Positions 1 to 64,000 of a stretch of 64,000 bases of DNA are shown here, piece by piece. The stretch's first letter is position 1. Each line of letters opens with the position of its first letter. Source of the DNA: Nymphaea colorata (Eukaryota; Streptophyta; Magnoliopsida; Nymphaeales; Nymphaeaceae); assembly GCF_008831285.2 (NCBI RefSeq), contig NC_045147.1, forward strand, positions 16,656,854-16,720,853, in the 5' to 3' direction. Position numbers and translations under genes: made by a program. Under the pieces are notes generated by a model. The model ran no database searches and was not told the origin of the DNA. It saw only the letters and a program-made list of their open reading frames with translations.

Positions 1-584
1 CCAACTGTCTGCTTCTGCCCATTCCTACGTACCAAAGTCAGTGGGAAAGGCCGCATCTGAAAGCAAATGCAGACGAGAGGCCGTGAGTCCACATTTTCTT
101 GCCCGGAACACTACTGTAACTCGTGAGGTGCAGAAGACAACATTGGGTAGAAAAATGAAATAATCTTCTCATCAGCCAATCTAGTAATGGTTTTCTTTTC
201 CAAAGGCAACTTAACCATCGTCAATCATGAACTCAGTGACAAATGAAACAAGGAAACAAAGAGAGTATTTCTTCCATTTTACACATTCTGATAGCAAATC
301 TGCCGACCAACTTTAATTTTTAAAGAAGGAAGAAAAACCAGTCTCTCAATTCAGAATAAAAGAATTCATTTAAAGAAAATTCTAATGGAGGACTACTACT
401 AGAGGGTAGAGGGAGAGAGGAACTCCCTTACCTTGAGAAATCCACTGGACGTGCCAAATGTCGCGTAGGAAGATGCCATTTCCGTACCGAAATTGCTCGC
501 TTTTGGGACCAAGTTATGCCTTGTGGCAACAAGAGCGGCAGATCCCGGAACTGTTCGTCCTCCGAGAACGGCAACCGCATCCAT
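1..584 (-). CDS. 5' end of unidentified gene, probably organelle-targeted (partial)
   Basis: The first coding exon runs 584 down to 432 (51 codons, starting MDAVAVLGG, ending SSGFLK) and ends at a clean donor (CTCAAG|GTAAGG on the minus strand). A second coding exon probably begins at 56 after the acceptor TTGCTTTCAG and stays in frame (MRPFPLTLVRRNGQ...) to the window edge. The N-terminus is rich in Ala, Ser, Thr and Val, has few acidic residues and carries scattered Arg/Lys, which looks like a plastid or mitochondrial transit peptide; that is inference. I do not recognise the family. A spliced 5' leader and a TATA box lie upstream, which supports a real gene. The rest of the protein is outside the window. 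Confidence 0.6.
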
Positions 585-591
585 CCTAGTA

Positions 592-1125
592 GCTGTACAC
601 CCAAGAATCTCTCATCAATTCATCAGTCCCTAACAGTAGAATGATAACCTCCAGAAACAAAAAGAACAAAAAATCGGGTTTCTGGAATTTGAGACCTCAC
701 AGCAGAGAACCAAAACCCTAACCCCAAAGCCTTCTCCCACCAAACCCACACCCCAAACCTTAAACCTCAAACCACCCATTCATTGCTAATCTCCGTCCCA
801 AAAATGGGAGAACCGAAAGCTGCTAGAAAATTCCAGACCACTCTAACATCATAACTTATAATAAACTCCTAAATCCCTAAAATAAGGCCGGTTACCTGTA
901 GTTTGAAGAAGAGACGAGCAAATTTTCTGGAGTAGACGAAATGTGAAGATACCAATCCGATCTTAAGCCGCAAAAATGGAAGGCGGATGCGAACGAGAGG
1001 GAAGAAGAAGGGTATACCAGAGAAACAGCGAGAGAGAGAGACAAAGAGAGATGGCGGCGGTGGTTGGGGGACAACGGAGAAGGTGGTGAGAAGACTCGGA
1101 CAGAGACCGGGACCGTTAGGGGCAA
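592..1125 (-). other. Spliced 5' UTR of the gene at 1-584
   Basis: A probable non-coding leader exon (about 1125 to 896) ends at CTACAG|GTAACC on the minus strand. An intron follows, and the acceptor at about 593 (TGTACAG) lies 8 bases before the ATG at 584. The exon is GA-rich on the plus strand. The transcription start is estimated from the TATA box spacing and was not observed. Confidence 0.5.
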
Positions 1126-1147
1126 ATCGGGTAAATCTTCCCCTCCC

Positions 1148-1157
1148 TTTATATAGC
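1148..1157 (-). promoter_or_regulatory. TATA box of the 1-584 gene
   Basis: On the minus strand the sequence reads CTATATAAAG inside a GC-rich context. It lies about 30 bases upstream of the inferred leader exon, the normal spacing for a plant TATA element. Confidence 0.55.
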
Positions 1158-1159
1158 CC

Positions 1160-2270
1160 CTGATTTCAGTAGCTGCAGATGGCTAGCAGCCATGACTCGG
1201 AATCGGAAAAACAGGGTACAGACATCGGCAGTGGCCTATAACGAATCGCTTCCTTGACTTGGAGTCGGCGGCCTTGGTCAGTCTCAGTGAGCCCCGAGGG
1301 AACAGGAAAGCTCCTCTGAGGAAAAAGCCGGCCAGACGTGCTGTGTGGTCTTCTACTTTACAGCAGACATGCGTTTCATTTTTCTTCTCCAAATTCTATC
1401 TTCTGTTTTCGCTCGGGACTCTTCACTCATTTGGTGATAATTCGATCAATTTGATTCTAAGCATTACTCTTTTGACTGCAAACGCTTCCAAATCAACTCT
1501 GACGCAGAAAAACAAGGAGAGGAGCTTCAACCTCTTAGGGGTATCTCTTTTCCTTTCCTCCTCCAATTACACCTGTATTGAGTAAGTTCTGAAGTAGCCT
1601 TGTATCCTAAATGGAAGGGTTTGGGCCTACGAACGTATCCTTGCTTCTCTCATCAATTCTATTCCCACAATCTATTTCATTCTCATATGCATTGCCCTTC
1701 TAAACTTTAAATGGTAGATTCACCACACTTTAATTGATGGGTCTACGGCTTCTTACCCAAGTCCTGTTTTTGCTCTCTTTTGAGGAACAATAATTTTAAT
1801 CAGGATTAACAACATACCATAGTTATGGATTCAACAACTAATAATATTTGGAGAAAGTTAATTCATGCCGCTTTATCTAAATGAGCGGTTTCATTTCATT
1901 CACTTCTGTAAGTGCTCGCGTAATTTTGACAAATGAAACAAGCTTTTCGTTTACAAATTTAACCTCAAAAATGAATGTAAACTGACCAAGAAAACAAAGC
2001 TGTCGATTGCGAAAAGATAGGGATAAGCAGGTCTCCAATCAAGGGTATGATCGAACACAACAACAAAAAAAAAGTTAAAGTCTAACCCGTTTAGATTTTG
2101 GAAGACAAAACCTGGTTTTGTAGAAGATCAAAGTCGTGCTTGGGTGACCTCAAAAAATATGATTTGTGAAAACCAGGTTTAAGACGGTGGCGACCAAGTA
2201 GAAGATGGTGACAGTAAACCTCGGCTGTCAATGATAGAACGGTGCATCCTTCAACTTAGATGTCACACCC
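1160..2270. other. Intergenic, no gene recognised
   Basis: AT-rich DNA. Open frames here are short and begin at non-ATG codons, and no family or splice structure is visible. Confidence 0.5.
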
Positions 2271-2274
2271 TACC

Positions 2275-2373
2275 ACCTTAAAACACAAGAGCATAGTGCC
2301 CACGAGATTCGAATTAGAGACCTGCCTTTTTACAGGCTCCTAATCCGACTAACTACGCTATGTCCCTTGAGGC
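2275..2373 (-). mobile_element. tRNA-derived SINE-like head
   Basis: On the minus strand there is an A-box-like stretch (TAGCGTAGTTAGTCGG, about 2345-2360) followed about 30 bases later by a B-box-like stretch (AATTCGAATCTC, about 2304-2316), the internal RNA polymerase III promoter layout of a tRNA. No cloverleaf is evident, so a SINE remnant fits better than a tRNA gene. No clear target duplication was found. Confidence 0.4.
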
Positions 2374-2626
2374 TATTGACGGAACTTCAAAAATGAAAAC
2401 AAAAACATGTTTAATTTGGAATTTTAGTGCCAAAATGACCAAAAACCTAAGACTATAAATTAACAAAATTCAAGTTCATCAACATCAACCCTAGCAGAAG
2501 GGGAAAATTTAATTTGGAAAAGACTTCCAATTTGGTGGAAAAACTAAATATACGTATATGAATTCCATCTCTGATTTAGAAAAGCAAAACCAGCTTCTTT
2601 GCTAAGACTGGAGACATTGAGATAGA

Positions 2627-2723
2627 AATTGACAAGAATAACAAAAAAAAAAAAATTAATGCCATTGAAGATGAAATTGACAAGAATAACAAAAAAAAAA
2701 AAATTAATGCCATTGAAGATGCA
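2627..2723 (+). repeat. 48-bp tandem duplication
   Basis: Two near-identical units, each with a 12-13 base A run followed by TTAATGCCATTGAAGATG. It keeps an open frame across the repeat, but no protein family is recognisable. Confidence 0.8.
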
Positions 2724-4424
2724 AGGTGGAGTCTATCAGACGATGGGGATGGTCTGTGCTCTTCGCTCATACAATAAAGACCAGGATTCCATACAGAACA
2801 GAATGGTACATGAAATATCCAAAGCGAAGATCAATATGGACAACCTCATGCAAAAGTTGAGACAACATGAGATCCAATCTTTCTTTTTCTTCATGTGTTC
2901 GTGATAAGGGGTGTTTGCATGGCCCAGTTGCTTCTTAAAATCATTTTAAGACGGTTGTTGTTGAGCTAAACATTTTTTTTTTATCTCATTCAACCATTGT
3001 TCGTCATCGACATGTAATAACCAGTTAGATATATAAGACTTAAACCATTTAACATCACAGATATGATATGAAAGTACATCTGAACAATTCAACCTCAGGC
3101 CAAAACATAGCAGAATAGGAAATGAATATCCAAGGATCAGAGCAAGCAAGAGGAGGAGCAGAAGAAGCATGAAGAATCTAACAGTTCAGTCTCGGGGCAT
3201 TGCTAGAGACCTCTATGAGGCGTTTGGTAACTGGAACACTGTGTTCTATGGAGTGCAGTGTTTCATGAATATATTCTGATAAAACCGACCCATTCATAGA
3301 GCACTGCCTTCCAAAGAATGCAGCATTTATGTCACCAAACACCCCTTAATTAATATGCCTCAAGAAGCCTAATTGGTTGGTCGTCTTTGCATTTTGGGGT
3401 GATCGTTTGCCCACTTCCACCTTCTTGGTCGACCAAATTCCGTTCAAATTCTTACTTAGACCAGAGCCTGTTCATGAATTCTTATGTGGAAATCAACTCA
3501 AAAAATAAATGCTGTTCTTGATCTTGCAAGAAACTTGATTCAATTTTTTTGTTTTATTTTATTTACTTTCGCATGCTCTTCCATGGTGCAGTCCCTTTAA
3601 TATGTTGGAAATCCTTATATATAACCATAATCAGGTAAGTATATAGGCATTTTTTTCATCTATAAGTTACCCAGCATATGTCAGAGAATTTCTCCAGGTA
3701 ACAATCAATCAGCTTTGTTACCGACCTTGTAATATTAATTTATTCATCAAACAGTACCCGAGAGCTGAAGAATGTTTTCCAAACACAGTCGATTTCGTTG
3801 TGCTACCATTATTACTATTACTTTAATGCATTAATTAACGTAGGTTTGACTGCCATCACGATGGTCAATAGATTCAGTGTCCACATTGGTTGGACATTTA
3901 GTGTTCACTAAAAAAAAATGAATACTCGAGAGCCCCGGGACCTGCCGTGCTGCGGCTAACCACTACAAGTTCTTTTCTTCTTTGAGATTTTTTTTCCTCG
4001 TCACATGTTTCCTTCTCACTCTAATCACTCGTTCAATTTCCATGGGCGTCAATTTTCGGACCTGAAATTTCGTTGCTTCTTCCATCTCATAATTGTAATA
4101 TGTAGGATTGAAATCTTATACAACGACAAAAACATGACAACCTTATGTACACACACACAGACATACAATATTCAACAAGAAGGTGGTGGTAGGCGTGGTT
4201 AATTGCCTGCACAGACTTATTTACAAAAATTATTTGTCTTTATATTAAATCTTTATGACAATTTGTTTCAGGTGCCTTTTAAAAATTTAAAACTATAAAT
4301 ATGACGCCCCTAACCAAAATCTTTTGGTTTCAGACACTGATCTTTCAGGTGAGCAAGAGGTTAATCCTAGTCGTTCGAGTGAAAGCCGAACCCTCTTTCA
4401 TCTCCCAAAATTCAGGGCTGTTTC

Positions 4425-4710
4425 TTAGATGACACATTTGCGTGCCTCAACTTGCATATCAAAGTTCTTTTTTTTTTGTAGCATAGAAAGTTGACACCAT
4501 GAAAGGTCGAAATAGGGACTAGCCAAGCCTTGGTGTCTGTTTAGCACGGTGCCATCTTGCCTCAACCAAGTAAGCTCTGCACACACTCGCCCACTGCCCA
4601 AGAGTAGAAAAGAGCAAGTCAATTAGAGAAGTGAAGATGACCTCAACGGTGGCTGGCCATCAAGTAGGAGACCCTGCCTGTATTGTATTGTGAGAACTGT
4701 GGAGAGTTTC
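4425..4710 (-). pseudogene. Terpene synthase exon fragment
   Basis: On the minus strand an acceptor-like TACTCTTGGGCAG is followed by a reading WASVCRAYLVEARWHRAKQTP, which resembles the plant terpene synthase helix WADLCKAYLVEAKW..GYTPTLEEYL in the C-terminal (class I) domain. The frame stops soon after. The same exon, similarly damaged, is at 27,640-27,900. Known family: plant TPS enzymes make mono- or sesquiterpenes in plastid or cytosol. This piece cannot be functional. Confidence 0.6.
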
Positions 4711-4719
4711 ATGCAACCA

Positions 4720-5280
4720 ATTAACATATTTTTTTTCTCTTTTGCTTTCCTTTTTTACCCCTCATCCTTAATTAACCAACCAAACAGCGAATTGACAACC
4801 ATTTCCTTCCCTTCCATTCAGTTTCCTCCAACCAAACAGATTGTTAAAGCAATGGACTTTTTTAACATATGATATAATTGTAGAAAAATATTTTTCAAAA
4901 GAGGCCTCGTTGGTCCATTCAAATAGAATCTACGGCCAATCAATTTGACTCACTGTTAAGAGTATTTTAAAGTTGTAAAAGAATCGATGATGACAATTTC
5001 TGAGCAGCACTGAAAGGTTTCCAGAGGTTTGAACTGGGGCATATGCAAATAATGATACGGAAGGAAAGCACTGCCGCTACTACTTTTACTGGCACTTTAT
5101 GTGGCACAGCACGTACTCCTCTAAAGACTTTCAGTAACGCTCTGATGAGCGCCACTGAAGTTTCATGTTTTGATCCATGCATGGTTTATATCATATTCTT
5201 CCTTCCTTCTTACAAAAGAATTGCCAATTCATGTATAAATGTTCTTGTTAAATCTGTGCGAATCCAGCTGATTTTACCTA
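4720..5280. other. Intergenic part of the copy A region with no counterpart in copy B
   Basis: No recognised gene. A short minus-strand open frame (4967-5182) has no family I can name. In copy B the equivalent place holds a different 3.2 kb block (30,592-33,810), so the two copies differ here by insertion, deletion or replacement. Confidence 0.4.
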
Positions 5281-5599
5281 CTTTCCCATAGAATATACTT
5301 CTCCCTTTTGCCTAGAAGAAAAAAGTTCCTGTACATCGCCCATATGTGCAATTCCTGTTGAACAGAGGTGTCCTGTAGCAGGGACAGTATGTTTGATTTC
5401 TTGTTCGGTGTTTGAATGGAACACCAGCACTATTGAATAAACAAACAAGTGCAATTCAAGAAAAGCTGGTGCGTTCAATTACACTTTTTCTTAAGAGTAG
5501 GTATATCTTTCTCTTTTTCCTTTTCTCTTTTTGATGAATGGTGGCACTTGATGTCTTTTTTTTTGGGGAGAGATATCCTCAAGAAACTGAAACTTTTTC

Positions 5600-5785
5600 T
5601 CCTTTTTTCTTTAGCCTTAGTCTTTGGTGGGAAGCGGGACACCTCTCAACTAAGCATCGCATGCACATACTCATCATTTGCAGTCCAATGAAGTTTTTAG
5701 AGTTTATAGAAATTGAACCCGCAACCGGCCCCTTCCCTGTTCTGTCAATTCACCCAACTACGACATGCCCCTTGGGGCAGGATGT
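5600..5785 (-). mobile_element. tRNA-derived SINE, copy A
   Basis: On the minus strand: a GGGGCATGTCGTAGTTGGG head (A-box-like), then about 35 bases on GGTTGCGGGTTCAATTTC (B-box-like), a non-tRNA body, and an A-rich end (AAAGAAAAAAGGAGAAAAAG). This is the standard plan of a plant SINE. The same unit is present at 34,185-34,356 in copy B, so it predates the segmental duplication. Confidence 0.55.
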
Positions 5786-7670
5786 CCTATTATAAGAATT
5801 AGTGAAACAAACATACTCTAAAAGGCCAAGTGACGAATCTCAAATCTTGATATTTGTAGTAAAATATGAAGATCGATGTCCTATTCTACGAAATAAACAT
5901 ATTCTAAGATGCTAGGTAGCAAAATACCCAAATTTTTGGTTCTTTAGTGAAACAAGCAAGATCCCGGGTCTTGTTTCCCCGATCTGGATAGTAAGAACTG
6001 TACTATAATAGGATTGGTTGCATTAGAAAAAAGGTTTTCGTTATCTTGGTGATTGTTGAGCACTGGAAAGGAATTTTTCAAGGCTTTCGACAAATTGATA
6101 TGATTGAAAAATGAGTTCCAATAGCAATTAAATCGTGAAACACGCACTTGGGAGTTGGTGCTGGATTTAGCCCCAGCACAAATCTCAAGAGTGCAAGTTG
6201 TATTCATCAACTATAGCAATATAATTTCTCTTAGCGGTTCATCTCAAAAGGTAAACACCAATTGGATGATTGGTATACGAGACTACACCTCAAGAGTGGA
6301 CTATAACGAATACTCCCACAATTTTCCTTTTTGTTTTTATCTTGGCATGTTTATTCACAAAAAATGATTGGTTGGTTGCTTCTTACAAATCCAACCATGT
6401 ACATCACATATACACACGCTACATGTGAATTCCAAGACACCATTATAGTTATCAATTGATCAGAAACAAGAAAAATTGCATGCCTAGGTTTATCTCCAAT
6501 ACTGAAACGATAGAGATAATATGCTTCAAATCAAGAAAATTGCATGTTTGATAAGTTAATTTGATTATGTGGTTCCACTTGACTAGGATTTGCTATGCAT
6601 AAAGAAAGCAAGAAAGAGGTTTCTCCAAAAGAGTAAATCAAGATGGGGAGCTGAAGAACCTAGGCAGCGACACCTCACCTCATAGTATATATGTTGGTAG
6701 GGCAATGTGTTAGTTGTTTTGCGATTGACAGAGATGAAAAGTTCAGTGGTTGTAAACAGAACTGCTTGTTACTGTTTCATGAATCTACCCTAAAGAGGCA
6801 GATTCATATAATAATTTGCTTTTTTAGAATAGATTCATGAATCTAGTGGTTTGACATGGGGGGAGCCCCCCAACCCCTGCCACACCCTAATTTTTTTTAA
6901 TTATGCGTAACATAAAAAATATATTCATCTTATATAAAAATTTTGCAAAATTATATTTCGGCCTCTGCCGAAATTTTGAAACTATGATTTTGGCCCCCTT
7001 CATGAAGAATTCTAGCTCTACTCTTGATGGGGCAGGTTCTTGGAACACTATAACAAGTTTTTCATAAATCTATTTCATTTTTTGAGTAGATTCATGAGAC
7101 AAAAATAATGTATTACAATTACCAAACAACCCCAAAAAAACCAAGTTACTTCCTCACTTCCTTACCTTCTAATTGTTCATCTTCCCATGTTGCACAATAA
7201 CATGCTTTATACCCAATGAGTTGCACTTGAAGAAAATCATCCAAAGGCGATAGGCCAGATATTGGTTCATCTTACCTTTCCAATATCCAATATGAGTTTT
7301 GCGGGAGGGTTCAGATTTGGTTGTCTTTCCAATATAAAGAAAAGATCAAAACCAGGGCCATCTCCCATATTGCTTTTTCTTTGAAGGCATGGTGGTGGTC
7401 ATGCAGAATCAATGGAGATGAATGTTGGGTTGGTTGCAAGATTTTAAATCAAGGAGAGATTGTGACTATATGTTTTGAAAGGAGAATCTGGCATAAGTAT
7501 GCAGAATAAATAAATAAATAAATAAATAAATAAAGATAAGAGAACAAAGATTTGACATACAGAAATTTATTTACCCATGAAAGGCCACCATTAGACTTAG
7601 CAGATAGTGTACAATGACTTTTTATTTATAATGGGTCCCTAAACAGTTTCCAAATTTGCCCGGAGGGGCA
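5786..7670. other. Non-coding part of segmental copy A
   Basis: AT-rich sequence shared with 34,370-35,210. The stretch 7,190-7,670, with a (TAAA)n run at about 7,508-7,532, has no counterpart in copy B. No gene recognised. Confidence 0.5.
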
Positions 7671-7676
7671 TAGCAT

Positions 7677-7906
7677 TAGGGCTGGGCCCTAGGCCGGGCC
7701 TTCGGCGGGGGATCGGGACTCGGCCCGGCCCGATCCGTCTGTTAAAGATTATAATTATTTAATTTTTTATTTTAATAATATATATTTATTACTAACAAAT
7801 ATATTTTATATTTTAAAATTATTTTATAATTTTTAAAAAATATTATTTTATTATAACCAGGCTGGCCCCGATGGGCCAGCATGGCCCGGCCCGGTGCCCA
7901 CCCCTG
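7677..7906. mobile_element. Short TIR element, hAT-like (uncertain)
   Basis: GC-rich ends flank an extremely AT-rich core. The left end reads TAGGGCTGGGCCC and the right end, reverse-complemented, reads CAGGGGTGGGCAC, which resembles the CAGGGGTGGGCA termini of plant hAT-type miniature elements. Possible 8-base flanks (CATAGCAT and CACTATAT) match only partly, so the target duplication is unproven. Copy B keeps only the right part. Confidence 0.4.
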
Positions 7907-7912
7907 CACTAT

Positions 7913-7990
7913 ATAACTGGTTGGGTGGTCGGGTTTGCAGGTCAATGAGAGCCCGACCCACAGTTCGATTCCTATAAGTTCTATTTCTAT
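7913..7990 (+). mobile_element. tRNA-like/SINE-like head
   Basis: TAACTGGTTGGGTGGTCGGG (A-box-like) is followed by CAGTTCGATTCC (B-box-like, 7961-7972). The counterpart in copy B is at 35,428-35,490. No acceptor stem pairing is evident, so this is not called a tRNA gene. Confidence 0.4.
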
Positions 7991-8828
7991 AGAGTGCAAA
8001 CAGTGGCAATGTGATACTCTAGTTGTAGAGATGTTAATGAATCGGGTTTGATTCAGACGTACCCCTAACTGTATCTGCTTGTTCAGATATTCAGATATTC
8101 AGATTCAAATATGAACAAGACAAGTATATCCAAATCGAAATCCAATTTCATAATCATAATCCGATTTTTGTATTCATATCTGAATCCGAATTTTGAACTG
8201 AGTCTAGCTGATTTCAAAATACAAGAGCATTGAATATGTGATATTTATTTAAAACTAAATCATGTTCGAATCCAAATCTGATCGGATATTTATATATATC
8301 CAAATCTAAATCTGAACAATTGGATGACATTTCTTAAGTCTGTATTTGATCAACTTCTTACGTAGATATTAATTTTTTTTTTCACATCTGATTTTTTGAG
8401 AACGTTTCGACCGAATATTCTTTTGGAAGATTTCTGAATGTTGTGTAACTTATCTTCGCAATCGGTCTCTAAGTTACGCCCAAGTGGGCCATAACTTCAG
8501 TATCCTGTTTAGCTATTTCTAAAATTTTTCCATCACGTTTCTAATGTTTATGCAATTACATGAGATTCATGAACAAAAAGCTTCTAGATAATGCCATCTA
8601 GAAGCATTATATATATATATCAATTTAGAAGACATTAAACCTGAATTTGATCTGCAATCAGGTAGTCCAAATCTTCCTTCTTCTCTCTCTCTCTCACACA
8701 CACATACACACACACAATATATATAATACATAAGAGGGTGGAAACGATGGTTCTTGATTTAGAAAACATGAAACCTGAACCGTTTGGTATGCAATCAGGT
8801 TGACCAAATCTTCCTTTCTCTCTCTCTC

Positions 8829-8966
<138 letters not shown>

Positions 8967-9091
8967 TTATTTAGAGTCTAACCAGATGCAGATAAATGGT
9001 TTAGAAAAATACATGAAAAACAAAAGGTGGAAACTGATAATAGATGGTGAAAATGCCTATCACGTTTTCTTGTTAACCATTCATGATGGAC

Positions 9092-9141
9092 CAAACAACT
9101 CTAGTTAGATGGCCCAAACAACTCTAGTTAGATGGCTGAGT
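9092..9141 (+). repeat. 25-bp tandem duplication
   Basis: The unit around CAAACAACTCTAGTTAGATGG occurs twice in a row. It is absent from copy B, so it arose after the segmental duplication or was lost there. Confidence 0.65.
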
Positions 9142-9761
9142 TACATCAAACCTGAACGTTTGATGGTCACCCAAATCTTCCCTACCCTCTCTCTCTCTCT
9201 CTCATATCCTTCCTCTCCCCTTCTTTCTCCGACAACCATGGTGACTCCCCTTGCCGATGATGGCAGGTTCGCCGAGGCTCCGTAAGTGGTGCCACCCAGC
9301 AGAGTATCAGTGGGTTCACCAGAAACCTGCTAGGGCTCCACTTTTCCTCCACCCATCATCGAGTTGAGAGTTTGGGGCATGTATTAGATTAGTTATCTTA
9401 CCTCTAACAGCTTTTCCGAATATTCGAGGGTCTACAGTTGCTGCTTTGGATCAATGGAAGCATACAAATCCTAAACTTCTTTCGTTTATTTTTAATGGTA
9501 GAAAGCCAGGTTTTATGTCATGTTCTTGATAAAAAGGAGTGAATCATGTTGCTTCTTGCATTGCCGCTCATTTAACATACTAATACTGCCATTCCAAGCT
9601 ATTATTTAATTCAGGTGAATCACTAATGCCTTTCCCAAGAAAGTCTCAATGGTGGAATTGATGAGGTACGTTTGATTTGAACGCTAACAATAGACAATAG
9701 ACAAGCAAGTAAAGAATATATGGAGGATGGGTACTAATCATATAACCTCACATTAAGTCTT

Positions 9762-10400
9762 TTGAGCCATATAGAATGAAACAACATATGTATGACATCA
9801 AACCTCTTGGGAGGGTCATTAATCACAAAGTGCTTCTGAACATTCATGACATTTGCTTGCAACTTCAAGTATGAATGTTCAAAATGTTAATCAGAATCTC
9901 TTTAAGTTTGGGTATCTTTTGAACTGGAGTTGGAACTGAAAACTGATACCAATCTAGAACATCACTGAAGGGGAGCACGTAGCCATGGGGAATCGGCACC
10001 GGCACGCAACCCGCCGGTATGGATTCAGTGAGCCTGGGACTGGCGACTTCATACCCACTTGGGCAGAGACAATACTTGGTGTTCATCATGTACTCCTTGT
10101 AGTTTTGGCCTATGGCCAAGCATTGAAACATTTGAATTTGGGGGTCCTTGCCATCCCACTATTGAAAGAGGAACTTTTTGACGGAGCCATGACTGCCTCT
10201 TGCAAAAAATGCTAACATTCTTTTTGAGGAAGGTGGAGTCGGGGTTCTGACGACTGTTGGAATACAAAACCTGAAGTTGAATTCAGGGAGCGGTGCATCC
10301 TTTCTCGGGTTGAAGCCTTCTGAGATGTTGGCATTGTACAGCACCTTGATCAAACTTTTGACGAGCTCTTGCTTTACAGTGACATATGGTGCCAAAACAT
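9762..10400 (-). pseudogene. Exostosin-family (GT47) glycosyltransferase pseudogene, 3' half
   Basis: Read on the minus strand from about 10,400: NANISEGFNPRKDAPLPE, then LAFFARGSHGSVKKFLFQ, an in-frame TAG, WDGKDPQIQMFQ, then [36 protein letters not shown] and, in another frame, [19 protein letters not shown]. These match, in order, the C-terminal half of plant exostosin-like GT47 glycosyltransferases (Golgi type II membrane enzymes acting on cell-wall polysaccharides). A stop codon, a frameshift and the missing N-terminal exons make it non-functional. The remnant in copy B (39,770-40,081) keeps a shorter part. Confidence 0.85.
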
Positions 10401-10640
10401 GACCATAAAGAGCCCAATTCATATTGATATTGACTTCGTAAATCAAGATATATAAAATGTATTCAAGACAATAAGTGCAACCTGCACCCCTATATATATA
10501 TATATATATCTGATCAAACTTTTGAGGAGCTCTTGCTTTACAGTGACATATGGTGCAAAACATGACCACAAAGAGCCCAATTCATATTGATATTGACTTC
10601 GTAAATCAAGATATATAAAATGTATTCAAGATAATAAGTG

Positions 10641-10672
<32 letters not shown>
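10348..10672 (+). repeat. Tandem duplication of about 164 bp, each unit ending in a TA run
   Basis: Unit one starts at 10348 (GATCAAACTTTTGACGAGC) and unit two at 10512. Both run into a (TA)n stretch (10,493-10,510 and 10,645-10,671). The duplicated sequence includes the edge of the GT47 pseudogene exon, so the duplication followed loss of function. A slippage or TA-mediated origin is inference. Confidence 0.8.
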
Positions 10673-10673
<1 letters not shown>

Positions 10674-12525
10674 GCTTAAATGCAAAATTAGAGCACTTTT
10701 CCTTTTTTGTGATCTAAACTTACTTACTGCTATGGTCTCATGAATAAATTGATGAGAAACATACATTAGGTAAATTATTTTTTGACTTTAATCATGTATT
10801 GATAAAACATAAAATTGAATGGCTAATATAACATCCAAATTTTGACCATGGAAAAATCTTCATTGTTTGTAAAAACAACTAAAAATAAAACATGTTTTAT
10901 ATCAAATTAGTTTTTATAAACAAATTATGATGGTTTTGTTTTAGAAAAAAATTGGAGGGTCTGGTTTTTATCCCTAACCTAGCAGACTATAATCTACCAA
11001 TTTTCCCTATGTTTTATATTGGATCTATAAATTTGTGAAAGGACGTTTTAGGTGCATTTAGAACGCAGATATGTTAATTTCTCGTGCTGCTTTTAAATTA
11101 TGAAACAGTTGCAATTTTTTACTATTTTCTCAATCGATTTAACAAAAAAAAACATTCTAAGAATTATATTTATATGGGACTTCTCAAGATGGTGAAATGA
11201 GGCCTTTTGGAAAGCAGTATTTTAATCATTTGGGCATGGTGAAGAGAAAGAACTGGGCGAGTAGTGAAGGAATGCAGGATTTCTCCACTCCTTGTGGAGA
11301 TTGTGGCGATGGAGGGTCCCCCCTTCTTTGGAGGAGGAGGAGGGGTGGTTAGAGCGACACCCATTTGGTGGGTGTGTGGGCAAGTTTGCTATATAGTCGG
11401 AGGTGGGGCAGGAGCTGAGGCAGAGGGAGAAGAGGGTCTTCAAGTTGGAGGTGCTGAGGAGGGTGAGAGAGGCGGTGGACTCCAATGCTGAGGCTGCTAC
11501 CATTATTGCTTAGGTCTTGTGGGGAGCCTCACCGTGGACCTTGGTGGTGGTGGTGGTGGTGGTGGTGGAGAAGGAGGTGTCTGGTTGCCAGTGGCCGGTA
11601 CGTAGTTCAGGTCATTTTTTTTTGCACATATGCGAAAGGGAGAGCGATGTGTAATTGTAGGTTCAGAATTATCTAGATCTGTAAATTGGTTTTAAATATT
11701 AGAGGATTTGCCATGTGAATTCATTTTTTCCTATTGAATTGCATCTTCGAGATGTGTAGCAGTGAAATAGTCGCCTCTCCTCTTGCTTTTTGTACCGGTC
11801 ATGTTCTACAAGAGAGGCACTTTTTGTTTTCCTTGGACATGAATTATGAAAGTTAGTGCTTTTGGGATCCAGAAGTCTCTTGCAAAAGATGGATTAGAAA
11901 CAGCATGCTGCGCTCTTTTAACATTTCATGCCCTTTTTGTACAAAATGTAGACATAAATATCGGTCATCAAAATAATAGAAATCTACCTAAAGTGGCATT
12001 GCAATGCAAAAATAAGATCTTAAGAGTCAGTAACATCATTTTAAGCTTATAAAACTCACTTTTATGTTGATTTCCATAGTGTAAAACATAATGATTAATA
12101 CAGTTTGAGTTAAAATAATAAGTGGTTGTTATGTATATATATGCTTTGTTAATTTTTTTTGCCTTTCATATTGATACAGACCTACACCCATTTGTACATG
12201 ATTTGTACTTTTACTGAATTAGTTTTTTGTTCAAGTTACCAAACAAGAACACCATTAATCTAAATCCAAACAGTTCTAGTGATAGTAAAGATGAGAATGG
12301 AAGCAAGTATGCAAACAAATTATGGTTGTGTGCACACACATGTGTGTGTGTGATAGAGACAGAGAGACAAAAAACTAAATTTAATTTATTATTGTGTCCA
12401 ATTTATTACATGATGATACATAGCATCATAAGTAGGATTCGGTTAATGAGCATCAACATGGTTGAAAGTGGGAAACAACGTGGTTTGCTTAGGCAGTTTG
12501 GATGGGCTCGACAATGAGAGAGTAG
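10673..12525. other. Intergenic, no gene recognised
   Basis: AT-rich DNA with one GC-richer island (about 11,260-11,620) containing a (GTG)n run near 11,541-11,567. In one plus-strand frame the island reads VLRRVREAVDSNAEAATI, which looks protein-like but is short and interrupted by stops, so I treat it as a possible unidentified coding relic. Confidence 0.35.
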
Positions 12526-12529
12526 ACAC

Positions 12530-12760
12530 AGTCTATGGACTCATGGTCCAAGACACCAACAACTATTTTCATAGTCGTACATGCACTGGGAGACTCTCGC
12601 AATGTTGAGAGTCACGTTCATAAAGGAACGAGAGAAGGCGGCCTGTTGTTATTGTTGTTGAGCTGAGAGCAGCTCCTTGTTCAGCCTCCTCCATGCATCC
12701 CTTAGAAAGTTCCTTATGCGCTATTGTGCTTGCTCCTTTGCTACCCTTGTCTCGATCTGT
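12530..12760 (-). pseudogene. Terpene synthase last-exon fragment
   Basis: The minus strand reads VAKEQAQ*RIRNFLRDAWRR, NKELLSAQQQ* and FSRSFMNVTLNIARVSQCMY in one frame, matching the terminal exon of plant terpene synthases (pattern VAREHI..LI..WK.MN, then FSRSF...NLAR..QCMY..GD). Internal stops show it is dead. The same exon is at 27,255-27,490. The fragment lies directly beside the cytochrome b561 pseudogene, whose parent has no TPS neighbour here, so the two were brought together by rearrangement. Confidence 0.75.
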
Positions 12761-13053
12761 TAACGATAAAGTTGAAAGGCAATCGTTTTATAGAGATTCA
12801 AGGAAAGAATCTCATCAAGATCAATCAAAATTAATGATAAAGGAAAAAAAATCTTTCCAAAAAAATCAGATTTAGTTTTTCATGTTTATCATTGCCAAGA
12901 TTATAGTGTTAACAATAGGGTTGAAAGTCATCCGTTTTAGAGAAATTAAAGGAAAGAATCTCAGTAAGATCAATCAAAATTAATGATAAAAGAAAAAAAA
13001 ATCTTTCCACAAAAATCAAATTTAGTTTTTCATGTTTATCGTTGCCAAGATTA
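12759..13053 (+). repeat. 149-bp tandem duplication
   Basis: Units start with GTTAAC at 12759 and 12908 and share AAAGGAAAGAATCTCA, TTAATGATAAA and TAGTTTTTCATGTTTATC. They differ at a dozen or so positions, so the duplication is not recent. No coding potential seen. Confidence 0.8.
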
Positions 13054-13204
13054 TAAGAACTTCAACTATTTAAGTTCGTTATTTACATTGTGTAACCAAG
13101 GCACATGGTGGCCTTAAGTGGTGAAAACCCATGAAAAAAATCTTTTCATTGTTGGTTTTTATTTGTTTTGCTTTTTTTATTTTTTATTTTTTAACTTACT
13201 ATCA

Positions 13205-13930
13205 AAGAGAGGATATCCGAAAGTATGGGGACAACCGAAGACTTTAGAGCCATAGGTTGCCGATTGGTTGGCTATGGGCTGTGGATTTTTCTACTGCTAG
13301 CCGGCACAGATGTTTTGTTTTTTACCGCTTATCCATATGAAGAATTAAAAGACAATTTGTGCTGAAACTTGTGACAGGGTAAGGGGAAATCCCCCATCCG
13401 TGCTTTTGTTGTCTTCGGGTGGTGGCTGTTGGGTTTTTTATCATTCTGGTATCCCGGATTGTCAATTCCCCGGAGGCAACAAGCGGTGCCTTGGCATGCA
13501 CTTATGGGTATTACAATCTTCCTTTTGACAATTTGCACAGCAGAGACGAGGATGGCTGAGAAGTTCATATTTCAACGCCTGGTTCGTGAAAGGGAAGCAT
13601 ACTTGGTGAATTTCCTCGGACTCACGGAACTTCTCTTTGGTGCTGCAGTAGCATTCTGTGTTACCCATTAGGTGAAGAAGGAAAAACTTCTCTTAGAAAA
13701 TTACTTTCCAAGGACTTTGCTCTTGTTCCTTGATATGTAAATTACAATTGCTGGTGTTTGACACCAATCCATTGACCTATTTACTTCCCCCAAAACGTCT
13801 CCCTCGACTTTGTTGTTCAATTCACTTTACTGCATTTAGTCGTTGGAGTAGCCAATTGTACTTTGGCTCATGCACACGGCAAGCAATATATATTGCACAA
13901 GGTCTGAGGTTAAGACGATTATGAGTCCGC
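13205..13930 (+). pseudogene. Cytochrome b561 pseudogene (last exon plus flanks)
   Basis: This is a partial copy of 52,285-53,155: part of intron 2, exon 3 (about 13,420-13,671) and the 3' flank. Exon 3 stays open to the TAG at 13,669-13,671 and keeps WHALMGITIFLLTICTAET, including the helix histidine. Two lesions matter. About 145 bases of the end of intron 2 are missing, and the acceptor GGGCAG of the intact gene reads GGGTGG here. Exons 1 and 2 are absent. It cannot make a six-helix protein. Confidence 0.9.
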
Positions 13931-14014
13931 AAGACAAAAGAAATACTTTTTAGATGTAATGCTATCTCGAAACCATTGTCAGCTTTCACAACTTACAAGG
14001 AGATAATTTGCTTG

Positions 14015-14693
14015 TGAAATGATGTGCGAATCTTAGGCACTTTTTTTTCAACTTAATGACAATTGCAAGTTCCAAGTTTGTGCAGACATTAGAATAAGAG
14101 AAAATGCCCGCTTTCCTCCAGTACTTGTGACAGAAACTGGGTAATTGAATTGAGCCCTTCAAGGGCTTGAGACTGACCATCCAGGGGCTGCCTCTGTTTA
14201 TCCAATGAAACCGACGCAACATTTTCAATATCATCTGCTTTGTCTTGAAGGCTCTTCATCTGCAAGGACATGCTATCGCCAACCTGATATATTTCCCTTT
14301 GAATTTCCAGGGTTCCCCTCTGCAGCTTTGCAATCCCCTGATCCAAGCTCTCATAAGACTCACTAAGGAATGCCCTGCTGGAACTAAGCCCTTCTTTCAT
14401 TTTTTCTTGAGCTTGTAGTACCGCTGACTGTGAAGCAGCTATCTCTTTGGACTGCTCAACGACGGCTTTTGATTTGTCCAACACCTTGCCTATGTGGTCC
14501 TCAACAACTCTAGATGTACGAACCAGCATCTCAATTGTAGTTAATGAATCATGAATGCTGTCAGAATCTTTTAGTAATAAATCGGAGTTTTCCTCTATAG
14601 CCTCCAGTTTCTCCTCTACAAAGCTGGCTGACCTTTGCAACTCGTTCACCAACCTCTCCGTTTTCCGCTTGAATGCTTCAGACCTAAAGAGAT
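14015..14693 (-). pseudogene. GEX1 exon 2 fragment, left copy
   Basis: A partial copy of the intact GEX1 exon 2 (54,486-55,073) with a little intron 2 below it. It still reads openly from RSEAFKRKTERLVNEL to QFLSQVLEES, a coiled-coil-rich stretch, with a small in-frame deletion around 14,528-14,540 where the intact gene encodes QTEE. No other GEX1 exon follows. The reading frame extends upstream into antisense TOP1 sequence, giving a 217-residue chimeric open frame (14,089-14,742). There is no evidence that it is expressed. Confidence 0.9.
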
Positions 14694-16770
14694 CCAGATG
14701 GAACACCGCTAAGAGATCCAGATGGAACACCGAAAAAATCATTGGCGCCTGAATCGTATTGATACACTTCTATCTATTCTGGACATTCTTTTATTATTCG
14801 CTTTTTGCACAGGTAGGAGAACCTTAACCTTTTGTTGGCATGCAGGCTAATGAAGAAAATTGCATCATGTAAAGAAAGAATAGAAAAGATAGATAGGGAT
14901 ATAAAAACTAAGGAGGAGATGAAAAATGTTGCCTTGGGTACATCAAAGATCAATTATATGGATCCTCGGATATCTGTTGCGTGGTGTAAGCGTAATGAGG
15001 TTCCTATTGAGAAGGTGACAACAATTTCCATCCTCTTTTTGGTCTGTCTTTCTATTTTACCTTACTGATCTGGCTGCGCTGTATATGATTGCGGATTTTC
15101 AACAAGTCACTTCTGGCCAAGTTTGCATGGGCCATGGACGTGGAGCCTGAGTACAGCTTCTGATTTATGAAAATCTTGAAGGTACCACAGAAAATTTCAA
15201 GACACAAATATAAATCCCTCATGATGCAGATCGAAATTTAGAGTCCCCCCTTCATACGCATCAACAATGTGATTCTTTCGTTTGGAGAAAATTCTTTGGT
15301 GTTTGCTCCATGGTTGAGGCCAACCCATGACCAGTAGCTGGAGACAAGGAAGCCTTCAATCGAACATTGTATCGTGCGACTCCTTTCTCTACGTCCCAAA
15401 ATATGTATTGGCATTAGCTACGTTCAAAGTAAAGGTCTTCTCTTTCGTTATTTCTTTGTGTCTGTCCTTTTTTTTCCCACTCCCTTGGGTGCTTATGGCT
15501 GCCTCAACTTGCCCCAAGATGGCATAATTGCATCCCTGTGGTTCTCTCTCAAATGAAAAATTTTGAAACTGGAATGTATTTTTGTCACATAACTAATTCT
15601 GTTGCCTTATGAAATATGCAATACTTGAGGTTGGCATTTGATTAATTCTTTCAAAACTCAACTTTCTATGATCCGCATGACAACGAAGGTACGGGTCACG
15701 AGGGGATGAATTCGACGCGATAAAAGGTGAGTTTAACCAACTTGAACGCGAGATGGGTACCCGCTCATATGATTGCCCACTTCGTGATTGCTCACCAGCG
15801 TCGTCCTTTGAACGTTCCTTTGCTTCAATTTTGTGAAGTCTCGGACAGTGTCCTCATCTTGGTCGATGGTGTCTGTAGTCACTTGGCGTCTGTGTGTGTC
15901 TAAGCTTGTGAAGAAGTTGAAACTTTCATATAAAATTTGTTTGGAAATTCGAAAAAACTAGACGGTTACGTCAGAGATAAAAACTAGACGCTTTAATTTT
16001 GATGTTTAAAATGTATCTTTTTGCAATCTAACCTTATTGATGTGAACGTGATATGTAAGAATAGGTTATTAAATTGATCACTTGTTAGACTTTAATAGTA
16101 TTTTTATAAAGAAAAGATGAATCCCACCGTACTAATACTGCCACTAATCCCAAGTTGGATCACACCCTTCTTTAGATTAAGTTGGGAAAAGTTGAACCAA
16201 ATTTTCTTCTGCTAATGGAAACAGATTCAATTGTCACTAGCAACTTGAACACTTTTCGTTTGCTTCTCCGGAGAATGAGGCTAAAGTTTTAACCAGTTGG
16301 AATGAAGAAGGAAATCCTCACCGCCCGAGTGAAAGCTGAATCTATTGGTGCTTGGATGAACCCGCAATTCATGTCAACTAAAACCCAGCTGTGCCGCCTT
16401 CCCTAAGCAAATTTTCAGCTGGCTTTGCCATCAAGCGTGGCTTGAAGATTCAGTTGCAGCACCGTGAGCCAGATGCCATGGCTATTCATCACATCTGGTT
16501 TTGATGAGATCAAGGGACTTGAATCCAGATCTTTCACGTTCTTACGCTAGTTATTCCCCCCTTGTTCCGTTTGTCTTTATGGCACATGCCCGACCTTCCA
16601 TTTCTGATGATGCATTAATAAGGGTTAGGTGAGAAGTTCTCTCCACTAGAAACGGTTTGCTTGAGACAAAGCTACCAGGCTTGGTCCGGGGTATGTAGGT
16701 TTAGGGTTGGTTTAGAACCTCGGTGTAGTCTCATGATATACTCTTCAACTCAAGTATCACACATGCCAAC
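14535..16770 (+). repeat. Large palindrome, left arm
   Basis: This arm is repeated in inverse orientation at 16,872-19,105. Outer to inner it carries part of the GEX1 exon, the TOP1 3' end, the downstream flank of TOP1 (matching 60,120-61,130) and about 640 bases of unrelated origin. Only scattered single-base and run-length differences separate the arms. Confidence 0.95.
14708..15163 (+). pseudogene. TOP1 3'-end fragment, left arm
   Basis: A copy of the last three TOP1 exons (parent 61,131-61,600, minus strand). It begins inside the exon encoding [17 protein letters not shown], continues through the exon at about 14,848-15,016 encoding [16 protein letters not shown] and [19 protein letters not shown] (catalytic tyrosine present), and ends with [19 protein letters not shown] and TGA at 15,161-15,163. 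The acceptor of the last intron reads TGATTGCGG where the intact gene has TGATTGCAG, so the last exon could not be spliced normally. It lies inside the left palindrome arm. Confidence 0.9.
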
Positions 16771-16871
16771 ATTTGTTGTTTAAAAGTTTATGACCAACCC
16801 TAAACCTACATCGAGTGTGATCCAACTTGGGATTGTTGGCATGTGTGATACTCGAGTGTGATACTCGAGTT
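16771..16871. repeat. Palindrome spacer with short internal repeats
   Basis: About 100 unpaired bases separate the arms. The spacer contains repeats of motifs from the arm ends (GTTGGCATGTGTGATAC, GATACTCGAG, GTGTGATCCAACTTGGGATT), so it looks like a patchwork formed when the inverted copy was made. Confidence 0.8.
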
Positions 16872-18475
16872 GTTGGCATGTGTGATACTTGAGTTGAAGA
16901 GTATATCATGAGACTACACCGAGGTTCTAAACCAACCCTAAACCTACATACCCCGGACCAAGCCTGGTAGCTTTGTCTCAAGCAAACCGTTTCTAGTGGA
17001 GAGAACTTCTCACCTAACCCTTATTAATGCATCATCAGAAATGGAAGGTCGGGCATGTGCCATAAAGACAAACGGAACAAGGGGGGAATAACTAGCGTAA
17101 GAACGTGAAAGATCTGGATTCAAGTCCCTTGATCTCATCAAAACCAGATGTGATGAATAGCCATGGCATCTGGCTCACGGTGCTGCAACTGAATCTTCAA
17201 GCCACGCTTGATGGCAAAGCCAGCTGAAAATTTACTTAGGGAAGGCGGCACAGCTGGGTTTTAGTTGACATGAATTGCGGGTTCATCCAAGCACCAATAG
17301 ATTCAGCTTTCACTCGGGCGGTGAGGATTTCCTTCTTCATTCCAACTGGTTAAAACTTTAGCCTCATTCTCCGGAGAAGCAAACGAAAAGTGTTCAAGTT
17401 GCTAGTGACAATTGAATCTGTTTCCATTAGCAGAAGAAAATTTGGTTCAACTTTTCCCAACTGAATCTAAAGAAGGGTGTGATCCAACTTGGGATTAGTG
17501 GCAGTATTAGTACGGCGGGATTCATCTTTTTTTATAAAAATACTATTAAAGTCTAACAAGTGACCAATTTAATAACCTATTCTTACATATCACGTTCACA
17601 TCAATAAGGTTAGATTGCAAAAAGATACATTTTAAACATCAAAATTAAAGCGTCTAGTTTTTATCTCTGACGTAACCGTCTAGTTTTTACGAATTTCCAA
17701 ACAAATTTTATATGAAAGCTTGAACTTCCTCACAAGCTTAGACACGCACAGACGCCAAGTGACTACAGACACCATCGACGAAGATGAGGACACTGTCCGA
17801 GACTTCACAAATCGAAGCAAAGGAACGTTCAAAGGACGGCGCTGGTGAGCAATCACGAAGTGGGCAATCATATGAGCCGGTACCCATCTCGCGTTCAAGT
17901 TGGTTAAACTCACCTTTTATCGCGTCGAATTCATCCCCTCGTGACCCGTACCTTCGTTGTCATGCGGATCATAGAAAGTTGAGTTTTGAAAGAATTAATC
18001 AAATGCCAACCTCAAGTATTGCATATTTCATAAGGCAACACAATTTGTTATGTGGCAAAAATACATTCCAGTTTGAAAATTTTTCATTTGAGAGAGAACC
18101 ACAGGGATGCAATTATGCCATCTTGGGGCAAGTTGAGGCTGCCATAAGCACCCAAGGGAGAGGGGAAAAAAGGACAGACACAAAGAAATAACGAAAGAGA
18201 AGACCTTTACTTTGAACGTAGCTAATGCCAATACATATTTTGGGACGTAGAGAAAGGAGTCGCATGATACAATGTTCGATTGAAGGCTTCCTTGTCTCCA
18301 GCTACTGGTCATGGGTTGGCCTCAACCATGGAGCAAACACCAAAGAATTTTCTCCAAACGAAAGAATCACATTGTTGATGCGTATGAAGGGGGGACTCTA
18401 AATTTCGATCTGCATCACGAGGGATTTATATTTGTGTCTTGAAATTTTCTGTGGTACCTTCAAGATTTTCATAAA

Positions 18476-18932
18476 TCAGAAGCTGTACTCAGGCTCCACG
18501 TCCATGGCCCATGCAAACTTGGCCAAAAGTGACTTGTTGAAAATCCGCAATCATATACAGCGCAGCCAGATCAGTAAGGTAAAATAGAAAGACAGACCAA
18601 AAAGAGGACGGAAATTGTTGTCACCTTCTCAATAGGAACCTCATTACGCTTACACCACGCAACAGATATCCGAGGATCCATATAATTGATCTTTGATGTA
18701 CCCAAGGCAACATTTTTCATCTCCTCCTTAGTTTTTATATCCCTATCTATCTTTTCTATTCTTTCTTTACATGATGCAATTTTCTTCATTAGCCTGCATG
18801 CCAACAAAAGGTTAAGGTTCTCCTACCTGTGCAAAAAGCGAATAATAAAAGAATGTCCAGAATAGATAGAAGTGTATCAATACGATTCAGGCGCCAATGA
18901 TTTTTTCGGTGTTCCATCTGGATCTCTTAGCG
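18476..18932 (-). pseudogene. TOP1 3'-end fragment, right arm
   Basis: Mirror image of the left-arm fragment, in the same orientation as the intact TOP1 gene. It ends in TGA at 18,476-18,478 and carries the same destroyed last acceptor (GG for AG) and the same CTCGGATATC variant next to MDPRIS. These shared differences from the intact gene show that one damaged fragment was later duplicated in inverse orientation. Confidence 0.9.
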
Positions 18933-18949
18933 GTGTTCCATCTGGATCT

Positions 18950-19105
18950 CTTTAGGTCTGAAGCATTCAAGCGGAAAACGGAGAGGTTGGTGAACGAGTT
19001 GCAAAGGTCAGCCAGCTTTGTAGAGGAGAAACTGGAGGCTATAGAGGAAAACTCCGATTTATTACTAAAAGATTCTGACAGCATTCATGATTCATTAACT
19101 ACAAA
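18950..19105 (+). pseudogene. GEX1 exon 2 fragment, right arm
   Basis: Encodes RSEAFKRKTERLVNEL to about DSDSIHDSLTT and then stops at the palindrome boundary. Upstream is the same duplicated linker (GGTGTTCCATCTGGATCTCTT twice) as in the left arm. Confidence 0.9.
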
Positions 19106-19114
19106 CTGGAGGCT

Positions 19115-19970
19115 ATGATTTCTACACTTCATTTTGCGTATCAATCTTGGTAACATCTAAATTAACATTCATTAGCAGCAAAATAAGAGGTCATAAAAAT
19201 TTGTCTCCAAAGATCAGCTTATAACTCATGAAACGGAAACCATAATCTTACTTGCAGCACTTTTCGTTCTTCCTTTGTAATTTCCCGGCCGTTGAAGTAA
19301 ACTTCAGTGTTCCCATTGCTCGCCTTCGCCTGGAGTTTTCCTCCAATAGTCAACTTAGAACTTGTGATCATATCAGGCTTTCTACCCTCCTGTTGTTCAA
19401 CATCATATGCATCCCAAACAAATCAGGAATTCAGTGTCAAAATAGAAACAAAAGGAAATGCATTTTTGAAGCATAAGAAAAGAGAAACTCACCTTCCCCA
19501 GAACCTGAGTCCTTATCGTACCAGTATCCCCCTGGCTTCAACCTTCTTAGGGGTATGGGGCAGCACTGCAACTCCACCAATTCTTCCCGACGAAGTGGTC
19601 TGTCGTTGACAATGATCTGCCCGGAACGCAGTTGCTTGGAATGGCACTCAATCTCTGCCTTCATGATTTGCTTGATCTCCAAAGGACAGTAAAGCTTGTG
19701 CAACAAGGTCGAAGGTCTGCCAAGCCTCGACCTTTTTGATTCATCAATTGGTTGCCCAATGCAAGTAATACACTTCCTTCCTTGAGGCATCGAAACCATG
19801 GCCTTGAGCACACAGTTGCCACAGTACCTAGCTCCACACGCCAAGCAGGACAATGTTCCCTTGAAGAAAACTCCTCTCCTGCACCAGGAACAGATGTGTT
19901 TCTTTCTTGGCTTACATGAGACACCACGATGACGAGATCCACCATCAGTGAATTCGTGGGAGGACGAATC
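19115..19970 (-). pseudogene. XLG pseudogene, 3' part (exon 2, intron 1, end of exon 1)
   Basis: Copy of 45,150-46,025 in inverse orientation. It covers part of intron 2, exon 2 (about 19,256-19,393), intron 1 and the end of exon 1 with the cysteine-rich region ([21 protein letters not shown]). One A is missing just before the exon 1 donor, shifting frame, and several residues conserved in the intact gene differ. The copy is cut at 19,970 by a copia element and resumes at 25,552. Confidence 0.93.
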
Positions 19971-20651
19971 TGTTGGGTCGGGTCCAGCCTCAAAAGAGGA
20001 CCCGACCCGGCCCGTCACTTAAGTGACGGGCGGGTGAAGGAGAAGGCACCCGATGGTGCCCCTCCCTCTCACGACGCCTCACACGTCTCTCTCTCTCTGT
20101 TATTTTTTTTGGGGAAAAAGAGAAGGGATCTTGTGGCTGCTCATAGAGGAGAAGGAGAGGAGAAAGGCAAGGAGGAGAAGAAGGAGAAATCGCAGCAAGG
20201 TGCGTGGGTCGATTGGCACGCTAAGAAGAAAGAGGAAAGACAAAGAAGAAAGAGAAAATGAAGGGAGTCTTCATTGAGTGATTTCTTTCTTGAATCTTTG
20301 GGGCTCTTTCTTTCATTCGTATAAGAGATTGTTATTGCTCTCTTGAGTTCACTGTTTTTCTTAAAACAGTAGGGATATTATTGCTCGTGTATTTGGCTCC
20401 CTTTCTTGATATATAGAAAGTCTCTCTTGCCCGTGGTTTTTTACCCCATTATTGGGGGTTTTTCCACGTAAATTGGTGTCTCCTTTTTCTTGCATCTCTA
20501 GCATATATTTTGATATATATTGCTGCAACATTGGTGTTGGAATCTCGATCTTATGCACGCTGCCCTGTAATTCCGTTTTTCAGCAGTTTGTTGTGGTTTG
20601 CCCTATTTTATTGTTGTTGAAGCATTCTTGTTGGGGAACACGACTATAACA
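19971..20651 (+). repeat. Copia 5' LTR (681 bp)
   Basis: Starts TGTTGGGTCGGG and ends CGACTATAACA. The first 60 bases form two adjacent inverted repeats: GGGTCGGGTCC with GGACCCGACCC, and a perfect palindrome centred on CACTTAAGTG (20,010-20,031). Confidence 0.96.
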
Positions 20652-20654
20652 AAG

Positions 20655-20664
20655 TGGTATCAGA
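20655..20664 (+). other. Copia primer binding site
   Basis: TGGTATCAGA, three bases after the 5' LTR, matches the complement of the 3' end of plant initiator methionine tRNA, the usual primer of copia elements. Confidence 0.8.
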
Positions 20665-20729
20665 TACAGGTTAGCACCAAGTTAACACCAGGTTAGCGCC
20701 AGCGTGGTTGTGAGCATTCTTATTAAAGG

Positions 20730-23700
20730 ATGGAGTCGACCCCTACTAGAATGGTCTCTTTAAATGAAAACAATTGGACTATATGGAAAGCGAAAATGGA
20801 AGATTTGCTGTATTGTAAAGACCTGTATGCACCAATTGAGAACCAAAAGCCAGCGAATATAACAGATGAAAAATGGAAGTTATTGGACAGGAAAACCATT
20901 GGCACCATCAGACAATGGTTAGATGACTGTGTTTTTCATTTGGTATCCGCAGAGACGAGCGCGAAGTCGTTATGGCAGAAGTTGCATGATCTTTACGAGA
21001 GGAAAACAGCTGGGAACAAGGCTTTCTTGATTAGGCAATTGGTAAATCTGAAACTTAGAGAGGGAAAACCAGTGTCAGAGCATTTGAATGAAGTGCAGAG
21101 CATAATCAATCAGTTGTCAGCCATGAAAATGATATTAGATGATGAGTTACAGGCACTCTTGTTGCTCAGTTCTCTTCCCGACAGTTGGGAGACTTTAGTT
21201 GTTTCTTTGAGCAACTCCGCTCCAGATGGTGTGCTTACGATGAAGCATGTAACCAGCAGCATTCTAAATGAAGAAACAAGGAGAAAGTCTCTTGGTACTG
21301 GTAGCTCGCAAGTGCTAGTGATGGGAGACAGGGGCAGACAGAAGAACCGTAACAAATGGCAAGACAGATCAAAATCCAGGTCCAAATCAAGACCAAAGAT
21401 GACAGGTAAATGCTTTCACTGTGGTATTCCAGGGCACAAGAAGATTGATTGCAGAAAATGGAAAGAAGAAAAAGAGCAGAAAAAGAAGATTCAAGAGAAT
21501 GTAAAGCCAAAAGAGTACACTGCAGTTGCTTCAGATGATGAGGTAGTGTTATTTTTATCTGAAGAAAATGATTGTCTTACAGTTCAGAATGGTGATTCTA
21601 CATGGATTTTAGATACAGGGGCATCATATCATGCTACACCATGTAGAGAGTTATTCTTATCCTATAGAGCAGGTGATTTTGGAGTAGTTCACATGGGCAA
21701 CAGTGACACTTCGAAGATTGTTGGGATAGGAGATGTTTGCATTCAGACGAGCACAGGATGCAAGTTGACTTTGAGAGATGTGAGACATGTTCCAGACTTG
21801 AGAATGAATTTGATTTCTGCAGGAAGACTAAGTGAAGATGGATATTGTACTTCGTTTAGTCAGACAGGTTGGAAACTTACCAAGGGGGCACTAGTGTTGG
21901 CTAGAGGTGACAGATTTGGCTCTTTGTATGGGATGAAGTCTCGAATCAGTAGTGTGGATGTCAATGCAGTTACTGGTGGTACTTCGTCAGATTTGTGGCA
22001 TAAGAGGTTAGGTCACATGAGTCAAAGAGGAATCGACTTGCTCACCAAGAAGAATTTGTTACCAAAGGCAGATGGTGCACAGATATCTCCATGTGATCAT
22101 TGTTTGGTTGGTAAGTTGCATCGAGTTTCTTTTCAGAAAAAACGCTCTTCAAAAACTAAACATGTTTTAGATTTAGTTTATTCAGATGTATGTGGACCTA
22201 TAAATGTGACATCTAAAGGTGGAGCATCCTATTTTGTTACATTTATTGATGATACATCTAGGAAGGTGTGGGCCTTTACAATGAAAAGCAAAAGTGAAGT
22301 AAGTAGCATCTTCATGACTTTTCATGCAGCGGTTGAGCGCGAGACTGGTAAGAAGATGAAGAGACTGCGTACAGACAATGGTGGTGAGTATATAGCATCT
22401 TCTTTACGAGATTATTGTTTAAAGCATGGTATTAGACATGAAAAGACAGTTCCTTATACTCCACAGCATAATGGAGTTGCAGAAAGGATGAATAGAACAA
22501 TAATCGAGAGAGTTAGAAGTTTGTTATCTAGCTCTAAGTTGTCTAAGTATTTTTGGGTAGAGGCAATGCGTACTGCAGTTTATTTAATAAACAGGTCTCC
22601 TTCAGTGCCTCTAGATGGAGACATTCCACAGAGAGTTTGGTCAGATGAAGAGGTTAAGTATGTTTAATAAACAGGTCTCCTTCAGTGCCTCTAGATGGAG
22701 ACATTCCACAGAGAGTTTGGTCAGATGAAGAGGTTAAGTATGATCACCTCAGAGTTTTTGGTTGCAAAGCTTTTATGCATGTACCTAAAGAACATAGGAC
22801 CAAACTAGATGATAAAGCTATTCCTCTGATATTTCTTGGTTATGCAGATGATGAATTTGGTTACAGGTTATGGGATCCAAAGAATGACAAAATCTACAGG
22901 AGTCGTGATGTTGTCTTCAGAGAGGATCAGACTATTGAAGATGTCATGGGAGACACGAAGTCAGGTATGAATGCTAGTGGTGTTCATGAGCCAACTTATG
23001 CAGAACCTGAAGAACTATCATCTGAGCATGGTGAGACTAATGAAGATGTAGAGGAAGAAGAAAGAGAGACAGATGAGCAGTATACAGATGGCAGCTCTAT
23101 AGAGACTCAAACTGATTCTGAGCATGAGTTGGAGGGGGAGCTTCCTTCGCATTCAGAGCCAATTGAGGAGCAATTGGGTAGAGGTAAAAGAACACGTATA
23201 CCATCTACTAGATATTCTACTGATGAATATATTATGTTTACTGATAGTGGAGAGCCAAAATGCTATGCAGAGGTGCTAGATGATGTGCATAAAGATGAAT
23301 GGATTAAAGCTATGAAGGATGAGATGAATTCTTTATACAAGAATCACACTTTTGATTTGGTAGAGCTACCAAAAGGTAAGAAAGTGTTGCAGAACAAGTG
23401 GGTCTACAAGCTTAAAAATGAAGGTCAAGGCAAGTTGAGATACAAAGCTCGGTTAGTGGTGAAAGGTTTCAAGCAGGAAAGAGGTATTGATTTTGATGAA
23501 ATTTTTTCTCCTGTTGTTAAAATGTCATCTATCAGGGTAATACTTGGTTTGGTGGCTTGTCTAGACTTGAAGTTGGAGCAGTTAGATGTAAAAACTGCTT
23601 TTCTTCATAGAGATCTAGAGGAAGAAATCTACATGACACAACCAGAAGGTTTTGTGGTTGCTAGGAAGAAACACATGGTTTGTAAGTTGAAGAAAAGCTT

Positions 23701-24819
23701 GTATGGACTTAAACAAGCACCTAGACAGTGGTACAAGAAATTTGATGCATTTATGATAAATCAAAAGTATCGCAGGTCAGCTGTAGATCATTGTGTCTAC
23801 ATCAGAGAGTTCTCATCAGGTAGCTTCATTATCTTATTGTTATATGTAGATGACATGCTTATTGTTGGACAGGATTGTCAATTGATTAGCCAATTGAAGA
23901 TCGATATGGGCAAGTTCTTTGATATGAAAGACTTGGGGCCATCACAACAATTGTTAGGCATGAGGATTGCTCGTGATAGGAAGACCAAGAGGTTGTGGTT
24001 ATCACAAGAGAAATACATTGAGAAGGTGCTTAGCAAGTTCAACATGAAAGATGCCAAAACTATAAGTACACCTTTAGCAGCACATTTTAAATTGGAAAAT
24101 GAACAATGTCCTTTTTCAGCAGATGAGAAAGAAAGAATGGAGAATGTTCCATATGTCTCCGCAGTAGGGAGTCTCATGTATGCTATGGTTTGCACACGCC
24201 CAGACTTGGCTTATGCAGTTGGTGTAGTTAGCAGGTTCTTGTCAAATCCAGGCAAGGAGCATTGGGCAGCAGTGAAGTGGATCCTAAGGTATCTGAAAAG
24301 TACTTGTACTTACTGTTTATGTTTGGTGAATCTAATCCAGAGATACAAGGATTTGTTGATGCAGACATGGCAGGTGACTTGAACTCTAGGAAGTCTCTTT
24401 CTGGTTATGTTTTTACTTTTGCAGGGGGAGCTGTATCATGGCAGTCCAGGTTGCAAAAGTGTGTTGCTCTTTCCACTACAGAGGCAGAATATATTGCAGC
24501 AACTGAAGCTTGTAAAGAGTTGTTGTGGATGAAGAGTTTTCTTCATGACATAGGCCTTAGTCAAAAGACCTATGTGTTGCATTGTGATAGTCAAAGCGCT
24601 ATACATTTGGCGAAGAATTCAGCGTTCTACTCAAGGACCAAGTACATTGATGTTAGATATCATTGGATTCGTGATGTGCTTGAGCAGAAATTGATTCAGT
24701 TAGAGAAGATACAGACAGAGAAGAATCCTGCAGATATGATGACGAAGTCTCTACCTAGAGAGAAGCATGACATGTGTAGAGACTTAGTTGGGATGACTGC
24801 CTTTAAGACAGTGTATTAA
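20730..24819 (+). pseudogene. Copia gag-pol, disrupted
   Basis: ATG at 20,730. In order: a UBN2-type gag domain; a CCHC zinc knuckle (CFHCGIPGHKKIDC, about 21,410); protease LDTGAS (about 21,610); the integrase zinc-binding region (HKRLGHMSQRG...CDHCLVGK) and catalytic core (TDNGGEY); reverse transcriptase with LYVDDML (about 23,845); RNase H with VDADMAGD and CDSQSAI; stop at 24,817-24,819. Two lesions break it. An 80-bp tandem duplication (22,583-22,742) shifts frame and brings in TAA at 22,665, and an apparent one-base loss in a T run near 24,320 shifts the RNase H frame. It is non-autonomous as it stands. Confidence 0.95.
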
Positions 24820-24855
24820 TTTTTGTTCATTTTGCAGGTATGATCCCTTTCTTGA

Positions 24856-24871
24856 GGCTGGAGGGGGAGTT
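24856..24871 (+). other. Copia polypurine tract
   Basis: GGCTGGAGGGGGAGT immediately precedes the 3' LTR, the expected site for plus-strand DNA priming. Confidence 0.8.
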
Positions 24872-25551
24872 TGTTGGGTCGGGTCCAGCCTCAAAAGAGG
24901 ACCCGACCCGGCCCGTCACTTAAGTGACGGGCGGGTGAAGGAGAAGGCACCCGATGGTGCCCCTCCCTCTCACGACGCCTCACACGTCTCTCTCTCTTGT
25001 TATTTCTTTTGGGGAAAAAGAGAAGGGACCTTGTGGCTGCTCATAGAGGAGAAGGAGAGGAGAAAGGCAAGGAGGAGAAGAAGGAGAAATCGCAGCAAGG
25101 TGCGTGGGTCGATTGGCACGCCAAGAAGAAAGAGGAAAGACAAAGAAGAAAGAGAAAATGAAGGGAGTCTTCATTGGGTGATTTCTTTCTTGAATCTTTG
25201 GGGCTCTTTCTTTCATTCGTATAAGAGATTGTTATTGCTCTCTTGAGTTCACTGTTTTTCTTAAAACAGTAGAGATATTGTTGCTCGTGTATTTGGCTCC
25301 CTTTCTTGATATATAAAAAGTCTCTCTTGCCCGTGGTTTTTTACCCCATTATTGGGGGTTTTTCCACGTAAATTGGTGTCTCCTTTTTCTTGCATCTCTA
25401 GCATATATTTTGATATATATTGCTGCAACATTGGTGTTGGAATCTCGATCTTATGCACGTTGCCCTGTAATTCCGTTTTTCAGCAGTTTGTGGTGGTTTG
25501 CCCTATTTTATTGTTGTTGAAGCATTCTTGTTGGGGGACACGACTATAACA
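24872..25551 (+). repeat. Copia 3' LTR (680 bp)
   Basis: Matches the 5' LTR closely. Differences include a shorter CT run, GGATC/GGACC, GCTAAG/GCCAAG and GGGGAACAC/GGGGGACAC. Confidence 0.96.
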
Positions 25552-26489
25552 GAATCGACGGTTCTTGACAGACAAAACTCTGAATCATCAACTTCAAGTC
25601 GTCCATTGTGTCGAACGTCACAGGCATTACTCGCCTCCTCTTGTTGACTCTCTGGTTCATTCTGTTGCTCGGGGAAGATGTGGATGCAGCAGGGGGGCAC
25701 AAAGGCAATGAGGAACGTCATCCACTGAAGATGGGGATGAAACAACAGAGTTAAGCCTCTTGGACCCCAAAGCCGATTCATGTTAGTCATCAGAGTTGCA
25801 GGTGGAAATGGCCTTATGTGATGCCTCGATTTCTACTTCTCATGACTCTTGGGCCTCCTCAGAATAACATGGTATAGAAGCGCGCAACTTGGATGGTCCA
25901 ACATGGTCTGAACTATTTTCATGATCTTTTGTTTCAGAAACAGAGGCTTCATGGGAAATTTTTGCTTCCACTCCCATCGACTGAGAGTGGTGACTAGAAC
26001 AATCGGTTCCAGAATCAGGCAAAGAAGATGATCCAACATCATTCAAACTTGAAACAGCACAATTTTCCTCTGGTTCCGAGAGGACAGTTCTTCTGTCAGA
26101 ATCCTCTGGTTCTAAGCACGACTTACAGATGTTTTTCAGCCCGACAGAACTCGAACTAGAAGCAGCAAATGCAGAAACATCAAAAGTCGTGACTCACTCT
26201 CTCGGATAACACGGTCCCGTTGCAGGAGTCCCCTGTTTCCGGAGCTGCCGACTTGCAGTCTGAGGAAGAAACTCCATAACTAGAAGCAGACGAAGTAGGA
26301 AGGTGAATCGACACTTTATGATCGCGGTCGTCCGATGCCAATTGTGGGGTTACCGTATGAGAATTATTTGCATCTCGACCATTCGAACCAATGGCGCCAT
26401 TGCCAACTTTGCGCACATGACAAGGCACAGCAGGAGTTGAGTCGTCGGAACGACGATCACGCGGCTTTCTTGGAGGAGGGGTCGCCTGA
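25552..26489 (-). pseudogene. XLG pseudogene, 5' part of exon 1
   Basis: Continues the XLG copy beyond the copia element, matching 44,230-45,170 in inverse orientation (serine-rich N-terminal region). There are several indels and nonsense changes, for example near 25,780 and 26,190. The real start codon and promoter (43,934 and upstream) are not included. It ends in a short inverted duplication. Confidence 0.92.
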
Positions 26490-26619
26490 TTTGCGTAAAA
26501 AGGGCAAGCTAAACAGACACCAAGGGTTCAGGAACATCTGAGCAACATCATATGCGTCACCTGCCCGGATGTTGCTCTTGTCAGGCGACCCCTCCTCCAA
26601 GAAAGCCGCGTGATCGTCG
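26451..26619. repeat. Inverted duplication of 39 bp at the XLG pseudogene end
   Basis: 26,451-26,489 is repeated exactly in inverse orientation at 26,581-26,619 (TCAGGCGACCCCTCCTCC...). Both are XLG exon 1 sequence, with about 90 bases between. It is a small version of the fold-back seen at 14.5-19.1 kb. Confidence 0.92.
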
Positions 26620-27250
26620 CTCTGAAGGTGCGCATTAGTGTTTGTCAGTCATTGGTTCCATACCCATGGTCGTTTGCCCTTCATTTTTTTTTTTCCCAGT
26701 TTTTTGGCACGACCATAGGTAACCTCATCCACCATTAGCGCCTTCAACAAAGTTCAGTTAATCCTATGAATGATGCCAGTTGCTGCAACGGCCTCTCATG
26801 GGCCCAATAAACCTCTCCTACCCAGCATGATAATTTTCCTTCACAGCCGATATAAACAGCACAGCTTGCCCTAGGAAGGACGTTAGTAACCCAAATCATG
26901 TTTCTCCAGCTCTCTTTCTCTTTACGACTAGGAACGCTAACATCAGAGTTTTACAATCTATGTTCGCCTGGTTACTCCATCTGAGACTGAGAGTGTGTCA
27001 TGTTGGTCATCTACCAGAAAAAATAGGGCTAATCTATGGTATGCTCATACTAATCGAGGCTAAGAGCTCCTGCTACAGTCACGGTTCCATCAACAAAATT
27101 GAAACAAGGATGGTCAACACCAATCGACTCAGCAATTATCTACTTTGTATATTTGCATATGAAAATGTGGGGTAGTTTGACCACGACGTTATTGAAAGAA
27201 AAGAATTCAAGGGCAAGAAGGTTCTATTAGTGGGCTTCGGATCTCAAATC
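26620..27250. other. Intergenic, no gene recognised
   Basis: No protein family or splice structure seen. No repeat partner elsewhere in the window noticed. Confidence 0.4.
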
Positions 27251-27254
27251 TGAC

Positions 27255-28060
27255 TCTCATTTGAAATCCCTTTTAGTTGGGATGGTCCATGGACTCATGC
27301 TCCAAGACACCAATCCCATACGCACTAGAAGACCCTCGCAATGTTGAGAGCTACGTTCATAAAGGAACGAGAGAAGGTGGTTTGTTGCTACTGCTGCTGT
27401 TGAGTCAAGAGCAGCTCCATGTTCATCATGCATCCCTTTCTCATGTTCCTTGTGTGCTGTCATGTTTGCTCTTCCGCTACCCTGCCTCGTTCGTATAAAT
27501 TTGGACCGATCTAGGTCTGTTCCTTCTCCCAAATCCAATCAAGTGTTCACCATATAAACAGAAGATCATCAGCTAATCATTTCTGAACATTGTCAACTAA
27601 GAAGCTAATACTAGTTAACCAGCAAAAAGTAAAGCAAACCAACCCTGGATCTCTAGAGGTCAGCCGAGAGACGAACTATCATCGATAACAAGTTGATGAT
27701 GTTGGACTCAGACTGCAGCTGCTGGATTGCTTGTTCCTCAACGTTTTGGGAGAGGAAGAAGTAGGCAAGGAGGAGAATAGGGCCGGTCATGGCTGCCTGA
27801 ATGTTGTTCAGATATTCTTTAAGACTTGGTGTCTGTTTAGCGCACAGTGCCATCTTGCCTCAACCAAGTAAGCTCTGCACACACTCGTCCACTGCCCAAG
27901 AGTAGAGTAGAAGAGAGCAAGTCAATTAGAGATGTGAAGATGTCCTCAACGGTGGCCATCAAGTAGGAGACCCTGGCGAGTTGCATCATGTATTGTGAGA
28001 ACTATGGCTCATGCATCTTCCCCACTGCCATGAAGTCATAGTTCCGTATACTTGGCTAGA
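27255..28060 (-). pseudogene. Terpene synthase pseudogene, 3' half
   Basis: Three exon remnants in the order of a plant terpene synthase on the minus strand. About 28,060-27,925: FMAVGKMHEP*FSQYMMQLARVSYL and ATVEDIFTSL, where the metal-binding DDxxD motif would be; the second Asp and the last Asp are gone. About 27,890-27,655: WTSVCRAYLVEARW, a frameshift, then PSLKEYLNNIQAAMTGPILL...IVRLSADL. About 27,490-27,255: FSRSFMNVALNIARVF* with stops. Function (terpene formation from a prenyl diphosphate in the C-terminal helical domain) is lost. I see no N-terminal RRx8W exon. Confidence 0.8.
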
Positions 28061-28069
28061 AGACCGCCT

Positions 28070-28650
28070 TTGAGCAGCAGACCTATCTCAGCCCTAGGCT
28101 CACATCTCACAAGGGTGGTGCTCCATGGCTTGAACTCAACCTTGGTACTAGAAACAAGCTTGGGGGAAGTAACCAAAGGAGTGGAAAGGAAGGCAAGATG
28201 AGCAGTCATTAGAACTAGTGTGTGTATTTGTTGTTGAATGCTGAATGCTTTCAATGCCTCTCGGATGACTTAGCTCAGGAATGCTGCATCCGAGTGTACA
28301 TTGCGTGTCTATAATGGTTAGATAATTTTAATAAAGAAATATGGTGTTTGTGTAAACTAATGTTTATATGTAAATGAAATGCATTAAACTATGATACTTG
28401 CCTAAACCATAATTATTTTGTGCTTTTATTTTCTTTGCATAGAAATAAAATACATTCTTTCTTCACATTTTTTATATGCATTTGTAATCATCCCAAATTT
28501 TTTCAAAATGCTATGTTCTTTTATCCAAACACAAAACCCAAATTTAAACTATTTAAATCCAAAATTCAATTCTTAAATCTAAATCAAATCCAAATTAAAT
28601 ATAAATCAAGCATTTCAAACTCAAAATCAAAGATTAAGTTCAAAACAACT
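28070..28650. other. Intergenic between terpene synthase relic and copy B
   Basis: One 72-codon minus-strand open frame (28,036-28,254) has no family I recognise; it could be upstream TPS sequence but I cannot show that. The rest is AT-rich. Confidence 0.35.
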
Positions 28651-29403
28651 TTCTTTTTCTTCATGTGTTCCTGATGAGGGGTGTTTGCACGGCCCAGTTG
28701 CTTCTCATTTTAAGACAGCTGTTATTGAGCTAAACCTTTTTTTTTTTTTATCTCATTCAAGATTCAACCATTGTTCGTCATCAACATCTAAAAGTCAGTT
28801 AGATATATAAAACAAAAACCATATAACACCACAGATATGATATGAAAGTACATCTGAACAATTGCAGCAAAGTAGATGCCTCAGGCCAAAACATAGCAGA
28901 GTAGGAATTGAATATCAAAGGATCAGAACAAGCAAGAGGAAGAGGAGGAGCAGAAGAAGGATGGAGAATCTAACAGTTCACTGTGGGGGCAATGCTAGCG
29001 ACCTTCACGAGGGGTTTGGTAACAAGAACACCGTGTTCTCTGGAGTCCAGTGTTTGATTAATATATTTCGATAAAAACCGACCCATTCATATAGCACTGC
29101 CTTCCAAAGAATGCAGCATTTATGTCACCAAACACCCCTTAATTAATATGCCTTTTTGGTCGACCAAATTCCGTTCAAATTTTTACTTAGACCAGAGAGC
29201 CTGTTCATGAATTCTTACGTGGAAATAAACTCAAAAATAAATGCTGTTCTTGATCTTGCAAGAAACTTGATTCGATTTTTTGTTTTATTTTATTTACTTT
29301 TGGGTGCTCTTCCATGATGCAGCCTCTTTAATTTGCTGGAAATCCTTATATATAACCATAATCAGGTAAGGATATAGGCATTTTTTTCATCTATAAATTA
29401 CCC

Positions 29404-30045
29404 ATGAATTATTTACAAGCAAGGCACGCAGTGCGCCTTCGTGAAAATATTTTCCCTTCGTATCAATGAGAGCTGTAGTACTCCTGCTTTACGGAGGGGC
29501 GTGTTTGCATGTCTAGAACATCGGATTCGAGGTGATTTAATATTGTAGGATCTCAAAGTCCGTGAGTTACAAGAAGGATTTCGGCTTAGAAATAACATGA
29601 ATTAAACCCCTCCCGGCCCCCTCGGACAAGTTATCCTTCATCCGTCAAGTCTCTTTACTGGGACTTTAAATCCCCGGCTCTAAATTCTGCAGCCAGACCT
29701 GTGGAATAATCTGAGGCTGTTTTAAATCTGCCGTTTGACAAATTGGGGGGTAATGGTCGTAGTTCCAAACTCTGGACTCTGGAGTTCGACAAATTGGGAA
29801 GTGGGATCATATATCTCAAGTGATGATGCCTAATTCTACATCTGGTTAAACAAAACGCCTCCATTTAGCCCACAACTTTGCGTGCACGTCACTCCTACCG
29901 ACCACATTTTGCAAGACCAAAAGGTCTCTCACACCGTTTGGTTCCTAACTTTCTGCAGCCAAATTTGAAAGATTAAAATAAAAAATGCAGAATCAAACAA
30001 GCAAATAAAATAAACAACCAACCACCGTGCATGAAAAGTCCAGCA
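29404..30045. other. Block of about 640 bp present only in copy B
   Basis: Copy A joins TACCCA directly to GCATATGTCAGAG at about 3,675; copy B has about 640 bases between the equivalents. No terminal repeats were found, so either an insertion here or a deletion in A is possible. No gene recognised. Confidence 0.55.
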
Positions 30046-31341
30046 GCATGTGTCAGAGAATTTTTTCCTCCAGGTAACGATCAATCAGCTTGTAATATTA
30101 ATTTATTCATCAAACAGTACCCGAGAGCTGAAGAATGTTTTCCAAACACAGTCGATTTCGTTCTGCTACCATTATTAATATTACTTTAATGCATTAATTA
30201 ACGCAGGTTTGACTGCCATCACGATCGTCAATAGAATCAGTGCCCACACTGGTTGGACATTTACGAGTGATCACTTAAAAAAAATGAATATTCGAGAGCC
30301 CCGGAACCTGCCGTGCTAAAGCTACCCACCACAAGTTCTTTTCTTTTTTGAGAATTTTTTCTTTTCCCTCGTCACATGTTTCCTTCTCACTCTAATCACT
30401 CGTTCGATTCCCATGGGCGTCAATTTTCGGACCTGAAATTTCGTTGCTTCTTCCATCTCATAATTGTAATATGTAGGATTGAAATCTTATACAACGACAA
30501 AAACATGGCAACCTTATACACACACACATACAATATTCAACAATAAGTATTTGTCTTTATATTAAATCTTTATGACAATTTGTTTCATGTGATGTTATCA
30601 CCCTAAATTTTTTAAAAAAGGGAGCTATTAAAATTTTGGGTCCATGATTTCTAAAATGAATTTTAAACCCAAGTTTAGATCCAAATCAAGTATTTCAAAC
30701 CCAAAAGAATTCGAACATGTTTTCAAACATTTTTCAAGCGCAAGAACGCGTCGGCGAGCGATTGAACCAAAATTGGATTTGAGACGAGTCTCGAGTGACT
30801 CAAAACGAAGTCGGCCACCCATTTTCAACAAACAAACCTTTTTTACATTTTAAATAAAAAATATTTATAATTTCTATACAAATATCATTTTTATATTATT
30901 AGATTTTATTTGATTTGATTTAAAAAAATGAATGAAAAAGCTCGCATGTGCGAACGTTGTGCGCGCTTGAGCGCAACAATGCTGTCGCGTGCGCAAGCAC
31001 ACGTCGCGCCCACGGTAGCGACCCTTCACACGTGTAGGTTTCATCTTTTTTTTTAAAAAAAAAAAACGAACCGTAGGGTTGTTTTTGAGACATTTTGAGT
31101 GGACATTGGCCCTCCCTACACTTCAAAAATGAATCTTCATGCCTAATGGCCAATCATATCCATTTTCAAACCATTTCTTTTTCAAAATAATTCAAAATTC
31201 GTATAAAAATAGTGTCAAATTCAAAAAATTTGAATTTTGAGTCTTTGCTCCCAAAACTCTCTATAAATACTCATATTTTCCCTATCTTGAGCAATGAGTG
31301 AGCCCTTGGAGAGATTCTAGCAATTTTTACTTGAGGACTTA

Positions 31342-32465
31342 GGGCCCGTTTGACGGGCAGGAAATCTCCTGTTCACCAAGAAAAAAAATTCAAATTTTTA
31401 AAAATTTTTCCTCCTCATCAAACTAGGGAAGAAAAATGTAACCGTTGCCATCCTTTCCGGAAATATATTTCCGGAAATTTCTTTCCACCCAAAGGGGTGG
31501 AAAAAATTTTCCGGAAATAAAAAAATGACCGTTGGGCTTCTCCGTCACTCTTCACAGTAGCGCCTCAGCCTCCTCTTCTCCCATCCGCAGGACCGCAGCA
31601 GCTCTTCTACCATAGGAACGGCATCTCTCCGCGGCTTCGACCATTTGTAAAAGGAAGACGGTAATGAAGCCGGAGACGACAGCCTCAGCTTCTTGGTTTT
31701 CGGCGACCCATAGTCATGACAAAGGGTTTCAATGCCAAGGGTTAGAGAAAGAGAGAAAGCGACTAAGAGATAGACAAAGAGACAGAAATATAACTAGAAA
31801 TCGCCGGCGTTTATTGCGACCATCGGCCGTTGGTTTTTCCGGTGATAAAGAAAAATAAAACCTAAAACAAATAGAAATAGATAAAAAACGCCTCATCTCG
31901 CTACCATTTCGTCAATCGCTGGTGGTTGTCGACAGCCATTTCTTCCGTCGCCATTCCCGAACTGTCAATCGCCTCCAGCCACAGTTGGTCGGTCTCCAGC
32001 CACAAATCGATGCCGGCAGGTGAAGAAAGAAAAGACGACGCTGAGAAATGAAACAGAAGAAAAAAATGTCGATCCCCTCTTACAAAAACGTCGTTCCCCT
32101 TTTACAAAATTTTTTTACTTCAGCCCCAGTTACTTTTCTTTATTTTCATTTTTATCCAGCATCCTTTACCAAAATTAGTTAGATGCACCATGTTTTTAGT
32201 AAAAATTCTAAACTAACTACTGTCATGCTGTTTGGAGGGCATGCATTCTTGAACAGTGAAAATGCATAGACACATTCACACAATAAGCGGAAAAAAATTT
32301 CCAATCCATCAAACTAAGAAATAAGTTTCAAGGAAATTTTTTTCTCATTCATCACACACACATCAAAATGAGAATCGAAAAAAATTTTCTCATTCCTTTT
32401 TTCCAAGAAATATATTTCTAAAAATATATTTCCAATTCCAGATTTCCAAGTCATCAAACGGCCCC
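31342..32465. mobile_element. Non-autonomous PIF/Harbinger-like TIR element
   Basis: Left end GGGCCCGTTTGACGGG; right end, reverse-complemented, GGGGCCGTTTGATGA. TTA lies on both sides (31,339-31,341 and 32,466-32,468). A 3-base TTA target duplication with GGGCCCGTTTG-type ends is the signature of plant PIF/Harbinger elements. The interior has no transposase; both terminal portions carry many copies of GAAA/TTTCC-type motifs that pair with each other. Confidence 0.75.
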
Positions 32466-33289
32466 TTAGAGTTTTCTTAACTCTCTTCCTCTATTTCCCT
32501 CTTCCTTTTTCATTCTCACTCTCTCTCCTTCTTCAACTTGGAGCAAGCTTCATCAAGCAACAACTCTTCAAGGGAGCACGAAGTTCTTGGAGGCTTCATC
32601 TTTAACATCTTAGACCTTAAGATCACTCAAAAGAGAGGGTTCATTTCCAATATCATTCACATTCGATGTATGTATTCTTCCTCTCATTTTCATCTTTTTT
32701 TTTTCCTCTTGCCACCTCCCTATGGCCGTGTAAGAAAGCTGAAATGATTTCCTATCTGGAATCAAAAACTACTCTTGAGTGCACCGGGAGCATGGGCAAG
32801 ACGGAATAAATTTCATTTCTTCATTTATCTCCAAAAATATACTTGCTATATTATTTTTATTCATCATTCCTGCTTAAAATGATTCTCATGCATGATATTC
32901 TAATCTCTCCTTAATCAATGAGCAAATGCACGGTGAGAATTAGTATCTATGGTTGAGATTTCTTTTTTGTGATTTTGAAGTTGGGACTTGTCCAACCCAA
33001 GAAAAACCCTTACTAAAATGTACAAGTTAATATGCATTTTCATGTCATTCTCACATTTAGTTTCTTTTATAATCACCCGATTAAGAACCCTAACGAGTGT
33101 CACGTTATATTGCTTGTTTTTCTTCCATACCCAACGGTGGAAGAAATATATCTCTTGTGACAAACTAAATAAAAACATTCTATGTTTGTATAAATCATAT
33201 TTTCCAAAACATTTTCAAAAGAAACCTTCTAATGCGGCCTTAGAGACATAGCTTAAACTCTTGCATGAGTCAAGCTCCCCTCCGGCCCA

Positions 33290-33602
33290 CATCAAACTTG
33301 AAGTCGGTTGTTTTCATTTCTTGATTTTTATTCTCATGAAGACATATACGTATATACGTGTTATATACATATACGTCTACATAAATACATTTTTTTATCT
33401 TTCTCTCTTTATGATTGAACATATGTTCTTTTTTTTTAAACTCTCGCATACGTGTATATATATAACATATGTTCAATCATAAAGAGAGAAAAATAAAGAA
33501 ATGTATTCATGTAGACGTATATGTATATAACACGTATATACATATATGTCTTCATGAGAATAAAAATCAAGAAATGAAAACAACCGACTTCAATTTTGAT
33601 GT
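33290..33602. repeat. Inverted repeat with arms of about 135 bp
   Basis: 33,290-33,430 is repeated in inverse at about 33,463-33,602 (CATCAAACTTGAAGTCGG ... CCGACTTCAATTTTGATG), with very few mismatches and a loop of about 30 bases. Both arms give the same small open frame on opposite strands, which is a by-product of the symmetry. A miniature foldback element or a small-RNA hairpin are both possible. Confidence 0.9.
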
Positions 33603-34184
33603 ATATATATATATATGTGTGTGTGTGTGTATGTGTGTATCTTTCATTTTAAAATTTCTCTCTCTATTTCTAAAATGATCTTCTCTTCTCTACTTGAACT
33701 AAATATCATTCGTAAGCTTTCATATATGTATACGAATATGTATCTCTCTCTTTTAAAATATTTGATTTTATGATTTTCTAGATCTCTTTCTCTCTTTCTT
33801 TCTCTAGTTTCCCATAGAATTTACTTCTCCCTTTTGCCTAGACGAAAAAAGTTCTTGTACATCGTCCATATGTGCAAAAACTACAAGATATATCCAAAAA
33901 TTATGCCTCCACCTTTCTGTTGATCTAAGTGATTGAACAGAGGTGTCCTGTAGCAGTGACAGTATGTTTGATTTCTTGTTCGGCGTTTGAATGGAACACC
34001 AGCACTATTGAATAAACCAAGCAAGTGCAATTCAAGAAACGCTGGTGTGTTGAATTAAACTTTTTTCTCAAGAGAAGGTATATCTTTCTTTGTTTCCTTT
34101 TCTCTTTTTGGTGAATGGCAGCGCACGTGATGTCTTATTTTTGGGGAGAGATACCCTCAAGAAACTTAAACTTTTTCTTTGTTT

Positions 34185-34356
34185 TTCTTTAGCCTTAGCC
34201 TTTGGTGGGAAGCAGGACACCTGTCAACTAAGTGTCGCATGCACATGCTCATCATTTGCAGTCCAATGAAGCTTTTACCGTTTATAGGAATTGAACTGGC
34301 AACCGGCCCCTTCCCTGTTCTGTCAATTCGCCCAACTACGACATGCCCCTTGAGGC
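34185..34356 (-). mobile_element. tRNA-derived SINE, copy B
   Basis: Counterpart of 5,600-5,785. The minus strand starts GCCTCAAGGGGCATGTCGTAG and has GGTTGCCAGTTCAATTCC as B-box-like element, then the same body and A-rich tail. Confidence 0.55.
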
Positions 34357-35219
34357 ATGAGAATTGGTGAAACAAACATTCTCTAAAAAGGCTAAGTGAC
34401 GAATACCCAAATCTTGATATCTGTAGTAAAATATACAAGATCTTGTCATATTCTGCCAATTAAACATAATCTAAGATGCTAAGTAGCAAAATACCCAAAT
34501 TTTTGGTTCTTTAGTGAAAAAAGCAAGATCCCGGGTCTTGTTTCCCAAATCTAGATCGTAAGAACTGTACTATAATAGGATTGGTTGCATTGGAAAAAAG
34601 GTTTTCTTTATGTTGGTGATTGTTGAGCACTCGAAAGGAATTTTTCAAGGCTTTCGACAAATTGATATTATTGAAAAATGAGTTCCAATAGCAACTGAAT
34701 CGTGCACTTGGGAGTTCGTGCAAGATTTAGCCCCTCAAATCTCAAGAGTGCAAGTTGTTTTCATCAATTATAACAATATAATTTCACTTAGTGGTTCCTC
34801 TCATAAAATAAACGCCAGTTGGATGATTGGTATACGAGATTGACTACCCCTCAAAGAGTTGGTGCAGGATTTAGCCCCCCGCCCCTGCCATCCCGCTAAT
34901 TTTTTTAAATTATGCGTAAAATAAAACAAAAATATATTCATCTTATATAAAAATTTTGCAAAATTATATTTCGGCCTCTACCAAAATTTTGAAACTATAA
35001 TTTGACCTCCTTCATGAAGAATTCTCAGCTCTACTCTTGATGGGGCAGGTTCTTGGAACACTATAACAAGTTTTTCATAAATATATTTCATTTTTTGAGA
35101 AGATTCATGAGACAAAAATAATGTATTACAATTACCAAACAACCCCAAAAAAAGCTGGTTACTTCGCCACTTCCTTACCTTCTAATTTTTCATCTTCCCA
35201 TGTATATTTTAGAAGATGA

Positions 35220-36715
<1,496 letters not shown>

Positions 36716-37971
36716 AAGGCCACGTTTGATGCACATGGATTTTAGCATCAGGGTAAAATTGCCGATTTTGTACGGCTTTTCGTGATGCAATCAATCGCAG
36801 TAAAAATCTCCTCGCCGAAACCCCTCCTTTACCGTGGATTTTTTTTTGCCCGTTCGGGCTTTGTCTGTTCTCACGCCGCACGCGATGGAGCAGCCGGCGA
36901 TTCCACCCTGGCTTCTCCATTTTCATTTTCGCAGTGGACAGCCTGCGAACTCTCCCTCTCCGTGCAGGGGAACTCACTCTCCGGCGACCACTTGCTTTTC
37001 CGGCGACAAAAAGTTCTCCTGCAACGTGCGGCTGATCCAGGTGAGGCTCTATTTGTTATGCCCGCGTTAAGATGGGCTGTTTGGGAACCCTACCGCCTCT
37101 CTTCTTGCTCATTCGGGTGAATAGAGGAGGAGTTAAGAGAGAATGAGGAAGGGAGAGAATGAGAGCCAAAGAGAGCGAGAGAGAGAATGAAAGAGTGAGA
37201 AAGGGAGCACGAGAGACGAGGAAGGGGGACGGAAGAGAAGAGGGGGGATAGAGAGAGAGAGAGGAACGCGAGGAAGAAGAAGGGCACTAATAGTAATGGT
37301 AAAATCGTTTGAGATTTTCAATTTTTTATTTTAATCGTTAATTTTTCTTTTGGATTAATGGTTTGGGCAATTAGCTTGCCCATCTGAATAAAGGAATTCC
37401 AGTTTTAACAATTGATGGCATGAGTTTTGTGACGTAGAAAAATTAGTACGTTGGGTAAATTTTGGGGTTTTCCTTTCGATATGAAGAAAAATTGAGTGAT
37501 GAGTGTGGGAGAGCCTTGTAACAGTATATGAATCACTCTTTTACTCTGCTGGCTTCGATTACTGCCTGCTCATGTATCTTTTCTGCAAAACTAAGGAAGC
37601 TTCGGTCAGCTTTCAAGGATGGGGGTTCTGTTACTGCTGGAAATGCTTCTGAGATCAGGTCTGCATTTACTTTTACTCTGCATAACTAGCTGATTGTGTT
37701 ATATGATTTATTCCCAGTAGTTGTGACATAGTGTCCAGCTCAAAACATTTGTTGCACATGATGCTTTTAGTTTGAATAATTTTTTCTGATGTTATGGGGA
37801 AAAGAATCATCACGATTCTGTGTTTCTGTGAGTTTTTTTTTTGAGTTTTTTTTTTGCTAGCCAAGAAAAACGTAAACTTTATTCTTGTTCTGCTTAGCTT
37901 ATGTTGGATCTCTCCAGCTTCCCAATCACATTTTCTTCTTATTGATGTCAAAATACCAAGTTACCTGCAGG

Positions 37972-39115
37972 CTATGTCACACGGATACGGCTGGGAAGGT
38001 CAAGTACCGGCGTCGACACGCCGACACGGGGATCCCGACACGGGGACACCGCAGGATACGTTTTGGATCGGGTCTGGGTCAGACCCGATCCAAACCAACC
38101 CGATTTTCTTTTAAACCGTCGTTTTCTCTTTACGCGACTTTACCCTCCGACAGTCGACTTTCCTTACCTCGACGACTTCCACGGCAGCACAGTTCGGCAA
38201 TGGCGGGCGACGGCGACGGCGACATCTGGTGGCGTCCGGCGGCAGCCGGCGACAGACAGGTAAGTGTTTTATCTATTATTTTCGACATTAGAAGTTAGGG
38301 TTTCAACTTTCATTTAGGGATTTTTTAGATTGGGTATTTCTTACCGATTTTGGGATGTTTTGGTTTGAAGATTGGACGGTTAAGGATCCTATTCTTCACT
38401 GCTATGTGCGATATTTTCTTTTTTTTGTTTGATTTTGGGATTTGGGGATTTTGCCGATTTGGGGATTTTGCCTTCGTTGTTGTTGATGATGCTAGATATG
38501 TAGCCTTCGTTGTTGTTGATGATGCTAGATATGTAGCCTTCGTTGTTGTTGAAGATGCTAGATATGTAGCAGGTTCAGCTACATAATCGATCGCAGCTAG
38601 ATATTATAGATGAACTCGGCTGTTGTTGGGAAATTAATGATTCTATTGGCTTCTAGCATGCAATCTAGATGGCATTAACATATAAAATGTTAATTTTAGA
38701 AGTTTAACATGATAGTATGCATATTTCCTCGGCTGTTTTATTTCAGACGTTTTATGTTCATTATATGTTTTGTAACTGCATGTTTATGTTCATTATATGT
38801 TTAATGTAGTATGGCGAGGAAAGGAAAAACAGTGTCTCAGTCTCAACCTACAAGTTGTGGTTCTGGAGGTTCTGGATCAGCTGCGTCTATTGCACAGCCA
38901 CTTTGTTTGAGACTTTCTTGCTTATGTCTTAGTAGTTATCACTTTTGAGATTGGTGATGAACAATGTTTTGTTTGAGACTTTCTTTATTATCATTTTTAA
39001 TTTTTTTGAATATAATATTCACCGTATCCGCGTATCCTAAAATTTGGAAAATGCCGTGTCCCCGTACCCGTACCCGTATCTATAGGATACCCGTACCCGT
39101 ATCCGTGTGACATAG
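37972..39115. mobile_element. Nested TIR element, hAT-like
   Basis: Termini CTATGTCACACGGATACGG and its reverse complement, 19 bases nearly exact, with CCTGCAGG on both sides (37,964-37,971 and 39,116-39,123), consistent with an 8-base hAT target duplication. Because CCTGCAGG is itself palindromic, the exact element ends are ambiguous by a base or two. Sub-terminal tracts of GTACCCGTATC-type repeats occur at the right end. A short frame near 38,813 (MARKGKTVSQSQ) is too short to assign. Confidence 0.7.
38470..38572 (+). repeat. 33-bp unit repeated three times
   Basis: Unit GCCTTCGTTGTTGTTGATGA plus TGCTAGATATGTA occurs three times in a row inside the nested element; the third has one change (GAAGAT). 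The frame remains open through it because 33 is a multiple of 3. Confidence 0.9.
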
Positions 39116-39761
39116 CCTGCAGGTAGGAGGATTTCTTTCCAGGCTTGTAGTGACAGCAACGATAACAACTTTCATAATGCAACGGTCAATTTTTTTGTCC
39201 ATGAAAAAGTTTTCTTGCATACCAAACATTGAATATTTTACCCTTCAAAAAAATTCCAGGCCATCAAACATGGCCTGAAACAAGGAAAAGAAAAATTTAC
39301 CATCTTTTCAGTTTACCGTGGAGAATTTTCCTTGAAAAAATTCCCCCTCAAAAGAATCCAGGCCATCAAACGTGTAACGGAAAATTTTTCCGAATATTCA
39401 AGGATCTAGAACTGCTGCTTTGGGTCTACGGTAGCATACAAATCCTAAACATCTTTAGTTTATTTTTAATGGTAGAAAGTCATGTTTTATGTCATGCTCT
39501 TGATAAAAAGGAATGAATCATGTTGCTTCTTGCATTGCCGCTCATTTTAACATACTAATACTGTCATTCTAAACTATTATTTAATTCAGGTGAATCACTA
39601 ATGCCTTTCCCAAGAAAGTCTCATTGGTGGAATTGATGAGATACGTTTGATTTGCTTTTAGACGTTGAAAGAAAACGCTAACAATAGAGAATAGACAAAA
39701 GCAAGTGAAGAATATAAGAAGGATGGGCATTAATCATATAACCACACATTAAGTCTTTTGA

Positions 39762-40081
39762 GCCATATAGACTGGAGCAACATATGTATGACATCAAACC
39801 TCTTGGGAGGGTCATTAATCACAAAGTGCTTCTAACCTTCATGACATTTGCTTGCAACTTCAAGTATGAATGTTCAGGAATGTTAATCAGAATCTCTTTA
39901 AGTTTGGGTATTTTTGAACTGGAATTGAAACTGAAAACTGAGACCAATCTAGAACATCATGAAGCGGAACACGTAGCCATCGAAAATCGGCACCGGCACG
40001 CAACCAGCCAGTATGGATTCAATGACCCTGGGACTGGCGACTTCATACCCACTTAGGTAGAGACAGTACTTGGTGTTCATG
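39762..40081 (-). pseudogene. GT47 exostosin-like pseudogene, 3' end in copy B
   Basis: The minus strand reads [21 protein letters not shown] and [17 protein letters not shown], then a frameshift, then sequence matching the conserved C-terminal tail. It is the partner of the copy A pseudogene but lacks its middle part (NANISEGFN...). The homology to copy A ends at about 40,081. Confidence 0.8.
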
Positions 40082-40089
40082 TTGGACAA

Positions 40090-40880
40090 CTGATTTGAAT
40101 CATGCCTAGGCGTCACCATAATATTGAAATAATAGCTGAATCTGAATCTGCACGCATAGCCTTCCCAGGCCTGCTCTAGAAAAATGGATGGACAGCTCAT
40201 ACTTTTGATGTTAGGAAACCATAACACACATTGGAAAAAGTGATTTAAGAATGGATTCATTGAGATCGACATTAATTAATGAGTGGATCTTTGTAACCTG
40301 GTATGCTGGAGACTATGCTCATGCTGGTGAGTCTGTGAGGGCACAAATCTAGGATCTTGGATTGATGAGGATTGATGGAGAGATGAGGTCCAATGTTGTT
40401 CTCTTGATCCCACAACCTTGAGCAAATCTTGATTGAGCAAATCTTGATTAAACATTTATTGCCTCAAGAGTGCAATTAAATGGCATTATAAGGTAGTGCA
40501 TAGTTGGTTGAGTTAAGGGCATGTATAAGGTAGGTTTTTAGTTTGATTCTTATTTGTGTCATAAGTGATGTGACACTGTATCTAAGTTGAAGGGTGCACT
40601 ATCACCATCGGTAATGTTAAAGAAGTCTAGAACCCCAAAGGTAGGGGGAATTGAGGGACCTTTGGGTTTCTTTTTTGGTGGTGGATTGTTAACCTCCTTC
40701 TCACCTCCACTGAGTGCAATGACAAGAATGCACTTGTTAGTCATTAAAACTAAATTAAGTGCATGACTGAAGGATGATTTTGATAAAGACCTATTAATAT
40801 TGTATAGTTTGTAGAATGTGGCATTGGAATTAGCACATGCAAACTTGCTGCTTCCAATCACTGTTTACAGCTAGTTGATG
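40090..40880. other. Spacer within the decayed GT47 locus
   Basis: No exon recognised. It separates 3' and 5' remnants of what was probably one GT47 gene on the minus strand. Confidence 0.4.
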
Positions 40881-40889
40881 TGAGGAATA

Positions 40890-41992
40890 ATGGCTGGTGC
40901 AAATGTGCTTTCCACAAAGGCTTCGAATAACGGGTTAAGAAGTAAAGAAAAACTGAAGGAATGTGGTGGAGATTCTGATGACTGCTCACATTCGGTGAAG
41001 ATCCACAACGCCGGCCTTGGAGGCGACAAACCTTCTCATTCTTTGAACACTGAAAGGGAGGAAGTAGAGCAAGGCCTGCTCTGGATCACTGGTGATAAAA
41101 GGGCAGCCTCTGCTTGTCCATCTCTTGGATGAAATGGCCCTCAATCGAGTACACTCTCATGCTAGACCCGTCATGGAAAATGGGCGGCTCCCCTTCCCTG
41201 TAGATCCATATCTTCAGCCTCTTCTCCATCTCTATGTAGCTCCTGTTTACACCAGGCATGGCTGCTCAATAACTTGATCAGTAACAAGATTCAAATGCCA
41301 TGTACAAATTATAAGCTTGTTGCTAAAAGACTCTTGAAGTGGTCAAGGCCTGATCAACTCCTAGGAAGCTTGATCACTAGTTCTTTTTACTTTTTGTAAA
41401 AGAAGTCAAATACAAAGTTGATTTACTGATGAAATGCATAAGAATTGTGGTATATGGCCCCCTTCGGCATGAGGCACTGGCGCTTCTGAGAAATGTAGTT
41501 TCTCGCCAGAACAGCCCTTCTAATGGTCGCCCTCGACCTGGCAAGACCCTCCTCCAATTTCTCCAACCTGCTCGTCTCAACACCTCTGCCTCTCTTCTTC
41601 CTCTGCAGCCAAAGAGGATAGTTACAGTCAGAAAAAACTGGTTGGCCATTTCAATTGATCAGTGAAAGAAGATAAAAAGAGTTTAATTAGCTGAGCTCGA
41701 ATTCCTACTGTAATCACTAAAGCATTCGAGACGGTGCTGAGTGTGGCGTTGGGCGTTGCAGGGGCAGACTCGATGGGAGGCGCAGGCATCAGTGCTGGGG
41801 CAAAGTCAGTGGGAGGGACAGGCATGGGTGCTGGAGAAGAATCAGTGGGAGCAGGGGCAGACATGGTTACAAGGAAGAGATGAAAGAAGGAAGTCCGGAG
41901 GAACTTGTTCCGCTGCCATTGTAGGAATCGAAGTCGGCCACAGACAGCATGAGCACCAACAGGAAAAGAAAGGCTGACAAGGCTCCTCTCAT
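40890..41992 (-). pseudogene. GT47 exostosin-like pseudogene, 5' exons
   Basis: On the minus strand, ATG at 41,992 opens MRGALSAFLFLLVLMLSV, a signal-anchor-like segment, followed after a frameshift by a Pro/Ala/Ser-rich stem (APAPTDSSPAPMPVPPTD). Next comes EEGLARSRATIRRAVLARN...PKGAIYHNSYAFHQ (exon ending near 41,437 at a GTAAAT donor), then [20 protein letters not shown] and [13 protein letters not shown], and in a shifted frame [18 protein letters not shown]. This is the N-terminal half of a Golgi type II GT47 enzyme. Frame changes and the missing middle make it a pseudogene. Confidence 0.8.
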
Positions 41993-41999
41993 ATTGCAG

Positions 42000-43650
42000 C
42001 ATGCGCTTCTGCTTCTCCTTCTTGGGGCTCCGTCAGAGCAACCAACAGCAGCCTGCTACCGCCGTTGGTCTGAAAAACTCTTCGCACCAACATGCGTGGG
42101 CGGTACGTTTCAAACCACTTCTTGTTTCTGCCCCCATTGAATAGATGCAATTAAATTAAATTCGTGTAAACTTGTTATGACGTTTAGGTGCTTAAAAATT
42201 GTCTATAATGTGAACATCTTCAGGCCCTACTTACTTAACACCATTTATATATAGCATGGAAAGTGAAAGTGGTTTAGTTTCAAAAGTAAGCACTATGCCT
42301 TGGAATATGTTAATACATGCAATGTTTATGTTCATAACTGCCAAGACAAAGCTTAGGGCTAAAAGTCTATCATCTTGAGATATATGATATTATATAATGC
42401 TTTTCCATATGGACTTTTCTTTCTTTTAAATGAGACTGTTCACTTTATAGAAGGAGATCATTAAAAAAAAAAAAAGTATTATTACAGCTTTCCAATTGAC
42501 GTAACCCATTTTCTATTATGATTCAAGGGTAATGAAGGTGGATGCATATTTTGATAAGTGTGGACAACTTCATGCCCCTACCATAGACCTTATTGTAAAT
42601 TGCATTGACAGAAAGTCATATCTCCACAATAAATGCTTGACTCGAATGCTTAGACCACGGAAAATTTATGGGGTCATTGCTTGGGAAAGAAGTATTGCTT
42701 ACTGCACTTGGAGTCTAACTAACCATGTTCTTAAGTTCGTCACGTTACTTGAAACCATAGGCCAGTTTTGCAATTTCTAATCTAAATCTAATCTGGCTAG
42801 ATTGGCTCAAGAAAACCCAAAACCCCCATTTAGACAAAAGAACAAGAAAAATTCTAATTCTGTATCTAAGTTTAATATTTTGTGCAGTTAATTAAATTTA
42901 ACAATATCTTAATTTCATACATACGTCCTAATATGATTCCCACATATGTTAATGAGCCAGGGTTGGTAATGAAAGCTGTCATCCAATTAAGACCCAAAGT
43001 GGGTCATGGCTACCATGCCTGCAGTCACGCTTTGACTCTTACAAGATGTAAAGAAATCTGTCGCCGGTCTCAAAACAATTTTGTTCTTTAAGAGAAAGTG
43101 AAAAATTTATTGAAAAAATTCCCAAGGACCAACAAAGACACATCTGAATTTTAAACTGTCCGATTGCTTGAATTTTGAAAGAAATTCAAATGCAAGTGTC
43201 CTTTTGTTGTACCAAGAAAAGTTGAAAGGCTTTTTGGAAAGAAAAATCTTGTGCATCTAATTCATTTGCAGCAGTAATTCCTACATTTAGCTACTTGAAG
43301 AAGCAATGGTGTTAGATTGTGATGCTGGTTTTAGCTCCGATCCATTGTAGGCTATAAGGGGGAATGAAAGAACAGTTTGTGAATGTCCAAATATTCAACA
43401 AATGTGTTTCAAAAACTAAAGCAGATTCATGTAACACGAGTTTTAGTAATTCATGCGTTTATCCCAATTCAAAGTTATTGTTATATTATCCAAAGACGTT
43501 TAATTAGGTCCGGACCCACCCGTATCGAGATTCAAAATCCCCTTCCTGACTGGTTGGACCCACCCGGTTTGTACCGAGTCGAGTCCAAGGTTTTGAATTC
43601 TAGCGCAACGTCCAAGTCAATGTCAACGGTCGAGTCTCCCTCCTTTCTTC
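42000..43650. other. Intergenic upstream of XLG
   Basis: No recognised gene. A plus-strand open frame at 42,532-42,780 (82 codons) has no family I can name. The last few hundred bases are expected to hold the XLG promoter; no clear TATA box was pinned down. Confidence 0.4.
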
Positions 43651-43692
43651 TTCCCTCCCCCGCGTAAACCTGGTCGAAGGTGTTTAGTGGTG

Positions 43693-44016
43693 ATGGATGA
43701 CCGCGTCTCTCTCTCTCTCTCTCTCTCCCCCCACTTTTATTTCTTCTTCTCTCCTCGATTTCCCACGCTTGACTTTCAAAACGTCTTCAACTTGCAGTCT
43801 TTCGAGAAAGGACACATTCAGGGAAGTAGAGTTTTAAATTTCCATTATTGGGGAGAAGAGATTCAGGGGCTTGAGGTTCAGGCATTTGGGAAGTTCGGGT
43901 TCGGAATTCTGAGGGTTAGAGAGAGAGAGAGGGATGGCGGACATGGTGTCTCAGAAATCATGGGAAGAGTTCCTGAGGAAGATGCTTCCTCCTGGTGCCA
44001 TCTTGCCCGACTATGA
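43693..44016 (+). other. Possible overlapping upstream ORF in the XLG leader
   Basis: An ATG at 43,693 opens 107 codons that run past the XLG start (43,934) in another frame and stop at 44,016. The segment includes a CT-run leader typical of plant 5' UTRs. If the transcript starts upstream of 43,693, this would limit XLG translation. Transcript start unknown. Confidence 0.35.
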
Positions 44017-47000
44017 CCATCTGGACTACTCCATCGCCCTCGAATACGAAGGGCCACCTCTCGCCTGCGACCTCCCTCAGGTCGCGCCGGTCGACCTTCG
44101 TTTCGTCAGTGTCACGCTTCCGGCGTCCCCGACGGTTGATTCCTCCCTGCCCGTCCCTGTAGTGGAGCCACTCCCTCTCCGTGTTACTCGTTTTAATCGC
44201 TCCAACCGTGCCCATTGCCAACCTATAGACGCAAATCAGGCGACCCCTCCTCCAAGAAAACCGCGTGATCGTCGTTCCGACGACTCTACTCCTGCTGTGC
44301 CTTGTAATGTGCGTAAAGTTGGCAATGGCGTCATTGGTTCGAATGATAGAGATGCAAAGAATTCAGATGCGGTAACCCCACAATTGGCATCGGACGACCG
44401 CGACCATAAAGTGTCGAATCACCTTCCTACTTCGTCTGCTTCTAGTTATGGAGTTTCTTCCTCAGACTGCAAGTCGGCAGCTCCGGAAACAGGGGACTCC
44501 TGCAACGGAACCGTGTTATCCGAGAGAGTGAGTCACGACTTGGAGAGCTCGGATGATGTTTCTGCGATTGCTGCTTCTATTTCGTGTTCTGTCGGGCTGA
44601 AAAACATCTGTAAGTCGGGTTTAGAACCAGAGGATTCTGACAGAAGAACTGTCCTCTCGGAACCAGAGGAAAATTGTGCTGTTTCAAGTTTGAAAGGTAT
44701 TGGATCATCTTCTTTGCCTGATTCTGGAACTGATTGTTCTAGTCATCACTCTCAGTCGATGGGAGTGGAAGCAAAAATTCCCCATGAAGCCTCTGTTTCT
44801 GAAACAAAAGATGATGAAAATAGTTCGGACCATGTTGGACCATCCAACTTGCGCGCTTCTATACCAGGTCACTCTGAGGAAGTAGAAATGGAGGCATCAG
44901 ATAAGGCCATCTCCACCCGCAACTCTGATGACGAACATGAATCGGCTTTGGGGTCGAAGAGGCTTCACTCTGTTGTTTCATCCCCATCTTCAGTGGATGA
45001 GCGTACCTCATTGCCTTTGTGTCCCCCTGCTGCATCCACATCTTCCCCGAGCAATAGAATGAACCAGAGAGCCAACAGGAGGAGGCGAGTAATGCCTGTG
45101 ACGTTCGACACAATGGACGACTCTGAAGTTGATGATTCAGAGTTTTCTCTGTCAAGAACCGTGGATTCGTCCTCCCACGAATTCACTGATGGTGGATCTC
45201 GTCATCGAGGTGTCTTATGTAAGCCAAGAAAGAAACACATCTGTTCCAGGTGCGGGAGAGGAGTTTTCTTCAAGGGAACGTTGTCCTGCTTGGCGTGTGG
45301 AGCTGGGTACTGTGGCAACTGTGTACTCAGGGCCATGGGTTCAATGCCTGAAGGAAGGAAGTGCATTACTTGCATTGGGCAACCAATTGATGAATCAAAA
45401 AGGTCGAGGCTTGGCAGACCTTCGAGATTGTTGCATCAGCTTTACTGTCCTTTGGAGATCAAGCAAATCATGAAGGCAGAGATTGAGTGCCCTTCCAATC
45501 AACTGCGTTCCGAGCAGATCATTGTCAACGACAGGCCACTTAGTCGAGAAGAATTGGCGGAGTTGCAGGGCTGCCCCATACCCCCAAGAAGGTTGAAGCC
45601 AGGGAGATACTGGTACGACAAGGACTCAGGGTTCTGGGGAAAGGTGAGTTTCTCTTTTCTTATGCTTGAAAAATGCATTTCCTTTTGTTTCTATTTTGAC
45701 ACTGAATTCCTGATTTGTTTGGGATGCATGTGATGTTGAATAACAGGAGGGTAGAAAGCCTGATATGATCATAAGTTCTAAGTTGACTATTGGAGGAAAA
45801 CTCCAGGCAAAGGCGAGCAATGGGAACACTGAAGTTTACTTCAACGGCCGAGAAATTACAAAGGAAGAACGAAAAGTGCTACAAGTAAGATTATGGTTTC
45901 CGTTTCATGACTTATAAGCTGATCTTTGGAGAAAATTTTTATGAAGCTCTTATTTATCTGCTAAATGAATGTTAATTTAGATGTCACCAAGATTGATAGG
46001 CAAAATGAAGTGTAGAAATCATATATCGAAAATAGTTTCCATTTTTGTTACCGAACTAGCGCATTAGTGTTTGTCTGTGTGTGTTTACGTGAGCATGAGA
46101 GAGAGACAGAGAGAGAGAGAGATCAGCTCAAAAGAATCAGAACATATTTGAACATTAAACAATAAAAGGTAAAAAATAAAGAATAAAAATATGCATGGTC
46201 GTTAGACATTTGATGGATAAGATAAAAATTTAAGGGAAATTACGAGACATTTATCCCGCAGCTGACAGTTCTTTCTTTAGTCATTCAAATGCAACTGGGA
46301 TTCACGGGCAAGATGAAATCACTTAGATGCGAGCAGGTGAAAACATATTTAGCCGTAGGATATGAATTTAGAGCCAATGTAAAATTCAATACATATTTGG
46401 ACAAGAAAATTTTGGACACTTATTGAGCTGCAAACTCGTCGCTCAAGTGTTTAATATCCGTAGGATTTGATCTAACAAATACGTCAGAGATTTAAGTTAC
46501 CACCTGTCAGTTAATGGTTTTGCTATAAATAACTACTGGTGTTGCTTCCTCTTGGTGTTTGTTATTTGAAAAATGCACTCTATAGTTTTTTTCATATCAT
46601 CTCACGAATATGAGCATGAAAAATGTTCTGAGGAATGTGTTTGATAGGCTTATGTGATGGTCATTTTCTGCCTTCCTCATTTGCTTCATTTGCTATATGA
46701 AATACCCAAGTGGATTGTTTGATTCTTGTGTTATGCAATACAAAGTACAAACTTTCATGCACATGCAAATATTATTTTTATGTTATAAGAAATACTGCAA
46801 TTTATTATGGTGGAAAATGTATTCCACTATATACTTCCTTGTATAATCCTCCACTCTTATATCATCATAAGTACTTGAATCCGTTAAGCATTTCTTGGTT
46901 CTACCTGTGCACAAAATATTATATATTGTTACAGATTTTCAATTTTGATATGCTAACTTAATAGATCTTATGCTTGACAACATCTCTAGATTTTTGCTTT

Positions 47001-49994
47001 CACTTGGATAGTAGATTTGCTGGATCTGTTTCCTTAAATATATTCTCTGTATGGTTCTCCAAACAAAATGGAAAATTTTAAGAATACATTAAATTCAGTG
47101 TCATGAGAATTTGAGAGATAATATTTTCTGAATACAGTGGGCCAAGATACAATGCCCTCCGGGAACCATCTTTTGGCTATCTGACGATGGCTCCATTGTA
47201 GAAGAAGGTCAGAAAAATCTTAGAGGCAAAATCTGGGAGAAGGTAAACATTGGAATGAAGCTTTCTTGTCGTCTTCCATCAGAAAACATCATTTTCTCGG
47301 AGTCCTTTTTAGAACTTTGGCTCATTTTAAGAAGTAAAATTGATTTTCATTATGTAGGCACAGACTCGTCTTTTGTGTTCGCTTTTATCGCTGCCAGTGC
47401 CCCATGTTAAAACAGCTAAGGATGCATCTATTTTTCCTAGACCTGTGCCAAAGTATTTAGAGGAAAGGAAAACTCAAAGACTTCTCTTACTTGGACCTCA
47501 AGGCTCAGGAACTACCACCATTTTTAAACAGGTACGGGCATACTGTTGGTTGGTGCATCAGTGTTTCTAATGATTGAGTTGGTTTCTGATAATTATCTTT
47601 CAATCAAATATTTTTCTGGTGTAAATTGGACAGAGGAGTTTTGGTTCCAAAGAGGGGAAAGAATGATTTTTTCCTTTTCTTGTTCTTGTTACAGGTCCAT
47701 ATATAAAAAATGCAGTGTCTTATCTATTTCTTTCCAATCGAAAGGAAAGCTGAAATTCAATCATTTTTTTATGCATGTCTGTTTTCAAATGTAGTATACC
47801 TATACATAGTCACATTTAATATTTTCCAGCATACAAGAAGTACTCAGTCACATTTAATATTTCCCCAGCTTACCAGAAGTACTCAATATGAAAGTGTATT
47901 TACCTCGTCCTAATCCCCACTAAGTTGGCCTCCACATGAAGACTACATCGTAATCTACAAGAGAACATCTGTACGATACTGTGCACTTGAGCATGATAAG
48001 GATGACCCGTTAATTAATTCTTTTGACCTTGACATGGAAGTTACATTGTTTTATATAAGATAATATCTGCTTGATGCTATGGTTATGAGCATGATAAAAA
48101 ATGATCCTCTAGTTAACTTTTTCATCTTGTTAGTAATATAGCTCTGGTGAACATTGTCGCTGCTGTCATTTCTTTGCTCCTCACATATGGATTACATTTG
48201 TCACATCAACTCAACAGGCAAAGTATTTGTTTGATACATTCTCTCAAGAAGCGTTAGTGGATATGAAGTTCCTAATTCAAAGTGACATCTACAAGTACCT
48301 GGGTGTTTTGTTTGAGGCAAGAGAGCGTTTTGAGGAGGAATTCTTCTTCGAGAATCAAACAGCTTCACAGGATCATTTAGGTAGATATCCTCTGCATTTC
48401 TGTACATTCGATTATCTGTGCATTCATACTCCATAGGCATATTTATATGTTTTTCACATGAGCACCTGACAAGTGACAACAGTATCACAATTTTTTGTAC
48501 AATATTCTTTTGTGCATTCTTAATCATAATGACATGCATAAACCCATCCGCGACCACCCTATTTGATGGACAATTATATTCAGGGGGAGATGAAGCAATA
48601 AAGATTTCTTCCTTATATTCATTAAACACCAGACTCAAGCACTTTTCTGACTGGCTTCTGGATACCATTTCTACGGGAAATTTTGATGCATTTTTTCCTG
48701 CTGCAAGTCGTGAACATGCCTCAAGTTTGGTTGATGCCTGGAATGATCCTGCAATTCAGGAGACATACAAGCGGAAGGATGAAGTGCATGCTCTTCCTGA
48801 TGTTGCTAATTACTTTCTAGACAAGGTAAGGGTTCATGCTTTGCATGTGATTGTTTAGCCACTCTTTAGTCCTCATGCTCCAAAAACATGGTGTAACTTT
48901 ACTTCTCTTTAGCAATTTTGGTTCTTGTTTTGAACTTTTTAATGATGAAAGAAAGAATCATGGAACAGACAACTAATATTTTTAATCTGACCCAGTCTAT
49001 CAAGTATCTTCTTTGATGACCATTCTCTAGACGTGCTTATCTACCATCCTTTCTTTTTTTCAGATGAAAATTCCAAATAATTTAGCTCTGCTTCTTTGTA
49101 ATATGAAACTGTCATTTCTTTTCTTCTGGGTTGTAGATTCTTATCCCTCCATTTGTCTATCATTTTTCAGGCAATGGAAATATCAAGAAATGACTATGAA
49201 CCTTCAGAGATGGATATCTTGTATGCTGATGGATTGTCTCTTGGTGATGGTCTTGCATCTATGGATTTCTTATTAGAAGATAAAAGCCAAATTTCAGTGT
49301 CACTTGATGGGAACCATGAATCATCCTCACCACTGACAAAGTAAGTCTCTTTACTTTTGACTTTGGAGACGTGAGCAAATCAAAGGACCAAGGCTTTAAC
49401 TTATGTCCTACAATTCACAGGTACCAACTAATTAGACTGAATTCCAATGCGTTGGGTGAAGGATGCAAATGGCTAGAAATGTTTGAAGATATGCGTGCGG
49501 TGATATTCTGTGTTTCACTGAGTGACTATGACCAAGTGGTAGCTGCAGGGAACTCGTCTCCTCCACAGAACAAGATGTTGCTAAGCAAGGAGTTGTTTGA
49601 ATGCATGGTTCGGCATTCTTCTTTTGAAGACACTCCGTTTGTGCTCGTCCTCAATAAGTTTGATGTCTTTGAGGGAAAAATCAATACTGTCCCACTCACA
49701 GTATGTGAATGGTTTAAGGACTTTAGACCCGTGAGATCAAGTTATGCTAAAGTTGCAAATCAAGCATATTTCTACGTAGCCAAGCAGTTCAAGAGCCTGT
49801 ATAGTGAACACAGTAACCGCAAGCTGTTTGTGTGGCAAGGCAATGCCAGGCAAAGGAGCAACATTGATGAAGCTTTCAAATTCATCAAGGAGGTACTCAG
49901 ATGGCATGACGAAAAGGATAACAGTCACTACATTGCAGAAGACTCTCAGTACAGCACAGAGGCAACTTCGATGCCATGTGTGACACAAGAGTGA
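43934..49994 (+). CDS. XLG: Extra-large G protein (XLG family), complete
   Basis: Eight exons: 43,934-45,643; 45,747-45,884; 47,138-47,242; 47,358-47,531; 48,218-48,380; 48,584-48,825; 49,171-49,340; 49,421-49,994. All junctions are GT..AG and phases agree, giving about 1,091 aa. Residues 1-420 hold a family-type start ([25 protein letters not shown]) and a Ser-rich region. About 430-470 is the Cys-rich zinc-finger-like region ([20 protein letters not shown]). From about 690 follows the G-alpha-like domain, with P-loop [13 protein letters not shown] and NKFD for guanine recognition. The canonical P-loop Lys and the DxxGQ switch are not conserved, as usual for XLGs. Known role: atypical G-alpha subunits at plasma membrane and nucleus, partnering G-beta-gamma in defence and development. 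The N-terminus resembles XLG3 most; subtype not certain. Other family members are about 850-890 aa, so this is long. Confidence 0.95.
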
Positions 49995-51578
49995 ATGTGC
50001 TCTATTATAGAGCGTATGGCAAGTGCTTCAGCCTCGATGCTGAGGTGGGAGGCACACCCAAGGGGTTTTACTACTACTCCCTAATGGGTTTTAGCTTGCC
50101 TCTTTCAACTGGTTCCGGGAAGGAAAAAAGAAAAAAAAAAGGCCTCAACCAGCGCAAACAAGTGCTGGTTATTTGAAGATCTTTGGCAGAAAATCCTGGC
50201 TTGCATTTTAGCTCATTTTAAGTGGCCAGGGCGGCCATGAGTATAAACACATGGTTGATGTTGTGATATGTGGTTATTGCAAGTTTCTGCATTATGGTCA
50301 CTGTGATTTAGGCAATTGAAATGAGATTGAGGTTTTGCTCTGCTTGTCTAACGGGTGCAAGCCTCCTTTCTCTTCTTCTTCTCTGGAGTCTGGATCTTAT
50401 CCTTTTATCTGTTATCTACATGGGCTTTGGAAACCTAGCTAGATGGGACAGCTTAAGCAATTCTTGCCAAAGGACGTAAGAGTTTAATATCCTTGTAACA
50501 CTTCTTGCTGCTTATTCAAGAAATGTGGGTGTCACTCCCTTGCACAAATTGATACGCACGATGTTGTCAATGTCGGTTTTGAACCAGTACTGCTTATTGG
50601 TCCAACATCAATCAATCTGGCTTGCACGGGTGGCGCGGCTCCTCTTCTCTCTGGAAACTTCAAGAAAATTCAAACTTGATCGTGTTCCTGGTTATATCAA
50701 TACAAGTTGAGCACCTTTGTCTAGAAACTACAAAAATTCGTTCTTAGCGAAGTCTTGCTTGCCCATTAAAATAAATTAATTCAAGAGCCGGTTTCTAGTT
50801 TTTGGACTTTGAAACGATCACGTTCATATTTTCAACATTTTACCACATACGTTATTGCAACCTTACAACCGCCATTGCAGTTGAAGTTGGGGATGCTGTT
50901 GACTCTCTCTCTTTCTCACATAGGCTTCTTGGAAGATCATTGTGATCCTTGCCTTCAAATGGTAAAGCGTACAATCACAAGTGCGGTCACGGTGACATGA
51001 GAATGATGCAAGGAGAGAGAGATTCCACACCAAAAGACGATGAGCTGTTGCTCGTCGTTTTCATTTTAAAGCACCAGACTCCGTGCGCCACTCGTCTTAC
51101 ACTCTTGCAGGCTTGCAGCTATAAAAATGGATACATGGACCCCCCCATTAACACTCGTTCATCTTTGGACCGCAAGAATAAACTTAATCACGGTTTAGTA
51201 TTTTTTAAGTTAAATTTTTAAGTCAATAAGCTCATAGTTACTTATCTGAAACGAAAGTTATAACTTGTTTCAGATAGAAACAAAAAATTAAAGCAAAGAT
51301 TTTGTTTGATTGAATTATCAAAGGCCGTAGTGGCTTGTCCTGAGTGAAATATGATAGTGGATCAAGTGGTATTAGACCACATGAGTTGCACACAAGCATT
51401 CCGGACATGAGATATTTCAACTTTTTTTTTTGGCAATGTATTAATAATCTCAACCATCCAACTGTTCTTCTCATAAATACGACAGTCCGTCACCGCCAAT
51501 CCTCAGAAAGCTCCCGTAAATCGGTCAGTGCTCACCATTCTCACTGCAGGCGTCGTTCAGATTTACTACCATCGCCCC

Positions 51579-51580
<2 letters not shown>
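49995..51580. other. Intergenic between XLG and cytochrome b561
   Basis: Begins with the XLG 3' UTR. No other gene recognised; several short open frames have no family. Confidence 0.5.

Positions 51581-51582
<2 letters not shown>

Positions 51583-51630
<48 letters not shown>
51583..51630 (+). repeat. (CT)n run in the cytochrome b561 leader
   Basis: A pure CT microsatellite of about 48 bases ends immediately before the ATG at 51,632. Such Y-rich tracts are common near plant transcription starts. Confidence 0.9.
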
Positions 51631-51631
<1 letters not shown>

Positions 51632-51633
<2 letters not shown>

Positions 51634-52888
51634 GGCCATGGCTGCGAAAGAGAAAACGAGCTTGGGTGTTAGTGTTACGCCAGTTTTGTTGGTGGTGCAC
51701 CTACTGGGTTTAATAGCCGCCGTGCTCATGCTTGTGTGGAACCTGCACTACAGGGGAGGTCTTTCTTTTAGCGCTCAGGATAAACAGAGGATCTTTAACG
51801 TAACATGATCTGAGTTTTCCTTCCCCGTTTCTCTAGTCCTTACGGAATAATAAGGTTTGCTGCTACAACGTATGCCCACTGATTTTTCGGTTCTTCTGTT
51901 CCTTTGATGTACAGATTCATCCAGTTTCGATGTTTATCGGGGTTGTCTTTATTGCTGGGGAGGCCAATGTTATGTATAAAATGTTGCCTGCTCCAAAGAA
52001 AACGAAGAAGCTGGTTCACTTGCTGCTGCATCTTGCTGCTCTTTCGTTGGGCATTCTGGGAATCTACGCTGTTTTCAAGTTTCACAATGAGATTGGTGTT
52101 GCTCATGTATATTCACTCCATTCATGGATGGGTATAACCACCTTTTGCCTCTTCGGTTTACAGGTACTTCCATATAACGACTCTAGAAAGAGAGAGAGAG
52201 AGAGAAACTTCCTCGCTCAGTAACAGAGAGAAAGAGATTTCAACGTTTCTACAACTAGGAGGAAGCTCATAAACAGAAACGAAATAGAGAGAGAAGACAT
52301 CCGAAAGTCTGGGGACAACCGAGGACTTTACAGCCATAGGTAGCCGATTGGTTGGCTATGGGCTGTGGATCTTTCTGGTAGCCGGCACAGATGGTCTTTT
52401 GTGTCTTTCCGCTTATCCATAAAGACCATTTGTGTTGAAACTTATTACAGGGTAAGGGGAAATCCCCCATCCAACTTACCCTTGGTATTGTCCCACATGG
52501 GTATTAATCTGAAGACAGGAAGTCGTGTTAACTTTTCCATTTTTTTTTTGTTTCGACTGGATAAAGTGAGAAAATTAGTCAACCTAACTTTTCACATTTT
52601 TCACCTATCATGAACCATGCGTTTGTTGTCTTTGGGCAGTGGCTCTTGGGTTTTTTATCATTCTGGTATCCCGGATTATCAACTCCCCGGAGGGAACAAG
52701 CAGTGCCTTGGCATGCACTTATGGGTATTACAATCTTCCTTTTGACAATTTGCACAGCAGAGACTGGGTTGGCTGAGAAGTTCATATTTCAACGCCTGGT
52801 TCGTGAAAGTGAAGCATACTTAGTGAATTTCCTCGGACTCATGGTACTTCTCTTTGGTGCTGCGGTAGCATTCTGTGTTACTCATTAG
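51632..52888 (+). CDS. CYB561: Cytochrome b561, ascorbate-dependent transmembrane electron carrier
   Basis: Three exons: 51,632-51,799; 51,915-52,163; 52,640-52,888; 221 aa, all junctions GT..AG and phase 0. About six hydrophobic helices: VTPVLLVVHLLGLIAAVLML, IHPVSMFIGVVFIAGEA, LVHLLLHLAALSLGILGIYA, LHSWMGITTFCLFGLQ, WHALMGITIFLLTICTAE and FLGLMVLLFGAAVAFCV. Conserved His on the central helices (IHPV, LLLH, LHSW, WHAL) are the likely ligands for two b hemes. Family role: moves electrons from cytosolic ascorbate across the tonoplast or similar membranes to monodehydroascorbate or ferric iron. The start was chosen as the first Met of MAMAAKEKTS, right after the CT tract. A dead partial copy lies at 13,205-13,930. 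Known members are about 220-240 aa. Confidence 0.93.
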
Positions 52889-53227
52889 GTGATAAGGAAA
52901 AACTTCTCTTAGAAAATTACTCTCCAAGGACTTTGCTCTTGTTCCTTGATATGTAAATTACAGTTGTTGGTGTTTGACACCATTGACCTATTTGCTTCTC
53001 CCAAAACGTCTCCCTCGACTTTGTTGTTCAGTTTACTTTACTGCACTTAGTCGTTGGAGTAGCCAATTGTACTTTGGCTCATGCACACGGCAATCAATAT
53101 ATACTGCACAAGGTCTGAGGTTAAGACGATTATGAGTCCGCAAGACCAAAGAAATACATTCATGAGCATAGACATGTTCAGTCACCACAATAACTAACAG
53201 AGTAATACATTATTATGTGTACGGAGC
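52889..53227. other. Shared 3' region between converging genes
   Basis: The cytochrome b561 (+) and GEX1 (-) stops are about 340 bases apart, so the 3' UTRs converge here and may overlap. Most of the segment is copied at 13,672-13,955. Confidence 0.6.
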
Positions 53228-55657
53228 TTAATTAAGAGGCTGCATACGCCTATTCCTTGGCCGAAAATTGTACGTCCGAGAGACAGAATCAGTAACCGAG
53301 TTCTCTCCTTTTTCCTCTGGAAGATGATAATCAGGATCTTGATGGATGTCTTCCTCTTCCAGTATCTCTCGTTTCATCAACGAAACAAGCGCTGTATCAT
53401 CCCCAGTGCATAATGATGTCATGTCATCTTCTGCAAGAAGAAAAACTGAACGTTAACTTCCAACTTAAAGAAAGGGCCATGTAAATACCTGATGATTTGT
53501 TCCCACCATAAGCTCCTTCTATGGCATTCAGTTTCTCTATTACTGTCAACAGCATCCTGTGATTAAGAATTTCATAATCCCTGCAAAGTCACCGCATGGC
53601 ATGTTCAGATATACTGAACTACGTAATAGAAAATGATAGATACATCATAGTACCTAATTCTCACCTGAAACTGAAAACAGAGTACACAATCTGAATCAAG
53701 GCAGCAGATAGAAAGGATAACCGGATTAAGAAGATTTTAGATGAAACCCAAGATTGCTGATCAAGATCATTAGCTCCAATCCGAACTAGCAAGATTTCTA
53801 CAGCGAATACAATGCACAGACCTGCAATTTTGTCATGTTATGGATGACACAACAAGTAAATTCGTTTGAGTCGTTGATAACCATTTTTTGGTTTTCAGAA
53901 GATTTCAGGTTCAACTTAGACACTTATGCTGAACAAATTCACCGGATGTCATGACCATAGAAAATCTCACCAAGGTAAAGCCGTGCTCTAGCACCAAATG
54001 TTTGTTTTGCACTGGTCATCATATAGATAACAAAGACCATGCCTAAGTAGAAGAAAAAAGTTTTTATGGCGCGAGATTCCAATAGAATGGCATTATGCAA
54101 CGAAAATAACTTCTCTAGAGAAGTAAACATGATTGCCTGCTTCTTTTCGAATGCCTCCTGAAAATAGAAATACGTGTATCCGTGAGTAAAACAAGTTTAA
54201 CTTGGTTTTTTCAAGAGAAAGTTCATTCACTGTACAAGAATGAATTGAAGACTAACCTGTGCAGCCAACATGGACACTGAATTTTCAACAAGGCGATCAT
54301 GAGTCTCGTGAAGCTGCTCCTGCCGTCGAAGCAGCTCCTCCTGTTGTTTCTCCCCAAAGTCTGCCAACTTCTGCAAATTGGACCTGCAAGTGAAAAAGAA
54401 TGTGCCAATCTCAGGCACTTTTTTTTCAACTTAATGACAATTGCAAGTTCCAATTTTGTGCAGACTTTAGAATAAGAGAAAATACCTGCTTTCCTCCAGT
54501 ACTTGTGACAGAAACTGGGTAATAGAATTGAGCCCTTGAAGGGCTTGAGACTGACCATCCAGGAGCTGCCTCTGTTTATCCAATGATACCGATGCAACAT
54601 TTTCAATATCATCTGCTTTGTCTTGAAGGCTCTTCATCTGCAAGGACATGCTATCGCCAACCTGATATATTTCCCTTTGAATTTCCAGTGTTCCGCTCTG
54701 CAGCTTTGCAATCCCCTGATCCAAACTCTCATAAGACTCACTAAGGAATGCTACGCTGGAACTAAGCCCTTCTTTCATTTTTTCTTGAGCTTCTAGTACC
54801 GCTGACTGTGAAGCAGCTATCTCTTTGGACTGCTCAAAGACGGCTTTTGATTTGTCCAACACCTTGCCTATGTGGTCCTCAACAACTCTAGATGTACGAA
54901 CCAGCTCTTCTGTCTGCATATCAATTGATGTTAATGAATCATGAATCCTGTCAGAATCTTTTAGTAATAAATCGGACTTTTCCTCTATAGCCTCCAGTTT
55001 CTCCTCTGCATAGCTGGCTGACCTTTGCAACTCGTTCACCAACCTCTCCGTTTTCCGCTTGAATGCTTCAGACCTAAAGACATCACAAAGAGAATTCTTC
55101 ACCGACACTGAGAAAAGAATAAAAGAAATTCAAAACAAAATGAAAGTTGAGCAAAATTTTCAAAACAATGAAAGTTGAGCAATACTCAACTGCAGCTGAT
55201 GGCAAATAGCGTTTGTTTCAAGGAAAAATTGAAGATAGATGTTATGCTGAAATTCATCCAAGTTTTTCAGGCACTTAGCCATGGGAATGGCAGAATCGCA
55301 AGCAGAGAAACCAGGTCTACCGGAATCCTTCTGAAAACAATCACTCAAATGCCATGCTAGCCTAGACTGCTTCTCTTGGTTTCCAATTATTTCACCACAA
55401 CTTGAGAACAGCTTCTGGTAGGCTTCCTGCCAACATGAGTTTGAAGAAACTAATCTTGATTTAGCTTTCTCTACCAACTCAACTCCCTTGGGATTGTTCA
55501 TATTATCCATCGAAAACTCGGCATTCATAATGTTTGACACCATAGGCATCTCTTCAGAATTTGAGGATGTAGAAGAAGAAAACCAACTCCATGAATGGCA
55601 GTTGCAGCAACAAGAGAAAAAAACCAATAACGTTACGATTGGATGAAGGCTACCCAT
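53228..55657 (-). CDS. GEX1: GEX1 (gamete expressed 1), nuclear fusion protein
   Basis: Seven exons on the minus strand: 55,657-55,191; 55,073-54,486; 54,383-54,257; 54,157-53,971; 53,821-53,665; 53,580-53,489; 53,430-53,228. Phases agree and the product is 606 aa, close to the roughly 590 aa of known GEX1. Start: the ATG at 55,657 gives a signal peptide (MGSLHPIVTLLVFFSCC), while the frame upstream has no ATG. Features in order: signal peptide; Cys-containing luminal domain (NSCWQEAYQKLFSSCGE, HLSDCF); long coiled-coil region (exons 2 and 3); hydrophobic segments FFFYLGMVFVIYMM and, in exon 5, CIVFAVEILL and LSAALIQIVYSVF; acidic then basic tail. Known role: nuclear-envelope protein of the KAR5/Brambleberry group, needed for gamete and polar nuclear fusion and early embryo development. 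The first donor is CA|GTTGAG, slightly unusual. Exon 2 is copied in the palindrome region. Confidence 0.94.
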
Positions 55658-57730
55658 TAGCTGTTTTGGGTTCCTCTGCAACTTCAATCACTTGATCGCC
55701 CTTCACTAGTTCACATGGAAGTTGGCACGCTTTTTACAGAGTTCCGGGAGTCCAAGCCTGAAAGATGCAAACAAGAGGAAAAACATGATAGAATAAGAAA
55801 GAAACCGAGGTGGTAACGATGAACTTAACAAAATAAGAAAGAAACCAAACCAGCGTGCTCGCTAATCCCGAAGTGATATGCGTCATTAAGAAATTTAAGA
55901 TATCCGAAAAAAAAGAAACTGCGAAAAAAGAATTACGGGTCTCACACAAGTATTTCCAGCTACCTTAAAACAAAAGGTTAATTTCCTGTTAAAAATTCCT
56001 CATTACTAGAAAGTTAGGAGCAAGTTTTCCGCTCTTAAATTCTTAATCATTGAGCCCAAAAAAATCTCTCTCTGGTTTTCTTTCCTTTTCAAAAGTGACG
56101 GCGGCATCTGTTGTTACGTAGCTTGCACAAGGGGTAAAGCAACGGGAAGGAAGACACAGACAATTTAGGGCTTTAAAAGTATAGAATTTCCATTTGAATA
56201 AGTATAAACTTCCATACGAAGTGATAAATTTACTATGGTTGGAGAAAAATCGATCCGTTACCAAGTGACTAGACATTAGACAAGAAGGGGAACCGCCGAT
56301 GTGAACTACCGAGAAGGCAAGTGTTTAACTTGCTAGCGAACATGGCGGTCTTTTAACAGACCGTAAAGTACGTAGACATTGCAGGACCCGCATGGAGGAA
56401 GCAATGACGGGATGTGAATTTGAGGAAGCATGCAGACCTCAATCTTCGTTTTCTCTTCCTTCTGGCTATCTGACTCTTCACCCGCGCCTTCATTATTTTA
56501 AAGAACATCGCCTTCTAGGAACAAGGAAGTCGAAAAGGCGCGGGCGAGGTGGCAACAACTCCTCGAGGCTTGCGAACTCGAGCGGGGGAATGGTTTCTTG
56601 CTCAAGGCAGTTTTCATGGCGTTGCTTGGCTTGGGGTGGTGGCGGAGGGGACGCTTCGCTAATCGCGCGTTCTCCCTCTCTATCCTCGATTTGCGTGTTT
56701 TTTTTTTCTCATTGGTGGCAATCCCGTTTTTGTCCATACATTTTTCATTTCATCATGCTCTCAGTATTGACACACTCTCGTTTAACTTTGGGAGGATTTA
56801 GTTAATCCCCGTTTTATTGTCATTGAAAGTTCTTATATTTTACTTGAGCTTTCCAAATCGCTTTCTGAGGTTAAACTCATTAGCAAATATTGGTTTTCGA
56901 TTGGAATGATATTATTAAAAGAACGTGAGAGTTGTATAAAAATTTTGAAATAATATGAACCTTTTCGTTGAGTGTATAACTTGATAAGTTGCTGATAGTT
57001 AAAGCAAAAAAAGATACTATTTTAATTAACTTCTGGTGACTTCTTCAGCCTTTTCCCTCGCTTATGTAACATTTTGCCACCTACTTTCCAGATTTTTGTC
57101 CTCTCCCTCTCTCACTTTTATGCACCCAAACACGGTAAAGCAGAGGCCCTGGCCCTGGACAAGGACAGAGGATGCTCCGTGAATAAAATCACCTCAAGTT
57201 TAGTGCCCAAACAGAGAGGGAAATGTACTAATCTGGAAAAGCCGGCAAATGGTCTTTAACGAATATTGTTTTCATAGACATGTTTTCCAACCACCTAAAC
57301 ATGGAACATTCAACCTTCTTCACTGAGGTGTATACATGGCTGATGGGATTGAGCGTAGGGCTGCCCTTTAATTCTTTTGTTCTTTAGATTGCATATATAT
57401 ATATATATATAGTAGAGTTGAAAGGTATACTATGAATCACCCAAGTTCCAAAGCAGCCCTGGTATCTCAAGAAGATCAGGAATGGGAGTACGTACTGCAG
57501 TCCACCTCTCTCTCATAATTTGTCTCCATTAAGGTGATGTGAGAATATAAAGAGCCCAATTCAGCGGCCTACTAGAGGAAATCTTCAAATGCAGGTCCAC
57601 TTTACCCACACAAAGGATCTCATTTTGCACTCCATTGGATGACCTCTTTTGAAAAGTTTTTCTTTGTTTTCTGAGCTACTCCTCACTGATTGTGTCCTTA
57701 CATAAGAGGGCGTGTTGCTTATTTTTATTG
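55658..57730. other. GEX1 upstream and intergenic
   Basis: GEX1 promoter side. A 137-codon plus-strand open frame (56,392-56,805) starts at ATG but resembles no family and has a low-complexity Gly-rich stretch, so I do not call it. A short (TA)n run is at about 57,393-57,411. Confidence 0.4.
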
Positions 57731-58090
57731 ATGCTTTTCTAGCGCATCAGTTAAAACCATAGTGGTTTAAAACCACAAAAAACGCGTTTTTTTCAAAAAA
57801 AAAAAAAAAGTGAAAAAACTGCGATGAATTAACTAGTGGTTTAAAACTTTTAAAAAAACACGTTTTTTAGAAAAAACGTTAAAAAGAAAACAAACACGTT
57901 TTTTTGTGTTTTTTCACTTTTTTCATTTTTTTCAGTTTTTTAATGTCAAACAGTTTTTTTTTTTCATTTTCTATTTTTCATTTGTTGCAAATTTGCTTAT
58001 TTGTTGATGTTTGTGTTATTAGTTTTTCATTTATTTTATTTTTCTTTATTTTTAGTTTTTAAAAATTTACCGTATTTTTTTTATTTTTTT
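57731..58090. repeat. Low-complexity A/T-run region
   Basis: Many long A and T runs with repeated ACGTTTTTT/AAAAAACGT motifs; parts are self-complementary, for example AAACCATAGTGGTTT. No coding content. Confidence 0.6.
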
Positions 58091-58245
58091 CAAGCTCGCT
58101 GTATTATACCCGAAAAAAAACTTCACCGGTTAAAATTTCCCTTGCCAATCAGTACATTCATAGCTGAAGAGCAAAAGAAATATTGTGACCAAAAGGTTTA
58201 TATAAGATGCAACTTCTTGCCCTTCAAACTAACAGCACATAAAAG

Positions 58246-58860
58246 CTATAGTGGTGTTTCTCCAAAAGGTTTTAGACTGATTAGTTGCATATGATTTGGA
58301 AAATAACCTTTAGCAACATGGAAATGTTCTGGGATATTCATACTCGAACTTTCCATAATAGGGAAACAGTCAGCGAAAAGCTTTGGTAGGCTACAACAAA
58401 CCCTATTTGGAAGATCCACCGGTTTGAAGACCTTAAGAGCTATGGACAGTCCATGTTCTCCCTGTATAGTCTGCAAGATTGCAACTTGCACAGCCCTATA
58501 AACAGTGCAAGTAAATATTCTCTTTTGCGACACTGGGTTCCTAGAAACCTTATAAAAGATAGTGATATAGAATTCATGATGTTGCAGAACTAGGTAATGA
58601 GGATATCTTCATACTTGAAAACTGTGTTTCCTAATGGGATCTTATAGGAGCCGATCAGTTCGTCCTCCCGAGGATATACACTCAAGCCAAAAAAGTATGT
58701 TTCTTGATGATTCATAGAGGAGATCCCACATATCTCTGCCCCTAGATATACATGATAATGCAGTGAGATTGCAAATTGGTAGTGTGCCATTATTCTTAGG
58801 CCCATCAGTTTCAGCTTGTTCATGCCAGTGTGTGAGCTTGGCACATGATGAAAGCTGAAG
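58246..58860 (-). pseudogene. Unidentified protein-like fragment
   Basis: Two adjacent minus-strand frames read sensibly: about 58,844-58,590 (GLRIMAHYQFAISLHYHVYLG, then YFFGLSVYPREDELIGSYKIP) and 58,533-58,246 (GEHGLSIALKVFKPVDLPNR). The first ends in TAG and the frame then shifts. I considered a glutamine synthetase exon for the HYHVYLGAEICGISS part but the downstream sequence does not follow that family, so no assignment is made. Confidence 0.3.
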
Positions 58861-60120
58861 AACAGATGTAACTACATGTTAATTTCATTGCATGCAACAG
58901 AAATACTTATATCTCATTAGTATCATTATGTACATATGATTATGATTAATTAAATCAATCTCTATACATGTAGCCAAGTAAAAGTCATTGAACAAACTAT
59001 AACTGTATAATGGAAGGATTTATATTTCATTTATATCATTACATGCATGTCATTACAATCAATCAAACAAATCTCTATATGTAATTACAAGTTAATTTCA
59101 TTGCATGAACTACAAGGTGTAATAGAAGGACTTAAATCTTGTTCTTATCATTATGTATATGTGATTATAATCAATCAAACGAATCTCTATAGATCCTCTA
59201 TGGTGAGAACTGATAACATTAGTCTATAAATAATCCAGTTAAGGGTCAGTTAGTGTTCACCTCTATAACAAACAATCTGTAACAGCACACAGTGCTTCGA
59301 TCTTCCATATTATTGCCCTTTCCTCTTCTCCTTCAAAGACAAAGCCGTAAAGGCCCTAACATGGATGTCTATACGATGACTTTCAAGGATTATTAAGATA
59401 TTCACATCGTACGGTGTGTTTGTGTGCTCAGTTTAATAGAAGAGGGGAAGCATGGTGCCATGTGGATCATCAACTTCTTCGTCCTCTTAAAATCACAGGT
59501 ACATAAATCTCCTTAATGAATTATATGTCATTCTATCAGCAAGTTAAACAAGTAATGTAAACGTATTGACTTGCCGAGCGTTTGAGAGCAAACCCTCAGA
59601 ACCACAAAAGAGGCATCAAAATGAATCTTATACGTTCGATACGCATGCACGCATGCAAAAAGATCGTTTGGTAAGAAAAGTACTGTTTTTTGAATGACGC
59701 GTTCCCAGAGCACATGTTCTTGGTGATTATAGATATTTTTAAATTTGACAATTAGACACTAGTTGCAATCACACTACGTTTTCTAGAATAAAAATATGAT
59801 GTTAAGATAACAAGTGAAAGAAGCGTGCATGCTCATATACACGGTTTCAAAGAACTTTTGCTGGGATAACTTTGACATATCTGTCTTTCCTTAAATGTTA
59901 CATATATATTTAATTAAGAGAAAAACCAAAAGAAAAATTAAGGTTGACGCACATGTGTGTGTACATGTATATAGAGAGAGAAAGAGAAGCAACGCTTAAG
60001 TGACAGATAATAACCAAACCCTTTAATTTTTTTGGCAAAAAAAATATTTTAAAAAGACATACTTTGGTTCAAGTTGTTTACATGAAAAATGTGGATTCTT
60101 TTAATTATCAAAATGTTATG
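58861..60120. other. Intergenic, no gene recognised
   Basis: AT-rich, with a loosely repeated motif of about 110 bp around ATTACATGCAT, AATCAATCAAACAAATCTCTATA and AAGTTAATTTCATTGCATG (58,870-59,190). Confidence 0.4.
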
Positions 60121-61130
60121 TTACGGGGGGATACATCTTTTCTTTATAAAAATACTATTAAAGTCTAATCAATTTAATATATGTTTTGCATCAACCTATT
60201 CTTACATATCACGTTCTCTTACATATCACGTTCACATCAATAAGGTTAGATTGCAAAAAGATACATTTTAAACATCAAAATTAAAGCGTCTAGTTTTTAT
60301 CTCAGGCCTAGTTTTTATCTCTGACGTAACCGTCTAGTTTTTACGAATTTCCAACCAAATTTTATATGAAAGTTTGAACTCCTTCACAAGCTTAGACACA
60401 CACAGACGCCAAGTGACTACAGACACCATCGACCAAGATGAGGACACTGTCCGAGACTTCACAAATTGAAGCAAAGGAACGTTCAAAGGACGACGCTGGT
60501 GAGCAATCACGAAGTGGGCAATCATATGAGCCGGTACCCATCTCGCGTTCAAGTTGGTTAAACTCACCTTTTATCGCGTCGAATTCATCCCCTCGTGACC
60601 CGTACCTTCGTTGTCATGCGGATCATAGAAAGTTGAGTTTTGAAAGAATTAATCAAATGCCAACCTCAAGTATTGCATATTTCATAAGGCAACAGAATTA
60701 GTTATGTGACAAAAATACATTCCAGTTTGAAAATTTTTCATTTGAGAGAGAACCACAGGGATGCAATTATGCCATCTTGGGGCAAGTTGAGGCAGCCATA
60801 AGCACCCAAGGTAGAGGGAAAAAAAAGGACAGACACAAAGAAATAACGAAAGAGAAGACCTTTACTTTGAACGTAGCTAATGCCAATACATATTTTGGGA
60901 CGTAGAGAAAGGAGTCGCATGATACAATGTTCGATTGAAGGCTTCCTTGTCTCCAGCTACTGGTCATGGGTTGGCCTCAACCATGGAGCAAACACCAAAG
61001 AATTTTCTCCAAACGAAAGAATCACATTGTTGATGCGTATGAAGGGGGGACTCTAAATTTCGATCTGCATCATGAGGGATTTATATTTGTGTCTTGAAAT
61101 TTTCTGTGGTACCTTCAAGATTTTCATAAA
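60121..61130. other. TOP1 3' flank, parent of the palindrome arms
   Basis: Matches both arms of the large palindrome (17,512-18,475 directly, 15,164-16,130 inversely). It includes the expected TOP1 3' UTR. An open plus-strand frame (60,438-60,701) is conserved in the copies only because the DNA is duplicated; no protein family recognised. Confidence 0.6.
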
Positions 61131-64000
61131 TCAGAAGCTGTACTCAGGCTCCACGTCCATGGCCCATGCAAACTTGGCCAGAAGTGACTTGTTGAAAATC
61201 TGCAATCATATACAGTACAGCCAGATCAGTAAGGTAAAATAGAAAGAAAGACCAAAAAGAGGATGGAAATTGTTGTCACCTTCTCAATAGGAACCTCATT
61301 ACGCTTACACCACGCAACAGAAATCCGTGGATCCATATAATTGATCTTTGATGTACCCAAGGCAACATTTTTCATCTCCTCTTTAGTTTTTATATCCCTG
61401 TCTATCTTTTCTATTCTTTCTTTACATGATGCAATTTTCTTCATTAGCCTGCATGCCAACAAAAGGTTAAGGTTCTCCTACCTGTTCAAAAAGCGAATAA
61501 TTTAAAAGAATGTCCAGAATAGATAGAAGAGTATCAATACGATTCAGGCGCCAATGATTTTTTCGGTGTTCCATCTGGATCTCTTAGCGGGGGCTTCCCT
61601 TTCTTCGCTCTGCGGAGGTCCTCTTCCAGTGCTTCCAGTTCTTCCTATGATTAGCAACAGAGAAACTTGGTATAATTTGGACAATATATTGATTAACGCC
61701 TGCTAAACTAGCTGCATTTGAACCATGCAAAAAGAGGAAGGGAGAAAAAGAAGGCTAAGTAACCTGTGCTTTGGCAGCCTTCTCAGATAATTTTTCCATC
61801 TGTGCAGCATGTGATTTTGATTCAGCTCGCTGATGATTGCAGATAATTGCAACCTGCAAAAAGAAAAACAATGGATATGGCATGGAACAATGTTAAGCAA
61901 AAGCGTTAGATACGAAAGTGAATCGTTTCATACAAAAATAGCATTCTCACCTTCTTATTTGCAGTTTGATAAGCAGAAACTCTTTCTGCTACAGATTTCA
62001 TTTGCCAGCTACCAGTAGCTTCCTCTTGCCGCAACTAACCACCAGGAGGAGAACATTGAAAAACATAAATGTAAATGAAAAAAAATAAGGTGGGCATGAC
62101 AAGAAAGCTAATAAGGAATTTAGGAGAATAAAAAGGCAACACGCATAGTTCAAGTAGTACTGGGCAGTCTACCTCCGTATCCAATGTGATGGAGGCATTG
62201 TATGTACGGAAAACTTTTGCCGTAAGTCCAGGCATGAGGTTTTTCAAATGTGCATTTAGTTTGGTTGTATCCAGCCGGTCAAAGAGATCATCTCCCTCTT
62301 TCTTACCTGTCCAACAAAAGACATTATAGCAAGGCCCGGACATACATATTACCAAAGACTACCAAAAGGGTGCAAAATCAATCCACTAACCGGCCTTGAA
62401 TCTCCCAATTGCTTCATATACAGGAAGCTCAACTTCTACTGTGTTCCTATACCTGATTGAGTCTTTCCCAAGGAAGTCAAACTGGAAATGAAAAATGTAA
62501 ATTGTTCGATAACTGGTGACAAATCATGGTAGTTGATAGGCATGCAGTAACTTTGTTTATTTAAATATATTGATGTAACATGTTGGATTACCTCAAGTGA
62601 TCTAGGAGGTCGCAATGTAACATTTTCCACTTTCAGAGTGCAACAACCCACGGTATCTGCTTCATCATCATCCTGTGAGAAATAAAACATCCAAAGAAGG
62701 ATTTTCACGAACACATGAGAGATCATAAATGTTGTACACCTAGAACAGCAACAGAAATCACATTACAAAATCAGAAGTCGGCCTGTTAATACCACTTCCA
62801 ACTATCTGGAAGATTTTGTCCATCGACCTAAAGGATATTACAGATGGAGCAGAAAAAGGCCCAGATAAATGGAAAATAGTCTATGATGTGAAAACACAAA
62901 CTTAAACAGAAAATAAGTTGTCAAAGAATAGTAGATTAAAGTAAGTAAATTTTGAAAATGAAATTTCAATTCCAAAATCAGTGTAGCTTATTTATGTGGT
63001 TGAATGCTTGAACCAGAACAAATTTTGTAGATACCCAAAGCTCAGGCATTTGCAATCTTAGAAGTTACATCCTTGTGAAATGGACAAAGGCTAATCTTCA
63101 AGAAGAAAACCATCTTCTCTGTCACAGACGAGGTTTAAGGTGCATGCATCGGACATCAAATGTTACCAAAAATACATGATACATGTTGAAATGAAGCATC
63201 TTAGAGAAAAGGCTTGGTAATGTCCAACCCGATATTGACTAAGTATACCTACACTGAGCACTGCAGTTGCACTCAAATATATATAAGTTGAGACACATTA
63301 TTAAGTGCAATAATTCTTTACAATGCAGAACTTGCTGTTCCCATCTTATACCAATATAAAGTAGCTTTAAGATAGTAATTTAAAAGCATGAGAGCTTCCT
63401 CATTCCAGTGCTGTATGCAGCACCAAAAGTCATATCTTATTTAATGTTGTAAAGAACTTTTCTACCGTTAATGAGTAATCTGATTTCAGCTTACTTCAGA
63501 AAGAAAAGGAAGGGAGAAAAAAGATACAAGAGGAAAAAACTAGAAAAAGGTCACACTTAAAATATAATCTTGCCATACAAAAATATAGCTGTTTTTCCAA
63601 AACAGGACTATCAAATAACACAGACCATGATAAGAGAAAAATCACTGCACCCAAACAACCTAAATGCACTCTCCAAAAACAAAGATTACCTTTTCATTTC
63701 CTGCCCTGAGAGCGAGCTTGTCAATAAGGTAAGTTGCAACTGCTATTTGTCTTTGTGTAATGTCTGTTTTTGGATTGAAATGTTTTGTGTAAGTTTTCCT
63801 TATGTCATCAATGTAGTCCTGCCACAGAAAAGCTCCACTGTGTAACTCCAACAATAACATGCTAAAACAACACACCCTGAATGTCACCAAGACAAATGGA
63901 AATAAATTTAATGAATCATGTGGGAAAATTTTACCTTCAACTTTCTTGCTTTCTCATACTTCTCCTTGTCACTTTGCCCCTTCAAAGAACTGCTAGCCGC
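61131..64000 (-). CDS. TOP1: DNA topoisomerase IB, C-terminal half (cut by window edge)
   Basis: Ten exons visible on the minus strand: 64,000-63,935 (partial); 63,818-63,690; 62,672-62,592; 62,481-62,391; 62,306-62,173; 62,034-61,951; 61,853-61,764; 61,644-61,541; 61,448-61,280; 61,199-61,131. All phases agree, giving 338 aa and TGA. Diagnostic blocks: [34 protein letters not shown] (catalytic Arg), [56 protein letters not shown] (second Arg/Lys region), VAIICNHQR (catalytic His), a coiled linker, then [21 protein letters not shown] with the active-site Tyr, and [19 protein letters not shown] at the end. Known role: nicks one strand through a 3'-phosphotyrosyl bond, relaxing supercoils in the nucleus during transcription and replication. 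The N-terminal half lies beyond 64,000. Confidence 0.97.

What the first reader, a model, noticed from the sequence alone, without database searches (positions are those of the whole stretch)
14535..19105. Natural 2.2-kb hairpin built from TOP1 and GEX1 exon pieces, with intact parents in the same window
Seen: two nearly identical arms (14,535-16,770 and 16,872-19,105) in inverse orientation with a spacer of about 100 bp. Each arm holds the last three TOP1 exons, TOP1 3' flank and about 150 bp of GEX1 exon 2. Intact TOP1 and GEX1 lie at 61.1-64 kb and 53.2-55.7 kb. Known: transcribed inverted repeats of gene fragments in plants, such as chalcone synthase inverted repeats in soybean, are diced to siRNAs that silence the parent genes in trans. 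Inference: this locus may repress TOP1 and GEX1, a gamete nuclear-fusion gene, perhaps in a tissue-specific way.
Basis: partly seen in the sequence, partly recalled or inferred. Interest (0 to 1): 0.88.

Follow-up and report, generated by a model that had tools for sequence, protein, structure and literature searches.

The report
Fold-back scar of copied gene fragments
A water lily chromosome carries a 4.6-kb near-perfect palindrome made of scraps of two nearby genes and one distant locus; its seams look like a repaired DNA break, and nothing in the sequence yet shows that it silences the parent genes.

Summary
The inverted repeat is real: arms 14,535-16,771 and 16,871-19,104, a 99-nt loop, 25 substitutions in 2,216 gap-free sites (98.9%). 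The genome is, by its best matches, Nymphaea colorata. Junctions and loop hold short templated inserts (14-24 nt), four of them inverted, in the loop: the mark of a break repaired by fold-back and serial template switching. The left arm's outer end is continuous with an older GEX1 copy, so this is not a transposon insertion. siRNA silencing of TOP1/GEX1 stays possible (exact 21-mers are shared), but no RNA data could be reached, no parental promoter was found in the copied blocks, exons are not better preserved than non-coding parts, and transcription from either side would run through TOP1's own 3' end in sense before reaching the loop. Best reading: a young break-repair scar, inert or RdDM-marked; 8% for a real silencing locus.

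The parts
14022..14694 (-). Older copy of GEX1 exon 2 and a little intron (parent 54,400-55,084), with a 12-nt in-frame deletion; its last 160 nt are the outer end of the left arm
   Evidence: BLAST 94.3%; 27 substitutions, one 12-nt gap
14535..16771 (+). Left arm
16871..19104 (-). Right arm (inverted)
14540..14694 (-). GEX1 fragment in left arm (= 54,930-55,084); counterpart 18,945-19,099 in right arm
14687..14708 (+). Junction: 22 nt of TOP1 (61,564-61,585) copied once before the TOP1 piece restarts at 61,590
   Evidence: exact matches
14706..16131 (+). TOP1 piece in left arm, TOP1-sense on + (= 61,590-60,122): partial exon, last two exons, stop, 3' flank and ~180-bp high-copy repeat; counterpart 17,511-18,933 in right arm
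   Evidence: exons; Pfam Topo_C_assoc on the parent
15944..16121 (.). ~180-bp high-copy repeat (MITE-like by length and copy number only), also in the TOP1 parent flank
   Evidence: 35 places at 73-79% identity plus 4 short pieces among the 45 matches, in which 40 of 249 first-look candidates were scored
16131..16798 (+). Copy of C5:8,501,398-8,502,068 (95%); its first ~640 nt are mirrored in the right arm (16,873-17,511)
16772..16870 (.). Loop: end of the C5 copy, then four short inverted templated inserts (16,793-16,811; 16,815-16,834; 16,834-16,857; 16,856-16,872)
   Evidence: 19 and 20 nt exact to the arm; 24 nt at 96% to the arm tip; 17 nt exact to C5
19103..19116 (+). Right outer junction: 14-nt templated GEX1 insert (54,987-55,000), then the XLG copy
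19114..19970 (-). Copy of part of an XLG-like gene (= 46,023-45,164), pointing at the palindrome, 5'-truncated
   Evidence: the parent's later ORF 49,320-49,991 has a G-alpha domain; the name XLG is recalled
53231..55657 (-). GEX1 parent
61131..64000 (-). TOP1 parent, 3' part (stop at 61,131; gene continues past the window)

Best explanation
It is a young scar of chromosome breakage. SHOWN: an older, decayed duplicate of the 28-55 kb region lies here; between a GEX1 piece and an XLG piece sits filler DNA read from the TOP1 3' end (about 5 kb from GEX1) and from chromosome C5, followed by the same filler in mirror image; the seams carry short templated copies. INFERRED: a break in the GEX1 copy was extended by microhomology-guided template switching onto TOP1 and then C5, folded back on its own new strand, copied itself out to the GEX1 copy and was joined to the XLG side. 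Since then the arms were partly homogenised by conversion. It carries no copied parental promoter and most likely makes no effective hairpin RNA; low-level Pol IV/RdDM 24-nt RNAs would be the expected product, if any.
For: Templated inserts at the left junction (22 nt), the right junction (14 nt) and in the loop (19, 20, 24 and 17 nt, inverted). C5 filler matched whole only at C5 and in the two arms. Left arm continuous with a GEX1 copy that extends beyond the arm, so not a mobile-element boundary. Uneven arm/arm/parent substitutions: 14,540-15,164 has 15 shared and 2 arm-specific, 15,165-15,943 has 3 shared and 18 arm-specific (Fisher 8.6e-6); C5 part 2/639 against TOP1 flank 18/777 between arms (0.0011). 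XLG copy starts 295 nt after the parent's start codon. GEX1 copy dN/dS about 0.8, rough, some intron included. In yeast, short templated inverted insertions, and paired inverted insertions from one distant locus, form at breaks (PMC11724301, abstract).
Against: The number and order of switches is reconstructed from one genome; no relative without the palindrome was available. TOP1, C5 and the fold-back could be separate events. No RNA data exclude transcription. The Fisher tests compare segments picked after seeing the counts, with segment edges set by hand to a few nt. How rare such palindromes are in this genome is untested (not granted).
Confidence: 0.75

Rival explanations
1. A natural hairpin-RNA locus: the palindrome is transcribed through the loop and diced to 21-22-nt siRNAs that lower TOP1 and perhaps GEX1 mRNA.
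For: Near-complete pairing; exact 21-mers shared with TOP1 (164 of 268 coding tail; 280 of 280 after the stop) and GEX1 (60 of 123); such loci are reported in soybean and proposed in Populus.
Against: No parental promoter in the copied blocks mapped; both arms show TOP1's 3' end in sense to incoming polymerase; non-coding flank is at least as close to the parent (7/777 differences, left arm) as exons (9/423); no Rfam match. Broad silencing of TOP1 or GEX1 would be costly (inference).
Confidence: 0.08
2. The palindrome is a source of 24-nt siRNAs and DNA methylation in cis, perhaps spreading to the TOP1 3' flank in trans, without effect on mRNA. (Compatible with the scar reading, so the odds overlap.)
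For: General behaviour of young inverted repeats in plants (recalled).
Against: No methylation or small-RNA data here; the right-arm-only changes (13 transitions, 4 transversions) are mostly A>G or T>C (11 of 17), not the C>T or G>A of methylation decay (2 of 17).
Confidence: 0.35
3. Assembly artefact: a fold-back SMRTbell chimera or a mis-joined contig.
For: The published assembly rests on PacBio RSII reads (PMC7015852, passages); arms are nearly identical; some arm differences could be polishing errors.
Against: 25 substitutions plus indels between arms; different flanks outside; templated loop and junction inserts; no N in the window.
Confidence: 0.04
4. A transposable element that captured gene pieces (Pack-MULE or Helitron type).
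For: Gene pieces from several loci in one unit with inverted ends.
Against: Left end continuous with the GEX1 copy, so no target-site duplication can flank the unit there; no other place matched the whole unit (40 of 249 candidates scored).
Confidence: 0.03

Closest known systems
Fold-back inverted duplications and templated insertions at DNA breaks (yeast, PMC11724301 abstract; human, PMC3907307 passages)
   Same: Inverted copy with an unduplicated loop, microhomology and short templated inserts, filler from a distant locus in inverted pairs
   Different: Interstitial, 2.2-kb arms, two filler sources, in a plant genome; the sequenced human spacers are 766-70,466 bp long and those cases go with terminal deletions
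Soybean I locus / GmIRCHS (PMC3804491 and PMC13051633, abstract starts in the listing)
   Same: Inverted repeat of gene pieces near identical to functional genes of the same genome
   Different: There siRNAs and target repression are reported; here neither is tested, and no promoter is evident
Populus/Salix sex-region inverted repeats of a response regulator (PMC7465354, passages)
   Same: Truncated gene copies in local inverted repeats, proposed to make small RNAs against the parent
   Different: Tied to a sex-determining region there, with independent origins; a single palindrome without known trait here

Membership tests
Endogenous hairpin-RNA silencing locus | Inverted repeat with long exact matches to a gene of the same genome | tested here: met
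Endogenous hairpin-RNA silencing locus | Promoter able to read through the loop | tested here: inconclusive
   No parental promoter in the copied blocks mapped; plant promoters were not modelled
Endogenous hairpin-RNA silencing locus | 21-24-nt RNAs from the arms and repression of the parent | not testable with these tools
   No read data
Endogenous hairpin-RNA silencing locus | Target-matching exons preserved better than the rest of the arm (expected of a selected locus; supportive, not strictly defining) | tested here: not met
   9/423 exon against 13/956 intron plus flank differences, left arm to parent, Fisher 0.35
Fold-back/template-switch break repair product | Short templated inserts or microhomology at the junctions | tested here: met
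Fold-back/template-switch break repair product | Mirror copy with a short loop | tested here: met
Fold-back/template-switch break repair product | Empty site in a relative | not testable with these tools
   The genome has no relatives in the whole-genome search
Gene-capturing transposon | Defined ends with target-site duplication | tested here: not met
   Left arm end lies inside a continuous GEX1 copy
MIRNA gene | Match to a described microRNA family | tested here: not met
   No Rfam match at gathering scores in 12,000-21,000; a new microRNA is not excluded

The most novel reading that the evidence does not exclude
A break-repair fold-back created a chimeric hairpin gene that targets two unrelated functions (a topoisomerase and a gamete nuclear-fusion protein), expressed in a reproductive tissue of an early-diverging angiosperm: a nascent dual-target silencing locus caught near its birth, with its seams still readable.
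Probability: 0.06. Interest if true: 0.7.

Novelty: new member of a known kind. Interest (0 to 1): 0.36.

Why it matters
Inverted duplication of gene pieces is the proposed raw material of plant hairpin-RNA and microRNA genes. This locus keeps its seams, so it shows how such raw material can arise: by fold-back and template switching at a break, with filler from two loci. If small RNAs were found, it would be a very young silencing locus with a readable origin; if not, it is a clean example of such a structure staying silent.

Tried and rejected
Transposon capture was rejected because the left arm is continuous with the GEX1 copy. Promoter capture through the XLG copy, which points at the palindrome, was considered and weakened: the copy lacks the first ~98 codons and what lies upstream, and a Copia element now splits it. 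Selection on the arms was tested by exon against non-exon divergence and found unsupported. A known RNA family was sought and not found. Five ORFs of the C5 stretch, one of them (L023:4,652-4,900) inside the copied piece, had no Pfam match. A background rate of large inverted repeats was planned from 80 random 10-kb stretches in four requests; none was granted, so how rare the structure is in this genome is untested. Ten paper searches were made; none of the titles and abstract starts listed concerns this locus, and no search joined TOP1 or GEX1 with inverted repeats, so absence from print is not claimed. One search (Nymphaea colorata, small RNA, siRNA) listed 3 papers, none by title a small-RNA survey of this species.
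Full report
WHERE. The window is C10:16,656,854-16,720,853 of a 407.8-Mb genome in 783 contigs. Its GEX1 is 99% identical to 'protein GAMETE EXPRESSED 1 [Nymphaea colorata]', on a 24.87-Mb contig; C10 here is 24.86 Mb. The published N. colorata genome is 409 Mb in 804 scaffolds with 14 pseudo-chromosomes (PMC7015852, abstract and passages). The species is therefore Nymphaea colorata by inference; the contig counts differ a little, so this may be another release.

OBSERVATION. The inverted repeat stands as described. Aligned to each other and to the sources, the arms differ at 25 of 2,216 gap-free sites, or at 28 left-arm positions if gap columns are included. BLAST's 97.6% is lower because it runs through the loop. 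Each arm is, from outside in: GEX1 (155 nt), TOP1 3' end and flank with a high-copy repeat, and a C5 piece. In one search it matches whole only at C5:8,501,398-8,502,039 and in the two arms; two further hits of 64 and 73 bp cover its inner end only.

SURROUNDINGS. The stretch 2.9-14.0 kb is a broken, mostly collinear copy of 28.6-55 kb; the pieces are 82-94% identical, without a steady trend, and two rows (4,525-4,702 and the 72% row 12,531-12,757) are out of order. 13.2-13.9 kb is a cytochrome b561 piece, 14.0-14.7 kb a GEX1 exon 2 piece. Right of the palindrome lies an inverted copy of part of an XLG-like gene (46.0-44.2 kb), split by a Copia element (19,971-25,551). The name XLG is recalled; a later ORF of the parent has a G-alpha domain, its first ORF no Pfam match. 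The parent's start codon is at 43,934 by the open frame and the copy begins at 44,229, so it lacks 98 codons and the promoter. The GEX1 copy has 20 non-synonymous and 7 synonymous changes in the parent's frame (dN/dS about 0.8); some intron is included, so this is rough.

SEAMS. Left: the GEX1 copy joins TOP1 within a shared AAGA; 22 nt of TOP1 are copied, then copying restarts at 61,590, giving a tandem repeat. Right outer: after the GEX1 piece, 14 nt from inside GEX1 (54,987-55,000), then XLG. Loop: the end of the C5 copy, then 19 nt inverted from 16,693-16,711, 20 nt inverted from 16,146-16,165, 24 nt inverted from the arm tip (96%; 19 nt exact to the arm, 15 nt exact to C5, overlapping), and 17 nt inverted, exact to C5. 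Exact matches of 19-20 nt between a 99-nt loop and 2.2-kb arms are not expected by chance (estimate by hand). Short templated inverted insertions, and pairs of insertions from one locus in inverted orientation, are reported at breaks in yeast (PMC11724301, abstract); human inverted duplications show fold-back with short inverted homologies (PMC3907307, passages). The order of steps here is inference.

AFTER FORMATION. Per segment: 14,540-15,164 has 15 changes shared by both arms against the parent and 2 arm-specific ones; 15,165-15,943 has 3 shared, 14 right-only and 4 left-only; the high-copy repeat 11 shared, 1 right-only, 1 left-only and 1 with all three different (gapped, alignment uncertain); the C5 part 21 shared and 2 left-only. 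The contrast between the first two is strong (Fisher 8.6e-6), as is arm-arm 2/639 in the C5 part against 18/777 in the flank (0.0011), though the segments were chosen after the counts were seen. It points to patchy conversion between arms, and perhaps between the left arm and TOP1. The longest arm-identical tract, 490 nt, has P 0.024 under random placement.

COULD IT SILENCE? For: the RNA would pair almost end to end (2,239 pairs, 2,230 near-symmetric, MFE -4,259 kcal/mol). Exact 21-mers: TOP1 coding tail 164 of 268, TOP1 300 nt after stop 280 of 280, GEX1 exon part 60 of 123, either arm (the counts used intervals with intron edges and are superseded). Against: (i) no parental promoter lies in the copied blocks mapped (TOP1 only its 3' end, GEX1 from exon 2 on, XLG from codon 99 on); plant promoters were not modelled. 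(ii) TOP1 reads in sense from outside inwards in both arms, so polymerase from either side meets TOP1's 3' end before the loop, and convergent transcription alone gives no TOP1 duplex (from the sequence; the terminator's activity is inferred; poly(A)-like hexamers at 15,207-15,209 and further in). (iii) Exons are not better kept than non-coding sequence: left arm to parent 9/423 against 13/956 (Fisher 0.35), flank alone 7/777. (iv) No Rfam family and no protein named for the GEX1 copy. No RNA or methylation reads could be searched, so silencing is neither shown nor excluded.

KNOWN KINDS. GEX1 is required for nuclear fusion in Arabidopsis (PMC7586128, title and abstract start in the listing). 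Soybean I locus siRNAs are reported (PMC3804491, abstract start in the listing). In Populus, truncated inverted repeats 'may code for small RNAs' (PMC7465354, passages). This locus works like these only if it is transcribed; by anatomy it is a fold-back, template-switch repair product. I put 0.75 on the scar reading and 0.08 on silencing of the parents; a cis-methylated state (0.35) is compatible with the scar reading.

Noticed in passing
window 19,971-25,551: Copia-type LTR retrotransposon (TG...CA ends, LTRs 681 and 680 bp, about 97.8% identical by BLAST over 693 bp) inserted in the XLG copy with the 5-bp target-site duplication GAATC; ORF 20,727-22,667 has gag, pre-integrase and integrase domains.
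   Followed up: partly
window 2,879-14,694: Broken, mostly collinear copy of 28.6-55 kb, pieces 82-94% identical (one at 72%), two out of order; perhaps several events.
   Followed up: partly
window 15,944-16,121: About 180-bp high-copy repeat inside each arm and in the TOP1 parent flank; the arms lack short duplicated stretches that the parent copy has.
   Followed up: no
window 14,540-16,771: Of 17 right-arm-only changes 11 are A>G or T>C on the left-arm strand, 9 of them in 15,165-15,943; unexplained, few in number.
   Followed up: no
window 33,289-33,602: A second, smaller self-complementary stretch, 316 alignment columns at 90%.
   Followed up: no
C4:6,822,000-6,830,000 (L025): TOP1-like stretches at 78-81% identity to the window's TOP1, a likely second TOP1 gene.
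   Followed up: no
P0154 and P0167 (Nymphaea thermarum): Two short GEX1-like predicted proteins listed with contigs of the same length (323,158), perhaps a split gene model or a fragmentary copy.
   Followed up: no
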